DNA of 64,000 bases. It comes from Fidelibacterota bacterium (GTDB lineage: Bacteria > Fidelibacterota > Marinisomatia > Marinisomatales > SCKK01). A program made the position numbers and the translations under genes. This document shows, piece after piece, positions 1-64,000 of this stretch; position 1 is the first letter of the stretch; each line of letters begins with the position of its first letter. The DNA lies in assembly GCA_004124475.1 (NCBI GenBank), contig SCKK01000014.1:1-64000 (forward strand). Direction: 5' to 3'. Below the pieces are notes generated by a model that saw only the letters and a list, made by a program, of their open reading frames with translations, did not search any database and was not told the DNA's origin.

Positions 1-258
1 TGCATGGGTCACTACGCCAACCCTTATTAAATCTTTATCACCTGTTATCAATGACTTACGTTATATTGCTGTGTCAATGTATCTACTTTTATACCAAAAG
101 TGCTCAGAAATGGCAAAGTTGGGGTAAGTGGCGGGATCGTTTCAATACGGAGGGACTTAAGGGGCTAAAAGATCACAGCCATCGTCCTCACTATAATCCC
201 AACAAGCTGGATGATAGAATCAGAGCCCAGATTATCCGTTTGAAGGGTAAGATGCCTC

Positions 259-278
259 CCTGCCTGCCGGCAGGCAGG
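259..278. repeat. Perfect 20-bp palindrome inserted in the transposase
   Basis: CCTGCCTGCCGGCAGGCAGG is its own reverse complement. It sits between C258 and A279. Excising it gives ATG CCT CAC TGC GGT, which restores the transposase frame and a family-like PH residue pair. No target duplication is visible. Confidence 0.85.
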
Positions 279-842
279 ACTGCGGTGGGGATCGTATGAG
301 GAACGAGTTTGGGATAAAGGCATCCACGAAGACGATACAGAAGGTTTTTAGAGAAGAGGGGTTAACCAGACCCAGAAGGAGTAAGCGGAGCAAGCAGAGG
401 GATTTAAGGGCATGGAAGGAAGCAAACTTTGAGCCGTTGCAGTACTGGCAGGTGGACACGAAAGATTGTGTGGATGTACCGTGGTATGTAGAGCGGATTT
501 ACAACAGGGGTTTCCCCCGGTACCTTTATCAGGCTCGTGATGTGAGGGCCGGTGTTCTGTACAGCGCCTTTGCGTATGAGAACACCTCTACGAATGCCAT
601 GCTGTTTATGAGGCGATTATTCACATTTCTGACAGATCTAGGTATGGATTTAGGGGAAGTGGTGGTACAGACTGATAATGGGACGGAATACGTAAGAAAC
701 AGTAATGATCTGACGAAACAGTCGGCTTGCGAACGGGTTATTGCTGGCGCTGGAGCAAGGCTGGTGAGGATACCGCCACGCCAGTGTACATATCAGAGCG
801 AAGTGGAGCGTGCTAATGGAATAATAGAGTATGAGCTTCTTG

Positions 843-862
843 CCCGCCTGTCGGCGGACAGG
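843..862. repeat. Second 20-bp imperfect palindrome inserted in the transposase
   Basis: CCCGCCTGTCGGCGGACAGG has the same length and general pattern as the element at 259-278, with two mismatches and two G-T pairs in the stem. Removing exactly these 20 bases joins CTT CTT to GAA ATA GAA CGT TGG and restores the frame (LLEIERWR). Confidence 0.75.
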
Positions 863-1208
863 AAATAGAACGTTGGAGAACAAAATCAGAGCTAGTAGGA
901 AATACGACAGCATGGGAGTATTATTTCAACCGGATCAGACCCAATTCCTACCACCAGAACATGAAGCCGTACCAGCGTATGAAAAAGGCGGGTATCTCAT
1001 CCAGACAGGCAGAACAGACATGCCTATGGACGGTGACAATTCTGGATGATCCAAAGTTCAAAACAGTTAACTTCCAAATACCTCAAAGTGGAAACCATGT
1101 CTGTAAAGACGTCAATAAAAATGGATAAATGATTTTTGTTTCTGGGAATTTTGTGGTAAAATTCCCGCCAATTTTCTGTGGATTAAATAGGATAACCGTT
1201 ATTATTTT

Positions 1209-1619
1209 GAGGTCATGGCCGATGCAGATAGAGGGTAATTGTAAATGATTTTGAACAAATAATGTTATAGCTACCATAATACTCTTATCCGCAGAATTCA
1301 GCGATATATTCCCTGATAACCCAATCACTTGAGGAATCAGGGTATTTTTGTTCAAGAAATTTTCTGTAAGAAGAGCTTAAGAAGGCGGGCATTGATTTGA
1401 TATTACTGAACCTCGACCTGAAAGGAAATTAAGATAGACGCCATTTGGTAACATATCTGCGAAAATCAAAAAAATGGGACTACATATCGGTCATTGCCAT
1501 TACCGGATATGTATTCATAGCCGATCGGGAAAAGTGCCAGGTGCAATGACTACCTGTCCATGCCGGTTAAAAAAACAGTTTTATTAGGAAACATCAAACG
1601 GTTTGTATTAAACATATAA
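1209..1619 (+). pseudogene. Relic of a kinase/receiver protein (receiver domain fragment)
   Basis: Plus-strand translation from 1370 in shifting frames reads EELKKAGIDLILLNLDLKGN, then TYLRKSKKWDYISVIAITGYVFIADREKC, then CNDYLSMPVKKTVLLGNIKRFV. These pieces line up in order with the receiver domain of the hybrid kinase at 30792-32840 (NLILLDLSL, YLRKTKKWRDIPIIASTAHAFTTDRDNC, CNDYLVKPIKREELLEKISNFV). There is a stop after LKGN and at least one frameshift. The stretch 1209-1330 may be a remnant of a histidine-kinase ATPase domain (EVMADADRG...MILNK), which is less certain. The relic lies directly upstream of the giant PAS kinase. Confidence 0.65.
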
Positions 1620-1655
1620 CGTGAAAAGGTTACAAACTCAATGAGGGAATATACT

Positions 1656-4600
1656 ATGAGTGATCGCAAAAGGTTTTTGTACTTAATGTTAATAATGACC
1701 ACCGTAGCGCTATTGGTCATGGGTATTACTGACTATATTTTATATCAGGCTGCCTATAAAGAAGAGCAAGAGCGGTTGGTGGAGACCGTCCAAAGCCAGG
1801 CGCGGTTGATGGAAGCCGTAGCCCGGTTCAACGCCATTTACAGTAATGATTACCCCGACGGTTCGTATTTAGCAACCGTGAGCCAGATCATCGATGCCCA
1901 TAAAAATTATAAAGGGTTTGGAGAAACCGGTGAATTTACCTTAGCAAGACTGGTGGGAGATTCCATTGTTTTCCTGCTCAGTCATCGCCATTACGAACTG
2001 GAAAAACCCCGATCGATCCCCATTGGTACCGAACTAGCGGAGCCAATGCGACTGGCGTTGTCCGGGAAATCAGGTACGATAACCGGTCTTGATTACCGCG
2101 GTGAAAACGTCCTGGCAGCTTATGAACCGGTAGCCATGTTGCACTTAGGACTAGTGGCCAAGATTGACCTGAGTGAGATCCGGGCACCTTTTATAAGAGC
2201 CAGTCTAATCGCCTTCATGTCGGCGTTCATGATTATTTTAATCGGGTCACTACTCTTTCTGCGAATCAGTAACCCGGTGCTCCGACGCTTACAGGAATAC
2301 GCCGAACGACTGGAAAAGATGGTAGCGAAACGCACTAAGAAATTTCAGGAAAGCGAAAACCGATTTCGAACTTCAGTTGAGAATATGCTGGATTGTTTTG
2401 GAATTTACTCGGCTATACGCGATGAATCCGGTAGAATTGTCGACTTCCGTGTAGACTATGTAAACGAGGCAGCATGCGTGAGCAATAGAATGACCAGGGA
2501 AGAGCAGATTGGGAAAGGTATGTGCGAACTGTTACCAGCGCACCGGGAGACAGGGCTATTTGACGAGTACTGTGAAGTAGTAAAAACGGGCAGTCCGTTC
2601 AGCAAGGAAGAGTTGGTCTACGAGGATGTGTATGGAGATCAGCGTCTTGTCAGGGCGTTCGACATCAGGATTTCGAGATTGGGAGATGGTTTTGCCGCTG
2701 CTTGGCGCGATATTACCGAGCGTAAGCGGGTGGAGGAAGAATTACGTCAATATGAGCGAATAGTCTCCACTTCCACTGATATGCTGGCACTCATCAATAA
2801 GAAATTCATCTTTCTGGCCGCAAATAAAACATATGTAGAAGCATTCAATAAAACTCCCGATGAAGTTATTGGGCATACAGTTGCTGAAGTGTTAGGAGAA
2901 AAGTTCTTTAATACCACTGTCAAGCCTAACGCCAAACGTTGTTTGGCTGGGAAAGAGGTCAATTATCAAGTGTGGTTTGAGTTTCCAGTTTATGGACGGC
3001 GTTATATGGATGTCACTTTTTACCCATATTATAATGAGGATAATAAGATAATTGGCTTCCTTATCAATGGGCGGAACATTACCGAGCGCAAGAAAGCTGA
3101 AGAGGATTTTGAAAACATATTTAACATCTCTCAAGATATGGTGGGAGTTTTCACTATTGAAGGAAAATTAGTTAAAGTCAATCCCTCTTGGGAAAAAGTT
3201 CTGGGTTATAAGATTGAAGAGCTTCTTAATATGGGCTGGGCTAAACTTGTTCATCCGGATGATGTTGAAAGGACAAACAGGGAGGTGGAGAAGCAGTTAA
3301 TAGGCAGTTCTATTGCAAATTTTGTCAATCGATATAAATGCAAAGATGGTTCATATAAAACACTTGAGTGGCAGGCAACATTTGCCAAGAACGGTATTGT
3401 TCATGCTACTGCTCGTGACATTACCGAACGCAAGCGGACGGAGGAGGAATTAAATCGAAAACACAATCTGATAGAGTCTATAAAAAACGTTCAGTCTCAG
3501 TTCATCGCCGACGCCGACCCATATATCTTATTTGATAATATCTTAAAGTATACCCTTTCCCTGACTCAAAGCGAATACGGCATCATGGGTGAAGTTCTCT
3601 ACACTGATGAAGGTGACCCGTATTTAAAGATACACACTATTACGAATATTGCACGGAATAAAGAAACTAAGGAATTTTATAAGAAAAACGCCCCCATAGG
3701 GATGGAGTTTAGGAATCTCAACACCCTTCTCGGAGCAGTGATGACAACCGGTAAACCGGTCATATCCAATGACCCGTCTACAGATCCTCGAAGCGGTGGA
3801 CTTCCGGAAGGGCATCCCGCTCTAAATACGTTCCTGGGTGTACCCATTTATCATGGCGATGAATTAGTGGGAATGGCAGGTATGGCGAACAGATCCGGCG
3901 GCTACGATGAGGAGGTGGTAGAATATATAAAGCCTCTTTTCATAACATATGCAAACATCATCCAGGCATATAGAAATGATCAACTTCGGAAAAAGGCAGA
4001 AGATGCAGTGCGGGAAAGTGAGGAAAAATACAGGACGCTCATTGAGACATCTCCTGAAGCGGTCACTATGACTGATTTAGAGGGCAACCTTTCGTTTGTT
4101 TCACAGCGTACCCTCGAAATACATGGATACAAAAAGAAGGAGGAACTGCTGGGAAAAAGTGCCTTTGAACTTATTGCTCCCGAAGATCATGAAAAAGCAA
4201 CTATCAATCTTAAGAAAACTCTTGAAAAAGGATTGATTAGAGACCAGGAGTTTACCTTATTGAAAAAAGATGGAGCGCGTTTCAAAGGTGAATTAAGTTG
4301 TTCCTTAATTAATGATGTATCTGAAAACCCCATTTCATTTATAGCAACAACAAGGGATATCACCGAGCGCAAGCGGGCGGAAGAAAAAATCGCTCGTTTT
4401 GCCCGTATCTTCGAAGAATCACTAAATGAAATATATTTGTTCAAAGCAGATACGCTGAAATTTACTCAGGTGAATAGAGCCGCGCAGCATAATCTGGGCT
4501 ATACGTTGGAAGAAATTCAAAAGCTAACACCACTTGATTTAAAACCTAAATTTACACCTGACTCATTTGCAAAATTGGTAGGACCTTTACGCAAAGGCGA

Positions 4601-6554
4601 AAAGAAAAAGATTGTTTTTGAAACTGTACACAAACGTAAGGACCAATCAATTTATGATGTGGAAGTCCATTTGCAGCTTATGAAACATGAACGCGAAGCG
4701 TTATTCACAGCAATTATTTTGGACGTCACCGAGCGCAAGGGGGCGGAGGAAGCACTGCGGGAGGCCGAGCAGAAGTTCAGGCAGTTCTTTGAGAATGAAC
4801 CTGCATACTGCTACATGGTCTCGCCGGAAGGAACAATCCTAGACGTGAACAGGGCCGCCACAGAAATCTTGGGATATGAGAAGGAGGAACTCGTGGGCAG
4901 ACCCCTGAAAGATATTTACGTCCCAGAGTCCCTGCGCAAGATGGAGGAAAACATTGAAAAGTGGCAAAAGACTGGTAAACTCAAGGACGTGGAAATGGTC
5001 ATCCAGGGAAAGGGAGGAGAAAAGCGCGTCATCCTCCTGAACTCAGGCGCGGTGAAGGACAAAGACGGAAATATCATCCATTCAGTCTCCGCGCAGAGCG
5101 ACATCACCGAGCGTAAGCAAGCAGAGGAGAAGCTGCGAGAGACCCACGAAAAGTTGAAAACAAGCATAGATAATATGCCAAACGCTTACATCCTTTGTGA
5201 TACTGAGACCATTGTATTAGAATGGAACTTAGCAGCTGAGAAGATATTCGGTTATTCAAAAGAAGAGATGTTAGGAAAAAACCTTATTGATTTCATTGTG
5301 CCTGAGAAAGGTCGTCACCTGGTAGGGGAAATAGTTAAGAAATTAAAAGTAGGTATAGTGGCAGATTATTCGGACAAAGATAACAATATCCGCAAAGATG
5401 GAAAATTGATTTCATGCCAATGGTTCAACACTCCTTTGGCAGATAAAAATGGTAAAGTGTTCGGCATTCTTTTCATGGCTCAAGATGTCACCGAGCGCAA
5501 GCGAGTAGAGGAGGCGTTGCAGGAGTCTGAAGAAAGTTACCGAGGCTTATATGACCACGCCATTGATGCCATCTACATTCAGGATAGAGAAGGTCGTTTT
5601 TTAGATGTAAATCAGGGTGCGGTTGATATGTATGGCTATCCAAAGGAATTTTTCATTGGGAAGACCCCGGAACCTTTAGCCGCTCCTGGTAAAAACGACT
5701 TGAAACAGATAGCTAAATATATAGAACGGGCTTTTAAAGGGGAACCCCAACAGTTTGAATTCTGGGGAAAACGGAAGAACGGGGAAGTGTTTCCCAAAAT
5801 CGTACGCTTGAATAAAAGTCAATATTTTGGTAAGGAGGCCATTATTGCATTTGCGTTGGATATTACAGAGCGCAAGCAGGCAGAGGAAGAAGTTTATCAA
5901 TCCCGAGAACAATTGCGGGCTCTTACGGCAAGATTACAATCAATTCGTGAAGAAGAACAAACGAGAATTTCCCGTGAATTACACGATGAACTGGGCCATT
6001 TGTTGACAGCATTGAAGATAGACCTCGTAGCGCTCTCAAAAGATCCACTCATAAAAAGCAAGCCTCAGGCTGATGATTTGCAATCTATGATTTCCCTGAC
6101 TGACCATTCACTGCAAACGGTAAAGAGAATTGCCACAGAACTCAGACCCGGGGTGTTGGACCATTTGGGTATTGGTGCAGCGATCGAGTGGCAATCAAAA
6201 GAGTTTCAATCACATACCCAGATCAAATGTGAAGTCCGATTACCTGAAGAACGTATAGGATTGAACAAAGATAAGGATATTATCCTATTCCGGATCCTCC
6301 AGGAATCACTCACCAATGTAGCCCGGCACGCACAGGCGACAAATATCGTCATAACCTTAAAAATGGAAAAACAATCAATTTCAATGATAGTTCAGGATGA
6401 TGGCCGTGGGATTGAAGAAAGTGAAGTTGTAGGTATGAGATCTCTCGGTCTGCTTGGCATGCAAGAACGTGCACATTTAGTGGGCGGTAAATTGACAATC
6501 ACAGGAGAACAAGGCAAAGGGACAACGATATCGGTTTCAGTCCCGATTGATTAG
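1656..6554 (+). CDS. Giant multi-PAS/GAF sensor histidine kinase, NarX/DegS-type core
   Basis: This kinase of about 1632 residues starts with a transmembrane helix and a short extracytoplasmic segment closed by a second helix (around residues 190-210, FMSAFMIILIGSLLFL). The cytoplasm then carries three PAS domains, one GAF domain (codons near 3470-3960), five more PAS domains, and a HisKA_3/HATPase core. The phosphoacceptor is His in SRELHDELGHLLTALK (codon 5982). The ATPase shows QESLTNVARHA, DDGRGIEE and GLLGMQERA. Each PAS ends in a near-identical DITERKR(A/V)EEE linker. ATG 1656 is chosen over ATG 1641 because GAGGGA lies about 7 bases before it. The downstream partner regulator is truncated, so the natural target may be the intact paralogue at 16105. 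Ligands cannot be read from the sequence. Confidence 0.93.
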   Translation: MSDRKRFLYLMLIMTTVALLVMGITDYILYQAAYKEEQERLVETVQSQARLMEAVARFNAIYSNDYPDGSYLATVSQIIDAHKNYKGFGETGEFTLARLVGDSIVFLLSHRHYELEKPRSIPIGTELAEPMRLALSGKSGTITGLDYRGENVLAAYEPVAMLHLGLVAKIDLSEIRAPFIRASLIAFMSAFMIILIGSLLFLRISNPVLRRLQEYAERLEKMVAKRTKKFQESENRFRTSVENMLDCFGIYSAIRDESGRIVDFRVDYVNEAACVSNRMTREEQIGKGMCELLPAHRETGLFDEYCEVVKTGSPFSKEELVYEDVYGDQRLVRAFDIRISRLGDGFAAAWRDITERKRVEEELRQYERIVSTSTDMLALINKKFIFLAANKTYVEAFNKTPDEVIGHTVAEVLGEKFFNTTVKPNAKRCLAGKEVNYQVWFEFPVYGRRYMDVTFYPYYNEDNKIIGFLINGRNITERKKAEEDFENIFNISQDMVGVFTIEGKLVKVNPSWEKVLGYKIEELLNMGWAKLVHPDDVERTNREVEKQLIGSSIANFVNRYKCKDGSYKTLEWQATFAKNGIVHATARDITERKRTEEELNRKHNLIESIKNVQSQFIADADPYILFDNILKYTLSLTQSEYGIMGEVLYTDEGDPYLKIHTITNIARNKETKEFYKKNAPIGMEFRNLNTLLGAVMTTGKPVISNDPSTDPRSGGLPEGHPALNTFLGVPIYHGDELVGMAGMANRSGGYDEEVVEYIKPLFITYANIIQAYRNDQLRKKAEDAVRESEEKYRTLIETSPEAVTMTDLEGNLSFVSQRTLEIHGYKKKEELLGKSAFELIAPEDHEKATINLKKTLEKGLIRDQEFTLLKKDGARFKGELSCSLINDVSENPISFIATTRDITERKRAEEKIARFARIFEESLNEIYLFKADTLKFTQVNRAAQHNLGYTLEEIQKLTPLDLKPKFTPDSFAKLVGPLRKGEKKKIVFETVHKRKDQSIYDVEVHLQLMKHEREALFTAIILDVTERKGAEEALREAEQKFRQFFENEPAYCYMVSPEGTILDVNRAATEILGYEKEELVGRPLKDIYVPESLRKMEENIEKWQKTGKLKDVEMVIQGKGGEKRVILLNSGAVKDKDGNIIHSVSAQSDITERKQAEEKLRETHEKLKTSIDNMPNAYILCDTETIVLEWNLAAEKIFGYSKEEMLGKNLIDFIVPEKGRHLVGEIVKKLKVGIVADYSDKDNNIRKDGKLISCQWFNTPLADKNGKVFGILFMAQDVTERKRVEEALQESEESYRGLYDHAIDAIYIQDREGRFLDVNQGAVDMYGYPKEFFIGKTPEPLAAPGKNDLKQIAKYIERAFKGEPQQFEFWGKRKNGEVFPKIVRLNKSQYFGKEAIIAFALDITERKQAEEEVYQSREQLRALTARLQSIREEEQTRISRELHDELGHLLTALKIDLVALSKDPLIKSKPQADDLQSMISLTDHSLQTVKRIATELRPGVLDHLGIGAAIEWQSKEFQSHTQIKCEVRLPEERIGLNKDKDIILFRILQESLTNVARHAQATNIVITLKMEKQSISMIVQDDGRGIEESEVVGMRSLGLLGMQERAHLVGGKLTITGEQGKGTTISVSVPID

Positions 6555-6868
6555 TTTCTTCATGAGAGAAAAAAGAGAATAAACGGTTTACAATGAAAAA
6601 CATTCTGATCGTGGATGATCATGTTCTATTGCGGCGTGGTTTGATAAAAATTATCGATGAACATTTTAGCAATGTTACTTATGGAGAAGCGGGCACTGCC
6701 GCAGAAGCTCTTGAGATAGCTGGGAAACAGAAATGGGATATTGTGTTGTTGGATATTAATCTACCGGGAAGAAGCGGGTTGGAGACCGTCAAGGATTTGA
6801 AACAGCTTGATCCTGAACTTCCTATTCTTGTCATAAGTATGTATCCGGAAGACCAGTTTGCCGTCAAA
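5976..6868 (+). repeat. Duplicated kinase-core plus regulator segment, copy 1
   Basis: This covers the phosphoacceptor-to-end part of the kinase, the intergenic leader and the first 92 codons of the regulator. It is colinear with 15487-16380, with roughly 90% identity by eye and a one-base indel between the genes. Similarity stops abruptly inside the regulator. Confidence 0.85.
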
Positions 6869-6883
6869 AACGAGCAATTATAA
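6593..6883 (+). pseudogene. Truncated NarL/FixJ-type response regulator (receiver only)
   Basis: This 96-residue product is a nearly exact copy of the first part of the 210-residue regulator at 16105. It keeps the acidic pocket (VDD), phospho-acceptor Asp54 (LLDINLPGR) and the SMYPEDQFAV segment, then switches to NEQL and stops. The last receiver helix, the Lys switch region and the whole LuxR-type DNA-binding domain are missing. It lies 38 bases after the giant kinase, in the same arrangement as the intact pair. An isolated receiver stub could still be phosphorylated, but without the conserved Lys region it probably does not fold normally, so it is most likely a pseudogene. Confidence 0.8.
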
Positions 6884-7244
6884 GAGGATGGAAACCCAAG
6901 TGATCCACGACTTTGTGGAGAAGTTTTGGGAATTGCCTTTGTTGAACAAGGTGAAACCACGAATTGAGAAGGTCTGAAAGAGTTTAGTTTCCAGGTAGTA
7001 GCTCAGTTTGACCAGTGGAAACGATTCGGGGAAATCTCTTGAATTATTCGACATGAAAAGTTACACTTACGGTCTTTTATGTGCATGTTTTATGATGTTA
7101 CAAAGAAAAGATGGAAAAACTTCAGTTCGGGTGACAGTTTTTACCTTTGATGAAGAATATTTTTCGTTGCGAATAATTCATAAAATAAAATAGGGTGAAG
7201 TACTATGATTGCACTCAAAGAGGGATCATGTGCTGAAATAAGAT
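6884..7244. other. Gene-poor stretch after the truncated regulator
   Basis: Only short open frames are present, for example one reading KRMETQVIHDFVEKFWELP in frame after the regulator stop. None can be assigned. The sharp loss of similarity to the 16105 copy at about 6868 suggests that a rearrangement endpoint lies here. Confidence 0.4.
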
Positions 7245-7490
7245 ATGGAGAAGGTGCCCTTGCGGATCGATGAGTTGCGAGCGGGCAAGACGATCATAAG
7301 TGAGCGCTGGCGTATCTGCAACGATGGAACCTTTCTCCCGGTTGAAATCGGTGCCAAGATGTTTCCCGATGAACGATTGCAGGGAATTGTCCGCTATATT
7401 ACGGCGCGCAACCGGGCGCAAAGGCGTTTCCACGAGTTATTGAAGGAATCTCCGGCCATGCACGTGATCACTCAAAATAGTAATGGGTTT
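7245..7490 (+). pseudogene. PAS-domain remnant
   Basis: The plus-strand frame reads VPLRIDELRAGKTIISERW, then GTFLPVEIGAKMFPDERLQGIV and YITARNRAQRRFHELLKESPAM. This is the second half of a PAS domain followed by a degraded form of the DITERKRAEE linker and the beginning of another PAS. There is no start signal and no downstream output domain, and the frame ends at 7568 in unrelated sequence. It is a leftover of another multi-PAS kinase. Confidence 0.75.
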
Positions 7491-7568
7491 CGTATTTTAG
7501 CGATTAGTATCGACCCGTTCTTGTGCACCTGGCATATAGCCGCCAGCAACTACTGGATAAGCCTTTAG

Positions 7569-7874
7569 CCCATTTCTACGCACCCAACCGGAAGGAGCAA
7601 TGCTGGAAGCAGCGGTGAATAAGAAGAAAAATGAACCTTGTATGTTACAAAAAGTATATAATAACTTTAGACATAAAATATTGGAAAGTCTTTGACGAGC
7701 ACATATTTAGTGTAAAATACATAAAAAGTAACTTAACCAATCACAAATTATGGAAGTGACAGAAAAATTGGGGGACAAGATCGGTCACTAGATTAATAAC
7801 ACTACGTTAGAAAGCATACAGCTAGTTTTCGAAACATTTCTGCCCATAAGGGTTAAACACGGAATTCGAAACCA
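7569..7874. other. Intergenic region upstream of the porin operon
   Basis: No coding sequence is visible. The octamer TTCGAAAC occurs twice shortly before the porin start (near 7829 and 7868). This could be part of an operator or chance. No confident promoter was found. Confidence 0.4.
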
Positions 7875-9251
7875 ATGAAAAAATCAATTTTGAATAATAT
7901 TAAGGATGCCAACAGATTAGCGGGTATATTCGGCATCTTGCTTCTCTTCGCAAGCACAGTTGTTTCCCAAGAAATAGGTACTGGGTGGGAAACCGATGAG
8001 ACAGATAGTCTATCGGAGATCAATAAACTGAAGAAACAGGTGGAGGTCCTTCAGGAACAGCTTGAGCGACAGTATAGTTCCGACGAACAGTATACGGTTG
8101 ATCTTTCTGGGGATGAGGTTCTATTATTTGAGGAAGAGCCTATCAGCCACGTCCTGGCCAGGCCCTGGTTCCAGAATATTGATATTTCAGGTTTCGGCGC
8201 AGCCAACTTTCTGGGTACAGGGGCGGCGGGGACGAGGCCCAACGGAGGTTTCCAGGTCAAGGAGGCTACTCTTTTCGTGGAGGCAGAGGCATGGGAGGAT
8301 GCGACGTTTTTCGTGGAAATCCAAACCAACCGGCTTGGGGCTGACGAATCGAAATACATCCGCACTGGCGAGGTCTACGCTCAATTTCGCAACGTCCTGA
8401 AGAAATGGGGAGACGATCTACTGGGAATCAAGGTGGGGCGGATCGATATCCCCTTCGGGGAGGAATATCTCTGGCAAGATGCCTCGGACAACCCACTAAT
8501 CACACAATCCGCCAGCTTTCCGTATGGCTGGGATGAGGGCGTTCTCATGTATGGAAAGGCTTTGGGCGTCAGCTGGATTGCAGCCCTTACCGATGGGACA
8601 GACGACCGCAGTATAGAAGACCACCCGAGCAAGGCGTTGAATGCGAAGGTGTCCGTCAACCCATGGGAAGCGTTATATCTCAGCGCGAGTTTCATGAAGA
8701 ATGGTAAGGCGGCCAAGAGCGCCATGGAGTTCGGGGGGAGCCATTTCCAACCGGTCGGCGCATCTCATGAATCCAGCGCCGGGAAAAGCACCAGCGATCT
8801 GGTAGACGCTACCTTGTACGAGCTGAATGCGAAGTACAAATTCGGAAAATTCGGGGAAAAGGGATATGTCGCTATCTTCTACGGGCAGGCGTTCCAGGAT
8901 GACCGCGATGATTCCTTCGATCGGGACTTCAGATGGTTCTCTGTTGAGCCACTTTACCGTATTACTAGTAAAATCTATGCCGTCATAAGGTACAGCGAGA
9001 TCGGGACCTATGACTCCGATAAGGGGTACCACTTCGACGGAAAGACAACCGCGGGAGGAAATAGCGCCTTTGGTTATGACACCAAACTGTTCAGCAGGTT
9101 TTCTTTCGGCCTGGGCTGGAGCCCGAACCCACGGGTGAGGGTCAAGGTTGAAGTAGGGCGTGACTGGTTCGACGTGATCGACTCCTCTCCACTCAACCCA
9201 GATGACGATGACAGGGATTTATTCGGAATTGAACTGGTTTCGACGTTCTAA
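7875..9251 (+). CDS. Outer-membrane porin with N-terminal coiled coil
   Basis: This 458-residue protein has an N-terminal signal peptide (hydrophobic stretch ending near TVVSQ). A short coiled coil follows (SLSEINKLKKQVEVLQEQLERQ), as in trimeric porins that begin with a periplasmic coiled coil. The rest is alternating amphipathic strands with aromatic girdles. It ends in Phe, as required for beta-barrel assembly. The pattern resembles the phosphate-selective porin O/P family (GFGAANFLG, FVEIQTNRLG, VGRIDIPFGEEYLW); the substrate is not determinable. It is the first gene of a tightly packed apparent operon with a periplasmic haem/copper protein and several two-component proteins, which suggests regulated uptake or sensing of a small anion or redox compound. 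Confidence 0.85.
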   Translation: MKKSILNNIKDANRLAGIFGILLLFASTVVSQEIGTGWETDETDSLSEINKLKKQVEVLQEQLERQYSSDEQYTVDLSGDEVLLFEEEPISHVLARPWFQNIDISGFGAANFLGTGAAGTRPNGGFQVKEATLFVEAEAWEDATFFVEIQTNRLGADESKYIRTGEVYAQFRNVLKKWGDDLLGIKVGRIDIPFGEEYLWQDASDNPLITQSASFPYGWDEGVLMYGKALGVSWIAALTDGTDDRSIEDHPSKALNAKVSVNPWEALYLSASFMKNGKAAKSAMEFGGSHFQPVGASHESSAGKSTSDLVDATLYELNAKYKFGKFGEKGYVAIFYGQAFQDDRDDSFDRDFRWFSVEPLYRITSKIYAVIRYSEIGTYDSDKGYHFDGKTTAGGNSAFGYDTKLFSRFSFGLGWSPNPRVRVKVEVGRDWFDVIDSSPLNPDDDDRDLFGIELVSTF

Positions 9252-9261
9252 AGATTGAGAA

Positions 9262-10323
9262 ATGAAAAGATTCTATTGGATTTCTGCTCCCATATTACTC
9301 ACTGTCTCCTTCACTCTTTTACCTCTTACGCTGTTTGAGAGCCATGGCCAGGACAGGGAACAGACTGATTTTCATCCCAGCATGTTGGCGTTTAGTAAGG
9401 CGATAATTGGGATCGATAAAGCGCTCCCCACGGGAGATATAAACGCGATGTTATCCCACACTGAAGTTTTGAAAAGGGAATTGGCAGAAATCGTGACCCT
9501 GGAGCCCCAGATAAACGAGGATATAATAGAGGTATTCAATGAATTACGGACAAGGATCGGAAGCTTAACGTCCGAATTGGAATCTCTTTTAGTAAATAGG
9601 AAATTCGCAAATGTGCCTCAGGTAGTGAACGACATTCGCCATACTTGCGTCTCCTGCCATGTGAAGTTTCGTGCTACCGGTGATGAGACCGGGTTTTTCC
9701 CAAATATCGGAAACGTTATCAGTGGCGAAGTGAGGGTTCTAAAATTGGATGGGGAGGAACGGGCTAAGCGGTCAGACGTCGTGGTCTTTCTGGAAGGGGT
9801 TAAGAACGAGACCGGTTTTCCACTTCCAAGGAAAAACCCTGTGATTTCTCAGAAACATCGGCGCTTTGAACCGAGGATTCTTCCTGTGATGAAGGGAACC
9901 ACAATTGACTTCCCTAACGATAACTCTATCTTTCACAACGTCTTCTCTCTTTCTAAGACTAGGCCATTCGATCTGGACATCTATCCCCCTGGGGAATCGA
10001 AGTCAATCACTTTCCCCAGGACCGGTTGGGTGAAGGTATATTGCAACATCCATCCCAAAATGGTTTCTCACATAATCGTCCTCGACAACCCGTTTTTCTC
10101 ACTGACCGATGAGAAGGGCATGTTCGTAATTTCAGGGGTGCCAGATGGGGAATACACCCTGACAACATGGCATGAGTTTGGGAAGCAGATTCCGATAATA
10201 GGGAAAGAGATAAGGGTATCCGGTTCAACAACTAATATTTACTCCTTAACGATGCAAGAGGTTAAGAGGTCCGTCCAACACAAGGACAAGTTTGGAAAAC
10301 CATACAAAAGGAAGTACGACTAA
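9262..10323 (+). CDS. Periplasmic haem-c and cupredoxin-like protein
   Basis: This 353-residue protein has a signal peptide (ISAPILLTVSFTLLPLTL). Residues about 35-145 form a helical segment ending in a haem-binding CVSCH motif (Cys129, Cys132, His133), like cytochrome c'/c556-type domains. Residues about 150-290 look like a plastocyanin-type domain with a complete type-1 copper set: His225 (SIFHNVF), Cys261, His264 and Met267 (YCNIHPKM). The tail (GMFVISGVPDGEYTLTTWHE) resembles a carboxypeptidase-regulatory-like beta fold, as in methylamine-utilisation-type plastocyanin-like proteins. The gene begins 10 bases after the porin and overlaps the next kinase by one base (TAATG). It is probably an electron carrier or redox sensor feeding the adjacent kinase; that link is inference. 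Confidence 0.85.
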   Translation: MKRFYWISAPILLTVSFTLLPLTLFESHGQDREQTDFHPSMLAFSKAIIGIDKALPTGDINAMLSHTEVLKRELAEIVTLEPQINEDIIEVFNELRTRIGSLTSELESLLVNRKFANVPQVVNDIRHTCVSCHVKFRATGDETGFFPNIGNVISGEVRVLKLDGEERAKRSDVVVFLEGVKNETGFPLPRKNPVISQKHRRFEPRILPVMKGTTIDFPNDNSIFHNVFSLSKTRPFDLDIYPPGESKSITFPRTGWVKVYCNIHPKMVSHIIVLDNPFFSLTDEKGMFVISGVPDGEYTLTTWHEFGKQIPIIGKEIRVSGSTTNIYSLTMQEVKRSVQHKDKFGKPYKRKYD

Positions 10324-12125
10324 TGCGTATATCCATTAGGTCCAAAATATTTCTAGTTGTCTTCACCGTTTCCGTAATCTTTGTTTTAATTTCTGCAATT
10401 GTTATGAATATTTTAATGGCAAGGATAGCAAATGACGAAGTGACTCAAAATCTCCGGGTAGGGAAAGAGGCATATGAACGGTTTATCGCCCTGCGGTACA
10501 GCCTCATCGAAAGTGAGGCAAGAATATTGTCACAGACGCCACACCTTAGAGCTGTGATGAATATTCCAGATGTCAATCATGAAACTGTCTTGTATACTGC
10601 CCAACCACTTTCCAAGATTAACGATATGAGTCTTATGCTGTTGTTGGATTCTCATGGGAAACTCCTTGCGGATGTTAGCGACCCTTCGGCTTCAGGTCAT
10701 GATTTTCAAAAATTTCCCGGCATGCAGGAGGCACTGAACGGAGCCGAATATAACGGAATCTGGCGGTACAAAGATAATCTTTACCCGATAGTGATAATCC
10801 CGATGATTATGGAAGATCACCTCCTCGGACTGTTAATCCTTGGAGATCTCTTGGATTCTAGCGCCGCGGAGGAAATTCGGTACTTTACTGGAAGAGACGT
10901 GCTGATTCTCGATTCCGAGAAACTGATTGCCCTTTCAAGGGGTAACCCTGAATATTCAGAAGTCGATCCAGCTGAAATTGCACACCTGGTCAATATTCTT
11001 GAAAACTTCGAAACATTGAATAGTTCCCCGGATTCCCCTTTCAGGGTCGTTTTAGGTAGAAAAGAGTGCCTCGCTGTTGCTGTTCCTTTCGGGAATAGGC
11101 AGGGATACACTATTCTGTTCAGAGCCTTGGATGAAGTGGATACCGGAGTGGACGTTATTAGGAGGGCGGTCTTAGGAGCGGCCGGTGGCACCATTATCTT
11201 GGCATTGCTTTTGAGTTTATGGGTTTCAGGAAGAGTGAGTCGGCCCATTCGAGATCTTCGAGATTCCGCTGAACAGTTTGGTGCTGGAAATCTTGAAAAA
11301 CGAGTAAGAGTCCATTCGTCAGATGAATTAGGTCAACTAGGAATAGCCTTTAACAACATGGCAGACAATTTGAACAAATCAAGGACAGAACTGATAGAAG
11401 CCCAAGAGCGGCTTGTCCGCACGGAGAGGTTGGCAGCCATCGGTGAGCTGTCAGGGGGGGTAGCGCACGAGCTGAGGAACCCCCTGGGGGCCATCAAGAA
11501 TGCCGCCTACTACATTAAGAGAAGGTTGCTCGGTTCCGACCTGGTCAAGGATGAGCCGAAGATTGGCGAGTTTCTGGAGATTATGGATGAGGAGATAGAG
11601 ACTTCGAACCAAGTAATAACAGACCTGATGGACTTCTCCCGGGTAAACCCACCCAAACTGTCCCCCACCAAACTTGAGGCTGTGGTGGATAGCGCCCTGT
11701 CCCGGCTAGAAGTGAAGGAAAACGTCAAGGTGGTTTTGGAGTTCGATCCCAGCTTTCCGGAAGTGGCAGTGGATACGGAGCAGCTCCGCAGGGCCTTCGG
11801 GAACCTGATCAAGAACGCTGACGAAGCCATGCCCGAGGGGGGCACCCTGACCATCACCGCTAAAACCGTCAACGGATTTGTGGAGTTGCAATTCCGCGAT
11901 ACGGGTCAGGGAATATCCGAGGCTGATTTACCTAAGGTCTTAGATCCTCTCTTCACCACCAAGCCGAAAGGCGTGGGGCTGGGATTGGCAATCATCAACT
12001 CGATCATCGAAATGCATCAGGGCAGTGTAGAGGTAAACAGCAAACAGGGGGAGGGGGCTACCTTCACTATTAGGCTCCCTCTAAGCAACCAGCAAGAAAC
12101 CCAAAGCTCAGAAAGCGAGGAGTAG
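10323..12125 (+). CDS. Membrane sensor histidine kinase (periplasmic sensor-HAMP-HisKA-HATPase)
   Basis: Residues 7-29 form the first membrane helix. Residues 30-280 are a periplasmic sensor region of double-Cache-like character (MLLLDSHGKLLADVSD, DVLILDSEKLIALSRG). Residues 283-303 are the second helix, followed by a HAMP domain (304-355). His382 in LSGGVAHELRNPLGAIKNA is the phosphoacceptor, and the ATPase has NLIKNADEAMPEGG, DTGQGISE and GVGLGLAIINSII. The class resembles NtrB/ZraS-like kinases. The start overlaps the stop of the haem/copper gene, so the two are translationally coupled and the periplasmic protein may modulate this sensor. No cytoplasmic receiver is fused. The likely acceptor is the REC-REC protein encoded 4 bases downstream. 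Confidence 0.92.
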   Translation: MRISIRSKIFLVVFTVSVIFVLISAIVMNILMARIANDEVTQNLRVGKEAYERFIALRYSLIESEARILSQTPHLRAVMNIPDVNHETVLYTAQPLSKINDMSLMLLLDSHGKLLADVSDPSASGHDFQKFPGMQEALNGAEYNGIWRYKDNLYPIVIIPMIMEDHLLGLLILGDLLDSSAAEEIRYFTGRDVLILDSEKLIALSRGNPEYSEVDPAEIAHLVNILENFETLNSSPDSPFRVVLGRKECLAVAVPFGNRQGYTILFRALDEVDTGVDVIRRAVLGAAGGTIILALLLSLWVSGRVSRPIRDLRDSAEQFGAGNLEKRVRVHSSDELGQLGIAFNNMADNLNKSRTELIEAQERLVRTERLAAIGELSGGVAHELRNPLGAIKNAAYYIKRRLLGSDLVKDEPKIGEFLEIMDEEIETSNQVITDLMDFSRVNPPKLSPTKLEAVVDSALSRLEVKENVKVVLEFDPSFPEVAVDTEQLRRAFGNLIKNADEAMPEGGTLTITAKTVNGFVELQFRDTGQGISEADLPKVLDPLFTTKPKGVGLGLAIINSIIEMHQGSVEVNSKQGEGATFTIRLPLSNQQETQSSESEE

Positions 12126-12129
12126 AAAG

Positions 12130-12864
12130 ATGGCCGGAACCAGACTTAAAGTTTTAGTGGTTGATGACATGCGGAACATGCGCCTGACCCTATCAGGAAT
12201 AATCGAGGACCACGGTTACGACGTGACCGGGGTGGAGGACGGATACGAGGCCATCGATGCAGCCAAGGAGACCGTCTTTGACCTGATCTTCATGGACATC
12301 AAGATGCCCGGCATCAACGGGGTTCAGACCTTTCGGGAGATCAAAAAAATCAGCCCGGAGTCGGTGGTGGTGATGATGACGGGTTTTGCGGTGGAAGACC
12401 TGGTGAAGGAAGCCCTGGAGGAGGGGGCGTTTGCCGCAATATATAAGCCTTTCGATGTAGACAAGGTCCTCACCCTTGTGAAGTCGGTACTCAAGACCGT
12501 CCTCATTCTAGTGGTTGACGACCGCTCATCGGACCGAGAGATTCTGAGCGAAATCCTGCGGGACCAGGGTTATCGAGTAGTCGAGGTAGCAGATGGAAAC
12601 GAGGCCCTCCAAGCAGTCATCACTCGCCACTACGACATCATCTTTATGGACATAAAGTTGCCTGGGAAACATGGGGTCGCCGTTTTCGAGGAGATCAAGG
12701 CCATAGACCCCGAAGTCAGGGCGATATTTATAACCGGCTTTGTGCTTGAGGATTCCATAAAACAAGCCTTAGACGCGGGTGCCTATCCGGTGGCTTTTAA
12801 ACCGTTCGAGGTGGAAAAAATCTTAGCTCTAGTCAAACAAATGAGCGCTGAAAAGTCCACATGA
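12130..12864 (+). CDS. Tandem receiver protein (REC-REC), no output domain
   Basis: This 244-residue protein is two complete receiver domains. The first has Asp56 in LIFMDIKMPG with MMTGF and IYKPFDVDK. The second has the acceptor Asp in IIFMDIKLPG with FITGF and AFKPFEVEKIL. The two halves are clearly paralogous (EALEEGAFAAIYKPF versus QALDAGAYPVAFKPF), which indicates an internal duplication. There is no DNA-binding or enzymatic domain, so it probably acts as a phosphate shuttle or sink, or by protein contact, between kinases encoded in the same operon. It follows the membrane kinase by 4 bases and overlaps the next gene by 4 bases (ATGA). Confidence 0.9.
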   Translation: MAGTRLKVLVVDDMRNMRLTLSGIIEDHGYDVTGVEDGYEAIDAAKETVFDLIFMDIKMPGINGVQTFREIKKISPESVVVMMTGFAVEDLVKEALEEGAFAAIYKPFDVDKVLTLVKSVLKTVLILVVDDRSSDREILSEILRDQGYRVVEVADGNEALQAVITRHYDIIFMDIKLPGKHGVAVFEEIKAIDPEVRAIFITGFVLEDSIKQALDAGAYPVAFKPFEVEKILALVKQMSAEKST

Positions 12865-14048
12865 GTACCGACGCGGCAAAAATCCTGGTAGCTGAAGACG
12901 ATGATGGGATGCGGACCACCTTGGTGGCCAACCTGGAAGACTTTGGGTACCGGGTGATGGCCTCCAAAAGCGTGAAAGAGGCCCTCGAGTGTGTCCAGCA
13001 AACTCCTCCGGACGTAGTGATAGCGGACTTGAGGCTGCCCGACGCCAGTGGCCTTGAGATTCTGGAAACCCTCAAAGAAATCAATCCTGACGCGGCCTTC
13101 ATCCTTGTTACCGGCTATGCCAGCCTGGAAACCGCGGTGGAGGCCCTGAATGAAGGGGCCTTCGCATACATAACCAAGCCTTACAACATGGACGAAGTCC
13201 ACAGCAACGTCCGTAGTGCTCTTAGACAGCAAAGGTTGTTGCGGGAGAACCGCAGGCTGGTGGATAACCTCCAGGTGTCGAATAAAGAGCTGGCTAAAGA
13301 AGTTGCCGAGCGTAAGCGGATGGAAGCGTCGTTGGCACGGCAGGCGAAGGAACTGGAGCGTTCCAACGCCGAACTGAAACAGTTTGCCTACGTCGCTTCG
13401 CACGACCTTCAGGAGCCACTTCGGGCGGTGGTGAGCTACTTGCAACTTCTGGACAGGCGTTACAGCGGCAAGCTCGATGCGGATGCAGATGAGTTCATCG
13501 GCTATGCAGTAGAAGGGGCAACCCACATGCGGGAACTCATCAATGACTTGTTAGCATATTCGCGCGTGAGCACCCACAGGAAACCCCTCCAGCCTACCGC
13601 CTGCTCTTCTATCCTGACCCGCGTGCTTGATAATCTAATGGTTCCTATTAAGGAGAGGGGGGCCGTGGTGACCCACGACACTCTGCCCGAATTGGTAGCC
13701 GACGCCACACAACTAACGCAATTGTTCCAGAACTTCATCAGCAATTCGATTAAGTTCTGCGGTGATAAACAGCCCAAAATTCACATTGGGGTTGAGCAAA
13801 AAGATGGCGAGTGGTTGTTTTCGGTGCGGGACAATGGCATTGGAATAGACCCTCAGTATGCCGAACGCATCTTTCTCATCTTTCAGCGCTTGCACAGCAG
13901 GTCAGAGTATCCGGGTACAGGTATTGGCTTGGCGATCTGCAAGAAGATTGTTGAACGGCACGGGGGGCGTATCTGGTTGGAATCGGAGCCAGGAAAAGGT
14001 GCGACGTTCTACTTCACAATCCGAGATCTTAGAGGTAATTCCTCATGA
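12861..14048 (+). CDS. Receiver-histidine kinase hybrid (REC-HisKA-HATPase)
   Basis: This soluble 395-residue protein has an N-terminal receiver (Asp56 in [10 protein letters not shown], Lys in [10 protein letters not shown]). A coiled-coil linker (about 120-172) leads to a HisKA domain with His181 in [21 protein letters not shown], the type found at the C terminus of phytochrome-like kinases. The ATPase shows [25 protein letters not shown] and [18 protein letters not shown]. With no sensor of its own, it is likely a relay whose kinase activity is set by phosphorylation of the receiver. It overlaps both neighbours by ATGA. The next gene encodes an Rcp1-like receiver, the usual partner of phytochrome-type kinase cores, so a direct pair is plausible. 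Confidence 0.9.
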
Positions 14049-14491
14049 ACCTGGAGGGAATCGGCAGGCCTATCGAGATCCTGTTGGTAGAAGACAACCG
14101 AGGGGATGTGCGCCTCACAATGGAATCCTTCAAAGATACCAAGGTGCGTAACAACCTGAGCGTGGTAGAGGACGGCATGGAAGCAATGGTGTTCCTGCGC
14201 AAAAAGGGGAAGTATGCCGAGGTCTCTCGTCCAGATCTCATCCTGCTCGATCTGAACCTGCCGAAGAAAGATGGGCGGGAGGTGCTTGCGGAGATTAAAG
14301 CCGATGAAGATCTGAGAACCATCCCTGTCATCGTCCTGACCAGTTCGCAGGCTGAAGAGGACGTCATCAAGACCTACCATCTTGGCGCGAACTGCTTTAT
14401 CACCAAGCCCGTTGACCTTGATCAGTTCATCAAGGTAACGAAGTCCATCAAGGAGTTCTGGCTCACTATCGTGAAACTGCCACCGGAGTGA
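14045..14491 (+). CDS. Single-domain response regulator, Rcp1-like
   Basis: This 148-residue protein is a lone receiver with Asp69 ([17 protein letters not shown]), the acidic pair in [19 protein letters not shown], and the Lys region [12 protein letters not shown]. The [16 protein letters not shown] and IPVIVLTSS wording is typical of Rcp1-type regulators that pair with phytochrome-like kinases. It has no output domain, so it acts as a phosphotransfer intermediate or by protein contact. The ATGA overlap with the REC-kinase gene and the 5-base gap to the next kinase place it inside one transcript. The upstream hybrid kinase is the most likely donor. Confidence 0.9.
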
Positions 14492-14496
14492 AAACA

Positions 14497-16065
14497 ATGT
14501 CGGACGGAATTTTTCGTAAAGATGCAGTGATCAAAATCCTGCTGGTAGAAGACAGCCCAGCCGACGCCCGTCTGCTGCGGGAGATGTTAGCGGATGTCAC
14601 CACCGCTCAGTTCGAATTGACACTAGTAGAACGGCTCAGCGATGCAGTGCAACGTCTCAGTGAAGAGTCCTTTGATGTGGTCCTCCTGGATATGATGCTA
14701 CCGGATTCGGCGGGACTTGACATACTCCTGCGTGCTCAAGAGGTAGCACCAGGTCTGCCAATGATCGTGTTGACTGGAACCTTCGAAGACGAAGCTTTGG
14801 CAGTAAAAGCGGTGCAGGAGGGTGCGCAGGACTATCTGTTCAAAGACCAGGTAGATGGTATCCTTCTGGTACGCTCTATCCGTTACGCCATCGAGCGCAA
14901 GCGGGCGGAAGAGGAATTGAAGGCATCTCAGGAATATTTAAGGAATCTCATCGATTGTTCTTTAGATATGATCATTGCTGTAGATAGGAACCGAAGGATT
15001 ACGGAGTTTAACCGTGCGGCTGAGGAGACCTTTGGATATCGCCGAGAGGATGTCTTAGGTAAACATGCGAACATTCTGTATGCAGATTCACAAGTAGGCC
15101 TGGAGGCCCATAAGACGGCCGTCGAGCAGGGTCAATCTGTGCAAGAAATTCTGAATAAACGCAAGAACGGTAAGGTCTTTCCGAGTCTTCTTTGCGCCTC
15201 AGTGCTCCTCGATTCACAGGGAAGAAGAGTGGGTGTCATGGGTATCTCTCGGGACATCACCGAAAAAAAACAGGCGGAAGAAGCACTACAAAAAGCCCAC
15301 GATGAATTAGAGGATAAAGTTAAGGAACGGACGGCTGAACTGGAACAGTCTAATATGGAACTGAAGGGCGAAATCACTTTGCGCAAGCACGCGGAAGAAC
15401 AACTGAAGAAATCGCATGATCAATTACGCAGGCACTCCGCACGCCTTCAAACTGTGAAGGAAGAGGAAAGAGAAAACCTTGCTCGGGAATTACACGATGA
15501 AATGGGCCATTCATTGACGGCATTGAAGATAGACCTCGTATCACTCTTAAATGATCCACTCATAAAAAGCAAGCCTCAGGCTGATGATTTGCAATCTATG
15601 ATTTCCCTGACTGACGATTCACTGCAAACGGTAAAGAGAATTGCCACTGAACTCAGACCCGGGGTGTTGGACCAGTTGGGTATCGGTGCGGCAATCGAGT
15701 GGCAATTGAAGGAATTTCAATCCCGGACCCAGATCAAATGCGAAGTCCGATTACCTGAAGAACGTTTAGGATTGGGCAAAGATAAGGATATTATCCTATT
15801 CCGCATCCTCCAGGAAGCGCTCACCAATGTAGCCCGGCACGCACAAGCGACAAATATTGTCATAACCCTACAAAAGGATAAACAATCAATTTCAATGACG
15901 GTTCAGGATGACGGCCGGGGAATAGAAGAAAGTGAAGTTGTAGGTATGAGATCTCTAGGTCTGCTTGGCATGCGAGAACGTTCACATTTAGTGGGCGGTA
16001 AATTGACAATCACAGGAGAACAAGGCAAAGGGACAACGATATCGGTTTCAGTCCCGATTGATTAG
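14497..16065 (+). CDS. REC-PAS-histidine kinase with NarX-type core
   Basis: This soluble protein of 522 residues (ATG 14497 is preferred over GTG 14488 because GGAG sits 8 bases before it) has three parts. An N-terminal receiver (Asp65, VVLLDMMLPDSAG) is followed by one PAS domain (about 145-260, ending DITEKKQAEE) and a coiled coil. The HisKA_3/HATPase core has the acceptor His333 in ARELHDEMGHSLTALK. The core and the following regulator are nearly identical at DNA level to the 3' end of the giant kinase and its truncated regulator, which shows module exchange. The receiver at the front allows input from the upstream relay, and the output is probably the NarL-type regulator 39 bases downstream. 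Confidence 0.9.
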   Translation: MSDGIFRKDAVIKILLVEDSPADARLLREMLADVTTAQFELTLVERLSDAVQRLSEESFDVVLLDMMLPDSAGLDILLRAQEVAPGLPMIVLTGTFEDEALAVKAVQEGAQDYLFKDQVDGILLVRSIRYAIERKRAEEELKASQEYLRNLIDCSLDMIIAVDRNRRITEFNRAAEETFGYRREDVLGKHANILYADSQVGLEAHKTAVEQGQSVQEILNKRKNGKVFPSLLCASVLLDSQGRRVGVMGISRDITEKKQAEEALQKAHDELEDKVKERTAELEQSNMELKGEITLRKHAEEQLKKSHDQLRRHSARLQTVKEEERENLARELHDEMGHSLTALKIDLVSLLNDPLIKSKPQADDLQSMISLTDDSLQTVKRIATELRPGVLDQLGIGAAIEWQLKEFQSRTQIKCEVRLPEERLGLGKDKDIILFRILQEALTNVARHAQATNIVITLQKDKQSISMTVQDDGRGIEESEVVGMRSLGLLGMRERSHLVGGKLTITGEQGKGTTISVSVPID

Positions 16066-16380
16066 ATTTCCTCATGAGAGAAAAAAGAGAATAAACGGTT
16101 TACAATGAAAAACATTCTGATTGTGGATGATCATGTTCTATTGCGGCATGGTCTAATGAAAATTATCGATGAACATTTTACCTATGTTACTTATGGAGAA
16201 GCGGGCACTGCCGCAGAAGCTCTTGAACTGGCGGGGAAACAGAAATGGGATATCGTGTTGTTGGATATTAATCTGCCGGGAAGAAACGGGTTGGAAACAG
16301 TTAAGGACTTTAAAGCATTTGATCCTGAACTTCCTATACTTGTCATAAGTATGTATCCGGAAGACCAATTTGCTGTTAGA
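15487..16380 (+). repeat. Duplicated kinase-core plus regulator segment, copy 2
   Basis: Partner of 5976-6868. Both coding parts and the leader with GAGAAAAAAGAGAATAAACG are shared. Here the regulator reading continues into a complete DNA-binding domain, so this copy looks ancestral or intact. Confidence 0.85.
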
Positions 16381-16737
16381 GTGATAAAAGCCGGTGCTTC
16401 AGGCTATCTAACTAAAGACAGTGCCCCGGAGAATTTAGTGATGGCCCTTAACAACATATTGGCAGGACATAAATATATTACTTCAAGTGTGGCGGAATTA
16501 TTGGTAACGGAATTAAGTGGTGATTCTAGAAAGGCTCCCCATGAATCCTTATCCAATAGACAGTTTCAAGTATTACGTTTAATCGCTTCAGGGAAAACCA
16601 TTACTGAAATCGCTAAGAAGTTATCTTTAAGCGTCAAAACAATCAGCACTTATCGCATGCATATTCTTGAAAAGTTGAACATGAAGAATAACGCCCAACT
16701 CATCACTTATGCTGTTAGAAATAATTTAACGGATTAG
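16105..16737 (+). CDS. NarL/FixJ family response regulator
   Basis: This 210-residue protein has a receiver with Asp54 (VLLDINLPGRNG) and Lys in YLTKDSAPENL. A LuxR-type helix-turn-helix at about 145-208 reads LSNRQFQVLRLIASGKTITEIAKKLSLSVKTISTYR and HILEKLNMKNNAQL. It is a DNA-binding output protein, normally phosphorylated by a HisKA_3 kinase such as the one encoded 39 bases upstream. Because the giant kinase at 1656 has the same core and its own regulator is truncated, both kinases may converge on this protein. It is the last gene of the porin-to-regulator cluster. Its targets, possibly including the porin gene, are unknown. Confidence 0.93.
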   Translation: MKNILIVDDHVLLRHGLMKIIDEHFTYVTYGEAGTAAEALELAGKQKWDIVLLDINLPGRNGLETVKDFKAFDPELPILVISMYPEDQFAVRVIKAGASGYLTKDSAPENLVMALNNILAGHKYITSSVAELLVTELSGDSRKAPHESLSNRQFQVLRLIASGKTITEIAKKLSLSVKTISTYRMHILEKLNMKNNAQLITYAVRNNLTD

Positions 16738-17154
16738 TTCCACAGATGAATGTTGAAAATGGAGGATATCACCGAAGATTCCGCATCGGCCAAAACCGTT
16801 AACAATGTAGATTGTGGAGCCTCCCGCCTTGCTCTACCGGCTGGTGGATGGCACCAATTTCAGTACGAAATCCCGCCCGCCTGAGCACAACTTCCTAAGG
16901 AAATGAATGAAGTCAGGTAGGTCCTGAAAGACATTCATCCCTGCCTGACCGGCAGGCAAGCACGCTTTTACCTCGGCGTGGCGGGGTAAATTGAATTCTA
17001 ACATCTCCTATCCCCTATAGGACAAACACCGATATAGTCTTTCACAAATTCTGAGGGAATAATTAGACTTACTCCTATTTTAAAGGAAGTTTTTGATATT
17101 TATATTCGAAATGAAAATCTGCAATAATTCAAAAAAATAAATAAAGGGGATGCG
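16738..17154. other. Non-coding stretch with degraded sequence
   Basis: No credible gene is seen. It contains one palindromic element (16939-16959). The base composition shifts from GC-richer to AT-rich here, marking the edge between the phosphorelay operon and the AT-rich region that follows. Confidence 0.45.
16939..16959. repeat. Palindromic element, same family as 259-278
   Basis: The sequence CCCTGCCTGACCGGCAGGCA keeps the TGCCTG/CAGGCA arms with one extra A at the centre. Here it lies in non-coding DNA. Confidence 0.7.
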
Positions 17155-17562
17155 ATGAAAATATTAGTAGCTGATGATTCACCACTTATTCGAGAGCGGC
17201 TTTTCAAAATAATTTCTAAAATAAATGGAGTAACGCATATTTATCAAGCCACCAATACAACCGAGGCGCTAACTATTTTTCGTAATTCACATCCTGATGT
17301 GATTATTCTGGATATTTCAATGCCCGACCAGGGAATATTTATTAGAGGTAACATCATGCCTTACACGAGTGGAATCGATGTTTTAGAAATTGTTAAAGAA
17401 GAAAATCCTTTAACTAAGGTAATCATGTTAACCAATTACCCTTCTAAACAATTCAGAACGGTTTGTTCCAACTTGGGTGCAGATTTCTTTTTCGTTAAAT
17501 CAGATGAATTTTTTGAGATTCCCCGCGTTATAAAAGATTTAATCAACAACGATAAACATTAA
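17155..17562 (+). CDS. Single-domain response regulator
   Basis: This 135-residue lone receiver has ADDS near the N terminus, Asp53 in VIILDISMPD, and a Lys equivalent in FFVKSDEFFE. It carries an insertion after the phospho-Asp loop (QGIFIRGNIMPYTSG) that most receivers lack. AAAGGGG lies 6 bases before the ATG. It is encoded separately from the upstream operon, 115 bases before a large hybrid kinase, which is the closest possible donor. There is no output domain. Confidence 0.88.
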   Translation: MKILVADDSPLIRERLFKIISKINGVTHIYQATNTTEALTIFRNSHPDVIILDISMPDQGIFIRGNIMPYTSGIDVLEIVKEENPLTKVIMLTNYPSKQFRTVCSNLGADFFFVKSDEFFEIPRVIKDLINNDKH

Positions 17563-17677
17563 AGACATAAAGTACATAATCGCTATCATTATCAATTGAA
17601 TAAGAATCATAAAGAAACAAAAACAGAATTATCAACCAGACAAAATAAAAGTGGCGTAAAAGTCCATTCATTAGCTA

Positions 17678-20176
17678 ATGGAATTGCGCAAAATTATGCA
17701 TGAATCTGAAGCATTAGAATACCAGCATAATCAGCAAAACGGGGTACAAATGGCTGGGAAACATTATCAGACTACCTCTGTTTTCACCAACTACTGGGAA
17801 TACTGGAAGAACCCCGATGGAACAATACGCTATATTTCCCCTTCCTGTGAGCGTATTACTGGCTATACTTCCAATCAGTTTATAGATACCCCCTCACTTC
17901 TGCAAGAGATAATTTTGCCTGAAGACAAGGAAATATGGGCTGAACATCTCAAAAAAGTAGAAGAAGCACCTGGGTTAAATGGAGTTCAATTCCGAATCCA
18001 AAGGCAGGGTGGTGAGATACGTTGGATCGAACACACTTGTGAGCCGGTGATGGATGAGCAGGGTTTGTTACTTAGGTATCACGCCAACAACTGGGACATC
18101 ACCAAACGAAAGCAGATAGAAGAGCAATTGCTCATTAATAAAAGGGCAATCGATGCCGCTAATGATGGCATCATCATCACTGATTCGAGTCTACCTGATA
18201 ACCCAATCATTTATGCAAATGCTGCATTTTACTCAATAACCCAGTATTCCCCAAGAGGCGTTATTGGTAAAAACCTCCACATCTTAGAGGGTGTAAGCAC
18301 AGATCCTAAAATTAAAAGAGAGATCAGATCGGCTATTAGGAAAGGCCGATATTTTACCTGTGAAGTTCTAAACTACAGAAAAGATGGAACCCCATTTTGG
18401 AATGAAATGACCCTGAGTCCGGTGTATGATACCGCTGAAAAACTCACCCATTTAATAATGATTCATAAAGATATCACCAAACGTAAACAGATCGAGGAAG
18501 CCCTACACCGGCGGGATGAAATACTCCAGGCGGTAGCATTTTCAGCTGAACGACTCCTCCACATGCCAGATATGGAGCAAAGTTTACAGGAGGTTATTAA
18601 ACGCCTTGGTATTGTGACCAATGTTTCTCGGGTTTATATCTGCAAGAACCATACCGATGAATTTAGTGCATTGCTGGTTGGCAGGTGGTACGAGTGGACT
18701 GCCGTCGGCGTCACGCCACGAAATGATTCCGATAATTTTCAAAACTTTCAGATGGTTGAGTATGAATTTGATCGTTGGGTAAACATATTGAGCCAGGGGA
18801 AATCCTTGTACGGTTTGGTGAGGGAATTTCCACAGAACGAACGCCAGGTCTTAGAGTCTGCTGGTGTACAATCCATCCTGGTAATACCGATCTTCGTTGA
18901 GGGAAAATGGTGGGGGTCAATTGGTTTTGACGTATGTGCAGTCGAAAAGGAGTGGATGGAAATAGAAATTGAGACGCTCAAGATGGCAGCAAATGTAATG
19001 GGTGCTGCTATCGAACGTCAATGGATAGAGGACCAGCTTCGCCAATCTCACAAGATGGAAGCAATAGGTCTTCTGGCAGGAGGGATTGCCCATGACTTCA
19101 ATAATATTCTCACAGCTATAATGGGATATAGCCACTTGTTAATGACCCGGATCCAGGATAATGAACCATTAAAGCCGTATGTTGCAGAGATAATTGACTC
19201 TTCAACCAAGGCTGCTAATCTGGTCCAGGGGCTGCTTACCTTCAGCAGGAAACAAGCAATAAGACCACACCCTGTTAATCTCAATGAGATTGTTCGAAAA
19301 GCGGAAATCCTTTTGTTACAACTAATTGATGAAGAGATTGAACTGAAGACAATGCTTGCTGATAAGGATTTGATCATTAACGCCGATGCAGGACAAATAG
19401 AGCAAGTATTGATAAACCTTGTGGTAAACGCCAGGGATGCTATACCGGATACAGGCTCTATAACAATTAGGACAGGGCTTGTAAATGTAAATGAGGAAGG
19501 GGTAATGATTAAGGGTGAAAAGCGAGCCGAGAAGTATGCTCTTCTCTCCGTTAGAGATACAGGTACAGGGATGGATTACAAAAGAAAAGAGAAAATATTC
19601 GAACCTTTCTTTACGACGAAAAAGGTAGGCAAAGGGACCGGATTGGGCTTATCAATCGTGTACGGAATTATCAAACAGAGCCAGGGTCACATAAGTATCG
19701 ACAGCGAACTAGGGAAGGGGACCACATTTAAGATATTTCTCCCGATAACCAATGGTGATATTTTAAAATTAGGATCAATGTCAATATCCGATGTCCCACA
19801 AATAGAAGTTACGGAGACTATCCTGATTGCAGAGGACGATGCAGGGGTAGGAAAGTTCCTGAAGAACGTGCTAGAGAGTGCGGGCTATACAGTTATTGTG
19901 GCCGTAGATGGCAAAGATGCAATCAATAAATTTAAAGCTAACAAGGACATAATCCAGCTTCTAATAACCGATGCGATTATGCCCAAGAAGAATGGAAAAG
20001 AGCTTTATGATGCGGTTAAGAAAATAAAGCCGGACATGAAGACAATTTTTATTAGTGGTTATGCCGGAGAAGTAATAAAAAATAAAGGAATAGATGTAGA
20101 AACAGTAAACTTCATAGCTAAACCATTTATACCGGGAACACTTTTAAATACGGTAAGAAAACTGTTAGATCAATAA
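17678..20176 (+). CDS. Hybrid histidine kinase PAS-LOV-like PAS-GAF-HisKA-HATPase-REC
   Basis: This soluble 832-residue protein has the domains PAS (about 40-145), a LOV-like PAS (about 150-270), GAF (about 285-445), HisKA with His472 in LAGGIAHDFNNILTAIMGY, HATPase (NLVVNARDAIPDTG, DTGTGMD, GTGLGLSIVYGII), and a C-terminal receiver with Asp765 (LLITDAIMPKKNG). The second PAS has the LOV sequence style (ANAAFYSITQYSPRGVIGKN, NYRKDGTPFWNEMTLSPVYD), but the site of the photoactive cysteine is Leu200 (GKNLHILEG where GRNCRFLQG is usual). Almost the same DNA encodes the matching domain in the kinase at 30792. Flavin binding is possible, but normal cysteine-adduct photochemistry is not. Confidence 0.92.
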   Translation: MELRKIMHESEALEYQHNQQNGVQMAGKHYQTTSVFTNYWEYWKNPDGTIRYISPSCERITGYTSNQFIDTPSLLQEIILPEDKEIWAEHLKKVEEAPGLNGVQFRIQRQGGEIRWIEHTCEPVMDEQGLLLRYHANNWDITKRKQIEEQLLINKRAIDAANDGIIITDSSLPDNPIIYANAAFYSITQYSPRGVIGKNLHILEGVSTDPKIKREIRSAIRKGRYFTCEVLNYRKDGTPFWNEMTLSPVYDTAEKLTHLIMIHKDITKRKQIEEALHRRDEILQAVAFSAERLLHMPDMEQSLQEVIKRLGIVTNVSRVYICKNHTDEFSALLVGRWYEWTAVGVTPRNDSDNFQNFQMVEYEFDRWVNILSQGKSLYGLVREFPQNERQVLESAGVQSILVIPIFVEGKWWGSIGFDVCAVEKEWMEIEIETLKMAANVMGAAIERQWIEDQLRQSHKMEAIGLLAGGIAHDFNNILTAIMGYSHLLMTRIQDNEPLKPYVAEIIDSSTKAANLVQGLLTFSRKQAIRPHPVNLNEIVRKAEILLLQLIDEEIELKTMLADKDLIINADAGQIEQVLINLVVNARDAIPDTGSITIRTGLVNVNEEGVMIKGEKRAEKYALLSVRDTGTGMDYKRKEKIFEPFFTTKKVGKGTGLGLSIVYGIIKQSQGHISIDSELGKGTTFKIFLPITNGDILKLGSMSISDVPQIEVTETILIAEDDAGVGKFLKNVLESAGYTVIVAVDGKDAINKFKANKDIIQLLITDAIMPKKNGKELYDAVKKIKPDMKTIFISGYAGEVIKNKGIDVETVNFIAKPFIPGTLLNTVRKLLDQ
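18111..18490 (+). repeat. LOV-like PAS DNA module, copy 1
   Basis: This module is colinear and about 94% identical by eye to 31297-31676. The duplicated unit spans a whole PAS domain with its linker, and flanking sequence diverges sharply on both sides. Confidence 0.85.
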
Positions 20177-20258
20177 AATGAAAGTTGGGGTTGGTATTGT
20201 ACACAAAACTATATCCATCAAAAAAATGACCAAACTCTATAAAGGGAATTTCGTGAAT

Positions 20259-20284
20259 GTTTAGATTTTGGTAAAAGTGGGCAT
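20259..20284 (+). promoter_or_regulatory. Candidate SigB-type promoter
   Basis: GTTTAG, 14 bases, GGGCAT resembles the Bacillus SigB consensus GTTTAA-N12-14-GGGTAT with one mismatch in each box. It ends 29 bases before the ATG of the gene at 20314. A SigB/SigF-like sigma factor is encoded at 27518, so it may read this site. This is inference from consensus in a distant phylum. Confidence 0.4.
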
Positions 20285-20313
20285 AATAATTAAGGAAAGG
20301 AAATTTAATAACA

Positions 20314-20871
20314 ATGAAACGAATACCCCTAGAAACAAGACAAAGATCAATTGTAAACGAAGTTAAGAACGATATTATACAAATCTTGACACCGGAGATC
20401 AAGCAGGCTGCCATACGGAAAAGAAATCAGGAAGCACTTAAAGGGACCATGCATGATTTTATGTTGGATGTCATGAAAATGATGGTTATTGGAGAATTGA
20501 AAGAGGAATTGAAAGGGGAACTCGGAATAATTGGGTATAGGGGTGTTTCTGAGGAATTAACCCTACATAATGGATCCCGAGATCACAAAGAAGAGGCCAT
20601 GGAAAGAGTCAATCAAAAGTTAAACAAAATCAATGGAAACCATTTGCCGGTTAATTCAGAAAATGTTGAGAATATCAGTTTAGATGATTTGGATGAAGTT
20701 GATTTGGCAACTATTAAAAAATTAGAGGCCCAGGGTGTCAGGGTTATTTTCCCTAACTTAAAGTATAGAAAACCTAAATATAATAATATGGAATCCGTTT
20801 TAAAATATGTTGAGAGTGGAGAGGATGATAAGAGCGTAATAAAGCTAATCATAATGAATTTCAATGATTAA
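20314..20871 (+). CDS. Uncharacterised charged helical protein
   Basis: This 185-residue protein has no signal peptide or membrane helix and I do not recognise its family. The N-terminal third is basic and helical (RSIVNEVKNDIIQILTPEIKQ), the middle has a LKEELKGELG repeat, and the C-terminal part is rich in Asp/Glu and Lys. A good ribosome site (AAGGAAAGGAAA) precedes the ATG. It is first in a run of unusual small genes, and the next gene follows directly. The location points to a role in the same process as the helix-hairpin-helix protein and the acidic paralogues downstream. Confidence 0.7.
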   Translation: MKRIPLETRQRSIVNEVKNDIIQILTPEIKQAAIRKRNQEALKGTMHDFMLDVMKMMVIGELKEELKGELGIIGYRGVSEELTLHNGSRDHKEEAMERVNQKLNKINGNHLPVNSENVENISLDDLDEVDLATIKKLEAQGVRVIFPNLKYRKPKYNNMESVLKYVESGEDDKSVIKLIIMNFND

Positions 20872-20899
20872 ACAATCCAACCATAAGAGAGGTACTAAA

Positions 20900-21535
20900 A
20901 TGACTGAACTAGAAAGAGTGAAAGGTATTGGACCAACCACAGCGGAAAAGCTGAAAAATGCGGGATTTGAATCGATCCCCTTATTATCGAGGGCCGATTA
21001 CAAAGATATTATTGAAAAGGTTGCTTTGGCACCTTCGGTTGCTCAACGTTTGGTAGATACCGCCAGAGAGATCGTAGAAAGTGAGCTAATGGCGGTCAAA
21101 GGTGTTGGGCCTGCCATAGCTAAAAAACTGAGAACTACGGGATTTGATACGATCTTCTCATTAGCAGATGCCAATCGTGGGGATTTAATCGAGAAGATTG
21201 CTTTGACGCCTGCGGTTACCCAACGATTGATAAACGCTGCCCAGGATATCGTAGAAGAAATTAAACAGGAAGAAGAACAGGAACCCCCTGTCGCTATCGT
21301 TGCCGAGCAGACTATAGAAGAGGTTGAAAAAGAACCCTTTACTGCTGCTGTGGCGGAGGAGGCGGTAGAAGAAATTGAAGAAGAACCCTATTCCCCGCCT
21401 GTTTCAGAGATTCTACAAGGCAACTTTCGGGGTGAGATATTATCTTCCCTTAAACAAGAACTTCTGAAAAGGGTCATGAAAACGCCGCATCTGCGGGATA
21501 GAATTCTACGAAAGGTGGCTAAAGAATTGTTTTAG
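20900..21535 (+). CDS. Tandem helix-hairpin-helix protein with acidic linker
   Basis: This protein of 211 residues starts at ATG 20900 (GAGAGGT is 6 bases upstream; an earlier in-frame ATG at 20864 lacks a site). Two about 65-residue repeats each carry a helix-hairpin-helix signature (VKGIGPTTAEKLKNAGFESI and VKGVGPAIAKKLRTTGFDTI), a fold that usually binds DNA backbone without sequence specificity. A Glu/Val/Pro-rich linker (about 125-165) follows. The C-terminal segment (EILSSLKQELLKRVMKTPHLRDRILRKVAKELF) resembles the end of the small acidic proteins at 21778 and 24082. That shared segment ties the three genes together. The function is unknown. Confidence 0.85.
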   Translation: MTELERVKGIGPTTAEKLKNAGFESIPLLSRADYKDIIEKVALAPSVAQRLVDTAREIVESELMAVKGVGPAIAKKLRTTGFDTIFSLADANRGDLIEKIALTPAVTQRLINAAQDIVEEIKQEEEQEPPVAIVAEQTIEEVEKEPFTAAVAEEAVEEIEEEPYSPPVSEILQGNFRGEILSSLKQELLKRVMKTPHLRDRILRKVAKELF

Positions 21536-21542
21536 TGATCTA

Positions 21543-21564
21543 TTCCGCTAACTAACCCGGAATA
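21543..21564 (+). terminator. Weak hairpin after the HhH gene
   Basis: ATTCCG and CGGAAT flank a 10-base loop just past the stop codon. There is no U-tract, so it is a hairpin of uncertain terminator function. Confidence 0.3.
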
Positions 21565-21701
21565 ATCAACACCGAGCCACGAAGAGTAGGAAGGAAGATA
21601 AAAATAGGGGGTTTATGCAACTTTACATAGCAGGACTTGTTTGATGATGAATTCCCCACCACCTACTTATAATACATTAATATTGGTTACCTTGTGTCTT
21701 A

Positions 21702-21726
21702 GTTTCGCCAGCTGGTGGATGGCTAA
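21702..21726 (+). promoter_or_regulatory. Possible second SigB-like promoter
   Basis: GTTTCG, 13 bases, GGCTAA lies about 50 bases before the ATG at 21778. It is weaker than the site at 20259 and is listed because it precedes a gene of the same locus. Confidence 0.25.
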
Positions 21727-21777
21727 TTGATGGAAAAAGCTCAAAAGTGCCTAGTGTTAAAAATAGGAGAATAAACA

Positions 21778-22026
21778 ATGGATGTGTTCAAAAAAACAGA
21801 TGTAATAAAATTTCTGGAGAATGAGAATATAAGAAATGAAATAATCGACTACGCCCTTCGTGATTCAAATATGACAAACAAGATTGTTGAGGACTTAGGG
21901 GATGAAATAGCCGATATTCTTAAAGATGATCCGGCGTTTAGACAAAGATTACTTTCTATTACTGCTGCAAAACCAGAATTTCGGGAAAAAATTATCACCA
22001 ACCTCATTAAAGCGTTTAGAGATTAA
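21778..22026 (+). CDS. Small acidic helical protein (paralogue of 24082)
   Basis: This 82-residue soluble protein is entirely helical in pattern and has no recognised family. It aligns end to end with the 83-residue protein at 24082: DV..FL/ML, (R/D)EII, KI/EL VEDLGDEI/AEDVADEL, DDPAFRQRLL/EDPNFRKKIV, PEFREKII/PEFKKSVI. The ribosome site AGGAG is 8 bases before the ATG. It lies between the HhH gene and the sigma54 activator. The repeated D-D-P-x-F-R pattern suggests a conserved helical interaction surface rather than an enzyme. Confidence 0.75.
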   Translation: MDVFKKTDVIKFLENENIRNEIIDYALRDSNMTNKIVEDLGDEIADILKDDPAFRQRLLSITAAKPEFREKIITNLIKAFRD

Positions 22027-22227
22027 TCAGGACAAACCCAACTAGTAAGGGGCATATTGTCAAGATTGTCAATGTTTCGAGATCACGATCGGACTTTCTT
22101 TAAATGTGTCTCATGTTGTCATATACTTTCAAAACTTATTTACAACAATAGTAGAAATAATTTTATTCTAATAATTTACCGACTTGTTTCTTATATAAGT
22201 GGAAAATATTATACATGTCCTAATGGC

Positions 22228-22239
22228 TATACCGGTATA
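22228..22239. promoter_or_regulatory. Palindrome TATACCGGTATA before the NtrC-type gene
   Basis: This perfect 12-bp palindrome ends about 20 bases before the ATG at 22260, where a repressor or self-binding regulator could act. Confidence 0.3.
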
Positions 22240-22259
22240 ATATTTAGGAGTATCCGTTC

Positions 22260-23618
22260 ATGAAAAATTTGCTGGTTGTTGATGACGATTACAAGATGAG
22301 GTCGTTGCTCCACGAAACTCTTTCTGATCGAGGATATAATGTAGATGTTAGTAAAAATGGAAAAGCTGCATTAAAAGCTCTTAAATCAGAGAAATACGAC
22401 TTGGTAATATCCGATTTACAAATGCCAAAATTGAATGGTATCGAATTGCTGGAAATTGTGAAGAAACAATACCCTGATGTTGGATTTATCATTCTGACAG
22501 GATTTGGAACCATTCCCTTAGCAGTTGAGTCTTTACAAAAAGGGGCTGCTGATTTTGTAACTAAACCATTTTCTATTCCCCAGATAGAATCCAAGATAAA
22601 GCGATTCTTTGATTTTGAAGGTCTAAAAAAAGAAAATAAGAACTTAAGACACAAGCTCTTACAAAGGGAAAAATTTGAAAAAATAGTGGGTACTAGTAAA
22701 GCAATTAAAGATGTTCTAAACAAGATTATTGTAGTTGCCGATAAGGAAGTTCCAGTTTTTATTCAAGGAGAGAGTGGGACTGGAAAAGAGCTTGTTTCGC
22801 TAGCAATACATGCCAATAGCCCTCGTGCCAACGAACCCTTTCTAAAAATCAACTGTACTGCGATTCCCGAAACATTATTTGATAGTATTCTCTTTGGATA
22901 CGAAAAAGGGGCTTTTACCGGTGCTAATGGGAGACACAAAGGCATTTTTGAAGATGCAGATCGAGGTACTCTATTATTAGATGAGATCACTGAAATCTCC
23001 ATCGCCATGCAAGCAAAACTGTTACGTGTCCTTCAAGAAGGAAAAATTATTCGGGTTGGAAGCACCAAAGAAATTCCTGTTGATGTCAGAATTATTGCTA
23101 CGTCAAATATGAATATCTATCAATTAATCAAGGAAAGAAGATTTAGATCTGATCTTTTTTATAGGTTAAATGTATTTCCTATAACCATCCCTCCCCTTAG
23201 GTCCAGGATTCGAGATATCAATGTTCTAGTGGAGTACTTTCTTAAAGAGTTTAAAGAGAAATATGCTTATAAAGAGAAGAGAATAAATAATGCCATCCGT
23301 AGAAACTTGATGCAATATGAATGGCCGGGTAATGTGCGGGAGTTGAAGAATTTGATTGAGCGAGCAATTCTAAACTCGGGTGAGGAAGTAGACCTAACAT
23401 ATAAGCATTTTTCCTTTGACTCCTATCAATCTCCTTCTGATATTTATTGTGATCCTGACGGGTCTCTTTCAACAATCACAGAAATGGAAAAGGAATTAAT
23501 TTATGCTGCTTTAAGAAAAACGTATAATCACCGTGCTCGTGCAGCAAAAATTCTGGGTATTACTGCTCGCACCTTAAGAAATAAACTACGCCAATATAAA
23601 GCGAACGACCCCAATTGA
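22260..23618 (+). CDS. NtrC-family sigma54-dependent response regulator
   Basis: This 452-residue protein has a receiver (Asp52, LVISDLQMPKLNG; Lys in FVTKPFS), a sigma54-interaction AAA+ ATPase, and a Fis-type helix-turn-helix (about 405-450, HRARAAKILGITARTLRNKL). Walker A is GESGTGKE (170-177), the sigma54-contact loop is GAFTGA (217-222), and Walker B is LLLDE (238-242). All motifs required for opening sigma54 promoters are intact. No kinase is adjacent, so the donor is probably one of the orphan or hybrid kinases nearby. A palindrome and a -24/-12 promoter downstream (23802-23824, 23957-23971) make the small acidic gene at 24082 a likely target. Confidence 0.95.
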   Translation: MKNLLVVDDDYKMRSLLHETLSDRGYNVDVSKNGKAALKALKSEKYDLVISDLQMPKLNGIELLEIVKKQYPDVGFIILTGFGTIPLAVESLQKGAADFVTKPFSIPQIESKIKRFFDFEGLKKENKNLRHKLLQREKFEKIVGTSKAIKDVLNKIIVVADKEVPVFIQGESGTGKELVSLAIHANSPRANEPFLKINCTAIPETLFDSILFGYEKGAFTGANGRHKGIFEDADRGTLLLDEITEISIAMQAKLLRVLQEGKIIRVGSTKEIPVDVRIIATSNMNIYQLIKERRFRSDLFYRLNVFPITIPPLRSRIRDINVLVEYFLKEFKEKYAYKEKRINNAIRRNLMQYEWPGNVRELKNLIERAILNSGEEVDLTYKHFSFDSYQSPSDIYCDPDGSLSTITEMEKELIYAALRKTYNHRARAAKILGITARTLRNKLRQYKANDPN

Positions 23619-23801
23619 TATAAAGAGTTTTAGCCATCATTATGATTGTTAATTTTCTCTTTTGATGTCTAAGAAAACAATTCTTTTTAAAAGGACTATC
23701 AATGGAATATTTTTATAATAGTTTTATTCTTAGTTCGTCATTTGTTATTTGTACCCGTACCAATTACTAAACTAATAACAAAACGGAAAGATTAGCCTCC
23801 T

Positions 23802-23824
23802 TTTCCAGAAAAGTTTTCTGGAAA
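23802..23824. promoter_or_regulatory. Candidate enhancer palindrome for the NtrC-type regulator
   Basis: TTTCCAGAAAA-G-TTTTCTGGAAA is a perfect 11-bp inverted repeat around one base. It lies about 133 bases upstream of a sigma54-type promoter, a typical enhancer distance, and just after the gene for a sigma54 activator. It is not followed by a T-run, so a terminator is less likely. Confidence 0.45.
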
Positions 23825-23956
23825 TAATCTCGCCTCCCAAAAGCTTACGGACCATCCTATATTTTTTAAATATTCAAATTTTATCTAATTAATCGTCGAT
23901 AGAGGTAAAAATTTATAAGGATTTCTTTATTATTATATAAGCCCAAAAATCATGAA

Positions 23957-23971
23957 TGGCACAGTATTTGA
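23957..23971 (+). promoter_or_regulatory. Candidate sigma54 promoter
   Basis: TGGCAC, five bases, TTGA matches the -24 box exactly and the -12 box (TTGC) in three of four positions, with correct spacing. It would start transcription near 23985, giving a leader of about 100 bases before the ATG at 24082. Confidence 0.5.
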
Positions 23972-24003
23972 TATTTTATAAGCGTGAAGATTAACAAGTT
24001 CAA

Positions 24004-24052
24004 TGGGGTTCTCGATAATTAGTATTGATTGATTAATAATGTCGAACCCCCA
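24004..24052 (+). promoter_or_regulatory. Leader hairpin upstream of the acidic protein gene
   Basis: GGGGTTC at 24005 pairs with GAACCCC at 24045, enclosing an AT-rich loop. It lies in the predicted leader of the 24082 gene and could affect RNA stability or translation. Confidence 0.35.
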
Positions 24053-24081
24053 ATAAATCAAATAACAGAAGGAGAATCACT

Positions 24082-24333
24082 ATGGGATTCATAGAAGAAT
24101 CAGATGTTCGCCAAATGTTGAGTGACGAGAAATTGGTAGATGAAATTATCACTGCCCTCGTCAGCGATCCGGGTGTACTTAAAGAACTTGCGGAAGATGT
24201 GGCCGATGAGCTCGAAGACCTGTTGGAAGAGGATCCGAACTTTCGCAAAAAGATAGTTGAAGAAGCAATATCAAATCCGGAATTCAAGAAGAGTGTGATC
24301 CAACAACTCGTGGCTGAAATGACCGATGATTAG
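24082..24333 (+). CDS. Small acidic helical protein (paralogue of 21778)
   Basis: This 83-residue strongly acidic protein has no known family, signal or membrane helix. It aligns over its full length with the 82-residue protein at 21778 (see the shared EDPNFRKK/DDPAFRQR and PEFKKSVI/PEFREKII blocks). AAGGAG lies 8 bases before the ATG. It stands alone after a 463-base intergenic region with a candidate enhancer and sigma54 promoter, and an 18-bp hairpin follows it. A highly expressed short transcript is possible. Confidence 0.75.
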   Translation: MGFIEESDVRQMLSDEKLVDEIITALVSDPGVLKELAEDVADELEDLLEEDPNFRKKIVEEAISNPEFKKSVIQQLVAEMTDD

Positions 24334-24341
24334 GTCGTCTG

Positions 24342-24388
24342 TTTAGAGCAATGGCTCTTATGTTGTTTTAAGAGCCATCGCTCTAAAA
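24342..24388 (+). terminator. Strong hairpin between acidic gene and transporter gene
   Basis: An 18-bp stem with one mismatch (TTTAGAGCAATGGCTCTT against AAGAGCCATCGCTCTAAA) around a 10-base loop starts 9 bases after the stop codon. AAAATTACTTTT follows. It may be a partial terminator or a stabilising element. Confidence 0.6.
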
Positions 24389-24404
24389 TTACTTTTAATC
24401 GGAG

Positions 24405-26879
24405 ATGTTTAAACAAAATACAACTATGAAAAGTATTAAAAATGACGAAGGTAAATCCAGGTTTAGGACAGAATTATTGGAAAATGGAAGTGAAAATAAT
24501 GGCGAAATATTAGAGTATCAATCCAATCGATACCAACGATTTGAATCAGACGGTCTGGCATCAAAGATTCAGACCTGGATTGATTCTTATAAGAATTTTA
24601 TTAGTGTTTTTGAAAAATATTTAGCACTTATAGTAGTCATATGCTTTATTGTAGGAGTTCTAATATCGGGTATTCCCGGCATAGCTGACGGCGTTTTCAG
24701 CGCCATGGATGGCTTTATAGAATTTTATGGGCTATTCGCTCCTCTCATTATCTTTATCATATTAGCTCCTTCCTTGGCGCAAATGGTCAATGCCAGAAAA
24801 GGGAAACGTAGTGATTTCATATCGTATGCAATTTTCTGGCTTTCCGTTAGACGCTTACTATCGTTATTTTGGGCGGTCTTATTTACCTGGTTCGTTTTTG
24901 ATCTTTCCTTTTATGGTGGTGGGAGCTCAGGCAGTCTGATAACGTCATTAAAAACGACTGGCCAGAACTTGATACATATGTTTTTGACCAGTCATTATTT
25001 CTATGCCATGTATCTCGCAGTGGCCTCCCTATTGGTGGCTAAGAAATACCCACGTTTTGAACGCTTTATGCGCAAGATTTTGAATGGTGTAGAGAATATG
25101 GGCCAGTATTTTATTCCTATCATTCCTGTCTTTATGTTGTCCATTGGTATATATGTATCCCAGATCGATACGAGATTGAATGATCAAATAGTGTCGGGGT
25201 ATAATGAACAGATTAATAGTTTGCTCGCGATAGAAGTAAAGTCCCCCGAGATTAATGAAAAAATTACGAATCTGATAATGCTGAAAGAAAAAACAGTTAC
25301 GGAACCTACATCCCTAAAACATATTTCCATTTTTGGTTGGGAACCCGAAATGAACAGTGACTACAGCATGGTATGGATCTATGTACTTATTTCATTGGTC
25401 ATCGGTTTAGCATGTATTCTCTGGCATTTCGGATTGTTAGTAATAACAAAGGCTAAGGTAAAAGATTTTTCAATAAAAAAATATTTTAAGGGATATTGGT
25501 CAAAAGTGTATCCCCTACTGTGGGCAACCAGTTCAGAAGCACTGGCAACTCCGCTGAATCTTTACCTCGTTAAACGCCATTATCCAAAAGTTCGTACAAA
25601 GGTTCGACAATTTACCATTGGGGTTGGTAGTTACTTGAGTATCAATGGCACGATGATTTGTGTGATTGTTTTAGCGGGTGCAGTGGCTAACATCCTGGGA
25701 GTCGATTTGACAGCCATTCAACTCTTTCTATCTATCCCAATGGTATTTCTGATCGGTTTTGGCGTTCCAGGCATTCCAGGCGAATTACTGTTGTTTGGTG
25801 GTCCATTATTAGAGTTATTCGATTTATCACCGGAAGTACAACCCGTTTTCCTCGCCCTGTACCTTGGTTTACAAATAGGTTTGCCTGATTCATTTAGAAC
25901 CGGAAATAATTCTACTGATGATTGTGTAATGTCAATCCTCCTGAATGAAGAATATAAAAATAAATTCAGTGACGATAGACTTTACATAGATGAATTATTA
26001 GAGGATTCCACCTTTAGGCGGTTGTTCGCCTCTCAATTTGTCGAACAATTTGAATCGTTCTTCATGACCTCCGCCATTGAAAATAATGTTACTGGTAAAC
26101 GCCAGCCACTTGCTACCCATAGAGAAAAACATAAAAAAGTGAAAGAGGAAAGAAAAATTCGAATATTAGATCGTCGGGCGGTACAATTAGCAAACCTTCA
26201 TACTGTCATAAGTTCTCCACGAGGCGAATTCTTCCGGTTTAGGCTATTACAAATGTTGGAGAGGGAAAAGAGCCTGACAGAGCTGCTTGAACAGAAAGAA
26301 AAGGAACCGATAAAAGAATTAAGCCGGCATCTTAGAATGCTTCAAGAATTCTCCCTGGTTGCTGAAATGATGACGGATGGAAAAAGGATGTATAAGAGGA
26401 CAACGAAAGGTGAAGCGACGATCAATGCTCTCCGTGCTCTGGGCCGGAGAGTTGGTGAGGAAACGTTTTCCAGTATTTTGCATGCCAACTTTGGCGTTAA
26501 TAGTATCCGGCTCTTTTTACGTACGTACGGATACAAGAAGGATTTGGATTTGAGAAAGCCACAAGTTGAATTCACACCATATGAAGTTGGAAAAATTGCC
26601 CTGTTTCTTCGTCATAATGTTGTAGCGGGAGTTTCAGTAATAGATAAACTCAGCAGTACTGGAATACTCGTCTATTTAGAGGATGGGACAATTCGCTTGG
26701 ACTCCAAAAAAGCTCAGGCACTATTCCAGTATTGGGTAGACTTAAATGGAATATTAAACAGACCTATTTTGTACGAATTTCTATTTCAGCCTTCGTCAAA
26801 TGGTAATTCATCGGGATCTCAATCGGTTGAAAAGGGAAACAGTGTATTTATTGCAAACGGAGAAAAATATGTTGCTTAA
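24405..26879 (+). CDS. Glutamate/dicarboxylate-symporter-fold protein fused to a winged-helix-like tail
   Basis: This protein has 824 residues. After a 70-residue polar N terminus, residues about 72-510 form a multi-helix membrane domain with the sodium:dicarboxylate symporter landmarks: HP1 Ser region TSSEALATPLN (about 375-385), SINGT (412-416) in place of NMDGT, HP2 GVPGIPGE (453-460), and PDSFRTGNNSTDDC (494-507) matching D..RT..N...D. Against GltPh, Asp394, Arg397, Asn401 and Asp405 equivalents are kept, while Asp312 is Asn414 and Asp390 is Ile491, so cation coupling is probably changed. Residues about 520-824 are cytoplasmic and include a winged-helix-like stretch (RLLQMLEREKSLTELL..KELSRHLRMLQEFSLVAEM..KRMYKRTTKGE). 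The gene overlaps the anti-sigma gene by 11 bases. A transporter turned receptor is inferred. Confidence 0.8.
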   Translation: MFKQNTTMKSIKNDEGKSRFRTELLENGSENNGEILEYQSNRYQRFESDGLASKIQTWIDSYKNFISVFEKYLALIVVICFIVGVLISGIPGIADGVFSAMDGFIEFYGLFAPLIIFIILAPSLAQMVNARKGKRSDFISYAIFWLSVRRLLSLFWAVLFTWFVFDLSFYGGGSSGSLITSLKTTGQNLIHMFLTSHYFYAMYLAVASLLVAKKYPRFERFMRKILNGVENMGQYFIPIIPVFMLSIGIYVSQIDTRLNDQIVSGYNEQINSLLAIEVKSPEINEKITNLIMLKEKTVTEPTSLKHISIFGWEPEMNSDYSMVWIYVLISLVIGLACILWHFGLLVITKAKVKDFSIKKYFKGYWSKVYPLLWATSSEALATPLNLYLVKRHYPKVRTKVRQFTIGVGSYLSINGTMICVIVLAGAVANILGVDLTAIQLFLSIPMVFLIGFGVPGIPGELLLFGGPLLELFDLSPEVQPVFLALYLGLQIGLPDSFRTGNNSTDDCVMSILLNEEYKNKFSDDRLYIDELLEDSTFRRLFASQFVEQFESFFMTSAIENNVTGKRQPLATHREKHKKVKEERKIRILDRRAVQLANLHTVISSPRGEFFRFRLLQMLEREKSLTELLEQKEKEPIKELSRHLRMLQEFSLVAEMMTDGKRMYKRTTKGEATINALRALGRRVGEETFSSILHANFGVNSIRLFLRTYGYKKDLDLRKPQVEFTPYEVGKIALFLRHNVVAGVSVIDKLSSTGILVYLEDGTIRLDSKKAQALFQYWVDLNGILNRPILYEFLFQPSSNGNSSGSQSVEKGNSVFIANGEKYVA

Positions 26880-27507
26880 AGGGATATCATTCCCCGTTAC
26901 TAAAAAGTGGAATGAAACTGATGGATTTCTAGAGAATTTTCGACGCTTTTCTTTCATGGAAGCACTTACCGAAATCAGTCTTATTTTTACGAATAAAGGT
27001 AATTTCGTAGAAGGTAAAGATGTATTCAACCAGGCTTTTAGAAAAGAGCCGGGGCGCTGGGGTATTGATTTCCATGAAACTGGTAATTATGCTTCTGGTA
27101 AGGAAATCTACCTTGGAATTCCGGCAGACGTAAACTACTTGATTATTCCACGATTGGTTGTATCCGGAATCGGGTCATCGTTGACACTCACCTTTGATAC
27201 CATAGAGGATTTGAAGATTGCTCTTTCAGAAGCTTGTAGCAATGTTATCAAGCATGCGTACCAACTAAATAAAACCGGGAATAATATTACAATCAGGTTT
27301 TTAATCCAGAAGGGTTCGTTATCAATGGTTGTAAAAGATACAGGTAAAGGTTTCGATACCAAAATTTTAAATGCCAATAATGTTCCCTTATCAAGAGGTA
27401 AAGGACTTGGCTTATTTCTGATTAAGAGCCTTATGGATAAAGTACAAGTGAATAGTATTGTGGATCAAGGTACTGAGGTTAAAATGATCAAATTCTTAAC
27501 AAACTGA
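26869..27507 (+). CDS. RsbW/SpoIIAB-like serine kinase (anti-sigma factor)
   Basis: This protein of 212 residues starts at ATG 26869 with GGAG 6 bases upstream. Residues 1-80 are unrecognised. Residues about 85-212 are a GHKL ATPase with the N box (LSEACSNVIKHAY), G1 (DTGKGFD) and G2 (GKGLGLFLIKSLMD), as in RsbW/SpoIIAB switch kinases. The start lies inside the 3' end of the transporter-fusion gene and the stop is 10 bases before a sigma factor gene, so translational coupling is likely. It probably binds and inhibits that sigma factor. No anti-anti-sigma (STAS) gene is in the window, so release may depend on another partner. Confidence 0.85.
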   Translation: MLLKGISFPVTKKWNETDGFLENFRRFSFMEALTEISLIFTNKGNFVEGKDVFNQAFRKEPGRWGIDFHETGNYASGKEIYLGIPADVNYLIIPRLVVSGIGSSLTLTFDTIEDLKIALSEACSNVIKHAYQLNKTGNNITIRFLIQKGSLSMVVKDTGKGFDTKILNANNVPLSRGKGLGLFLIKSLMDKVQVNSIVDQGTEVKMIKFLTN

Positions 27508-27517
27508 AAGCGGATTA

Positions 27518-28408
27518 ATGAAAGAAGGAAGGATGGAATTGCAACAACCAACATCAAAACTTCTCCAGGTTATCCCGCACGGGAGTAAAGGAGAAAGAAA
27601 CCAAACGGTACCAATAAATATTATTGGTTATCGCAAATCTACATACGCACAGGAGGATAATGAAGAAAGGAAACACCTGATCTTTCAACACCTTGGGCTT
27701 GTGTCACTCCTTGCCAAAAGATTCAAAGGTCGGGGAATCGCATATGAAGACTTGGTTCAGGTAGGAATCGTAGGTCTGATCAAAGCGATTGAAAATTTCA
27801 ATCCGAATAATGGTACGAAATTGGCGACGTTCGCGACCCATTATATTGTGGGAGAAATCAAACATAATTTTCGTGATAACGGGTGGTATCTTAAGGTCCC
27901 GAGGAGGATGAAAGATTCGCGAAATCAAGTGTTAAACGAGGTCGAATTCCTTACTAATTTGTTGCAACGATCACCTACTATTTCAGAAATAGCGAAACAT
28001 ATAGTAAGATCGGAAGAAGAGGTGATAGAAATTATGGAACTGAATGAAGCTTATGCACCTTCCTCGCTAGATGGACCAATTTCCAGAGAAAAGAACGACG
28101 GTTCTTTTTCAGTTATGGATGTCTTAGCTGGCGAAAACTTTGAAGACGCCTTAATTGATAATATAAGCTTGGATTTCGCCAAAAAAGTACTTACCAACCG
28201 GGAACGAACAATTGTGGTTCTTTATTTTGAATATGACATGTCCCAATCTGAAATAGCTCAGGAATTGAGAATTTCACAGGGACATATTTCTCGTTTGTTA
28301 AGGCTCAGTTTGAAGAAGATGAGAGAATTTATGCTGTCGGATAAACCGGAAGCCGCTTCAAGAATGCATAATAAGACCAGGCGTACTAATTCACACAATT
28401 ACGTATGA
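27518..28408 (+). CDS. SigB/SigF-type alternative sigma-70 factor
   Basis: This 296-residue protein shows region 2 (HLGLVSLLAKRFKGRGIAYEDLVQVGIVGLIKAIENFNPNNGTKLATFATHYIVGEIKHNFRD), region 3 (MKDSRNQVLNEVEFLTNLLQRSPTISEIAKHI) and region 4 (LTNRERTIVVLYFEYDMSQSEIAQELRISQGHISRLLRLSLKKMRE). The IVGEIKHNFRDNGW wording is characteristic of the group 3 general-stress/sporulation sigma factors. A second start at 27533 is possible. It follows the anti-sigma gene by 10 bases. SigB-like motifs upstream of 20314 and possibly 21778 suggest it controls its own neighbourhood. Confidence 0.93.
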   Translation: MKEGRMELQQPTSKLLQVIPHGSKGERNQTVPINIIGYRKSTYAQEDNEERKHLIFQHLGLVSLLAKRFKGRGIAYEDLVQVGIVGLIKAIENFNPNNGTKLATFATHYIVGEIKHNFRDNGWYLKVPRRMKDSRNQVLNEVEFLTNLLQRSPTISEIAKHIVRSEEEVIEIMELNEAYAPSSLDGPISREKNDGSFSVMDVLAGENFEDALIDNISLDFAKKVLTNRERTIVVLYFEYDMSQSEIAQELRISQGHISRLLRLSLKKMREFMLSDKPEAASRMHNKTRRTNSHNYV

Positions 28409-28456
28409 TTTTCAAGACCAGTTTGTCAAATGAATACTAAAAAAAGAGGGGACATC

Positions 28457-28645
28457 ATGAACGAATACTTTACTGGATTCAGCGAGCTCCGAACCATAAT
28501 GGTTCCAGAACCAAAAACAAAGATTGTTTTGCAGGCCTTTGCCGAATATCGCCGGGAATCCAAATTAGTGCGAATTATTGACAAAATAAGAGATTTTTTA
28601 CGCCTACTTATTGGGAGAAATAATGGGATTCTTATCGATTCATAA
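28457..28645 (+). CDS. Small uncharacterised protein
   Basis: This 62-residue protein starts at ATG 28457 (AGAGGGG is 5 bases upstream; an in-frame ATG at 28430 has no site). It is basic and helical towards its end (SKLVRIIDKIRDFLRLLIGRNN). The family is not recognised. It overlaps the following small membrane protein gene by 23 bases, suggesting coupled translation. It sits downstream of the sigma factor in the same orientation. Confidence 0.6.
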   Translation: MNEYFTGFSELRTIMVPEPKTKIVLQAFAEYRRESKLVRIIDKIRDFLRLLIGRNNGILIDS

Positions 28646-28850
28646 TAAAAGGGGAATAAATAAAATTACAGACATTGGTTTAAGTAATGTATTTAAAAAA
28701 GGGATTTTCAATACCGTAGTTATTGGGCTGATGGTGGCAAAGGTGTGCTTTATATCCTTTGTACTAATAATAACGAGTATTGCTTCATTTAGGACTTCAC
28801 AATCAATCAATCGAAAGATTATTAATTTTCTTGTAGAAGAAATAATTTGA
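28623..28850 (+). CDS. Small single-pass membrane protein
   Basis: This protein of 75 residues starts at ATG 28623 with GGGAGA just upstream inside the previous gene. One hydrophobic helix spans about residues 34-56 (TVVIGLMVAKVCFISFVLIITSIA), flanked by basic N-terminal and short C-terminal tails. There is no recognised family. Coupling to the preceding 62-residue protein suggests that the two act together, perhaps as a membrane anchor pair. Confidence 0.55.
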   Translation: MGFLSIHNKRGINKITDIGLSNVFKKGIFNTVVIGLMVAKVCFISFVLIITSIASFRTSQSINRKIINFLVEEII

Positions 28851-28951
28851 TACCCATAAGACATATAGTTGATCACCGTATATTTTTTCAATTAGTAGTG
28901 GACTAAACCATGGTGTTTCGAAAAAGATAATGATTTACAAGGGTAATAATA

Positions 28952-29665
28952 GTGTCGTTTAATATCCGGTTATTACTACCTTTTTTCATACCGATTATTA
29001 TTATGGGACAGGAATCGCTACTGTTTTCTGCAGGACGGCCAAGTGCAGGTGAACCAAGCACCGTCGTACCCAAAGGATTTTTCCAATTCGAATCAGGTTG
29101 GAGAAAAAATGAGAGTAGGAGTAGAAATGTGTTGGTACGGATGGGGCTTACGAATAGAATAGAACTGCGATTCTCACTTGATGATATAATAACAGATCAT
29201 GAGCCTTTTTATGGAGGATTCATGGGTGGCATAATGTACCAGTTGACCAAAGAGGATAGAAAACGTCTGGAAAGTGCATTGTATGTGACTGTTTCTGCGC
29301 CAAATAGGGACGACGGTGTTTCCTTCGACGGAGCAACGTATAAATTCTTTGCTGCTTTATCCGCTTTTATGGGTGATATCGGTTTAGATTTTAATCTCGG
29401 TGGGTCATCGTACAGCGAAACCTTTACGGTTTTCTACACGGCGGGTGTAGGATATGATCTAACAGACAAGATCAGTGTTTTCATTGAAGCATATGGCCAT
29501 GCACTCACAAGTGGCTTTCCTGAATTAGTACAATCGGTTGATGGGGGTATTACTTACCGACCATTCCATGTATTTCAAATTGACATAAATGGCGGATTGG
29601 GTCTAACTGAAAAGGGTGAAGATACGTTTGTCGAAGTTGGGCTTGCATTTCGATTGCCCCACTAA
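28952..29665 (+). CDS. Outer-membrane beta-barrel protein, phenol MetA-type family
   Basis: This 237-residue protein starts with GTG (AAGGGT upstream). It has a signal peptide (LLLPFFIPIIIMGQESLLFSAG). Alternating strands follow, with the family phrases GFFQFESGW, LRFSLDD, GVGYDLTDKISVFIEAYG, VDGGITYRPFHVFQIDINGGLGLT and VEVGLAFRLPH. This matches the putative MetA-pathway/transporter beta-barrel family of about 12 strands. It is flanked by the sigma/anti-sigma genes and the degenerate RsbW-like gene, which suggests that the sigma system senses or modifies the envelope. Confidence 0.8.
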   Translation: MSFNIRLLLPFFIPIIIMGQESLLFSAGRPSAGEPSTVVPKGFFQFESGWRKNESRSRNVLVRMGLTNRIELRFSLDDIITDHEPFYGGFMGGIMYQLTKEDRKRLESALYVTVSAPNRDDGVSFDGATYKFFAALSAFMGDIGLDFNLGGSSYSETFTVFYTAGVGYDLTDKISVFIEAYGHALTSGFPELVQSVDGGITYRPFHVFQIDINGGLGLTEKGEDTFVEVGLAFRLPH

Positions 29666-29706
29666 GCAAGTAATACACATCCAAAGGACAAATAGGAGCA
29701 TATATC

Positions 29707-30261
29707 ATGAGATTTCTCGGTAGAATGTTACCGTTCATTAATCGGATTGTAGAGACAGCCGCTGAAGCTGTCGATAAACTTGAAGCCGTTATGGTGAAGG
29801 AAATAACAGATGAATTTGCAGTGTTTCCTTCCTCCCACGTTAGAGAAGAAATTGATAAGATATTGGATGAACTATTCAACAATCCCAATTCTCCAGGTAG
29901 TTACTTGGCGGAGATGGATTCCTGTCTTGAAATACCAGTTGACGTGGACAATTTGATAATAGGAAAACTCACGGTATTTGGAATAAATTACGCATTAAAC
30001 TGTGAAGATTTAGAGGATCTTCGTCAAACCATTATGCAGACTCTTATCGATATTGTCAGTCAAACATTCCCATTAGATGTGTCAGGGGAGAAACTATCGA
30101 TACTGTTTTCTGTGGAGAGAGATAGGTTGGCGATTATTCTAAGAACCTATTTTCGGAGCGTGGAGACGAAGATGGTGGAGCACGAAAAAAGTTATGGGTC
30201 GAGGTATGCAGAACCTATAGAGATAAGTTGGAATATTACACCATCGCCGGCGTTTGGTTAA
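29707..30261 (+). CDS. RsbW-related protein lacking ATP-binding boxes
   Basis: This 184-residue protein aligns with residues 75-165 of the anti-sigma kinase at 26869: CLEIPVDVDNLIIGKLTVFGI against YLGIPADVNYLIIPRLVVSGI, and LEDLRQTIMQTLIDIVSQTF against IEDLKIALSEACSNVIKHAY. The N-box Glu and Asn are replaced (T, I), the DTGKGFD box is RTYFRSV-like, and no GLGL box is present. It is therefore a catalytically dead GHKL-fold paralogue, full length for its kind and well spaced from its neighbour with a ribosome site (AGGAGCA). It might act as a decoy or dimerisation partner in sigma-factor control. The function is inferred. Confidence 0.7.
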   Translation: MRFLGRMLPFINRIVETAAEAVDKLEAVMVKEITDEFAVFPSSHVREEIDKILDELFNNPNSPGSYLAEMDSCLEIPVDVDNLIIGKLTVFGINYALNCEDLEDLRQTIMQTLIDIVSQTFPLDVSGEKLSILFSVERDRLAIILRTYFRSVETKMVEHEKSYGSRYAEPIEISWNITPSPAFG

Positions 30262-30791
30262 AGTCAAACTATTAACTTGGATTGTTCATAAGCTATATCC
30301 TATCATTGAACCCGTTCAAATCGTACATGATTTTTCACCGAGAATTCATCAAAACCAATTTGGTCCCAATGTGTCGGTATGAAAACCGGTTTACTGAATA
30401 TCTACCACACGTGAACAAGCAAATGTGCTTAACTCATGGGAAAGTATCCTCATACAGAAATTGTCTATCGTTCGCTTGTGAATAATCCACCTTGCTCCCG
30501 CAGTTCCGAATCCACTGGGACGTGTGGCCCGAAGGATGATTAATTCATGAAAGCTTATGATATGAGCTCGAATACAAAGGGTTGTGGGAAAAATTCTTAT
30601 TAAAGTATTGCAGATAGCAATTGTTCGACTTAACCTTCAAGGTTCAATACCAAAAACGGAATTCTGTATGTTCATGATCAAACTGGGGGTAGGAAAAACA
30701 ACGTAGCCAGGTTCATCTTGTGAAAAAGCAAATAACGCCCTATCAAATTAAGATCAGGTATTAATTCGTTCATTGATCAATTCCGGAATAA
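30262..30791. other. 530-base region without a convincing gene
   Basis: Only short open frames with no ribosome sites or recognisable motifs are present, and no hairpin-plus-T-run terminator was found. It separates the sigma-factor locus from the hybrid kinase. Confidence 0.4.
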
Positions 30792-32840
30792 ATGAATATC
30801 AAAATTGATAAAAAATTAGTTGCTAGAAAGATCAAACGAAAGATTATGGATCAATTCGACCAAGAAGTATTCGAATTGCCTCAGCGGAATATGCTATTTG
30901 AAGCCAAGGATACCCATCACACACCGATGGGGGAAAAAACATCTGAGGCTTATTATAAATCTATTTTTGAAAAATCCAAGGATGGTATTGTAGTCATTAA
31001 TGAAAAGGAGATAATAGTAGATTTCAACAGGGCGTTTATTGATATGCTTGGTTATACCCAAAAAGAATTAAAAAAATCAAAATTCAAAAAACTAACTCCG
31101 GAAATTTTCTCCCAATTAGATAATAAAGCATATCGGCAGCTCTTAAAACGAGGATATTTTGAAGAATATGAAAAAGAATTAATTAAAAAGGACGGGACAA
31201 GAATACCCATTACTCTGAACGGAGCGATGATCAGTGGTAAGGCAGATGATCCTCACTGTAAAGCCTTCGCCTTTATAAGAAACATTACCGATCACAAGCA
31301 GATAGAAGAGCAATTACTCATTAATAAAAGGGCAATCGATGCCGCTAATGATGGTATTGTCATCACTGATTCGAGTCTATCTGATAACCCAATCATTTAT
31401 GCAAATGCTGCATTTTACTCAATAACCCAGTATTCCCCAAGAGGCGTTATTGGTAAAAACCTCCACATTTTAGAGGGTGAAAGCACAGATTCCAAAATTA
31501 AAAGAGAAATCAGATCGGCTATTAGGAATGGCCGATATTTTACCTGTGAAGTTTTAAACTACAGAAAAGATGGAACCCCATTCTGGAATGAAATGACCCT
31601 GAGTCCGATATATGATACTGCTGAAAAACTCACCCATTATGTAACGATTCATAAAGATATCACCAAGCGGAAACAAGCTGAAGTTGAATTAATCAAAGCA
31701 AAAGAGGAAGCCGAAAAGTCTAATAGTGTAAAATCATTGTTTTTAGAAAACATGTCTCATGAGATTCGAACGCCTCTAAACTCAATTCTTGGATTTATAG
31801 ATATTATTAAAGATAGTATTGATCATTTGTTAGGTGAAGAAGAGAAAGGATTTTTGGATATATTAAAAAGTAGTGGTGAGCGATTGTACCGAACAATACA
31901 CGGAATTCTGGATATTTATCAGATTGAAACCGGGACTCTCGATTTTAATCTTAAGCGATTACGACCCCATAATTTGGTTGAAAAGATAGTAAAGGAATTT
32001 CTACCTGAAGCTCAATCGAAGGGGTTAGAATTGATCTATATACCCAAAGTAATAGATGCCACTATAATAGCAGATGAGCCAAGTTTAATTAGTGCGGTTT
32101 CCAACCTTGTGGATAATGCTGTCAAATACACAGAACAAGGGAAGATTGAAGTATCATTGATTAAAAAGGGCAAAGAATTAATGCTTACTATCAAAGATAC
32201 TGGAATTGGGATAGCCGAAGATTATCTAGATCACATATTTAATTCTTTTTCTCAGGAAAGTACAGGTTACACCAAGAAATACCAGGGTTTGGGACTGGGA
32301 CTTGCAATTGCTAAAAGATATCTGGAAGTGAATAATGTCGGTATAGAAGTACAAAGTACCAAAGGGATCGGGACAACCATTACGCTAACTTTTAAGACTA
32401 TAACCAAATTGTTACCACAAGAAACTACAGAAATAGAAGATAAACTGGCGACAGAGGTTGAAAAGATTGTTACTAAATGGAAACCGATTGTGTTGGTGGT
32501 TGAGGATGATCCCAATTCCCAGAGACTGATGGAATTTTATTTGAAGAAAGATTACGAAACATGCTTTGCAGTATCTGTGTCTGAGGCCAGACGACAGTTG
32601 AAAAAATATCCAGTGAATTTGATTCTGCTGGATTTGTCACTAATAGGCGATGAGGGTGGGCTTGATTTAGCTCGCTACCTGCGTAAGACCAAGAAATGGC
32701 GAGATATCCCGATTATTGCTTCGACAGCCCACGCCTTCACCACAGATCGGGACAATTGTCTTGCTGCCGGGTGTAATGATTACCTGGTAAAGCCCATCAA
32801 AAGGGAAGAGCTATTAGAAAAGATAAGTAACTTTGTTTGA
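30792..32840 (+). CDS. Hybrid histidine kinase PAS-LOV-like PAS-HisKA-HATPase-REC
   Basis: This soluble 682-residue protein has PAS 1 (about 50-165), a LOV-like PAS (about 170-290) with Leu224 at the photoactive-cysteine position (GKNLHILEG), HisKA with His323 (LFLENMSHEIRTPLNSILGF), HATPase (NLVDNAVKYTEQG, DTGIGIAEDYLDHIFNSF, GLGLGLAIAKRY), and a receiver with Asp614 (LILLDLSLIGDEGG) and Lys in YLVKPIKREEL. The LOV-like module is nearly identical in DNA to that of the kinase at 17678, while the first PAS and kinase class differ. It is the last plus-strand gene before a convergent minus-strand block. The receiver also resembles the relic at 1370-1619. Confidence 0.92.
   Translation: MNIKIDKKLVARKIKRKIMDQFDQEVFELPQRNMLFEAKDTHHTPMGEKTSEAYYKSIFEKSKDGIVVINEKEIIVDFNRAFIDMLGYTQKELKKSKFKKLTPEIFSQLDNKAYRQLLKRGYFEEYEKELIKKDGTRIPITLNGAMISGKADDPHCKAFAFIRNITDHKQIEEQLLINKRAIDAANDGIVITDSSLSDNPIIYANAAFYSITQYSPRGVIGKNLHILEGESTDSKIKREIRSAIRNGRYFTCEVLNYRKDGTPFWNEMTLSPIYDTAEKLTHYVTIHKDITKRKQAEVELIKAKEEAEKSNSVKSLFLENMSHEIRTPLNSILGFIDIIKDSIDHLLGEEEKGFLDILKSSGERLYRTIHGILDIYQIETGTLDFNLKRLRPHNLVEKIVKEFLPEAQSKGLELIYIPKVIDATIIADEPSLISAVSNLVDNAVKYTEQGKIEVSLIKKGKELMLTIKDTGIGIAEDYLDHIFNSFSQESTGYTKKYQGLGLGLAIAKRYLEVNNVGIEVQSTKGIGTTITLTFKTITKLLPQETTEIEDKLATEVEKIVTKWKPIVLVVEDDPNSQRLMEFYLKKDYETCFAVSVSEARRQLKKYPVNLILLDLSLIGDEGGLDLARYLRKTKKWRDIPIIASTAHAFTTDRDNCLAAGCNDYLVKPIKREELLEKISNFV
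31297..31676 (+). repeat. LOV-like PAS DNA module, copy 2
   Basis: This is the partner of 18111-18490. Similarity covers exactly one PAS domain and its DITKRKQ linker. Confidence 0.85.
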
Positions 32841-33000
32841 AACCGTCATACTTATCCGTCCTCATTCTCCGGGAGCAGGCACGTATAATCAAGATAGAAA
32901 CAATTGATTTGAGATTCCTACCATTCACCTCATCAAACACACCAATCTCACTAGAATCCACATTTAAAACCGCTGTCACCATGATTTCTGACTCCATATT

Positions 33001-33426
33001 CTATCGAATTGGAATTAAATTCCCCATAACATACCCCAACAACACACCCACCAACAGGGCAATGGTGAGAACCCTGGAACGTACAAGATCTTTGCTATAG
33101 CCTTTTTTGATGGCAATCACTGAAACGAAGTATCCTAATCCATGGAGAATCCAAAAAAATGGGATGGCAAATACATTTACAATAAGAGGACCTACGATAG
33201 GAATAAGTGCGATAATGGCGCCAAGTCCTACAAAAGCTTTGGTGAAAAGACCAAAGGTTACGGTGATGATGGCAACTAATTTTTTATCCACGCCAAAATG
33301 AAGCAGCAGCGCGATTCCACCTGCAATGATGAACCAAAGTAGGATCACAATCCAATATTGCTGGAAAAAATTCTTTTTCTTTGTCACTGTTTTTGATTGT
33401 GATGTATTCTCAGATTGTTTATTCAT
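33001..33426 (-). CDS. Small membrane protein, unknown
   Basis: This 141-residue protein has a polar Ser/Thr/Lys-rich N terminus and about four hydrophobic helices (YWIVILLWFIIAGGIALLL, AIITVTFGLFTKAFVGLGAIIALI, VFAIPFFWILHGLGYFVSVIAI, LTIALLVGVLLGYVMG). The family is not recognised. It overlaps the DUF3108-like gene upstream by 4 bases (ATGA), so it belongs to the same minus-strand transcription unit. Confidence 0.7.
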   Translation of the reverse strand: MNKQSENTSQSKTVTKKKNFFQQYWIVILLWFIIAGGIALLLHFGVDKKLVAIITVTFGLFTKAFVGLGAIIALIPIVGPLIVNVFAIPFFWILHGLGYFVSVIAIKKGYSKDLVRSRVLTIALLVGVLLGYVMGNLIPIR

Positions 33427-34142
33427 TTTTTTAACTCCGCTGTGAGTTTAAATCCAGATACCTTTACTTCGGCACGTAATATACGTTTTTTTTCACCCCT
33501 TTCAATCCAGATTTGACGTACACAATCGTCTAAGACAATACCCCATGTGAATATATCTGTTTTTTCCACAAGTTGGGTGGGTTCATTATCCGATGGGATC
33601 AGATCGAGTCTGTAATGATCGGTGAGATATTTGTCACCATCAATATTCACCTCTACAGAATCTATCCAGATGTATCGTGAGTTGAATAACTGTCCTTCGT
33701 GGTCGAGTTTCCACCACTTTGCGTCCAGAGAATCAAAAGTCATTGACCGTCCTCGCATAAAAAGTGTAAATATATTATGCGTAATCCCTTCCCTTTTATA
33801 GTTGATTTTCCCGGATTGGAAAGAATTATTTTCTTCGTTCCATTCGATTTTCAGTTTCTGATCAACATTGGATTGCCTGATCTTTTTTTCATATTTCAGC
33901 AATTGAAAGGTTTCAGGGTCATATTCGGTTTTGTAAAAATTATCAACTGAAAAAAAATATGAGAGAATGTCTCTTGTTCGAGTTGTAAAATTAATTGTTT
34001 GGTGATCAGATAGTGTATCATCATTAATAGTCATGGTGATATCAACACAAGGAATTTTCCAGAAATAAACGGTATATTTTAAAGTTTCTTCAGCCAGCGC
34101 CGGTAAAATATACAATCCGATTATCAGGACCAGGTTACGCAA
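33423..34142 (-). CDS. DUF3108-like secreted protein
   Basis: This 239-residue protein has a signal peptide (MRNLVLIIGLYILPALAEE). The mature part has the DUF3108 style: ETLKYTVYFWKIPCVDITMTI, FFSVDNFYKTEYDPETFQLLKYEKKI, DHYRLDL and IWIERGEKKRILRAEVK. Members are periplasmic or outer-membrane-associated proteins of unknown function. It overlaps the upstream glycosyltransferase gene by 8 bases and the downstream membrane protein gene by 4. Confidence 0.75.
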   Translation of the reverse strand: MRNLVLIIGLYILPALAEETLKYTVYFWKIPCVDITMTINDDTLSDHQTINFTTRTRDILSYFFSVDNFYKTEYDPETFQLLKYEKKIRQSNVDQKLKIEWNEENNSFQSGKINYKREGITHNIFTLFMRGRSMTFDSLDAKWWKLDHEGQLFNSRYIWIDSVEVNIDGDKYLTDHYRLDLIPSDNEPTQLVEKTDIFTWGIVLDDCVRQIWIERGEKKRILRAEVKVSGFKLTAELKK

Positions 34143-35289
34143 TTTTTATGTTTTCCTTACGTCCTTTCCAGAAAACGGGCAGAAAAGATCCGAGGGCACC
34201 CAGGACAACAACATATAGACTATGCCAAATCTCACTCAGGAGAAAAGCGGGGATATCGAAGGGTCGTCTAAGGGTGGAAGTGTATTTATAAATTAAAATT
34301 CCGTCTCCTGAAATTTTTAGAAACCATGGGAGCAGCCACGTTTGATTTGAGGATAATAGTGTCATCGCTTGACCCAAAACAACTCCGAGGTTGGTCAGAT
34401 AAATGAGTATTAGGATCCACCGGAAGTGATGACTGACAAAGGGCAAATTAAAATAGGATTTTCCTTTTGATGCGAATCTAAGCCGTTGTTGCACAAATGC
34501 TTTGAAATTGGAAGGTGGTGGACTTTTTACTTCCGCTTCGGAAAGGAGACAAAAATGGAGCTTTAATCCATGGTGAGCAATTTTGTGCATCATAAGATCA
34601 TCATCGCCGGAAATAAAGGATTGAATTCCTTCGTATCCCTTTACACTATCGAAGGCTGTACGTCGGATAGCCAGATTTCTACCACTGATGGTAAGGGGAA
34701 GATTCCGAGATAATCCACCGGCAGTTAGGGCATCCTGTCCGATTGAGTCCAGAAGAAGCATTCTGTTCCACATACTGTTTCCATTTTGAAGGGGAGACGG
34801 AGCCGCAACCATTCTAATCTGCCGGTCGGCAAAGCAATTTATAATTTGAGTGATCCATTCAGTATCCATGGTACAATCTGCGTCAGTAAATATTAATATT
34901 TCTCCTGAGGATATTTTTACCCCTTGTGAGAGCGCCCACTTTTTCGGAGCCCAACCTGCTGGGATGTCATCCACTTTCAGATACTTTAACCTACTTTCGT
35001 TTTTTGCGATGGAGGTGATAATATTATTTGTGTCATCTGTCGATCCATCATCAGCTATGACGATTTCATATTGTTCTCTCGGATAGGATTGATTCAGCAA
35101 ATGTTCTAAGAGAGTGGCAATATTTGTCGCTTCGTTACGAACTGCCACAATTACGGAGACTTTTGGAGAATCTACAGTGTCCTGTAAATAATTCACATTT
35201 GAAGACTTATTTATTGTTGTTAATCCATTGCGAAGCCATAGAAGAAACAACAAATATGTTAGAGCCAATAATAGTGAGAGAACGATCAT
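34135..35289 (-). CDS. Family 2 glycosyltransferase (membrane)
   Basis: This 384-residue protein has an N-terminal membrane helix, a GT-A domain with VSVIVAVRNEATNIATLLEHLL, IVIADDGSTDDT, FTDADC (metal-binding DxD) and SGDDDLMMHKI, then a QQRLRFASKG motif and about three C-terminal helices. This is the arrangement of membrane-bound GT2 enzymes acting on lipid-linked or polymer substrates. It overlaps the paralogous GT2 gene upstream by 4 bases. The two share order and motifs, so they are a tandem duplicate pair. Confidence 0.88.
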   Translation of the reverse strand: MIVLSLLLALTYLLFLLWLRNGLTTINKSSNVNYLQDTVDSPKVSVIVAVRNEATNIATLLEHLLNQSYPREQYEIVIADDGSTDDTNNIITSIAKNESRLKYLKVDDIPAGWAPKKWALSQGVKISSGEILIFTDADCTMDTEWITQIINCFADRQIRMVAAPSPLQNGNSMWNRMLLLDSIGQDALTAGGLSRNLPLTISGRNLAIRRTAFDSVKGYEGIQSFISGDDDLMMHKIAHHGLKLHFCLLSEAEVKSPPPSNFKAFVQQRLRFASKGKSYFNLPFVSHHFRWILILIYLTNLGVVLGQAMTLLSSNQTWLLPWFLKISGDGILIYKYTSTLRRPFDIPAFLLSEIWHSLYVVVLGALGSFLPVFWKGRKENIKIA

Positions 35290-36413
35290 GTTTGACGTCC
35301 TCCCCAGGAGAGGCGTTTCCCCCTAAAACTCATGAATCCCATTAGGGTGACGTAAGGAATCTGGAAAATGAACCACAGTGGAAATATCCGCCGCAGTTCT
35401 TTTTTATCAAAAACCTGTGTACCCCGCAGCATCACGATACCTTCACATAGGAATTTGAAAGCAAGACCTTTGATTAAAGGTACCAAAAGAAAGGGAGACC
35501 AAAGCAGGTTGAGGGTAATCGCAAGGGGTAAAAAATTGACAAAGAAAGTAATCACGATGATACCAAAAAACAGGGGGTCGTCATTTTTAATAACGAAGGT
35601 ATCAGAAGCCCACCGAGATCGTTGGGAAATGAACCCCCGGAAGTTGGATTGTGGAGGACTGGACACAAATCCTGCATGATCATAGGCAAACACAATATTC
35701 CATCGGGGACTTTTTTTGATTTGCTGCATCAGGAGGTTATCATCACCTCCAAGGGCATGGGCAAAAGATGAGAATCCACCGACATCTTCGAAGGCTTTTT
35801 TCCGATATGCAAGATTTTGTCCTGTGCAGGCAAATGGAATATTTTGTGTTACTGCACCACGAGCAGCAGTAAGGAGAATTAGGAAGTCCAATGCTTCAAT
35901 TTCTTGGAGTCGTGTAGTTGTGGGTGAGACTTCAGAGTAACCAACGACCAATCCTATTGTGGGTTCGAAATAGGATACCATAGATTCAATCCATGTATTT
36001 GGGACTCGGCAATCTGCGTCTGTGAGGAGAATGATTTCACCTTTAGCCTTTTTTATTCCTAAGTTCAGTGGCTTCTTTTTGTATTTTAAATCAGAGGCAT
36101 ATTCAGATGTATTGTAAAGGAAAATGTTTGATTGTTTTTCTATCCATGCATGAACGATATTGGATGTTACATCTGTAGATTCATCATCTACAACATTGAT
36201 TTCATACAAATCTGTGGGATAAGTCTGGTTTGTCAGGTCTGATAGAATTTTTTCAATATTGTTCATTTCATTTTTTGCAGGTATGACGACAGTTACAAAG
36301 GGTTGAGCTCTGCTATCGCCTACCGATTTTTTGAAAAGTCCCAGATAAAATAACGCCAGTATGAGGGCATACAGGATCAGGGAGATAGAGAAGAACAGCG
36401 GCAGGAATTCCAC
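35286..36413 (-). CDS. Family 2 glycosyltransferase (membrane), tandem paralogue
   Basis: This 375-residue protein has an N-terminal helix, PFVTVVIPAKNEMNNIEKILSDL, INVVDDESTDVT, LLTDADCRVP, ALGGDDNLLMQQI, QRSRWASDT and C-terminal helices. It is the same architecture as the gene immediately downstream. It begins 6 bases after the mgtE stop, so it may be transcribed with mgtE. The acceptor is unknown. Confidence 0.88.
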   Translation of the reverse strand: MEFLPLFFSISLILYALILALFYLGLFKKSVGDSRAQPFVTVVIPAKNEMNNIEKILSDLTNQTYPTDLYEINVVDDESTDVTSNIVHAWIEKQSNIFLYNTSEYASDLKYKKKPLNLGIKKAKGEIILLTDADCRVPNTWIESMVSYFEPTIGLVVGYSEVSPTTTRLQEIEALDFLILLTAARGAVTQNIPFACTGQNLAYRKKAFEDVGGFSSFAHALGGDDNLLMQQIKKSPRWNIVFAYDHAGFVSSPPQSNFRGFISQRSRWASDTFVIKNDDPLFFGIIVITFFVNFLPLAITLNLLWSPFLLVPLIKGLAFKFLCEGIVMLRGTQVFDKKELRRIFPLWFIFQIPYVTLMGFMSFRGKRLSWGGRQT

Positions 36414-36419
36414 GAGTTG

Positions 36420-37802
36420 TTAGATTGTAGTGAGGAGAGAAGTGGCAATGAGGAAGTAGATAACTATACCGAATAGATCCGTTGAGGTGGTGACGAATGG
36501 ACCTGAGGCGATGGCTGGGTCTACGTCTAACTTTCTCAGCAGGATGGGGACAATGGTACCGAAGGTGGTGGCGATGAACATCGAGGCACAAATGGCCAGT
36601 CCCACGACAAGACCTAATCGGGGTGGGGCGTCAATGAACTTGAGGGAAGCAACGATTCCCAGAAGAATTCCGTAGAAGATCCCCAGAATCAGTCCAATAC
36701 GAATCTCTTTCATGATGGTCTTTCCCACTTGCCCAAGATGAATCCGCCCTGTGGCAAACCCCCGAACGATTATAATAGTCGACTGAGTTCCTACATTCCC
36801 ACCCATTCCGATGATAACAGGGATAAATGCAACTATGGCAATAAAGTTCAGTACGGATTCAAAATAGCCGGAGACCCATACCACAACAATTCCGCCGATC
36901 CAAGTAGCAAATAGCCAGGGAAGACGAAGTTTCACGCTCTCAAGCGTAGATTTTAAAAGGATTTCACGGTCCTTTCCGACACCAGCCATCCGGAGAAAGT
37001 CTTCCGTAGCTTCTTCCCGGATTACGTCGACAACGTCATCCACAGTCACAATTCCCAGCAAACTGCCATCACTATCCACGACGGGAATGGCAAGGAGATT
37101 GTACTTTGAAACGAGCCTGGCTACTTCTTCCTGGTCGGTCTCAGGTGCAACCGAAATTACATCTGTGATCATGATTGACTTCAGCTCTGTGCTAGGCTGG
37201 AAAGTGACAAGATCCCGGAGTGAGACCACACCGGTCAGCCGATCAAATTCATCGGTCACGTACAGATAAAATACCATCTCTGCCTCTTCGGAGGTCTGTA
37301 TCGCTTTGATTGCATCAATAGCTTTAGTATTTTCGTTAAGGGAAAAAGGATCCACGGACATGATTCCGCCAGCCGTATCTGCCGGGTATGCCATGAGTTC
37401 TTCGAGTTCTTCCGATTCCTCTCTTTTCAACAATTTAAGAATAGCTGAGGCTTTTTCTTCCGGGAGGAGGTTGAGGATATCAGCCATGTCATCGGAGCTG
37501 ACTTCTTCTAAGAATTTTGCCACCTCCGCAGGCTCAAAGGGTTCGAGGATTTCCTGCACAATAGATGTATCTAATTCACTCAGGAATTCTCCTACGATCT
37601 CCGTTTTCTTGATAAGATCGAATACCTGTCCCCTTTCGTTGGGTACAAACTGTCGAAAGAGGAGAGACAAGTCAGTAGGGTGTGTTTTGTGAATTAGCTT
37701 TGCAAGGTTGGCACGGGCTCGTCTCCGAAGAAGTCGCCGGAATGTTCTAATAAGTACAGCTAATTCTGTTTCTAATATCTGTCCTTTTCCGAATGGTCTC
37801 AT
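36420..37802 (-). CDS. mgtE: MgtE magnesium transporter
   Basis: This 460-residue protein is the usual MgtE length. It has the cytoplasmic N domain (VPNERGQVFDLIKK, LEEVSSDDMADILNLLPEEKA), two CBS domains (VSLRDLVTF..MITDVISVAPE and GIVTVDDVVDVIREEATEDFLRMAG), a connecting helix and five membrane helices. The channel signatures GGNVGTQST and DPAIASGPFVTTSTD are present. The family conducts Mg2+ and closes when the cytoplasmic domain binds Mg2+. Confidence 0.95.
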   Translation of the reverse strand: MRPFGKGQILETELAVLIRTFRRLLRRRARANLAKLIHKTHPTDLSLLFRQFVPNERGQVFDLIKKTEIVGEFLSELDTSIVQEILEPFEPAEVAKFLEEVSSDDMADILNLLPEEKASAILKLLKREESEELEELMAYPADTAGGIMSVDPFSLNENTKAIDAIKAIQTSEEAEMVFYLYVTDEFDRLTGVVSLRDLVTFQPSTELKSIMITDVISVAPETDQEEVARLVSKYNLLAIPVVDSDGSLLGIVTVDDVVDVIREEATEDFLRMAGVGKDREILLKSTLESVKLRLPWLFATWIGGIVVVWVSGYFESVLNFIAIVAFIPVIIGMGGNVGTQSTIIIVRGFATGRIHLGQVGKTIMKEIRIGLILGIFYGILLGIVASLKFIDAPPRLGLVVGLAICASMFIATTFGTIVPILLRKLDVDPAIASGPFVTTSTDLFGIVIYFLIATSLLTTI

Positions 37803-37881
37803 GGTATTAATCTACCTAATTTTATTGAGGGTGAATGTAATAAATATATCTTTTATCTGAAAATAGCTTTGAGCAGGCCTG

Positions 37882-37910
37882 CCCCGTAGCGTCGAAGGAG
37901 CGTATCGGGG
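37882..37910. repeat. Imperfect GC-rich hairpin element
   Basis: CCCCGTAGCGT and GCGTATCGGGG face each other around CGAAGGA, between mgtE and the S23 gene. It resembles other scattered small palindromic units in this window in size and placement. Confidence 0.5.
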
Positions 37911-37916
37911 GAGTAG

Positions 37917-37937
37917 AAACTTGAAACTTGAAACTGG
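37917..37937. repeat. Left inverted repeat flanking the S23 gene
   Basis: The 21 bases AAAC-TTGAAACTTGAAACTGG are the reverse complement (20 of 21) of 38373-38393 on the other side of the four-helix-bundle gene. Confidence 0.7.
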
Positions 37938-37973
37938 GTTTGTTGACTGATTATCAATTATCCACCTATAGTT

Positions 37974-38333
37974 TCATTTTGTACTTGTGATAAATGCATT
38001 TAGCTTTGGACCAAGTTCGTCGATTATCTCTGTGTATTTGCTGATTTGTTTTTCCTGTATGACCTTCCGGCGAATGAGTTTCCTCAACCACCCTTTGGTT
38101 TCTTCAAATGATCCTCGCGAATAACGGTAAAAATTCCTCCTATCCGCTGGTGTATATCGTCCATATCCTTCGGCAATGTTAGCTGCAATACTATCAGCAG
38201 AACGAATGATCTGGTATCCGATAGTGTTCTGTACCTTTTTTGACCATTCGTCGAAAGCATACCATATTAAATCCGAGAGCTTTTCAGCCAATTTATATAC
38301 ATCCCCCAAAGGGGCTCCTTTGGAGCAGTTCAT
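37974..38333 (-). CDS. Four-helix-bundle protein of the S23/23S rRNA intervening-sequence family
   Basis: This 119-residue protein has the family phrases YKLAEKLSDLIWYAFDEWSKK, GYQIIRSADSIAANIAEGYGRYTPADRRNFYRYSRGSFEETKGWLRK and YTEIIDELGPKLNAFI. The family was first seen inside 23S rRNA insertions and is common as free-standing genes in environmental genomes. Its N terminus MNCSKGAPLGDV is translated from a palindrome (CCAAAGG...CCTTTGG), so the original start was probably at or near VYKLAEK. Inverted repeats flank the gene, which suggests a small mobile or recombinogenic unit. Confidence 0.85.
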   Translation of the reverse strand: MNCSKGAPLGDVYKLAEKLSDLIWYAFDEWSKKVQNTIGYQIIRSADSIAANIAEGYGRYTPADRRNFYRYSRGSFEETKGWLRKLIRRKVIQEKQISKYTEIIDELGPKLNAFITSTK

Positions 38334-38358
38334 AAACTTCTTTCATTTAATTCTTACT

Positions 38359-38393
38359 CCAGTTTCAAGTTTCCAGTTTCAAGTTTCAAGCTT
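38359..38393. repeat. Right inverted repeat flanking the S23 gene (tandem 14-mer)
   Basis: CCAGTTTCAAGTTT occurs twice in a row, the second copy continuing CAAGCTT. It is the complement of 37917-37937. Confidence 0.7.
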
Positions 38394-38406
38394 CGGAATG
38401 TCTGTT

Positions 38407-39186
38407 TCATTCCATCTTGCTCAATTGCCGCATCCCAAGATAGGTCAGAACAGCGCCCCCAACCAATACCAGGGGTGATACGTGTCCATTCCAAGTATAC
38501 CAGGAAGGTATTTTATCGTTCCAGTTAGCGAAAGTAAATGCGAGCCCGTTGTTCATTCCATGAAAAATGATGCTTGGAAACACGGAATTTGACCGCCATG
38601 CCAGGTAACCCATAAAAATTCCCAGGAGGTATATCTGGATAATCCACCATGGATTGAAGTGAATTACAGCAAAAAAGATACTCGTTACTAATACAGCTTT
38701 GGTAATATCCTTCCAATGTTTTTCCAGAACCTGTTGAAGAAATCCACGGAACAGGAGTTCTTCCACCACTGCAGCTAAGATCACCGCTCCCATAAAGAGG
38801 AGAAACAAAGTTATTGCACTCCCTCCTGACATCGACTGACCTATCTTTTCCATCCAGTCAGGTGGGGGGATAATAAGGGCAACAACCCGGTCGAACTCAT
38901 CAGCAAGAATGATGATACCAAGAGAAAGGATCACAGTTGCTTTGATAATGGTACTGGAAACGGGGTTAATCCTTAATATCTTCCGTATATCACCTCTCTG
39001 CCGTAACAAGATCAGCAGGGGAAGTATCAGAAGAAGATCACCTATAATGACACTGACGGGAAATGCGAGGTCAGAATTTGTATTGTCCTGGAGGTACAGG
39101 ATGGCGCTGGTTGTAAGAAATCCGGATAACAAGAGGGAAAGAATAACAATGCCAAAGGCAGTCTTTGCTGTAAATGGATTGTTCAT
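38407..39186 (-). CDS. CPBP-family intramembrane metalloprotease
   Basis: This 259-residue protein has about seven to eight hydrophobic helices. It carries the catalytic motifs of the Abi/CPBP family: VVEELLFRGFLQ (EExxxR), FFAVIHF (FxxxH), and FHGMNNGLAF (HxxxN). Members are Rce1-like membrane proteases, in bacteria mostly of unknown substrate, some linked to bacteriocin self-immunity. It stands alone on the minus strand, with no operon partner evident. Confidence 0.88.
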   Translation of the reverse strand: MNNPFTAKTAFGIVILSLLLSGFLTTSAILYLQDNTNSDLAFPVSVIIGDLLLILPLLILLRQRGDIRKILRINPVSSTIIKATVILSLGIIILADEFDRVVALIIPPPDWMEKIGQSMSGGSAITLFLLFMGAVILAAVVEELLFRGFLQQVLEKHWKDITKAVLVTSIFFAVIHFNPWWIIQIYLLGIFMGYLAWRSNSVFPSIIFHGMNNGLAFTFANWNDKIPSWYTWNGHVSPLVLVGGAVLTYLGMRQLSKME

Positions 39187-39357
39187 ATTTACATGATCCT
39201 TGCGGCTTATCGGGTTCCTGCATTTCCATAATCGGTGAAAAGTTAATGATTACGGGAGGAAAACCAAAGGATGAACAGGGCTGGATATAGAGATAGCATT
39301 AAAAAGTTGTGATATAATATTTGTTGAGAGAAAGATGGTGTTTTTCTCCCACATTTA

Positions 39358-40107
39358 TTATTTAAGCAGAAACATCAAAATCCCCCCTGCCACAGCAACA
39401 TTCAACGACTCCGCCTTACCTGTTCCGGGAATAGATACAAAGTGATCAATCAGAGGAGTAATCTTTTCAGAAATACCGTGTGTCTCACTCCCTAATACCA
39501 AACACCATTTCGTAATACTTGATGCGTTACTCTTGGACAGGGGTTTTCCGGATTGATCGGCGGCGAGAATGGTGTATCCCATTGCTTTGATATCGTTCAG
39601 GTCGACTTCCGTGTGGATGGAAATGTGGAAGTGTGCCCCCATTCCACCTCGAACCACCTTGGGATTGTAGGGATCGATACTGTTGAGTGATAACCCTATA
39701 TTCCGGATTCCAAACCAGTCCGCAGTACGAAAAATCGTGCCCAGATTGCCAGGATCACTCAAATTGTCTAAATAAATCCAGTTCTGATTACTGTTATCTG
39801 TTAGTTGCTTCTGTTCAGGGAATTTCACCAGAGCCGCTATCCCCTGATTATGAACAGTGTCTGAGAGAATATTTATTTCAATCTTGGTCACTTCTTCATA
39901 AGGAATTTGCTGCTGATCTAATTTATCTAATAACACCTGATCAGGATAATCATAGTCGGTGTGATACCATGCCTGGATGACATTCGCTTGGCTGGTTACT
40001 GCTTCATCGATCAATCGTTTTCCCTCAATGAGAAATTGAAAATATCGGTAGCGATACTTTTTTTGTTTTAGGCTTTTGAGGCGTTTCAGTTCTTTTGTGG
40101 GAATCAT
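39358..40107 (-). CDS. TrmH/SpoU-family RNA 2'-O-methyltransferase
   Basis: This 249-residue protein has an N-terminal substrate-binding domain (MIPTKELKRLKSLKQKKYRYRYFQFLIEGKRLIDEA) and a trefoil-knot SPOUT domain. Motif 1 is LDNLSDPGNLGTIFRTADWFG, motif 2 is CLVLGSETHGIS, and motif 3 is SIPGTGKAESLNVAVAGGILMF. It uses S-adenosylmethionine to methylate ribose in rRNA or tRNA; the exact nucleotide cannot be predicted. It is transcribed divergently from the ProRS gene with a 173-base spacer. Confidence 0.92.
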   Translation of the reverse strand: MIPTKELKRLKSLKQKKYRYRYFQFLIEGKRLIDEAVTSQANVIQAWYHTDYDYPDQVLLDKLDQQQIPYEEVTKIEINILSDTVHNQGIAALVKFPEQKQLTDNSNQNWIYLDNLSDPGNLGTIFRTADWFGIRNIGLSLNSIDPYNPKVVRGGMGAHFHISIHTEVDLNDIKAMGYTILAADQSGKPLSKSNASSITKWCLVLGSETHGISEKITPLIDHFVSIPGTGKAESLNVAVAGGILMFLLK

Positions 40108-40280
40108 GGCGCAAATCTAAGAAGGAAGCAGGAAGGTTGGCATGGATTTTCCAAAATTTTTGAGAAATAATTCCCTGCACTTTTGAGGAGTGGAGTACTT
40201 CTTTACTATATTAACAATAATTTCTTTGAAACGGCAACCCCCTCCCCCTAAATTTTCAGTCCGATTGATAAAGGATAAAT

Positions 40281-41756
40281 ATGTCTAAAGGCGTTACCCC
40301 CAAAAGTCAAGATTTTGCAAAATGGTACACAGATGTGGTCACGAAGGCAGAGTTGGCGGATTATGGTCCCGTCAAGGGGACGATGGTCATTCGCCCATAC
40401 GGTTTTTCCATTTGGGAAGCCATAAGGGAGCAGTTTGATCGCCGATTTAAGGCGACGGGACATGTTAATGCATATTTCCCATTATTTATTCCCAAATCGT
40501 TTCTGAGTCGTGAAGCTGAACATGTGAAAGGATTTGCCAAGGAGTGTGCCATCGTAACTCACCATCGCCTTATGGCAAATCCCGATGGAAATGGACTGGT
40601 AGTCGACCCGGATTCAAAGTTGGAAGAGGAAGTTATCGTTCGTCCCACCTCCGAAACGGTCATCTGGGCGATGTACAAGAAATGGATTCAATCTTACCGG
40701 GACCTGCCCCTGTTAATCAATCAGTGGGTGAATGTGGTGCGGTGGGAGATGCGGACACGATTATTTCTTCGAACAACGGAATTCCTCTGGCAGGAAGGAC
40801 ACACGGCACACGCAACCCCTGGTGAAGCAGAAGAAGAAGCAAGAAAGATACTTGAGATTTACCGGGAAGTGGTGGAAGAAGTAATGGCTGTTCCGGTTAT
40901 TACAGGCAAGAAAACAAATGCAGAGAAATTTGCCGGGGCTGTACATACCTATTGCATCGAAGCCATGATGGGGGATAAACGGGCATTACAGTCAGGTACG
41001 TCTCACAATTTAGGACAGAATTTCGCCAAAGCCTTCGATGTTACATTTCAGACTGAGGATAACAAATTGGAGTATGTATACGCAACGAGTTGGGGTGTGA
41101 GTACTCGACTGGTGGGCGCTTTGGTGATGGTTCACGGAGATAATAAAGGACTGAGACTACCTCCGAATGTAGCGCCGCATCAGGTAGTAGTGATCCCAAT
41201 TGGGAAATCATCCGAAGATATTGGGAAAGTATTAGATTATTTGGACTCTTCCATTTCAGCGTTAAGGGAAAAGGGAGTAAGAATCCACATTGATGATCGA
41301 ACCACCGTATCCACAGGCTTTAAATTTCATGACTGGGAGTTGAAGGGAGTCCCCCTCAGGATAGAAGTAGGAAGTAGAGATGTTCAGAGTAATTCTGTTG
41401 TGTTGGCTCGCAGGGATACAGGTGAAAAGTATCAAGTATCAAGGGACAAGTTGCAGGGAGAGGTTGAACGAGTGTTGAAGGATATCCAGAATTCTCTTTT
41501 TCAGCAAGCGAAAAGGTTCCGGGAAGCCAATACCTATACAGTAGAAACATACGATGAATTTAAGGAGATCATTGAGAATAAAGGTGGATTTGTAAAATGC
41601 GGCTGGGATGGAGATCCTGAGACTGAAGCGGCTATTAAAGGAGAAACCAAGGCGACCATCCGGTGCATTCCCTTCGATGAAGAACCTGATGGATTGACGT
41701 GTATTTATTCGGGAAAACCTGCAAAGCATGAAGTCATTTTTGCGAAAGCGTATTAA
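40281..41756 (+). CDS. proS: Prolyl-tRNA synthetase, archaeal/eukaryotic-like short form
   Basis: This 491-residue protein is the length of ProS type 3 (without the bacterial INS editing domain). Motifs are KGTMVIRPYGFSIWEAI, RPTSETVIWAMYKKWI (motif 2 region), WRTEFLWQEGHTAH-like RTTEFLWQEGHTAHAT, SGTSHNLGQNFAKAFDV, and the HGD motif 3 area. The C-terminal domain is retained (FVKCGWDGDPETEAAIKGETKATIRCIPF) and ends in Tyr as usual for this class. It ligates proline to tRNA-Pro. No attenuator or T-box is visible upstream. Confidence 0.95.
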   Translation: MSKGVTPKSQDFAKWYTDVVTKAELADYGPVKGTMVIRPYGFSIWEAIREQFDRRFKATGHVNAYFPLFIPKSFLSREAEHVKGFAKECAIVTHHRLMANPDGNGLVVDPDSKLEEEVIVRPTSETVIWAMYKKWIQSYRDLPLLINQWVNVVRWEMRTRLFLRTTEFLWQEGHTAHATPGEAEEEARKILEIYREVVEEVMAVPVITGKKTNAEKFAGAVHTYCIEAMMGDKRALQSGTSHNLGQNFAKAFDVTFQTEDNKLEYVYATSWGVSTRLVGALVMVHGDNKGLRLPPNVAPHQVVVIPIGKSSEDIGKVLDYLDSSISALREKGVRIHIDDRTTVSTGFKFHDWELKGVPLRIEVGSRDVQSNSVVLARRDTGEKYQVSRDKLQGEVERVLKDIQNSLFQQAKRFREANTYTVETYDEFKEIIENKGGFVKCGWDGDPETEAAIKGETKATIRCIPFDEEPDGLTCIYSGKPAKHEVIFAKAY

Positions 41757-41992
41757 AAAGTGTATGAGTGTTAAGGTGTTAAAGTGTTCTGGTGTTAGTG
41801 TGTTTTCCTCCTCGCGGAGGGAGTCCCTATGGGACAAGGGAGACCCTATCCCTCCAAAGGAGACCCTCTGGGTCAAAAGGATACGTCAGACTTCGGCGTG
41901 AGCTCAGTCGAACGCTGACGGACGGGTCGAAGCGATGTTCTTATTTTTCGTAAGTATGTTTACAATCGTATAGCTTAAACACGAGCTTTCTC
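41757..41992. repeat. Cluster of small hairpins and a degenerate 8-base tandem repeat
   Basis: A GTGTTA-type repeat (about 41767-41803, five units of roughly 8 bases) is followed by packed palindromes. These are CCTCCTCGCGGAGG (41807-41820), GTCCCTATGGGAC (41823-41835), CTCCAAAGGAG (41852-41862), GACCCTCTGGGTC (41862-41874), and arms CGTCAG/CTGACG (41884-41920). Nothing codes here. It lies between proS and recO and looks like a landing zone for several palindromic repeat families. Confidence 0.75.
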
Positions 41993-42805
41993 ATGGCTCT
42001 TGAAAAAACAGACGCAGTTATCCTGAAAAGTTTTCCATACGGAGATACCAGCAAGATTGCCCGGTGCTACACACGGGATTATGGAAAGATTTCAGTTATT
42101 GCCAAGGGTGTAAGAAAAAGTAAAACACTCCAGAGCGGTTACCTCGAGCCTCTGAATTGTCTGGCATTTTTATTCTACCATAATCCAAAGCGACGGTTAC
42201 AAATTTTTTCCAAGGCAGAATACAAATATCTCTGGCGCTCCTTGAAAAATGATATGAAAAAAATAACTTACGGATTTGCAGTTGTGGAGCTCATTGATCG
42301 AAGCGTTACCGGGGAAGAACCGCATGAAGACCTGTTTCAGCTACTCGTTGATGTATTGAATGAAATAAATAGATGCGAGGGAAATCTGAACCTGATTTAC
42401 TGGTTCTTTGTGATTCATCTACTTTCTCTTTTGGGTTTTAGTCCGCACCTTTCACACTGTCCAAGATGTCATGGGAAAATGGAATCGGGTTTTTTTTCTA
42501 GGGTATATGGAGAATTGATGTGTAAAAAATGTTTTGATGAAGCAGGTATGTCTGACCGGATTTCCATATCTCGGAATGAGAGTAATTCTAAATTTGATGG
42601 TCAAGGATTCGTCGTGAGAATCCGGGCTATTAACATTTTGAAGCGGTTAAAACGTGCGAATGTTGAGAAAGTAGGCCAGATCACCCTAAATTCCAGGGAC
42701 CGTAAAGAGGTGGGCGGCTTTTTAAATCACTACTTGAGGTACCATATTGAAGGCTTCGACCAGCTTAAGTCTTTCTTGGTGATGGAGAAACTATTTACAA
42801 AATAG
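41993..42805 (+). CDS. recO: DNA repair protein RecO
   Basis: This 270-residue protein has an N-terminal OB fold (TDAVILKSFPYGDTSKIARCYTRDYGKISVIAKGVRKSKT), a helical domain, and a zinc-binding four-cysteine site (CPRCHGKMESGFFSRVYGELMCKKC). RecO anneals single strands and loads RecA with RecR. The start ATG has no strong ribosome site. It is followed by a rhomboid gene 55 bases later. Confidence 0.92.
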   Translation: MALEKTDAVILKSFPYGDTSKIARCYTRDYGKISVIAKGVRKSKTLQSGYLEPLNCLAFLFYHNPKRRLQIFSKAEYKYLWRSLKNDMKKITYGFAVVELIDRSVTGEEPHEDLFQLLVDVLNEINRCEGNLNLIYWFFVIHLLSLLGFSPHLSHCPRCHGKMESGFFSRVYGELMCKKCFDEAGMSDRISISRNESNSKFDGQGFVVRIRAINILKRLKRANVEKVGQITLNSRDRKEVGGFLNHYLRYHIEGFDQLKSFLVMEKLFTK

Positions 42806-42860
42806 AATGTTTTAAAGTGAAGCCTTGACAAAGAAACAAATACAGTTCAACTTATAGATT

Positions 42861-43694
42861 ATGAGATATCGATATACGAAGGGATTTTTCGGTGGGAATT
42901 ACTTTCGTCCCCGTCTCTTTACGGATGCTATAAAGCTTTTGGTAACCATCAATTTTGGTATTTTTATTCTCCAGTCCTTATCAAGTCAGGAGACGATCCT
43001 ATTCCGGCTTTTCGGTATAGTGCCTAAGTACACATGGAGCCAGTTGATGATCTGGCAACCGTTCACTTACCTTTTTTTTCATGGCGGAATCTGGCACGTG
43101 CTGATTAATATGTTGGTGCTGTGGATGTTTGGCTCCGAGTTGGAAATGATGTGGGGTCGGAAAAGTTTCTTTAAGTATTATTTTCTCACAGGGGTCGGTT
43201 CGGGAATTGTAACAATACTATTTAACATGAATTCGCAAATCCCGGTGGTGGGTGCAAGTGGCGCCATTTATGGAATCTTATTGGCGTATGGTTTGATGTT
43301 CCCCAATCGGCTCGTTTATCTCTATTTTTTATTCCCTGTTCGAGTGAAATACTTCGTAATTTTCATTGGAGTCGTTGCATTTTACTCTTCCATAAATCCG
43401 GGTTATTCCGGTGTCAGTCATCTCACCCATTTGTCCGGGATGGTTATCGGCTTTTTCTATCTGCGGTCAAATATCAGTTTGGGACTGGTAAAACGGTTTC
43501 TAACCAGTCAGGTGGATGAAGTAAAAAGAAAGGTTAAAAAACACCGACGGGAAAAGATCGATGAAATCAGGAGAGAGGTGGATAGAATCCTGGATAAAAT
43601 TAACGAGGTTGGGTATGACGGATTGAGTGATGAAGAGCAAACTTATCTATTTGAAGCGAGTAAAAAATTATCAGGGAATGAAGACAGGAATTAG
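42861..43694 (+). CDS. Rhomboid-family intramembrane serine protease
   Basis: This 277-residue protein has about six membrane helices. HGGIWHVLINMLVLWMFG carries the structural His/Asn. The catalytic Ser is in VVGASGAIYGILLAYG and the catalytic His in VSHLTHLSGMVIGF. The C-terminal 75 residues are cytoplasmic, highly charged and helical (DEVKRKVKKHRREKIDEIRREVDRILDKI), a DUF6576-like tail common in FCB rhomboids. It cleaves membrane-embedded substrates, and its target is unknown. Confidence 0.93.
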   Translation: MRYRYTKGFFGGNYFRPRLFTDAIKLLVTINFGIFILQSLSSQETILFRLFGIVPKYTWSQLMIWQPFTYLFFHGGIWHVLINMLVLWMFGSELEMMWGRKSFFKYYFLTGVGSGIVTILFNMNSQIPVVGASGAIYGILLAYGLMFPNRLVYLYFLFPVRVKYFVIFIGVVAFYSSINPGYSGVSHLTHLSGMVIGFFYLRSNISLGLVKRFLTSQVDEVKRKVKKHRREKIDEIRREVDRILDKINEVGYDGLSDEEQTYLFEASKKLSGNEDRN

Positions 43695-43745
43695 CAAAGT
43701 AAAATAGACTTTTATCAGGCCCTATTTCAGAAATATAAGTTTTTT

Positions 43746-43835
43746 TGCTAACATACGTTTTGCCACTTACGACAGGGATAACCAGCTGGAAAAAGCGCCA
43801 GCTTTTTCCAGTCTGAGTTGATCCCATTGTTAGAC
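43746..43835 (-). repeat. attC-like hairpin ending the hydrolase cassette
   Basis: On the minus strand GTCTAAC (matches RYYYAAC) is followed after three bases by GGGATcAAC, then an inner perfect stem (TGGAAAAAGC/GCTTTTTCCA), GGTTATCCC, and about 25 bases later GTTAGC. The arm GGGAT-AAC/GGTTATCCC has one extra base in one strand, as in attC sites. The second end box is distant, so this site is imperfect. Confidence 0.5.
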
Positions 43836-43906
43836 TTTTGCTACTTTTTCAATACTCTTGTACTTCTTCCTTATTGGACGTCAATGAAAGCCCCGTAGGC
43901 CAAGAG

Positions 43907-44620
43907 TTACAGTAATAGCAGATGACCCACCAGTTCCTCTGGAGCTGAGAAAAAGGGCGAGTGACTTGTGTCCATAGAGATAACTTTTTCGCATGGTAGA
44001 ACTTTGTACATCTTCTCCTGCAATGCTGGAGTGATAGCCTTGTCACGCAGACACGAGATATAAACCCGGGGAACTCTGCCAAACTTTTCTTCAGTGGTGT
44101 TCACTGGAGTGGCAAAAGGCGCTACCGCCTGAGGCACCAAGAGCGATTTGGCTCGCGCCACGTCCTCATCGGAACAATCGCCATAAAAGGTTTCCTTGAT
44201 GGCTTCATCTCTGACCGTAGCGTAACTTTGGTCTTCGGCCATAATCAGATTTGGTAGAACCAACGCTTCCGTATCACCTTCAGCCAATTGGAGCAGGAAC
44301 TCGCCATTTCGCAGAAGAAAAGCGGTCAGATATACTAAGGTCTTAATCTTTTCAGGTCGATACTCGGCAGTCTGGGTGATGACTACGCCGCCCATACTAT
44401 GTCCAACGAGAATCACCGGCTCAGACTGGGTATCCAGAATCTGGCAGACACGATCAGCATAGGCTTTTAGTGAGATTTCGGGAATAGGCGTCTTGTCTCT
44501 GCCGTGACCCGGCAGGTCAGGGGCCTCCACTTTATGACCTTCCTTTTCTAGAAGAGGAACAACTTTATCCCAACACCAGCTTCCATGCCACGCTCCATGA
44601 ATCAATACATAAATAATCAT
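43907..44620 (-). CDS. Alpha/beta hydrolase (MES/EstC-like), putative cassette gene
   Basis: This 237-residue protein has the oxyanion segment LIHGAWHGSWCWDKVVPLLEKEGH, nucleophile Ser in VGHSMGGVVI, acid Asp in CLRDKAITP, and His in MDTSHSPFFSAPEEL. The APDLPGHGRDKTP and LKAYADRVCQIL phrases are typical of plant-methylesterase-like and EstC-like hydrolases that act on small esters. GTTAGAC lies 34 bases upstream and the complementary GTCTAAC 71 bases downstream, so the gene sits in an integron-cassette-like unit. AAAGGGGG is a strong ribosome site. The opposite orientation to recO/rhomboid agrees with insertion. Confidence 0.9.
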   Translation of the reverse strand: MIIYVLIHGAWHGSWCWDKVVPLLEKEGHKVEAPDLPGHGRDKTPIPEISLKAYADRVCQILDTQSEPVILVGHSMGGVVITQTAEYRPEKIKTLVYLTAFLLRNGEFLLQLAEGDTEALVLPNLIMAEDQSYATVRDEAIKETFYGDCSDEDVARAKSLLVPQAVAPFATPVNTTEEKFGRVPRVYISCLRDKAITPALQEKMYKVLPCEKVISMDTSHSPFFSAPEELVGHLLLL

Positions 44621-44653
44621 AATTTAGCCCCCTTTCTTTTTTTTAAACGGTAA

Positions 44654-44660
44654 GTCTAAC
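44654..44660 (-). repeat. Cassette boundary box GTTAGAC
   Basis: This is a full match to the integron core site GTTRRRY on the minus strand. Its TTAGAC is complementary to GTCTAA at 43830-43835, as expected when both ends of a cassette come from one circle. Confidence 0.5.
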
Positions 44661-44742
44661 GGCTTGCTTCAGCAGGCACTTCTAAGGATTTCTTGAGAGA
44701 TGGGGATACACGAAGAGCGATAAATTCATCTTTGGTTTCCAT
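44656..44742 (-). pseudogene. Truncated ribbon-helix-helix protein remnant
   Basis: The 28-residue frame METKDEFIALRVSPSLKKSLEVPAEASR looks like the N terminus of small CopG/RHH-type proteins (DEFIALRVSPxLKxxLE). It stops exactly at the GTTAGAC box, where a longer protein would continue. It was probably cut by insertion of the hydrolase cassette. Confidence 0.5.
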
Positions 44743-44915
44743 GGTTGTAATGTATAACGTTGTTAAACATTTTGCAAGTAAATTTTAGGTCTGTGAAGGA
44801 CTGCTTGCTTTCATTTCACCCTACGCTCGGGAAATCCCAGGGATATATTCCATGATGGCTGCACACTCCTCGAAGTACAGTTCATAAGGGGACGGAGGAA
44901 TATATACCTCTTCTG

Positions 44916-45090
44916 TCTGGTCGGGAGCAGGGCAACAGCCAGAGAACTGGGAATAGATGAGTTAAGGGCAGATCTCAAGCCCCGGGGATAAGACCAAGCA
45001 TGTAGAGGCGTTAGAGCACAAATATGGAGCTGTGGCCATGGTGGGAGGGAATGGTCACATCAACGGACCTGACTTTGTTGGTCATTCCTA
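44916..45090 (+). pseudogene. Relic of a P1B-type heavy-metal ATPase
   Basis: Plus-strand frames read TARELGIDELRADLKPRG, then after a frameshift DKTKHVEALEHKYGAVAMVGG. This corresponds to the ELGIDEVRAELLPEDKV..VKELQ..YGKVAMVGDG segment before the hinge GDG(I/V)NDAPAL motif of metal-exporting P-type ATPases. Here the motif is degraded to GGNGHINGPD. No other part of the gene is present. Confidence 0.75.
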
Positions 45091-45163
45091 CTATTTATTA
45101 CCTGTGGCGTTCAATAGAAGTCAGGGAAGGAGTAGTAGAAACCTAAGTTTAAGTAATTTAGTT

Positions 45164-45300
45164 AACTAACGGAAAAACTCACCGCGCGTGAGACTTTCAC
45201 TTTCTAAACATTTGTTGAACAAATTTACACTCATTATTCTTTCAAACCTTGAATTCACGCTACAGTCATCTCACGTCCGGTGGAGTGAGTGTTAGAGAGC
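45164..45300 (-). repeat. attC-like site 1 (3' of the 333-residue gene)
   Basis: Minus strand: GCTCTCTAAC, then ACT(c)CACCG pairing with CGGTGAGT (one extrahelical base), an unpaired GA/CG spacer, CGTGAGA pairing with TCTCACG, an inner ATTTGTT/AACAAAT stem, and GTTAGTT at the end. The layout, total length of 137 bases and one-base bulge are those of an integron attC. The gene stop codon TAA lies inside the first box. Confidence 0.6.
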
Positions 45301-46293
45301 ATAATTCTTTGATAGTAATGATACCCAACTTTTTCTCTCATTAAATAATTTATTAAAATCACTAGTGCTACTAATAATTGAGCCATATGGAACAAAATTA
45401 AGCATTGTATTAAATACAAATTCTTTGTCTGTTTTCAGTCGTGCTGATACTTCGTTAATTAATTCCTTACTAAACTCTTGACTTACAAGAAGTTTAATAT
45501 CTTCAACACTTTTTATATTTGTTATTTCAGAACTTACGTTTACAGAAATACGTTCTATCATTCTTCTGAAGTCTTCACCTAATAATGATTCACGTAATTC
45601 ATGTATATCTACCCACGATGATTTACCTAAATCAGGCAATCCTAATTGAAGCCAATTGTCATAAAAAGTATCATTTAATGCTGGTAACCATTTTTGTTTT
45701 GCTTCATCATTTTTCATTTTAATAATAGGAAATGTATTTCTATAAACTAAAAATGGAATATTCATTCGAAAAGAAAATAATGAATCGAAATAAAACGATT
45801 CTACTATCTTACTCTTTTGAAAATGATTGTTTGGAAGATCATTTATTTCATTCAATTTAATACGATCGACCTGTATTTCTTTTTTTGCTAATTTTTTATC
45901 ATCGTCGTGTATATCGCCATCCAGCCATCTAAAATAATTTTCGCTTAATAAATTAGCATCATGAATTATCGGATAATAATCTACTTCATAATAAGCAATT
46001 GCGGGTCCACCCATTATCTCGTTAGTTGGAATTTCTCCAGTAGGTCCGATTAATAATCGAAATGTTTCTCCAGGTTTAAAATATTTTATTTTTGTACGAT
46101 CAATTGAGTTGGCAGGCATCATAAAGTCAATAGACCCGTTTTCCCCTATAGTACACGTATAGCGTGCATTTTGAAAAATTAATTCATCATAAATAAGCAT
46201 ATAGTTTTTAATTAGATATTCAAGTTTTGATCGGGTTTGATGATCATGAAACCAACCTGCGTTAGATCTGAGTGGTAAAAATATTTGCGTCAT
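45292..46293 (-). CDS. Uncharacterised protein in a putative integron cassette
   Basis: This 333-residue soluble protein has no recognised domain and is AT-rich compared with its neighbours. It has a mixed composition with charged C-terminal helices (RRMIERISVNVSSEITNIKSVEDIKLLVSQEFSKELINEVSARLKTDKEF). The ATG lies about 26 bases after a GTTAGAGAGC box and the stop codon lies inside the complementary GCTCTCTAAC box, so almost the whole unit is coding, exactly the economy of integron cassettes. Integron cassettes often carry unknown accessory genes, which would fit. No function is assigned. Confidence 0.75.
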   Translation of the reverse strand: MTQIFLPLRSNAGWFHDHQTRSKLEYLIKNYMLIYDELIFQNARYTCTIGENGSIDFMMPANSIDRTKIKYFKPGETFRLLIGPTGEIPTNEIMGGPAIAYYEVDYYPIIHDANLLSENYFRWLDGDIHDDDKKLAKKEIQVDRIKLNEINDLPNNHFQKSKIVESFYFDSLFSFRMNIPFLVYRNTFPIIKMKNDEAKQKWLPALNDTFYDNWLQLGLPDLGKSSWVDIHELRESLLGEDFRRMIERISVNVSSEITNIKSVEDIKLLVSQEFSKELINEVSARLKTDKEFVFNTMLNFVPYGSIISSTSDFNKLFNERKSWVSLLSKNYAL

Positions 46294-46309
46294 CTCATAT
46301 AGTTCTTAT

Positions 46310-46453
46310 ATGCTCTCTAACGGAGCCGGCGGATGAGCCGCGAGGATCTCGACGAAACTTGTTTCGGAGAGACCGCAGTCAGCTCGATCCGCATGTTAGG
46401 CCGCCGCAGGCGGAATGACAAGCGGATCCTTGATACGCCGGCTCCGTTAAGCC
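46310..46453 (-). repeat. attC-like site 2 (5' of the 333-residue gene)
   Basis: TAACGGAGCCGGCG (46317-46330) and CGCCGGCTCCGTTA (46436-46449) form a perfect 14-bp inverted repeat with GTTAAGC at one end (full GTTRRRY match) and CTCTAAC at the other. Smaller stems lie inside (CGAAAC/GTTTCG, CCGCC/GGCGG). It is 144 bases long, within the attC range. Confidence 0.55.
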
Positions 46454-46477
46454 GACCGCCTGCGGTCGGCTTAACTA
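46448..46477. repeat. Palindrome abutting attC-like site 2
   Basis: GTTAAGCCGACCG, four bases, CGGTCGGCTTAAC is a perfect 13-bp stem that begins with the attC-type GTTAAGC and ends with its complement. It could be an empty minimal cassette or a transcription terminator. Confidence 0.5.
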
Positions 46478-46744
46478 GTATTTATACAGAATTATTTTGT
46501 AACGTGAAATCGTGATATATAGACAATTCCTCTGTAGGATATAAGTATTTTGCGAGTATCAATAGTTAAAATCTGATTAATAATAATTCTTAATATCATG
46601 ACCGTTGAGAATTCTAAATAACAATCCTATCCCATGTAATTTGTTTATCACAATGTTTCATTTACCCCCTCCGTCGTATAAAGTATATTCATATAGGTTT
46701 ATGAAATGTAACAACTTTTGTACAATAAAAACAAGCCTAACAGG
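46478..46744. other. Non-coding AT-rich stretch
   Basis: No gene or clear motif is visible between the palindrome and the PLD remnant. Confidence 0.35.
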
Positions 46745-46840
46745 ATAAGTCACTAAGCTGTGTTTCCATCGCAGCTGAGATGCTGTCATCGGTAAATGAG
46801 AAAATGCAGAAGTATATTCCATAATCATCCGTCCTATCAC
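46745..46840 (-). pseudogene. Fragment of a PLD-family protein
   Basis: About 95 bases match 51095-51175 of the intact phospholipase-D-like gene at DNA level (CTAAGCTG..TTTCCATCGC..GCTGAGAT, GTCATCGGTAAATGAG). They encode YFCIFSFTDDSISAAME-like text in one frame. Nothing else of the gene remains. Confidence 0.75.
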
Positions 46841-46862
46841 AGCTCAGCGCCTTTCCTGCCCC

Positions 46863-46934
46863 CTAGGCGAATAAGGAATTGGTGATAACTACTAATATTA
46901 CTAAAAAGAAAGTGATAGTTATTGGTCTTTTCAT
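46863..46934 (-). pseudogene. Orphan signal peptide
   Basis: The frame MKRPITITFFLVILVVITNS..LFA stops at TAG immediately after a plausible signal-peptidase site. GGAG lies 6 bases before the ATG. The PLD-like fragment follows 20 bases later, so this is probably the 5' end of a destroyed secreted protein. Confidence 0.6.
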
Positions 46935-46945
46935 GACTGCTCCTC

Positions 46946-47604
46946 CTATTTCAGCACTACAAGTTTCTTTACCGCGATCCCCTGTTCGGTTTCTCCGAAG
47001 GATCCCGTGGAAATACGGTAAATATAGACCCCACTTGCCACATTGCTCGCGTCCCATTTTACTTTGTGACGACCACTGACCAATCTACCACTCTCCAGCG
47101 TCTCCAACTTCCTACCCGTTAGATCGTAAATGCTTAATGTAACATAGGATTCATTGGGAAGGTAGTATGAAATAACAGTCTGAGCATTGAAGGGATTGGG
47201 GTAGTTCTGGTAAAGTATGAATCTGTCCGGAAGTGGTTCAAATGCTTCTACTAATAATGTTGTCAAACCATGGTATTCCACAACACCAGTATAACTCACA
47301 TCTGCCAGACGGTAGTCATAGGTCGCACCGGCCACCACTGTGCTGCCTGCCCCGTTGGTCATTTGACCTTATGGGGTCCACATATCGATACACTGTCCGA
47401 TACGTTACACTCCCCTATCCCTGCAACTCCGGATGGGTGATGTAACTGGCAATCTCCTGCCATTCTTCTGCTCCCTGCTCTCCGCTCTAAAATAAACCCA
47501 AGATTCTCAATCTCATTCTCCGTTACCCATTCCAGAACGACAGAACCACTGCGCTCCACGCTGGCAGTGAAAGAGGTGAGTTCTACCAGCGGGAAACAAT
47601 ATCA
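46946..47604 (-). pseudogene. Frameshifted secreted protein with T9SS-type sorting domain
   Basis: The 5' part reads FPLVELTSFTA, VVLEWVTENEIENLGFILERRAG, then frame breaks (near 47360-47450), then TYDYRLADVSYTGVVEYHGLTTLLVEAF and a C-terminal domain FILYQNYPNPFNAQTVISYYLP..TLSIYDLTGRKLETL..GVYIYRISTG. It parallels the end of the intact gene at 48118. The N-terminal functional domain is absent, cut at about 47604 near the start of the small helical gene. It is a broken partial copy. Confidence 0.8.
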
Positions 47605-47697
47605 TGAATCTTACTACAGTCGGTATGAACATACAGAAATGCTTGATGAACAATACCAGGTTGTGAAAATGGCAAAATATGCGTATGTTTGAAAGTC

Positions 47698-48078
47698 ATG
47701 CAGGGGTCCATTATTGACACGTTATCCATTTCAAAGCGACTAAGGTCGGTCGGAATCGCCGAAGACCAGGCAGAGGTCCATGCGCAAATCTTTGCGGAAG
47801 TGATTGAGAACAATCTTGCCACCAAGCAGGATATTGCTCTCATCCACAAGGATATGGAACAACTCCAATCAGAATTGCATCGAGATTTTGCCGAAATGAA
47901 AGCCAGCCTGCTGAAATGGGTATTCGGCATGTTCCTCACCCAGACTGCCATTCTTGTCACTATGATTGCATTAATCACCTGCCCCACATACTGTTTATGT
48001 ATTAACGAGTCCGGCATCTCCTTCACAACCACCACCCCCTCTCCAGGGTTTCACAAGACAACTATTTTCCAAGCTTAG
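47698..48078 (+). CDS. Small coiled-coil protein, DUF1640-like
   Basis: This protein has about 126 residues. LSISKRLRSVGIAEDQAEVHAQIFAEVIENNLATKQDI, then a coiled coil (IHKDMEQLQSELHRDFAEMKASLLKWV) and one membrane helix (GMFLTQTAILVTMIALI) match the layout of DUF1640/CCDC90-like proteins, which bacteria often carry near mobile elements. The last 30 residues look unrelated (TCPTYCLCINESG...), so the original stop may have been lost by a frameshift. ATG 47698 is used; a TTG upstream is possible. Confidence 0.65.
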   Translation: MQGSIIDTLSISKRLRSVGIAEDQAEVHAQIFAEVIENNLATKQDIALIHKDMEQLQSELHRDFAEMKASLLKWVFGMFLTQTAILVTMIALITCPTYCLCINESGISFTTTTPSPGFHKTTIFQA

Positions 48079-48117
48079 CATATGGATAGCTTAACCTATG
48101 AGGCGGGGCAGATTGAG

Positions 48118-49461
48118 CTACTTTACTAACACCAATTTTCCTGTGGACACAAACGACCCGGCGTTCAGTCGATAGACATACACACCTGAACCAAAATCAC
48201 CTGCATCCCAAATCACCGAATGCGACCCTGCGGAATATTCCCGGTTTGTGAGTGTGGCAACTTCCCGACCGGTCAAATCGTAAACAGTCACGGTAACCTG
48301 CTGTGCCTCCGGCAGGTCGAACGATATTGTCGTCTCAGAGTTGAACGGATTGGGATAGGCTGGATACAGGGTAAACTTATCCGGGATGACTTCAGTCACG
48401 GTAACACCTAAGACAGTCATTGTATGATATTCCTTAACTCCCTCATAACTCACATCCGCCAGACGGTAATCGTAGGTCTTGCCTGTTTCCACAGTGTTAT
48501 CGGTATAGGAATATTCCGTGCGGTAGGTAACACTGCCCTGCCCCTGCAATTCCGGATGGGTTATGTAACTGGCAATCTCCTTCCATTCTCCTCCGCTCCC
48601 CTGCTCCCCATCTCCTCCAAAGGATCCTTCGGACACGCTCCTCCGCTCGATGATGAACCCCAAGTTTTCGATCTCACTCTCCGTCACCCACTCCAGCACT
48701 ACGGCACTTCCCTCCTGCCGGGCAGTGAAGGAGGTGAGTTCTACGGGGAGGGGAGCGTCACTCCAACTTGTTCCCACACGGATTCCATCAACTGTTATAT
48801 TCTGGTTTGGTTTATACTGGCGAAGAGCTACATAGTCTATTCCGGTAAAATCTGTACCAACGGTATCTGGTCCTAAAGTTGGCGTACCTGGTTCACTACT
48901 AAAATCTTCTCCTGAGCTGAAAACGAAAAGGCTGACCTCATCATCACCCGATCCAGCTTTGAATTCATATTTTAATACGAGTAAATAAGTTGTGTCAAAT
49001 GAATAGCCATTAGTTGTATAATTACCTGTATCTCCCGATTTTTTCAATCCAAATTCTAGTTTATTACTTACCTTTTTCACAAAAACCCGAGCTTTATTGG
49101 CGGTAGATTTTCTAAAATGAAAAAAGTAACCAGCATAAGCTCCATCAGTAGCAACATTTACTAAAAAGGAAGCATAAACAGTTCCAGATGTTTGCTCAGT
49201 AAAACCTTTCTTATCATCTTCACCTGTTGTATCAAGTAAAGCTGCATTTCCAATTCCTGAAGAAGCATAATCAGTAAAAGATAAACCACTGCTGGAAACC
49301 ATGATTGGATTAGTTCCACTTGATTCGAAAGCAGACCAGCCATGATCAGTAAGATTATCACCCGCAGCATATTGAAAGTTTTCATTTAATAATTGTCCCC
49401 ATAACACATGTCCAAAAGCTATCATCATAAAAAGAGTGCTAAAAATAGGCGTTTTTTTCAT
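48118..49461 (-). CDS. Secreted protein with T9SS-type C-terminal sorting domain
   Basis: This protein of 447 residues has its start set at the ATG with GGAGGG upstream. It has a signal peptide (MKKTPIFSTLFMMIAFGHVLWG), an N-terminal beta-sandwich-like region of about 230 residues (LNENFQYAAGDNLTDHGWSAF..ISGVDGIRVGTSW style, LamG/concanavalin-like in character), a linker with PLPVELTSFTAR and LEWVTESEIENLGFIIERR, and a C-terminal sorting domain (IPDKFTLYPAYPNPFNSETTISF..TVYDLTGREVATL..GVYVYRLNAG). Such domains direct export through the type IX secretion machinery and surface attachment. The ligand or enzymatic role is unknown. A broken paralogue lies at 46946. Confidence 0.85.
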   Translation of the reverse strand: MKKTPIFSTLFMMIAFGHVLWGQLLNENFQYAAGDNLTDHGWSAFESSGTNPIMVSSSGLSFTDYASSGIGNAALLDTTGEDDKKGFTEQTSGTVYASFLVNVATDGAYAGYFFHFRKSTANKARVFVKKVSNKLEFGLKKSGDTGNYTTNGYSFDTTYLLVLKYEFKAGSGDDEVSLFVFSSGEDFSSEPGTPTLGPDTVGTDFTGIDYVALRQYKPNQNITVDGIRVGTSWSDAPLPVELTSFTARQEGSAVVLEWVTESEIENLGFIIERRSVSEGSFGGDGEQGSGGEWKEIASYITHPELQGQGSVTYRTEYSYTDNTVETGKTYDYRLADVSYEGVKEYHTMTVLGVTVTEVIPDKFTLYPAYPNPFNSETTISFDLPEAQQVTVTVYDLTGREVATLTNREYSAGSHSVIWDAGDFGSGVYVYRLNAGSFVSTGKLVLVK

Positions 49462-49645
49462 TTTAACCCTCCAGATTGTTAGAGAGAGTTTCAAATAAGA
49501 ATCGTTTAACCCTCATTTACATTCTAAATAATATCTCTATAAAAGTCAAGCTGTATCTGGTTGTGATAAAACAGATCATTCCGCTTCCTCAAACCTCGCC
49601 ATAAACTCCTGCCATGCACTTTACCATTGATTACAACACGAAAAT

Positions 49646-49666
49646 AGTGTACACTACAACAGTGTA
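49646..49666. promoter_or_regulatory. Operator-like palindromes before vapB
   Basis: AGTGTACACT (46-55) and TACACT-ACAAC-AGTGTA (50-66) overlap 13 bases before the GTG start. Antitoxin complexes usually repress their own promoter at such repeats. Confidence 0.5.
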
Positions 49667-49678
49667 AAAAGGAAAGAA

Positions 49679-49900
49679 GTGTTAAAAAATATCACACTCA
49701 GCGCTGACGAGAGGCTTATTCAACAAGCTCGTGATAAAGCATCCAATGAGAGGAAAACGCTAAATTCGGTATTCAGAGGATGGTTGAATCGATATGTAGG
49801 TGGTTATAGTAGTTCGTTGAATTACAAAGAGATAATGAAAAAACTAAGTTATGCCGAACCAGGTAGGAATTTTTCACGAGAAGAACTGAGTGAGAGATAA
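49679..49900 (+). CDS. VapB-like antitoxin
   Basis: This 73-residue protein has a GTG start with GGAAAG upstream. The N-terminal half fits a ribbon-helix-helix fold (NITLSADERLIQQARDKASNERKTLNSVFRGWLNRYVGG), and the C-terminal half is the flexible toxin-binding part. It overlaps the toxin gene by 11 bases. A palindromic operator precedes it. The pair is a type II toxin-antitoxin module. Confidence 0.8.
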   Translation: MLKNITLSADERLIQQARDKASNERKTLNSVFRGWLNRYVGGYSSSLNYKEIMKKLSYAEPGRNFSREELSER

Positions 49901-50315
49901 ATACTTTCTTGATACTAATATTATTATTTATTCATTTGACCGAAGTGTTGAAGATAAACGAAAGAAAGCCCATGAACTTATTAATACCGCGTTGTCGGAT
50001 AACCTGGGTATTATAAGTTATCAAGTCATTCAAGAATTTATTAATGTCGCAACGAAAAAGTTTCTAACACCATTATCTTTGAACGATTGCAGATTGTACC
50101 TAAATCGAGTACTCTCTCCCTTATGTGAAATATTCCCAAGTATTAATCTGTATATGGCAGGAATAGAGTTAATGGAGAATACAGGGTTTTCTTTTTATGA
50201 CTCAATTATTATCGCTTCTGCATTGCAAGGGGGTTGTAAAACCCTTTACTCAGAGGATATGCAACACGAACGTGTAGTGCTTGGATTGATGATAATAAAT
50301 CCTTTTCTCAATTAA
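49890..50315 (+). CDS. VapC-like PIN-domain toxin
   Basis: This 141-residue protein has a GTG start overlapping the antitoxin gene. PIN-domain acidic residues are visible at YFLDTNIIIYSFD (first Asp), ISYQVIQEFINV (Glu) and FSFYDSIIIASALQGGCKTLYSEDMQ (two Asp). Members cut RNA, often initiator tRNA or rRNA, in a Mg2+-dependent way. Length and motif spacing are normal, so the toxin is probably active. The large fold-back element begins 23 bases downstream. Confidence 0.85.
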   Translation: MRDKYFLDTNIIIYSFDRSVEDKRKKAHELINTALSDNLGIISYQVIQEFINVATKKFLTPLSLNDCRLYLNRVLSPLCEIFPSINLYMAGIELMENTGFSFYDSIIIASALQGGCKTLYSEDMQHERVVLGLMIINPFLN

Positions 50316-50337
50316 CGCCATTTGCTACAATACATTA

Positions 50338-50677
50338 CTCAAGTTTCGCACATAGTAAGTGTTTTATATTTCAGAAGATGTTTATAAATAAAGTCATTAA
50401 GTATCGTAATAAAAAAGACGAATTTCTTATTGTCGTTATTCTCTATACTTTTCTTAGCGTAAGAAAAGTATCAAAAGAAACTGTCGCTGGAGAAAAATTC
50501 TATCCGTCTGCACCATTGTTTTGGGAATGAATTAAACTCATCCCTCCTTCCAGTCGGTCTTCAAACAGTAATTTATTCTTATCCAAAACAATGGATTAAC
50601 GATAAAAATAGAATTTTTCTAATGCGACAAAGAAATCCTATAATGGATTTAATTGATCAGACGTGCGAAACTTGAGT
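50338..50677. repeat. 340-bp nested inverted-repeat (fold-back) element
   Basis: The ends are a perfect 15-bp inverted repeat (ACTCAAGTTTCGCAC/GTGCGAAACTTGAGT). Inside are a hairpin ATACTTTTCTTA/TAAGAAAAGTAT and a second nested set TGTCGC/GCGACA, AGAAAAATTCTAT/ATAGAATTTTTCT, CCATTGTTTTGG/CCAAAACAATGG. No gene is inside. It is compatible with a non-autonomous mobile element or a structured RNA. Confidence 0.75.
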
Positions 50678-50760
50678 ACATTATTAGTAAATATTTTTAC
50701 AAAAAAAGCTTAAAGTAGATACCAGTCGCAGTCTTTTACGGTAACGTTCACCTTAAGAAA

Positions 50761-51906
50761 TTACTCTCCCTCCTCAAACCTTGCCATAAACTCCTGGAGA
50801 TAGGAGTTAACCATATCCGGATGATAGGAAACGATCAAATTTTCGTCATTGTAGCTAAACCCATTATTTGACCAGTTTGTCGAACCGGTGATTAATACCG
50901 GATCAGAATGGGGGTGTTCGGCATCGATGAGCAGATATTTGTGGTGAAGGAATTTTTTAATACCCGCTGTGTCTGTAACGGCATCCACACGTACCACCAC
51001 CCTGTCTCCCCATGTTTCCATTTTATGAAATTCGCTGTATTGACTGCCAGCCTGTGTTTCGTCGAACAGTCCCATAATAGTGAGATCTGGAAAGTCACTA
51101 AGCTGCATTTCCATCGCGGCTGAGATACTGTCATCGGTAAATGAGAAAATGCAGAAGTATATTTCATAATCTGCAGTTGCAATAGCGGAGAGGATAGCAT
51201 CTTTAGTTAGATCACTGGGTGACATGTAGATTTCAATGGGGTATCCATCTAATTCAAACAAATGGTTAATATTGTCTGATTTTTGGGTGTGGAATTTTGC
51301 TAATTCCTCATTAGGGAGATTTATCGGTGATCCCCACATCTCTTCAAACTCGACAGTGAAGGCTGTAGCGATTTCAGCGCTACTAAATTCTATCACATTG
51401 TTGGCATTCCCGAAAGTCCCATTTTCTGTGGCATTATATGAACCTGTCCAGACCCACTCCTTATCAAATACGGCGAATTTGTTGTGCATGTCTTTGCTGA
51501 TATAGATACCACCGGCAGAATCAGAAATGACTGGGATACCGAGTGTCAAAAGGGGTGTCACTTTATCCAGATATTTATCATCGGTGATAACTCTCACACG
51601 GATCCGGTTATTATATGCTTTTTTAATAGCACCGATGACAGTATCACTCTCGATATTATAAAAACAAAAATCTATGGATGATTCTGCAGCGAGGATACGA
51701 TCGGATAGCTTTAAATCTATCCTGACATTTCCGGTAATTTCGGTACCATTGGAAAAAGCGTTATCAACCGATTTATTGAAATATATATGCCAGACTGGCT
51801 CTTTTTCTTTCTTGGGATAAACTAAATAATCGCATTGGAAGAAAATTAAGAGTAAACCGATGCTGATAATTGAGTAAACAGTATGAAGAAACCGTCTTCC
51901 GCTCAT
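50761..51906 (-). CDS. Phospholipase-D-superfamily lipoprotein
   Basis: This 381-residue protein has an N-terminal hydrophobic segment ending LLLIFFQC that fits a lipobox, so it may be an outer- or inner-membrane lipoprotein. Two HxK motifs of the PLD fold are seen: HNKFAVFDKEWVWTGSYNATENG and HHKYLLIDAEHP..LITGSTNWSNNG. This two-motif form resembles bacterial Nuc-like/cardiolipin-synthase-like enzymes; nuclease or phosphodiesterase activity is possible. It overlaps the glycosyltransferase gene upstream by 4 bases and is the last gene of the glycan operon. A 95-base fragment of a paralogue lies at 46745. Confidence 0.85.
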   Translation of the reverse strand: MSGRRFLHTVYSIISIGLLLIFFQCDYLVYPKKEKEPVWHIYFNKSVDNAFSNGTEITGNVRIDLKLSDRILAAESSIDFCFYNIESDTVIGAIKKAYNNRIRVRVITDDKYLDKVTPLLTLGIPVISDSAGGIYISKDMHNKFAVFDKEWVWTGSYNATENGTFGNANNVIEFSSAEIATAFTVEFEEMWGSPINLPNEELAKFHTQKSDNINHLFELDGYPIEIYMSPSDLTKDAILSAIATADYEIYFCIFSFTDDSISAAMEMQLSDFPDLTIMGLFDETQAGSQYSEFHKMETWGDRVVVRVDAVTDTAGIKKFLHHKYLLIDAEHPHSDPVLITGSTNWSNNGFSYNDENLIVSYHPDMVNSYLQEFMARFEEGE

Positions 51907-52829
51907 TTTTTCAATGAGGCGCGATAACCACTGACGACCGAGGCAAGCAGGAGGTAACGAGTAAATAGATTACTGATGGGATAAGGTAAAATTTTTTGTT
52001 TCAGCTTGGCAATCTTTATCGAAAAGGAGTTAATAAACAACACACCCAAAATTCGTTTAAAATAATCTTTTCTCCATCGCAGTGAAACAAAATCGGCTCC
52101 AACATAGGGTGCAAGTTCAGGGAATTTATTCAAAATCACAGGTACGTTTTTTCCACCATATTCCCTGAAATCCTCCATTGCTCTTTCCAGAGTTTTTAAT
52201 TTGTGCATATATACTTCAATGTCCGGTGCAAAGAAAAGTCCTTTTTGATGGTTCTTCCATAGCCGATAGGCATATTCCAGATCAACACCGTATCCGGGTA
52301 GCGCTTCATTAAATAAACCTGTTGTCTCAATAGCTGAGACCTTTACTGATGAACAGCCTAGAATGAAATATTTAAAAGGAAGGGAAATCCCAGGTTTTAC
52401 TAACCTGGCTCCCCGTTTCCCGTAAAATATGTAGCGTTGATATTTGTCTAAATTGTCAGAATCCTTGGGCTTAAGGTTAGAAACAACTCCAATAACGTTT
52501 TCTTTCTCATGCCATGCTACATGTTTTGAGATGAAATTCTTTTGGATTTCAAGCTCACAATCCAAAAATATAAGTAAATCCCCTGTTGCAGCGTTTATGC
52601 CGGTATTTCTGGTTGCACATCTCCCTTTATTTCTGTTGTGGCGGATGACTTTTATTTTATCCTGCCAATTGGGTGAAGAGAGAAGTGTTTCCGTGTTATC
52701 GGTGGAGGCGTCATCCACACAGATAATCTCTGTCAAATGTTGAGGATAGTCTTGTTGTAAGAGCGCAGGAATAGTGACAGGCAGGATGTCTGCGCCGTTG
52801 TAAACCGAAACAATGATTGAAACTTTCAC
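51903..52829 (-). CDS. Family 2 glycosyltransferase
   Basis: This 308-residue protein has a GT-A fold with VSIIVSVYNGADILPVTIPALLQQDYP, ICVDDASTDNTE, NKGRCATRNTGINAATGDLLIFLDCE (metal-binding region DCE in place of DxD) and PGYGVDLEYAYRLWKNHQ. It overlaps genes on both sides by 4 bases. It adds one sugar to the cluster's glycan; which one is unknown. Confidence 0.88.
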   Translation of the reverse strand: MKVSIIVSVYNGADILPVTIPALLQQDYPQHLTEIICVDDASTDNTETLLSSPNWQDKIKVIRHNRNKGRCATRNTGINAATGDLLIFLDCELEIQKNFISKHVAWHEKENVIGVVSNLKPKDSDNLDKYQRYIFYGKRGARLVKPGISLPFKYFILGCSSVKVSAIETTGLFNEALPGYGVDLEYAYRLWKNHQKGLFFAPDIEVYMHKLKTLERAMEDFREYGGKNVPVILNKFPELAPYVGADFVSLRWRKDYFKRILGVLFINSFSIKIAKLKQKILPYPISNLFTRYLLLASVVSGYRASLKK

Positions 52830-53887
52830 AATTTGTTGATTATGAGTTTTTCCAATAGTTGAGCATTCTCTTCCCAGGAATAGTGTGAGATGGTTTCTCT
52901 TCCAGCCTCGGCTATAACTGATCTCTCTTCACGATTTGTAAGCAATCTTATAACCTGGGAGGTCATTGAATTGACATCACCTATTGGACTTAATAGTCCT
53001 GTTTTTTCGTGACTGACATACTCTAGAATACCATCATTGTCAGCTGCAACAACGGCACATCCGCATACCATAGACTCAGCCGGAGGCAAAGGCCATCCTT
53101 CACGGTGACTGGTATGAAGGAAGATGGCTGTTTTATTGTAAATGTCTAATAGCTGTCCCGCAGAAGGACGTATCTCTAATTTGATCCAATTTGGCAGATT
53201 AATTCGTGGTTTTCGTGATGCGAATATAGTTGCTTTTAATTCTGGTATTTCTTCCTTTACCTGATTGAGAACATCGATTCCCTCCTTACTTCCTTTGATG
53301 GAAAGTCTATGATATAACATGGCGATAGATGAATGACGATCTTTAATTGGTTTGGTCAGGTAGAATTCATCCGGGTCGATTGCATTTGGAACGGGGCCTA
53401 GCGCCTCTTCGCCAAATTCTTCTGCCTTCCTTTTTAGCCATTGGGCAATAACAATCTTTGTGAGGGGCAACTTCCACGTATATTGAATTACCTCCTCGTT
53501 TCCCTGATAAGTTTCATAATTTTGTATAAAATAAAACTTCTTTCCCTTGGTTTCAGGCATAGCATCAACCCAGTAAGCTGTCTGCCAACCTGTAGCAATG
53601 ATCGCTTCTCCATCGGGAATAAATTTGGGGTCGGGTGCAGGGATGACCAGATGTTCCACATCCTGTGGCGTGTCGTAATACGGTTTATCCTCGACATCGT
53701 GTTGCCAGTCCCTAAATTTTACTGCTCCGGTTTTTAATAAATCACGAAGACGATAACCTTCACTCTTAGGGGAAACAAGGGCGATTGTGTGCCCTAATTT
53801 TGCAAACTCTTCCGCATATCGATAGACAACTTTGGCGCCTCCCATAGGTATCTTAATGAGGGCAGGAAGAATGAATGTAAGTTTCAC
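52826..53887 (-). CDS. Family 4 glycosyltransferase
   Basis: This 353-residue GT-B protein has LPALIKIPMGGAKVVYRYAEEFAKLGH at the N terminus and the nucleotide-sugar site HREGWPLPPAESMVCGCAVVAADNDGILEYV near the end, with the E-x7-E-like arrangement. The middle (WQTAYWVDAMPETKGKKFYFIQNYE) resembles rhamnosyltransferase-type WsaF/WcaK-like enzymes. It sits between other glycosyltransferases. Confidence 0.85.
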   Translation of the reverse strand: MKLTFILPALIKIPMGGAKVVYRYAEEFAKLGHTIALVSPKSEGYRLRDLLKTGAVKFRDWQHDVEDKPYYDTPQDVEHLVIPAPDPKFIPDGEAIIATGWQTAYWVDAMPETKGKKFYFIQNYETYQGNEEVIQYTWKLPLTKIVIAQWLKRKAEEFGEEALGPVPNAIDPDEFYLTKPIKDRHSSIAMLYHRLSIKGSKEGIDVLNQVKEEIPELKATIFASRKPRINLPNWIKLEIRPSAGQLLDIYNKTAIFLHTSHREGWPLPPAESMVCGCAVVAADNDGILEYVSHEKTGLLSPIGDVNSMTSQVIRLLTNREERSVIAEAGRETISHYSWEENAQLLEKLIINKL

Positions 53888-53917
53888 TAGGTATCTATGC
53901 AGTCTTTAGGGATCGAT

Positions 53918-54955
53918 TTAATCGTTGAATATAGCGTGATAAACTTCCAAAGTTTTTTTAGCAACCTTATCCCAAAGAAAGCTTTGTTGTATATGCGATT
54001 TCAATTTATTGTTTGTTTTATGTTCCAGAGCCTGAAGGATTCCTCTTTTAATGGATTCAACAGAGTATGGGTCAACGTAAGTGGCTAAATCACCAAAGTA
54101 TTCTTTTGTGCCACCATATTTCGTAATAACCACATTTGCCCCGGCAAGCCCAGCTTCCAGAGCTGCTATCCCTGGTGTTTCATACTTGGCCGGTAGAACA
54201 AATACTTTCGAGGCAGCATAAGCGGAGGCAAGCATATCTGAGTCATGAGATAATCCTTCGATGATGGTAATGTTCTTATTTTTATCGGCTTCCTGAAAGG
54301 TTAATTCGGCTTCTTTGGATGGTGTTACTTTACCGATAATGACAGCAGGATGATCGATGTCCTTTAGTGCCCTGACCAACCCTAGTACGTTTTTCCTGTC
54401 TCTCCCGATGTGTCCCACATTAAGGATAAAATCCTTTATCCCATATTTTTTGTAAAACAGCTCAGGATCGGCATTGGCAAACCGTTCTTCTACGCCATTG
54501 GGGATCACATGAATTTTTTCCTGGGGAATCCCGAACCCTTCAGAAATGAGATTAGCTTCATCTTGAGTATTGGGTAAAATTCTATCAGCGTTTCGACAAA
54601 TATCCCCAGTAATTCCATAAGCTGACCATATTCCCCGGGCAATATGCCTCATAAAGTGATCTACAGATGAAACTGTTCTGATTGTTCTGGGGGATCTCCG
54701 AGTAAAAAATATGGGACTGATGACGTACTTAACGTGATGTGCGCTGAGGTAAGCAGCCAAATCATAATTCCCGATTGTGGAACCAAATAAATGAAAAAGG
54801 TTCCATTTATTGGGATTTAGGTCTGTTGGCCACATGTCGAGTAATTCTACGTGAACCCCTATTTCGGAAAGATATTTCTTTGTTTGAATGATCTGAGTTT
54901 TTGGTCCACCATGCCGCATCATGACCGTAGGGTAACTGGCAAATACAATTTTCAT
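53918..54955 (-). CDS. Family 4 glycosyltransferase
   Basis: This 345-residue GT-B protein has ASYPTVMMRHGGPKTQIIQTKKYLSEIGV, VIPNGVEERF, ILNVGHIGRDRKNVLGLVRAL and FVLPAKYETPGIAALEAGLAGANVVITKYGGTKEYF. It overlaps the deacetylase gene by 4 bases and is 30 bases from the next gene. Confidence 0.87.
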   Translation of the reverse strand: MKIVFASYPTVMMRHGGPKTQIIQTKKYLSEIGVHVELLDMWPTDLNPNKWNLFHLFGSTIGNYDLAAYLSAHHVKYVISPIFFTRRSPRTIRTVSSVDHFMRHIARGIWSAYGITGDICRNADRILPNTQDEANLISEGFGIPQEKIHVIPNGVEERFANADPELFYKKYGIKDFILNVGHIGRDRKNVLGLVRALKDIDHPAVIIGKVTPSKEAELTFQEADKNKNITIIEGLSHDSDMLASAYAASKVFVLPAKYETPGIAALEAGLAGANVVITKYGGTKEYFGDLATYVDPYSVESIKRGILQALEHKTNNKLKSHIQQSFLWDKVAKKTLEVYHAIFND

Positions 54956-56505
54956 TTACTCAGGCTCCAGTAGTATTGCAGGAAATCATTTACGATCATT
55001 TTATAATGAATGCGACTGAGCTTCGCCATGGATACAGGGTAATCAAAACCGGCTTCGGAGGTTTTCCACTGAATGCTATCCAGGTCAATTTTTTCCTTCA
55101 ATGGTACGAGACTCCATCTATTGTTATCTAATCGAATGCAAAGTCGCATCGTTGGGTCAATGGTGCTTACTTTAGGAACAATTACGTTATCAATAAAAGA
55201 TATTTCCATTTTTTGGGCTAATCTCCTTTTCCACCACACAGCATAATTTAACAATGAAATAGGCTGTAAGTTATGTTCTTGAACCAAATTAAAAATAAAT
55301 TTTATCACTTCCAGGTTTACACCCGTCGGATGATCATAAATAAAAAAGGGGAATTGAAACCTCAAGCATAATTGAAGGAAATTTTCATAATATTGTTTCA
55401 TTTCTTTGGTCGAATGGTGAGCGTTTCTCAATCGTGCCGTGGTGATGGGATGTACAGGAATTTGAAGCACGGGTGAAAATCGATCTTCTAAGTAGGGATA
55501 AAAGGGTAGATCATCAAAATCCAATGCAAATTCGGAAGAATATACAAACCCATGGTGTTCAATAGCTTTTGACAGAGAAATATTCCACTTGCCAAAGGGA
55601 GAGGCATATCCCTTAGGAGATATAGTTGCTTTCAGTAAAACATCGATGCCCTTTTTGACGTCCCTTTCATTTCTTTGATACTGCCGCCAAATTCGATGTT
55701 GATGACCGTGTAACCCGATTTCCTGGTTGTCCATATTGGAGAATTGTTCGATATAAGATTCTGAGCTTCCTGTTTCTACAAACCAGGTCGCTGGTATGTC
55801 ATGTTGACAGCAAAGGTCATAAAGGGTGTTTAATTTATCCGGTGTTGAAAAGTCCGTATCTATTCGAAAATTAAATATTGTTTCCTGACCATCCGGAAAA
55901 GGCCAAAGATAGGCAAAGGGGACGTTGCGCTTTGAGTGAAGATATTCCAGGACGCTTTGCACCATAGATCTTACGGTGTTCTTAGATTGCCTCGATACTC
56001 TTTCGGATGGGAGGAGAGGTCCCGAGGAAGGGAAATTTCTCCGTGTCACTTGACAGCTTAAAACGGTTGATGACAGACCACCGGGGAGGACAACCGCATA
56101 TCCATTTCCTATTTGAACAGTTTGGATAAGTTTCCGTCCAAGATCACTGGTGAGATCCGTTGCGTGTAATGGAAGTATGAGACTTTTTTGTATGAAACCG
56201 GGAACGATTCGGGGGAATTGGGTGTTTTTATCGGTATTAATAAATTTCACATAATTTTTGTACGTGTTGGTTTTGAAAAGCCATTTGGCAACATGGGCTT
56301 CACATAACAGGGTACCCCCCTCTTTAATATATTTTAGGAGTTTCACCTTTGAGATTTGATCCGATTTGGAACTTACAATGATGGTGGAGTATTGCTCTAT
56401 TTCCAAGGTACGAACATCCATGATTCCCTCAAATGAGACGCCAATCTGTGATAACAAGATCTGCCACTGAGGGAGCAATTCCGTCACACCAATTACCAGT
56501 CTCAT
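54952..56505 (-). CDS. Polysaccharide deacetylase-family protein with extra N-terminal domain
   Basis: This 517-residue protein has residues about 1-200 with a Rossmann/amidotransferase-like domain without a visible catalytic Cys (TIIVSSKSDQISKVKLLKYIKEGGTLLCEAHV). From about 205 the NodB fold is seen: FNFRIDTDF (metal-binding Asp), HGHQHRIWRQY (metal-binding His pair) and GYASPFGKWN. It would remove acetyl groups from the glycan made by the cluster. It overlaps both neighbours by 4 bases. Confidence 0.82.
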   Translation of the reverse strand: MRLVIGVTELLPQWQILLSQIGVSFEGIMDVRTLEIEQYSTIIVSSKSDQISKVKLLKYIKEGGTLLCEAHVAKWLFKTNTYKNYVKFINTDKNTQFPRIVPGFIQKSLILPLHATDLTSDLGRKLIQTVQIGNGYAVVLPGGLSSTVLSCQVTRRNFPSSGPLLPSERVSRQSKNTVRSMVQSVLEYLHSKRNVPFAYLWPFPDGQETIFNFRIDTDFSTPDKLNTLYDLCCQHDIPATWFVETGSSESYIEQFSNMDNQEIGLHGHQHRIWRQYQRNERDVKKGIDVLLKATISPKGYASPFGKWNISLSKAIEHHGFVYSSEFALDFDDLPFYPYLEDRFSPVLQIPVHPITTARLRNAHHSTKEMKQYYENFLQLCLRFQFPFFIYDHPTGVNLEVIKFIFNLVQEHNLQPISLLNYAVWWKRRLAQKMEISFIDNVIVPKVSTIDPTMRLCIRLDNNRWSLVPLKEKIDLDSIQWKTSEAGFDYPVSMAKLSRIHYKMIVNDFLQYYWSLSK

Positions 56506-57905
56506 ACCAATAAATCCTTTAAGAATGTCAGATCGCTTCGATTTATCCCTGATGCTATTGCGAATATGGGCAATGTAATCAAAACTAAAATTAATGACAG
56601 CAGTTTGTGATCATATCCTAATTGAGCGTATAGAATTAAAAGTACAATTGTACACAACAAAGGGAGGAAAAAAGTTCTCCCGATTTTAAGTGAAATCTCC
56701 CTACTGAGGTTTTTCATCATATATAACATAGATGTGACTTGAAAAAATGTCAATCCTATAGGCGCAATGATAGTAGAGGGGTAAGGTAACGGAAGTAACA
56801 TGATGGCAAAGAATACCAATCCTCCAATCATCAGTGATTGGGTATAGACTTTCTCTTTCCCTAATGCAATCATTGTAAATGTGAATACACTGTTCTGCAC
56901 TGTGATTACAAAGTATATGATTAACAACTGGAATATTAATCCTGATGCATGGAATTGAGGACCAAATATGATGGGGAAAATAGAGTTTCCTGCAAGGATA
57001 AAAACGGTTGCTATATAAAATGTGCCAGTGGATATGTACTTCAGAATACGGTTAAAACGAATTTCCAATTGGTCAGGTGAGTGTTTTACACTTCGACTGA
57101 TGGCGGGAAAAAAGACTGTGTAAAAAACTCTGTCAAGAACCAGCAGTAAGACTACAACACGAAAGGCAACACTATAGACTCCTGCATTTCCCTTTGATTC
57201 GAAAAATCCGATATAGAGTATTGGAAACTGTACGATGATTTGAGATATAAGTGTTGCTACTGCAAGAGGGATTCCTTTTTTAATGAGCGGGAACAGGTTA
57301 AGAGGACCCAGTGTGGTTTCTTTAATGTGATATTTTTCTTTCAAATAGATATGCCAGAGGTAAACAGCTTGGACGGCGATGGAAACCAACCAAACCACAG
57401 GAACATAAAATAATGATGCTTGCTTTCCAACGAACAGAAGTATGAGGATTAAGTACACGGACATGCTAAGGATACGACCGATAGCAAGAGTGGTCATTTT
57501 GTTCACACCCTGGAAAAACCATTCCAAGAAAAATGCAGAGGGGATGAGTGATAGGAGATAGAGTAACGCAATCGTCCGAGTCTGCTCATCCTTCAATAAA
57601 ACCCAAAGAAGACATCCGGCAATAGTCAAAGACAGTAAAGATAGAAGAATTCTGGCGGTGCAAATCCTTTTAATCAGGAAAGGTTTGTTGTCAATACCAC
57701 TGGCAACAAAACGTGTGCCCAAAATGGGAAGTCCGGCGTTTGCTGTTATGGAAGTGTACGCAAGTATTGCCATCCCGACAGCAAGAATACCCATGGCTTC
57801 GGCGCCAAGGGTCCTCGCAAGATAAGTAATAGCGATAAAGCTAAGCAGTCGTCCTAATCCATCAGCCGCTGTGAGAGAAATGATGTTTTTTGAGAGGGGT
57901 TTCAT
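56502..57905 (-). CDS. Wzx-type oligosaccharide flippase
   Basis: This 467-residue protein has about 14 membrane helices of the polysaccharide-biosynthesis MATE-like family (ADGLGRLLSFIAITYLARTLGAEAMGILAVGMAILAYTSITANAGLPILGTRFVA). It flips lipid-linked repeat units across the inner membrane. It is the second flippase of this operon; the other is at 59169. Twelve bases separate it from the upstream gene and 4 overlap downstream. Confidence 0.9.
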   Translation of the reverse strand: MKPLSKNIISLTAADGLGRLLSFIAITYLARTLGAEAMGILAVGMAILAYTSITANAGLPILGTRFVASGIDNKPFLIKRICTARILLSLLSLTIAGCLLWVLLKDEQTRTIALLYLLSLIPSAFFLEWFFQGVNKMTTLAIGRILSMSVYLILILLFVGKQASLFYVPVVWLVSIAVQAVYLWHIYLKEKYHIKETTLGPLNLFPLIKKGIPLAVATLISQIIVQFPILYIGFFESKGNAGVYSVAFRVVVLLLVLDRVFYTVFFPAISRSVKHSPDQLEIRFNRILKYISTGTFYIATVFILAGNSIFPIIFGPQFHASGLIFQLLIIYFVITVQNSVFTFTMIALGKEKVYTQSLMIGGLVFFAIMLLPLPYPSTIIAPIGLTFFQVTSMLYMMKNLSREISLKIGRTFFLPLLCTIVLLILYAQLGYDHKLLSLILVLITLPIFAIASGINRSDLTFLKDLLV

Positions 57906-57917
57906 TTTTGGTGGATT

Positions 57918-59120
57918 TTATGGGTTAGCCCTAAGGTTTCTAACCCGATCAACCTCGGTTTGATACAGGGACTCGATTAAAGAACAACTCTGTTTTATGT
58001 TAAAGTGGCTCGTCTCTAAAATTTTTAGCGCTTCCGTTTGGGGGAAACAATCGATTTTTTGTTTCTCGTAAGTTAATATCACTTTTTCTGCCCAGTCATA
58101 GGCGGAAACAGATAGTGGCAATCGAGATATCAATTCAGGGATTACATCCACTTCAATGGGAACAGCGTCTGAAATAATACACGGAAGACCAGCGGCTTGA
58201 GCCTCTGCAAGAACGAGCCCAAGCCCTTCCCATCTTGAAGGGAAGACAAATATATCCATAGCTGCCATCATAAGGTGTGGAACGTCGTTACGCAATCCTA
58301 AAAATAAAACATTTTCGGTTAAACCCTCTCGGGCTACCCTATTTCTTATTGTCTCCTGTAATTCCCCCTTACCAATGAGCATACATTGAATGGTATGCTT
58401 TTTAGCGACTTCTGATACAATGTTGATTAGAAACTCATGATTCTTCTGAGTAGCGAATCTACCCACATGACCTATTACCAATGCATCAGGTGGGATATTC
58501 AGTTCGGAGCGAATGGCTTCACGATTGTACGACTGGTAAAATGGTTGAAGGTCTATTCCGCAATGGAGAACTCGCCATCGTGGATCCTGTTTCCATTTTG
58601 ATCCAAAAAGTGATTCTGCCGCTTTTTCACTGGCTGCCAGACCCAGAGTTGCGTGTTTTTTCACGAGGTATTCAGTATAAGTGTAGTAAATTTTTCTGGA
58701 GAAAGTTGACTCTCGTTGAATAATGGACATATCATTGTGACTGTGGGCGACACGGATAGGTATCGCACATTTTTGAGCAGTTCTAAGTACCCACCCGCTG
58801 TAGTGATGAACATGGCTATGGATAATGTCATAGGGACCGTATTCTTGCAAGATTCTTTTTAGTTCTTTTCCGTATCTGTGAGGCTGTTTGGGAAATGGGC
58901 AAGGGATGATTTGCGATCCTAAACTCAATATTTCTTCATCGTAGGCTTGGGGTTGTGTCGTATGCACAAGGAAATCCATTTGTATCTTTTCATGGTCAAT
59001 TTCCCGTAACAGATTTAACAGCCAGTTTTCTATTCCTCCGGGCTTTAATTCGTGAATGACATGAATAACACGAATCTCCTGCTGATTTGGTTTTGTCTTT
59101 TCTTGACTCACTTTCACCAA
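57918..59120 (-). CDS. Family 4 glycosyltransferase, EpsF-like
   Basis: This 400-residue GT-B protein has RVIHVIHELKPGGIENWLLNLLREID, YDIIHSHVHHYSGWVLRTAQ, RVAHSHND, IGHVGRFATQKNHEFLINIV and FPSRWEGLGLVLAEAQAAGLPCIISDAVP. The N-terminal HVIHELKPGGIE and HSHNDM phrases are typical of EpsF-type enzymes in exopolysaccharide clusters. Confidence 0.9.
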   Translation of the reverse strand: MVKVSQEKTKPNQQEIRVIHVIHELKPGGIENWLLNLLREIDHEKIQMDFLVHTTQPQAYDEEILSLGSQIIPCPFPKQPHRYGKELKRILQEYGPYDIIHSHVHHYSGWVLRTAQKCAIPIRVAHSHNDMSIIQRESTFSRKIYYTYTEYLVKKHATLGLAASEKAAESLFGSKWKQDPRWRVLHCGIDLQPFYQSYNREAIRSELNIPPDALVIGHVGRFATQKNHEFLINIVSEVAKKHTIQCMLIGKGELQETIRNRVAREGLTENVLFLGLRNDVPHLMMAAMDIFVFPSRWEGLGLVLAEAQAAGLPCIISDAVPIEVDVIPELISRLPLSVSAYDWAEKVILTYEKQKIDCFPQTEALKILETSHFNIKQSCSLIESLYQTEVDRVRNLRANP

Positions 59121-59168
59121 AAATAGATTAATATTTTCTTTTGACCGATTTAGAAATTAATTCGTTGA

Positions 59169-60611
59169 TTAGTCTTTTTTAAAGATTGAGAAAACCTGTT
59201 TTATTTCCTGTTTAGACAAAACTCTAAATACAAAAAGAGCAGAACAGAAGAATAGGATACCAATGAGTTTTATTATAACGGTAGGTCCTAAAAGGATGGT
59301 AATAACATAAGCGCCTATGGCACTCAGGAAAAGCACTGAAATTTTCTTCCATTCATAGGGAATGTAAAATAGTCTCCTACTCATTAAAAAGGTTGTTCCT
59401 GCCATTGCAGCGTATCCGATCAGAGTAGCAATAGCAGCGCCAGTTATCCCGTATTTCGGGATAAGAATTAAATTAAGAATAATATTGATAGCGGCACCTG
59501 AAATTGTAATTATAGGGATCAACCCCGTCTTTTTTTCGAAATATATCCCTGGTAAGAAGTTGAGGTAATACCCTTGGAATATGTATCCAAGTAGGATGAT
59601 AGGGACAATGGTTTCTGCGCTATAAAAAGATGGACCAATGAGAGAATAACCCCCTATTGTAATTCTGATTATTTCTGGAATAAAGAAGGAAATGGTTATC
59701 CAGGTGAAAAGTGCCACAACGCTAAAGTAGGTGAAGATTTTGGCAAAAACTGAAGATGCTTCCGTTGTTTTTCCGGCTTTAAGGAAGAATGGTAGCCAGG
59801 CGTAATTGAATGCGGTGGTGATGAGGAGCATGAAAATACCAAGCTTGTACCCGGCGCTATAGATTCCTACCATAGTAGCGTCTTTCAGATGCAATAATAA
59901 ATAGCGGTCAATCATTTCCATGGCGATAGCCGCAAGTCCTGCAGGAATAAATGGTGAACCAAATTTTATAAATTTTTCTGCCAGTTTTTTGGAAAAACTT
60001 ATTTTCAATGATGAGAAAGTGAAAAGCAAGACAGCAATATATGTTGCAACTGCGGCAAAAAATACGCTCTGAAAAACACCAATAATGCCAGCTTCACGAA
60101 TGACAACAAGCCAGATGTTCAAGGTGAGTGTTATGACAACATTCAGTAGTTTGACTGCCATGAACACACTTGCTCTTTCCTCAAGGCGTAATAGGGCAAA
60201 GGGGATTTTTGCCAGGGCATCAAAGAGGAGTATTCCCGCAGTCAGTGAAAATAATGCGTGGTATTTTATATCTCCTAACAGGATTAACGAAATCTGTGAC
60301 TTAAAACCGATGATTACTGCGGAAAGAATAATGCTTGTTCCCAGAATCATCCAGAAGGCTGTGGAAAAGGATCGGATTTTATCCTTAGAATCCTCTGAAG
60401 AAAATCGAAAAAAAGCGGGTTCGAGTCCGTATTGATAGATGATGTTCATAAACCCGAGAAAGACGTATACCAATGTAATAATTCCATAATCCTGGGGAGA
60501 AAGAGCGTGGGTGAGTATGGGCAGAAGAAGAAACGTCACCAGGCGGGAAATGATGTTCCCGGTTCCATAGATGAGCGTCTGGCGGGTTAAACTTTTTACT
60601 GAAGGCTTCAA
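59169..60611 (-). CDS. Wzx-type flippase, first gene of the glycan operon
   Basis: This 480-residue protein has about 14 membrane helices. The start SLTRQTLIYGTGNIISRLVTFLLLPILTHALSPQDYGIITLVYVFLGFMNIIYQYGLEPAFFRF is characteristic of the RfbX/Wzx group. It is the most upstream gene of the minus-strand cluster, with a 384-base intergenic region before it that should hold the promoter. A 48-base gap separates it from the EpsF-like gene. Confidence 0.9.
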   Translation of the reverse strand: MKPSVKSLTRQTLIYGTGNIISRLVTFLLLPILTHALSPQDYGIITLVYVFLGFMNIIYQYGLEPAFFRFSSEDSKDKIRSFSTAFWMILGTSIILSAVIIGFKSQISLILLGDIKYHALFSLTAGILLFDALAKIPFALLRLEERASVFMAVKLLNVVITLTLNIWLVVIREAGIIGVFQSVFFAAVATYIAVLLFTFSSLKISFSKKLAEKFIKFGSPFIPAGLAAIAMEMIDRYLLLHLKDATMVGIYSAGYKLGIFMLLITTAFNYAWLPFFLKAGKTTEASSVFAKIFTYFSVVALFTWITISFFIPEIIRITIGGYSLIGPSFYSAETIVPIILLGYIFQGYYLNFLPGIYFEKKTGLIPIITISGAAINIILNLILIPKYGITGAAIATLIGYAAMAGTTFLMSRRLFYIPYEWKKISVLFLSAIGAYVITILLGPTVIIKLIGILFFCSALFVFRVLSKQEIKQVFSIFKKD

Positions 60612-60995
60612 AATAGTTAGGAAATAGTTACTTTCAATACTGTAAAATATAGGGATTATTTGGGTTTTTATTGGTACGATTCATAAGGCAGGTCAGTTCC
60701 GAAGTGTAATTTAATGGGGTTATAGGTTGAGGACAATGGTTGTTAATCAATTATACAGTAAATGTTTATAGTGAAGTTTAATAATTTTCCTGATGTGTGA
60801 GGATCAATAATTGATTACTTTTTCTTACCTAATTTGAGCCCAGAAACTTCGGGATTGTCCTAACAATGGTGCTTGGAATACCTATGAATGGTAATAACCC
60901 AATAGGAAATAGCAGGATATTCGATAATTTGCATAAAATAGTTTAAATTAGGTCTCAATTAATTTAGAAATTCAAAGAGTAAGTAGGAGATGTAA
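60612..60995. other. Divergent intergenic region between glycan operon and eno
   Basis: This AT-rich region has no open frame of note. It must contain promoters for both directions, but no confident -35/-10 pair or operator was recognised. Confidence 0.45.
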
Positions 60996-62626
<1,631 letters not shown>

Positions 62627-62724
62627 TATGTAGCTAAAAGGATCGATTAATAACCTGGCAGGTTGAGCCAGATCCGCAAGATCAACATATTCCATTCTTA
62701 GGCAGCGACTGGTAGATTAAGAGG

Positions 62725-63318
62725 TTAAAAACTCAACAAATAAAATACCTGATCACCTCCAAGTCTAGATTTAAAGGATAGTTCAATATACTCCGGGATA
62801 TCATCAAAGCTATAAATGAGGTCGGATCTCATGCTTTTTCCAGGTTTGATAGTACCAACACTATTTTTACACTGCATTATCTCCAATCTTCCGGGATTGT
62901 CTCCCTGATCAGTAACGCCAAAAAGTAATAATGCGCTCATGTCCAGGTTTTTTTCTCCGTTATTGATTATTTCGATAGAGAATTTTACTTGATTACCCTC
63001 CCTCATGGCACTCAGCAGTTTTATTGTAGTAAGATCGATATCCTGGCTTTCACCAATTCCCTTTGCTATTTGAGCATTCTCAAGGACGTTGATAGGAATG
63101 TAAAAATCAATGGATGCTTTGATAAAATTCCCGGATTTATCTTTTCCCAGTTTTACTATCTTGACTCCTGGATTAAGCTCTCCTAAAGTGCTTTTTGTGT
63201 TTGGACTTGAATAAATCGGGGTCTTCTCCTTCACATTTGTCATCTGTCCATAAAGAATAGGGGCAAGTATTACTACTGTAAATAAAAGATGCCCAAAACA
63301 GTGTTTTTTTAGCCTCAT
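62725..63318 (-). CDS. Secreted SH3-like protein
   Basis: This protein of 197 residues starts at the ATG with GGAGG 5 bases upstream. It has a signal peptide (MRLKKHCFGHLLFTVVILAPILYG). An SH3-like segment follows (TPIYSSPNTKSTLGELNPGVKIVKLGKDKSGNFIKASIDFYIP). The C-terminal half is a beta domain (VKFSIEIINNGEKNLDMSALLLFGVTD) like DUF4352-type telokin folds. It is downstream of an OmpA/MotB-like gene on the same strand, separated by 140 bases. An envelope role is likely; the details are unknown. Confidence 0.7.
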   Translation of the reverse strand: MRLKKHCFGHLLFTVVILAPILYGQMTNVKEKTPIYSSPNTKSTLGELNPGVKIVKLGKDKSGNFIKASIDFYIPINVLENAQIAKGIGESQDIDLTTIKLLSAMREGNQVKFSIEIINNGEKNLDMSALLLFGVTDQGDNPGRLEIMQCKNSVGTIKPGKSMRSDLIYSFDDIPEYIELSFKSRLGGDQVFYLLSF

Positions 63319-63457
63319 GATTACCTCCAACCCAAATAATAACTCATTAATTTATAGAGATTATGATAATGGTATAATTGGTATTTCGACTCTAAGTCTG
63401 TAGAAAAATATTTTATATTTATTTGCTTTGTTAAAAAAAATGATAAACAAGCATTAA

Positions 63458-64000
63458 TCAGTTAATTGATGGTTCCAGGGATTTTTTATTACTAATGTTT
63501 ATATCGGTGAGAAATGCATCAAGGTATATCTCTACTCGTCTATTATTGGATCTTCCATCTGGTGTATCATTTGAATCTTCAGGCCTGAATTCCCCGTACC
63601 CCATGGCTGAAAATTTATCCTGTTCGATCTCTGCATATTCACTTAATAATTTAACAACGTTCAACGCTCTCGCCGTTGACAATTCCCAGTTATCCTTGTA
63701 TTTGCCTTGTAATCTATCTGGCAAGGGAACATTATCAGTATGACCCTCGCATCGTATTTCAATATTCAGTTCTTTGTCTCCATTTCGTATGGCATCAAGG
63801 AATGGTTTGTATTTTGGGATATCATGTACTTTTACGAGAGGAGACATTTTTATAATATATCCGACTTGTTTAATAATATTGTGGAATTCCGGTCTTAATG
63901 TCTCTTCACCGGATCTAAAAAGTTCACCACCAACACTTGCCATTTTAATTTTCACCCCTTTAGTAGCATGTTCCACAGTGACCCAGGATTGAAACTTTAA
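63458..64000 (-). CDS. OmpA/MotB-type peptidoglycan-binding protein, partial
   Basis: The open frame runs off the right edge, so the N terminus is missing. In view are GVKIKMASVGGELFRSGEETLRPEFHN, NIEIRCEGHTDNVPL, ELSTARALNVVKLLSE, FSAMGYGEFRPEDSNDTPDGRSNNRRVEIYLDAF. These are the OmpA-like fold with the EGHTDN and NRRVEI landmarks that bind peptidoglycan. The lead-in VKIKMASVGGELFRSGEETLRPE favours a MotB-type stator or related motor protein over a porin-type OmpA. A MotA gene would be expected just outside the window. Confidence 0.88.
   Translation of the reverse strand, partial: LKFQSWVTVEHATKGVKIKMASVGGELFRSGEETLRPEFHNIIKQVGYIIKMSPLVKVHDIPKYKPFLDAIRNGDKELNIEIRCEGHTDNVPLPDRLQGKYKDNWELSTARALNVVKLLSEYAEIEQDKFSAMGYGEFRPEDSNDTPDGRSNNRRVEIYLDAFLTDINISNKKSLEPSIN

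Follow-up and report, generated by a model that had tools for sequence, protein, structure and literature searches.

In the window, meaning the whole stretch of 64,000 nucleotides analysed, which comes from a 3.15-Mb MAG of a marine bacterium and is rich in signalling genes, we identified an intact open reading frame (ORF) of 824 codons on the + strand (24405-26879). The ORF is also intact in a congener (same genus), with 99% identity, but TAA stands at the third codon of the congener's copy when counting starts at its first ATG. Because of this TAA, the ATG at 24429 was preferred over 24405, and translation probably starts there to give a protein of 816 aa (24429-26879, +). Homology to SDF proteins is far above chance (Pfam SDF PF00375; E=1.4e-21, 77.4 bits against a gathering cut-off of 27.9, residues 325-514), and a profile built from three family members matches the solved SLC1 structures of GltPh, GltTk, ASCT2 and EAAT, the best E value being 2e-7. 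Among curated NCBIfam models, SstT, a Na+/serine-threonine symporter (NF010151), came nearest, and its equivalog threshold was missed (29.6 bits against 308). The predicted product is thus a divergent SLC1/SDF membrane protein. Its membrane part, delimited by the Pfam match, the alignment with tail-less orthologues and the PDB profile matches, spans residues about 60-520 (24582-25964, +) and is followed after TM8 by a C-terminal cytoplasmic tail of 305 residues (520-824; 25962-26876, +). We refer to it as the SDF-tail protein.

The RsbW/sigma operon

The gene directly downstream encodes an RsbW-type GHKL kinase/anti-sigma factor of 212 aa from its ATG (26869-27507, +), as judged by HATPase_c_2 (E=8.4e-24, 84.4 bits against a cut-off of 27.4) and NCBIfam RsbW (E=9.1e-36, with the equivalog cut-off missed at 122.7 against 145). 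Its nucleotide-binding motifs, the N-box and G-boxes, are intact in the translation. The start codon at 26869 overlaps the SDF-tail stop codon at 26877 and is preceded six bases upstream by GGAG, in agreement with the preliminary description of this DNA, in which the gene was said to be coupled to an anti-sigma kinase. A sigma factor gene of the SigB/F/G group (27518-28408, +) begins 10 bp past the RsbW stop codon; regions 2, 3 and 4 score above their Pfam cut-offs and the TIGR02980 match (E=2.9e-65) lies just below its own (220.2 against 234.35). As in the RsbW/SigB and SpoIIAB/SigF partner-switching modules, a GHKL kinase therefore adjoins a SigB/F/G-type sigma factor. In contrast to those modules, the operon has neither a STAS antagonist nor a PP2C phosphatase (no such gene was recognised with Pfam beside the SDF-tail, RsbW and sigma genes), and a transporter-fold protein occupies the upstream place. 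A complete RsbU-RsbV-RsbW set is found on another contig of the same genome. With no STAS or PP2C gene recognised in the operon itself, there is room for another input here.

Upstream, 71 bp before the 24405 ORF, lies a gene for a small helical cytoplasmic protein of 83 aa (24082-24333, +), possibly the first gene of the operon. The product is a paralogue of that of 21778-22026 (30% identity over 82 aa, shuffle z=19), and these helical proteins of 82-83 residues, which have a shortened relative on contig C23, were found only in this genus among the genomes tried, with no match in five others.

Several further features of the window were recorded. A degenerate RsbW paralogue (29707-30261) resembles the operon RsbW (shuffle z=17.5) and is devoid of the nucleotide-binding motifs. 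The gene at 28952-29665, for an outer-membrane-barrel-like protein, has 20 differences from the congener, all amino-acid-changing and 0 at third codon positions, a pattern that suggests diversifying change; a neighbouring response-regulator gene likewise shows few silent differences. Two histidine kinase genes (17678-20176 and 30792-32840) share a near-duplicate PAS-region segment with 89-93% DNA identity. Finally, the stretch 8000-16000, with a G+C content of 0.48-0.53 against about 0.40, holds genes for kinases and response regulators, along with a weak copper-binding-like match, and was possibly acquired.

A rare subfamily with tail-less orthologues

When 392 genomes (about 150 of them from other phyla) were searched with the whole protein, a single genome outside the genus, G331, yielded an orthologue. 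Identity is 60% across residues 303-524 and 35% across residues 50-262, and the open frame of 505 codons is tail-less. Searching the phylum of G331 added a second tail-less orthologue, in G399. No additional orthologues were found when a profile was run against 384 more widely spread genomes or in two other phyla (sets that held no positive control), and viral contigs and plasmids contained ordinary symporters and no closer relatives. In a whole-species contig set, searched with a sensitivity suited to close relatives only, the congener alone matched. The TM8 and hairpin motifs are invariant across the three family members, which are 35-47% identical, and by these searches the SDF-tail protein belongs to a small, rare subfamily. 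Among the genomes searched, fusion of SDF to the tail occurs only in one Neomarinimicrobiota genus (two congeneric genomes), and adjacency to sigma genes is likewise confined to that genus.

Both tail-less orthologues are located away from any sigma or anti-sigma gene. The tail-less gene of G331, like that of G399, has genes for HMA_2 proteins and small membrane-like proteins as its neighbours, together with one for a heavy-metal P-type ATPase that carries HMA_2 at its N-terminus; the ATPase of G399 is cut by the contig end. This conserved cluster of the other phylum (L056:8641-15745 and L057:1-3776), to which G331 adds ParA, may be ferrosome-like. Downstream of the tail-less SDF gene in G331, a protein of 156 residues (L056:11053-11523) has an N-terminal hydrophobic stretch and a C-terminus that looks winged-helix-like by eye; it matched no family. 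The shared setting in both other-phylum genomes would fit a subfamily whose real role is linked to the handling of metals or to an iron-storage compartment, with the protein re-used by the Neomarinimicrobiota genus. The window's genome, however, holds no close relative of the HMA_2-type ATPase, its only strong match being an ordinary metal ATPase with 27% identity, and we regard such an origin as very unlikely.

To place the binding-site residues, GltPh numbering was taken from the PDB alignment and from an alignment of 42 sequences. In GltPh, the substrate is contacted by R397, D394 and N401, Na1 by D405, and Na3 by N310 and D312 (PMC4900748, PMC3302783). The substrate residues are kept in the window protein (D394 as D495, R397 as R498 and N401 as N502) within the TM8 substrate-site motif LQIGLPDSFRTGNNSTDD (25869-25922, +), and D394, R397, T398 and N401 are kept in three of three family members. 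D506 aligns with GltPh D405, a position that varies between D, E and N across the three family members, with an invariant Asp one position earlier. In contrast, D312 is replaced by Asn414 and N310 by Ser412 in the TM7 motif, which reads SINGT in place of NMDGT (25638-25652, +). D390 corresponds to Ile491 in an ungapped alignment or to Gln490 with a one-residue gap at P494, neither of which is Asp. Therefore, both the retention of the Asp394, Arg397, Asn401 and Asp405 equivalents and the replacement of Asp312 and Asp390, as previously described, were reproduced by alignment. Two further changes place Glu at the hairpin tips, in WATSSE at HP1 (S278 to Glu; 25521-25538, +) and in GVPGIPGE at HP2 (A358 to Glu; 25761-25784, +), both invariant in the three family members.

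Most of these changes extend beyond the tailed protein. S278 to Glu, D312 to Asn, S349 to Gly, A358 to Glu and D390 to Gln are common to all three family members, and the TM7 motif of the tail-less relatives reads NINGT and NVNGT, the two orthologues having Asn at position 310. Because the tail-less orthologues carry identical changes, the altered residues were not acquired together with the tail; the cation-site change is, on this alignment, a trait of the subfamily and not a consequence of the tail. NMDGT is likewise absent from the accepted SDF members SstT and TcyP. At positions 312 and 390 of this alignment, Asn and Glu are found in E. coli TcyP and Ala and Gly in E. coli SstT, while position 405 is Asn in the E. 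coli H+ symporters GltP and DctA; all four are annotated cation symporters. Of the 34 other SDF proteins aligned, most of which come from Neomarinimicrobiota, nearly all keep D312 and D405, and for this reason the window protein is unusual among SDF proteins, yet it falls within the range of transporters. Compared with the SLC1/DAACS family (PF00375) and its nearest member SstT, the HP1, TM7, HP2 and TM8 motifs align, the four TM8 substrate-site residues are shared, and D312 and D390 are missing in both SstT and the window protein; the differences are SINGT, Glu at S278 and A358, and the long C-terminal tail.

These residues bear on whether transport was lost. In the preliminary description, the replaced cation residues were read as a sign that a transporter had become a ligand receptor, i.e. 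a pure receptor that no longer transports. The equivalents of N310, D312 and D390 are indeed all replaced in the window protein, and in GltPh uptake is abolished by D312A and by N310A (PMC3302783), while D405N removes the Na1 signal (PMC4900748). However, D312 and D390 are naturally absent from SstT and TcyP, as is D405 from GltP and DctA, and the tail-less relatives show the same changes. The step from missing cation residues to missing transport was therefore rejected, changed ion sites being insufficient by themselves to show that transport has stopped. The case for a transporter that turned into a receptor is thus weak and unestablished, and we consider a pure receptor quite improbable. 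The same comparisons speak for an ordinary transporter, cation-coupled and belonging to a divergent SDF subfamily, in which the tail would only regulate or anchor the protein and the sigma module, merely co-transcribed, would have other inputs: the tail-less orthologues, which resemble plain transporters, have every one of the unusual residues, and these cation positions also vary among characterised transporters. Against it stand the long tail with its helix-turn-helix (HTH)-like segment, overlapped by the kinase gene, and the density of signalling genes in the window, and we judge this account somewhat unlikely.

The cytoplasmic tail

No homologue of the tail was found outside the genus in searches of genomes and plasmids, and a PDB search with the tail gave no match. 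A search for homologues with the same tail, as proposed in the preliminary description, thus returned this genus alone, and no described family with the SDF-tail fusion was found in the libraries and genomes searched, as that description had supposed. Residues 611-665 (26235-26399, +) likely form a winged helix of the ArsR/HTH_20 type. This segment, a subfragment chosen post hoc, matched HTH_20 with E=0.0012 (0.024 for the whole protein; 19.3 bits against a curated cut-off of 27) and NCBIfam ArsR with E=5.5e-4 (0.018 for the whole protein; 19.7 bits against a curated 55), and an ArsR-type HTH was its top family in both libraries. AlphaFold models, made without a usable alignment, were of low confidence, with a pLDDT of 37 for the whole tail and 54 for residues 588-690 alone. 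The earlier proposal of a 300-residue tail with a winged-helix pattern is upheld for the tail itself, while the pattern is weakly supported by matches below curated cut-offs. A second possible winged-helix-like segment (26460-26780, +) was noted by eye and from low-confidence secondary structure; it had no family match.

Within the locus, divergence from the congener is lowest in the tail, at 0.22% compared with 4-8% between genes. The tail has two differences, both amino-acid-changing, and 0 silent ones, and such figures do not establish that it is under purifying selection.

A candidate SLC1-based transceptor

By sequence, a transporter fold is fused to a cytoplasmic non-transport domain, the arrangement by which a transceptor is recognised. 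We tentatively favour, at slightly less than an even chance, the reading of the SDF-tail protein as a transceptor of SLC1 (DAACS/SDF) fold, with a domain that binds an anionic substrate and a tail that regulates the RsbW/sigma pair. Through the retained R397 and D394 equivalents, the divergent membrane domain would bind an anionic substrate, probably an acidic amino acid or a dicarboxylate. Transport of this substrate may persist, with a set of cations other than that of GltPh. The state of this domain, whether substrate binding or transport, would then be relayed through TM8 to the cytoplasmic tail, which is predicted to contain the ArsR-like winged helix, and the tail may regulate the translationally coupled RsbW/sigma pair via protein contact or DNA binding. 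A narrower version, in which a ligand in the SLC1 site controls a winged-helix tail directly governing its own RsbW/sigma module, would represent a previously undescribed, one-protein input to sigma partner switching; this we hold to be unlikely.

Two known systems offer parallels to such a transceptor. In E. coli, the SLC1 protein DctA controls the sensor kinase DcuS via a helix directly after TM8 (PMC8307970). The window protein is likewise an SLC1 protein with its C-terminal part beginning just past TM8, the region that in DctA controls a signalling protein. However, DctA acts through a short helix on a sensor kinase that is a separate protein, whereas here a 300-residue fused tail accompanies an RsbW/sigma pair. 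CbrA is an SLC5 transporter joined to a histidine kinase (PMC13022988) and resembles the window protein in having a transporter fold fused to a cytoplasmic part, which signals in CbrA, and a small protein encoded upstream. In contrast, the transporter folds differ, the fused part of the window protein lacks a kinase, and its small upstream protein is soluble and, as far as tested, unrelated.

A natural control is provided by the tail-less orthologues, whose binding sites carry the same changes, so that transport and signalling are separable in tests. If the tail signals, the SLC1 fold would join a short list of transporter folds that are fused to regulatory domains, and the RsbW/sigma switch would gain a direct nutrient input that replaces STAS and phosphatase proteins. 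The SDF-tail protein may thereby couple nutrient sensing or uptake to transcription.
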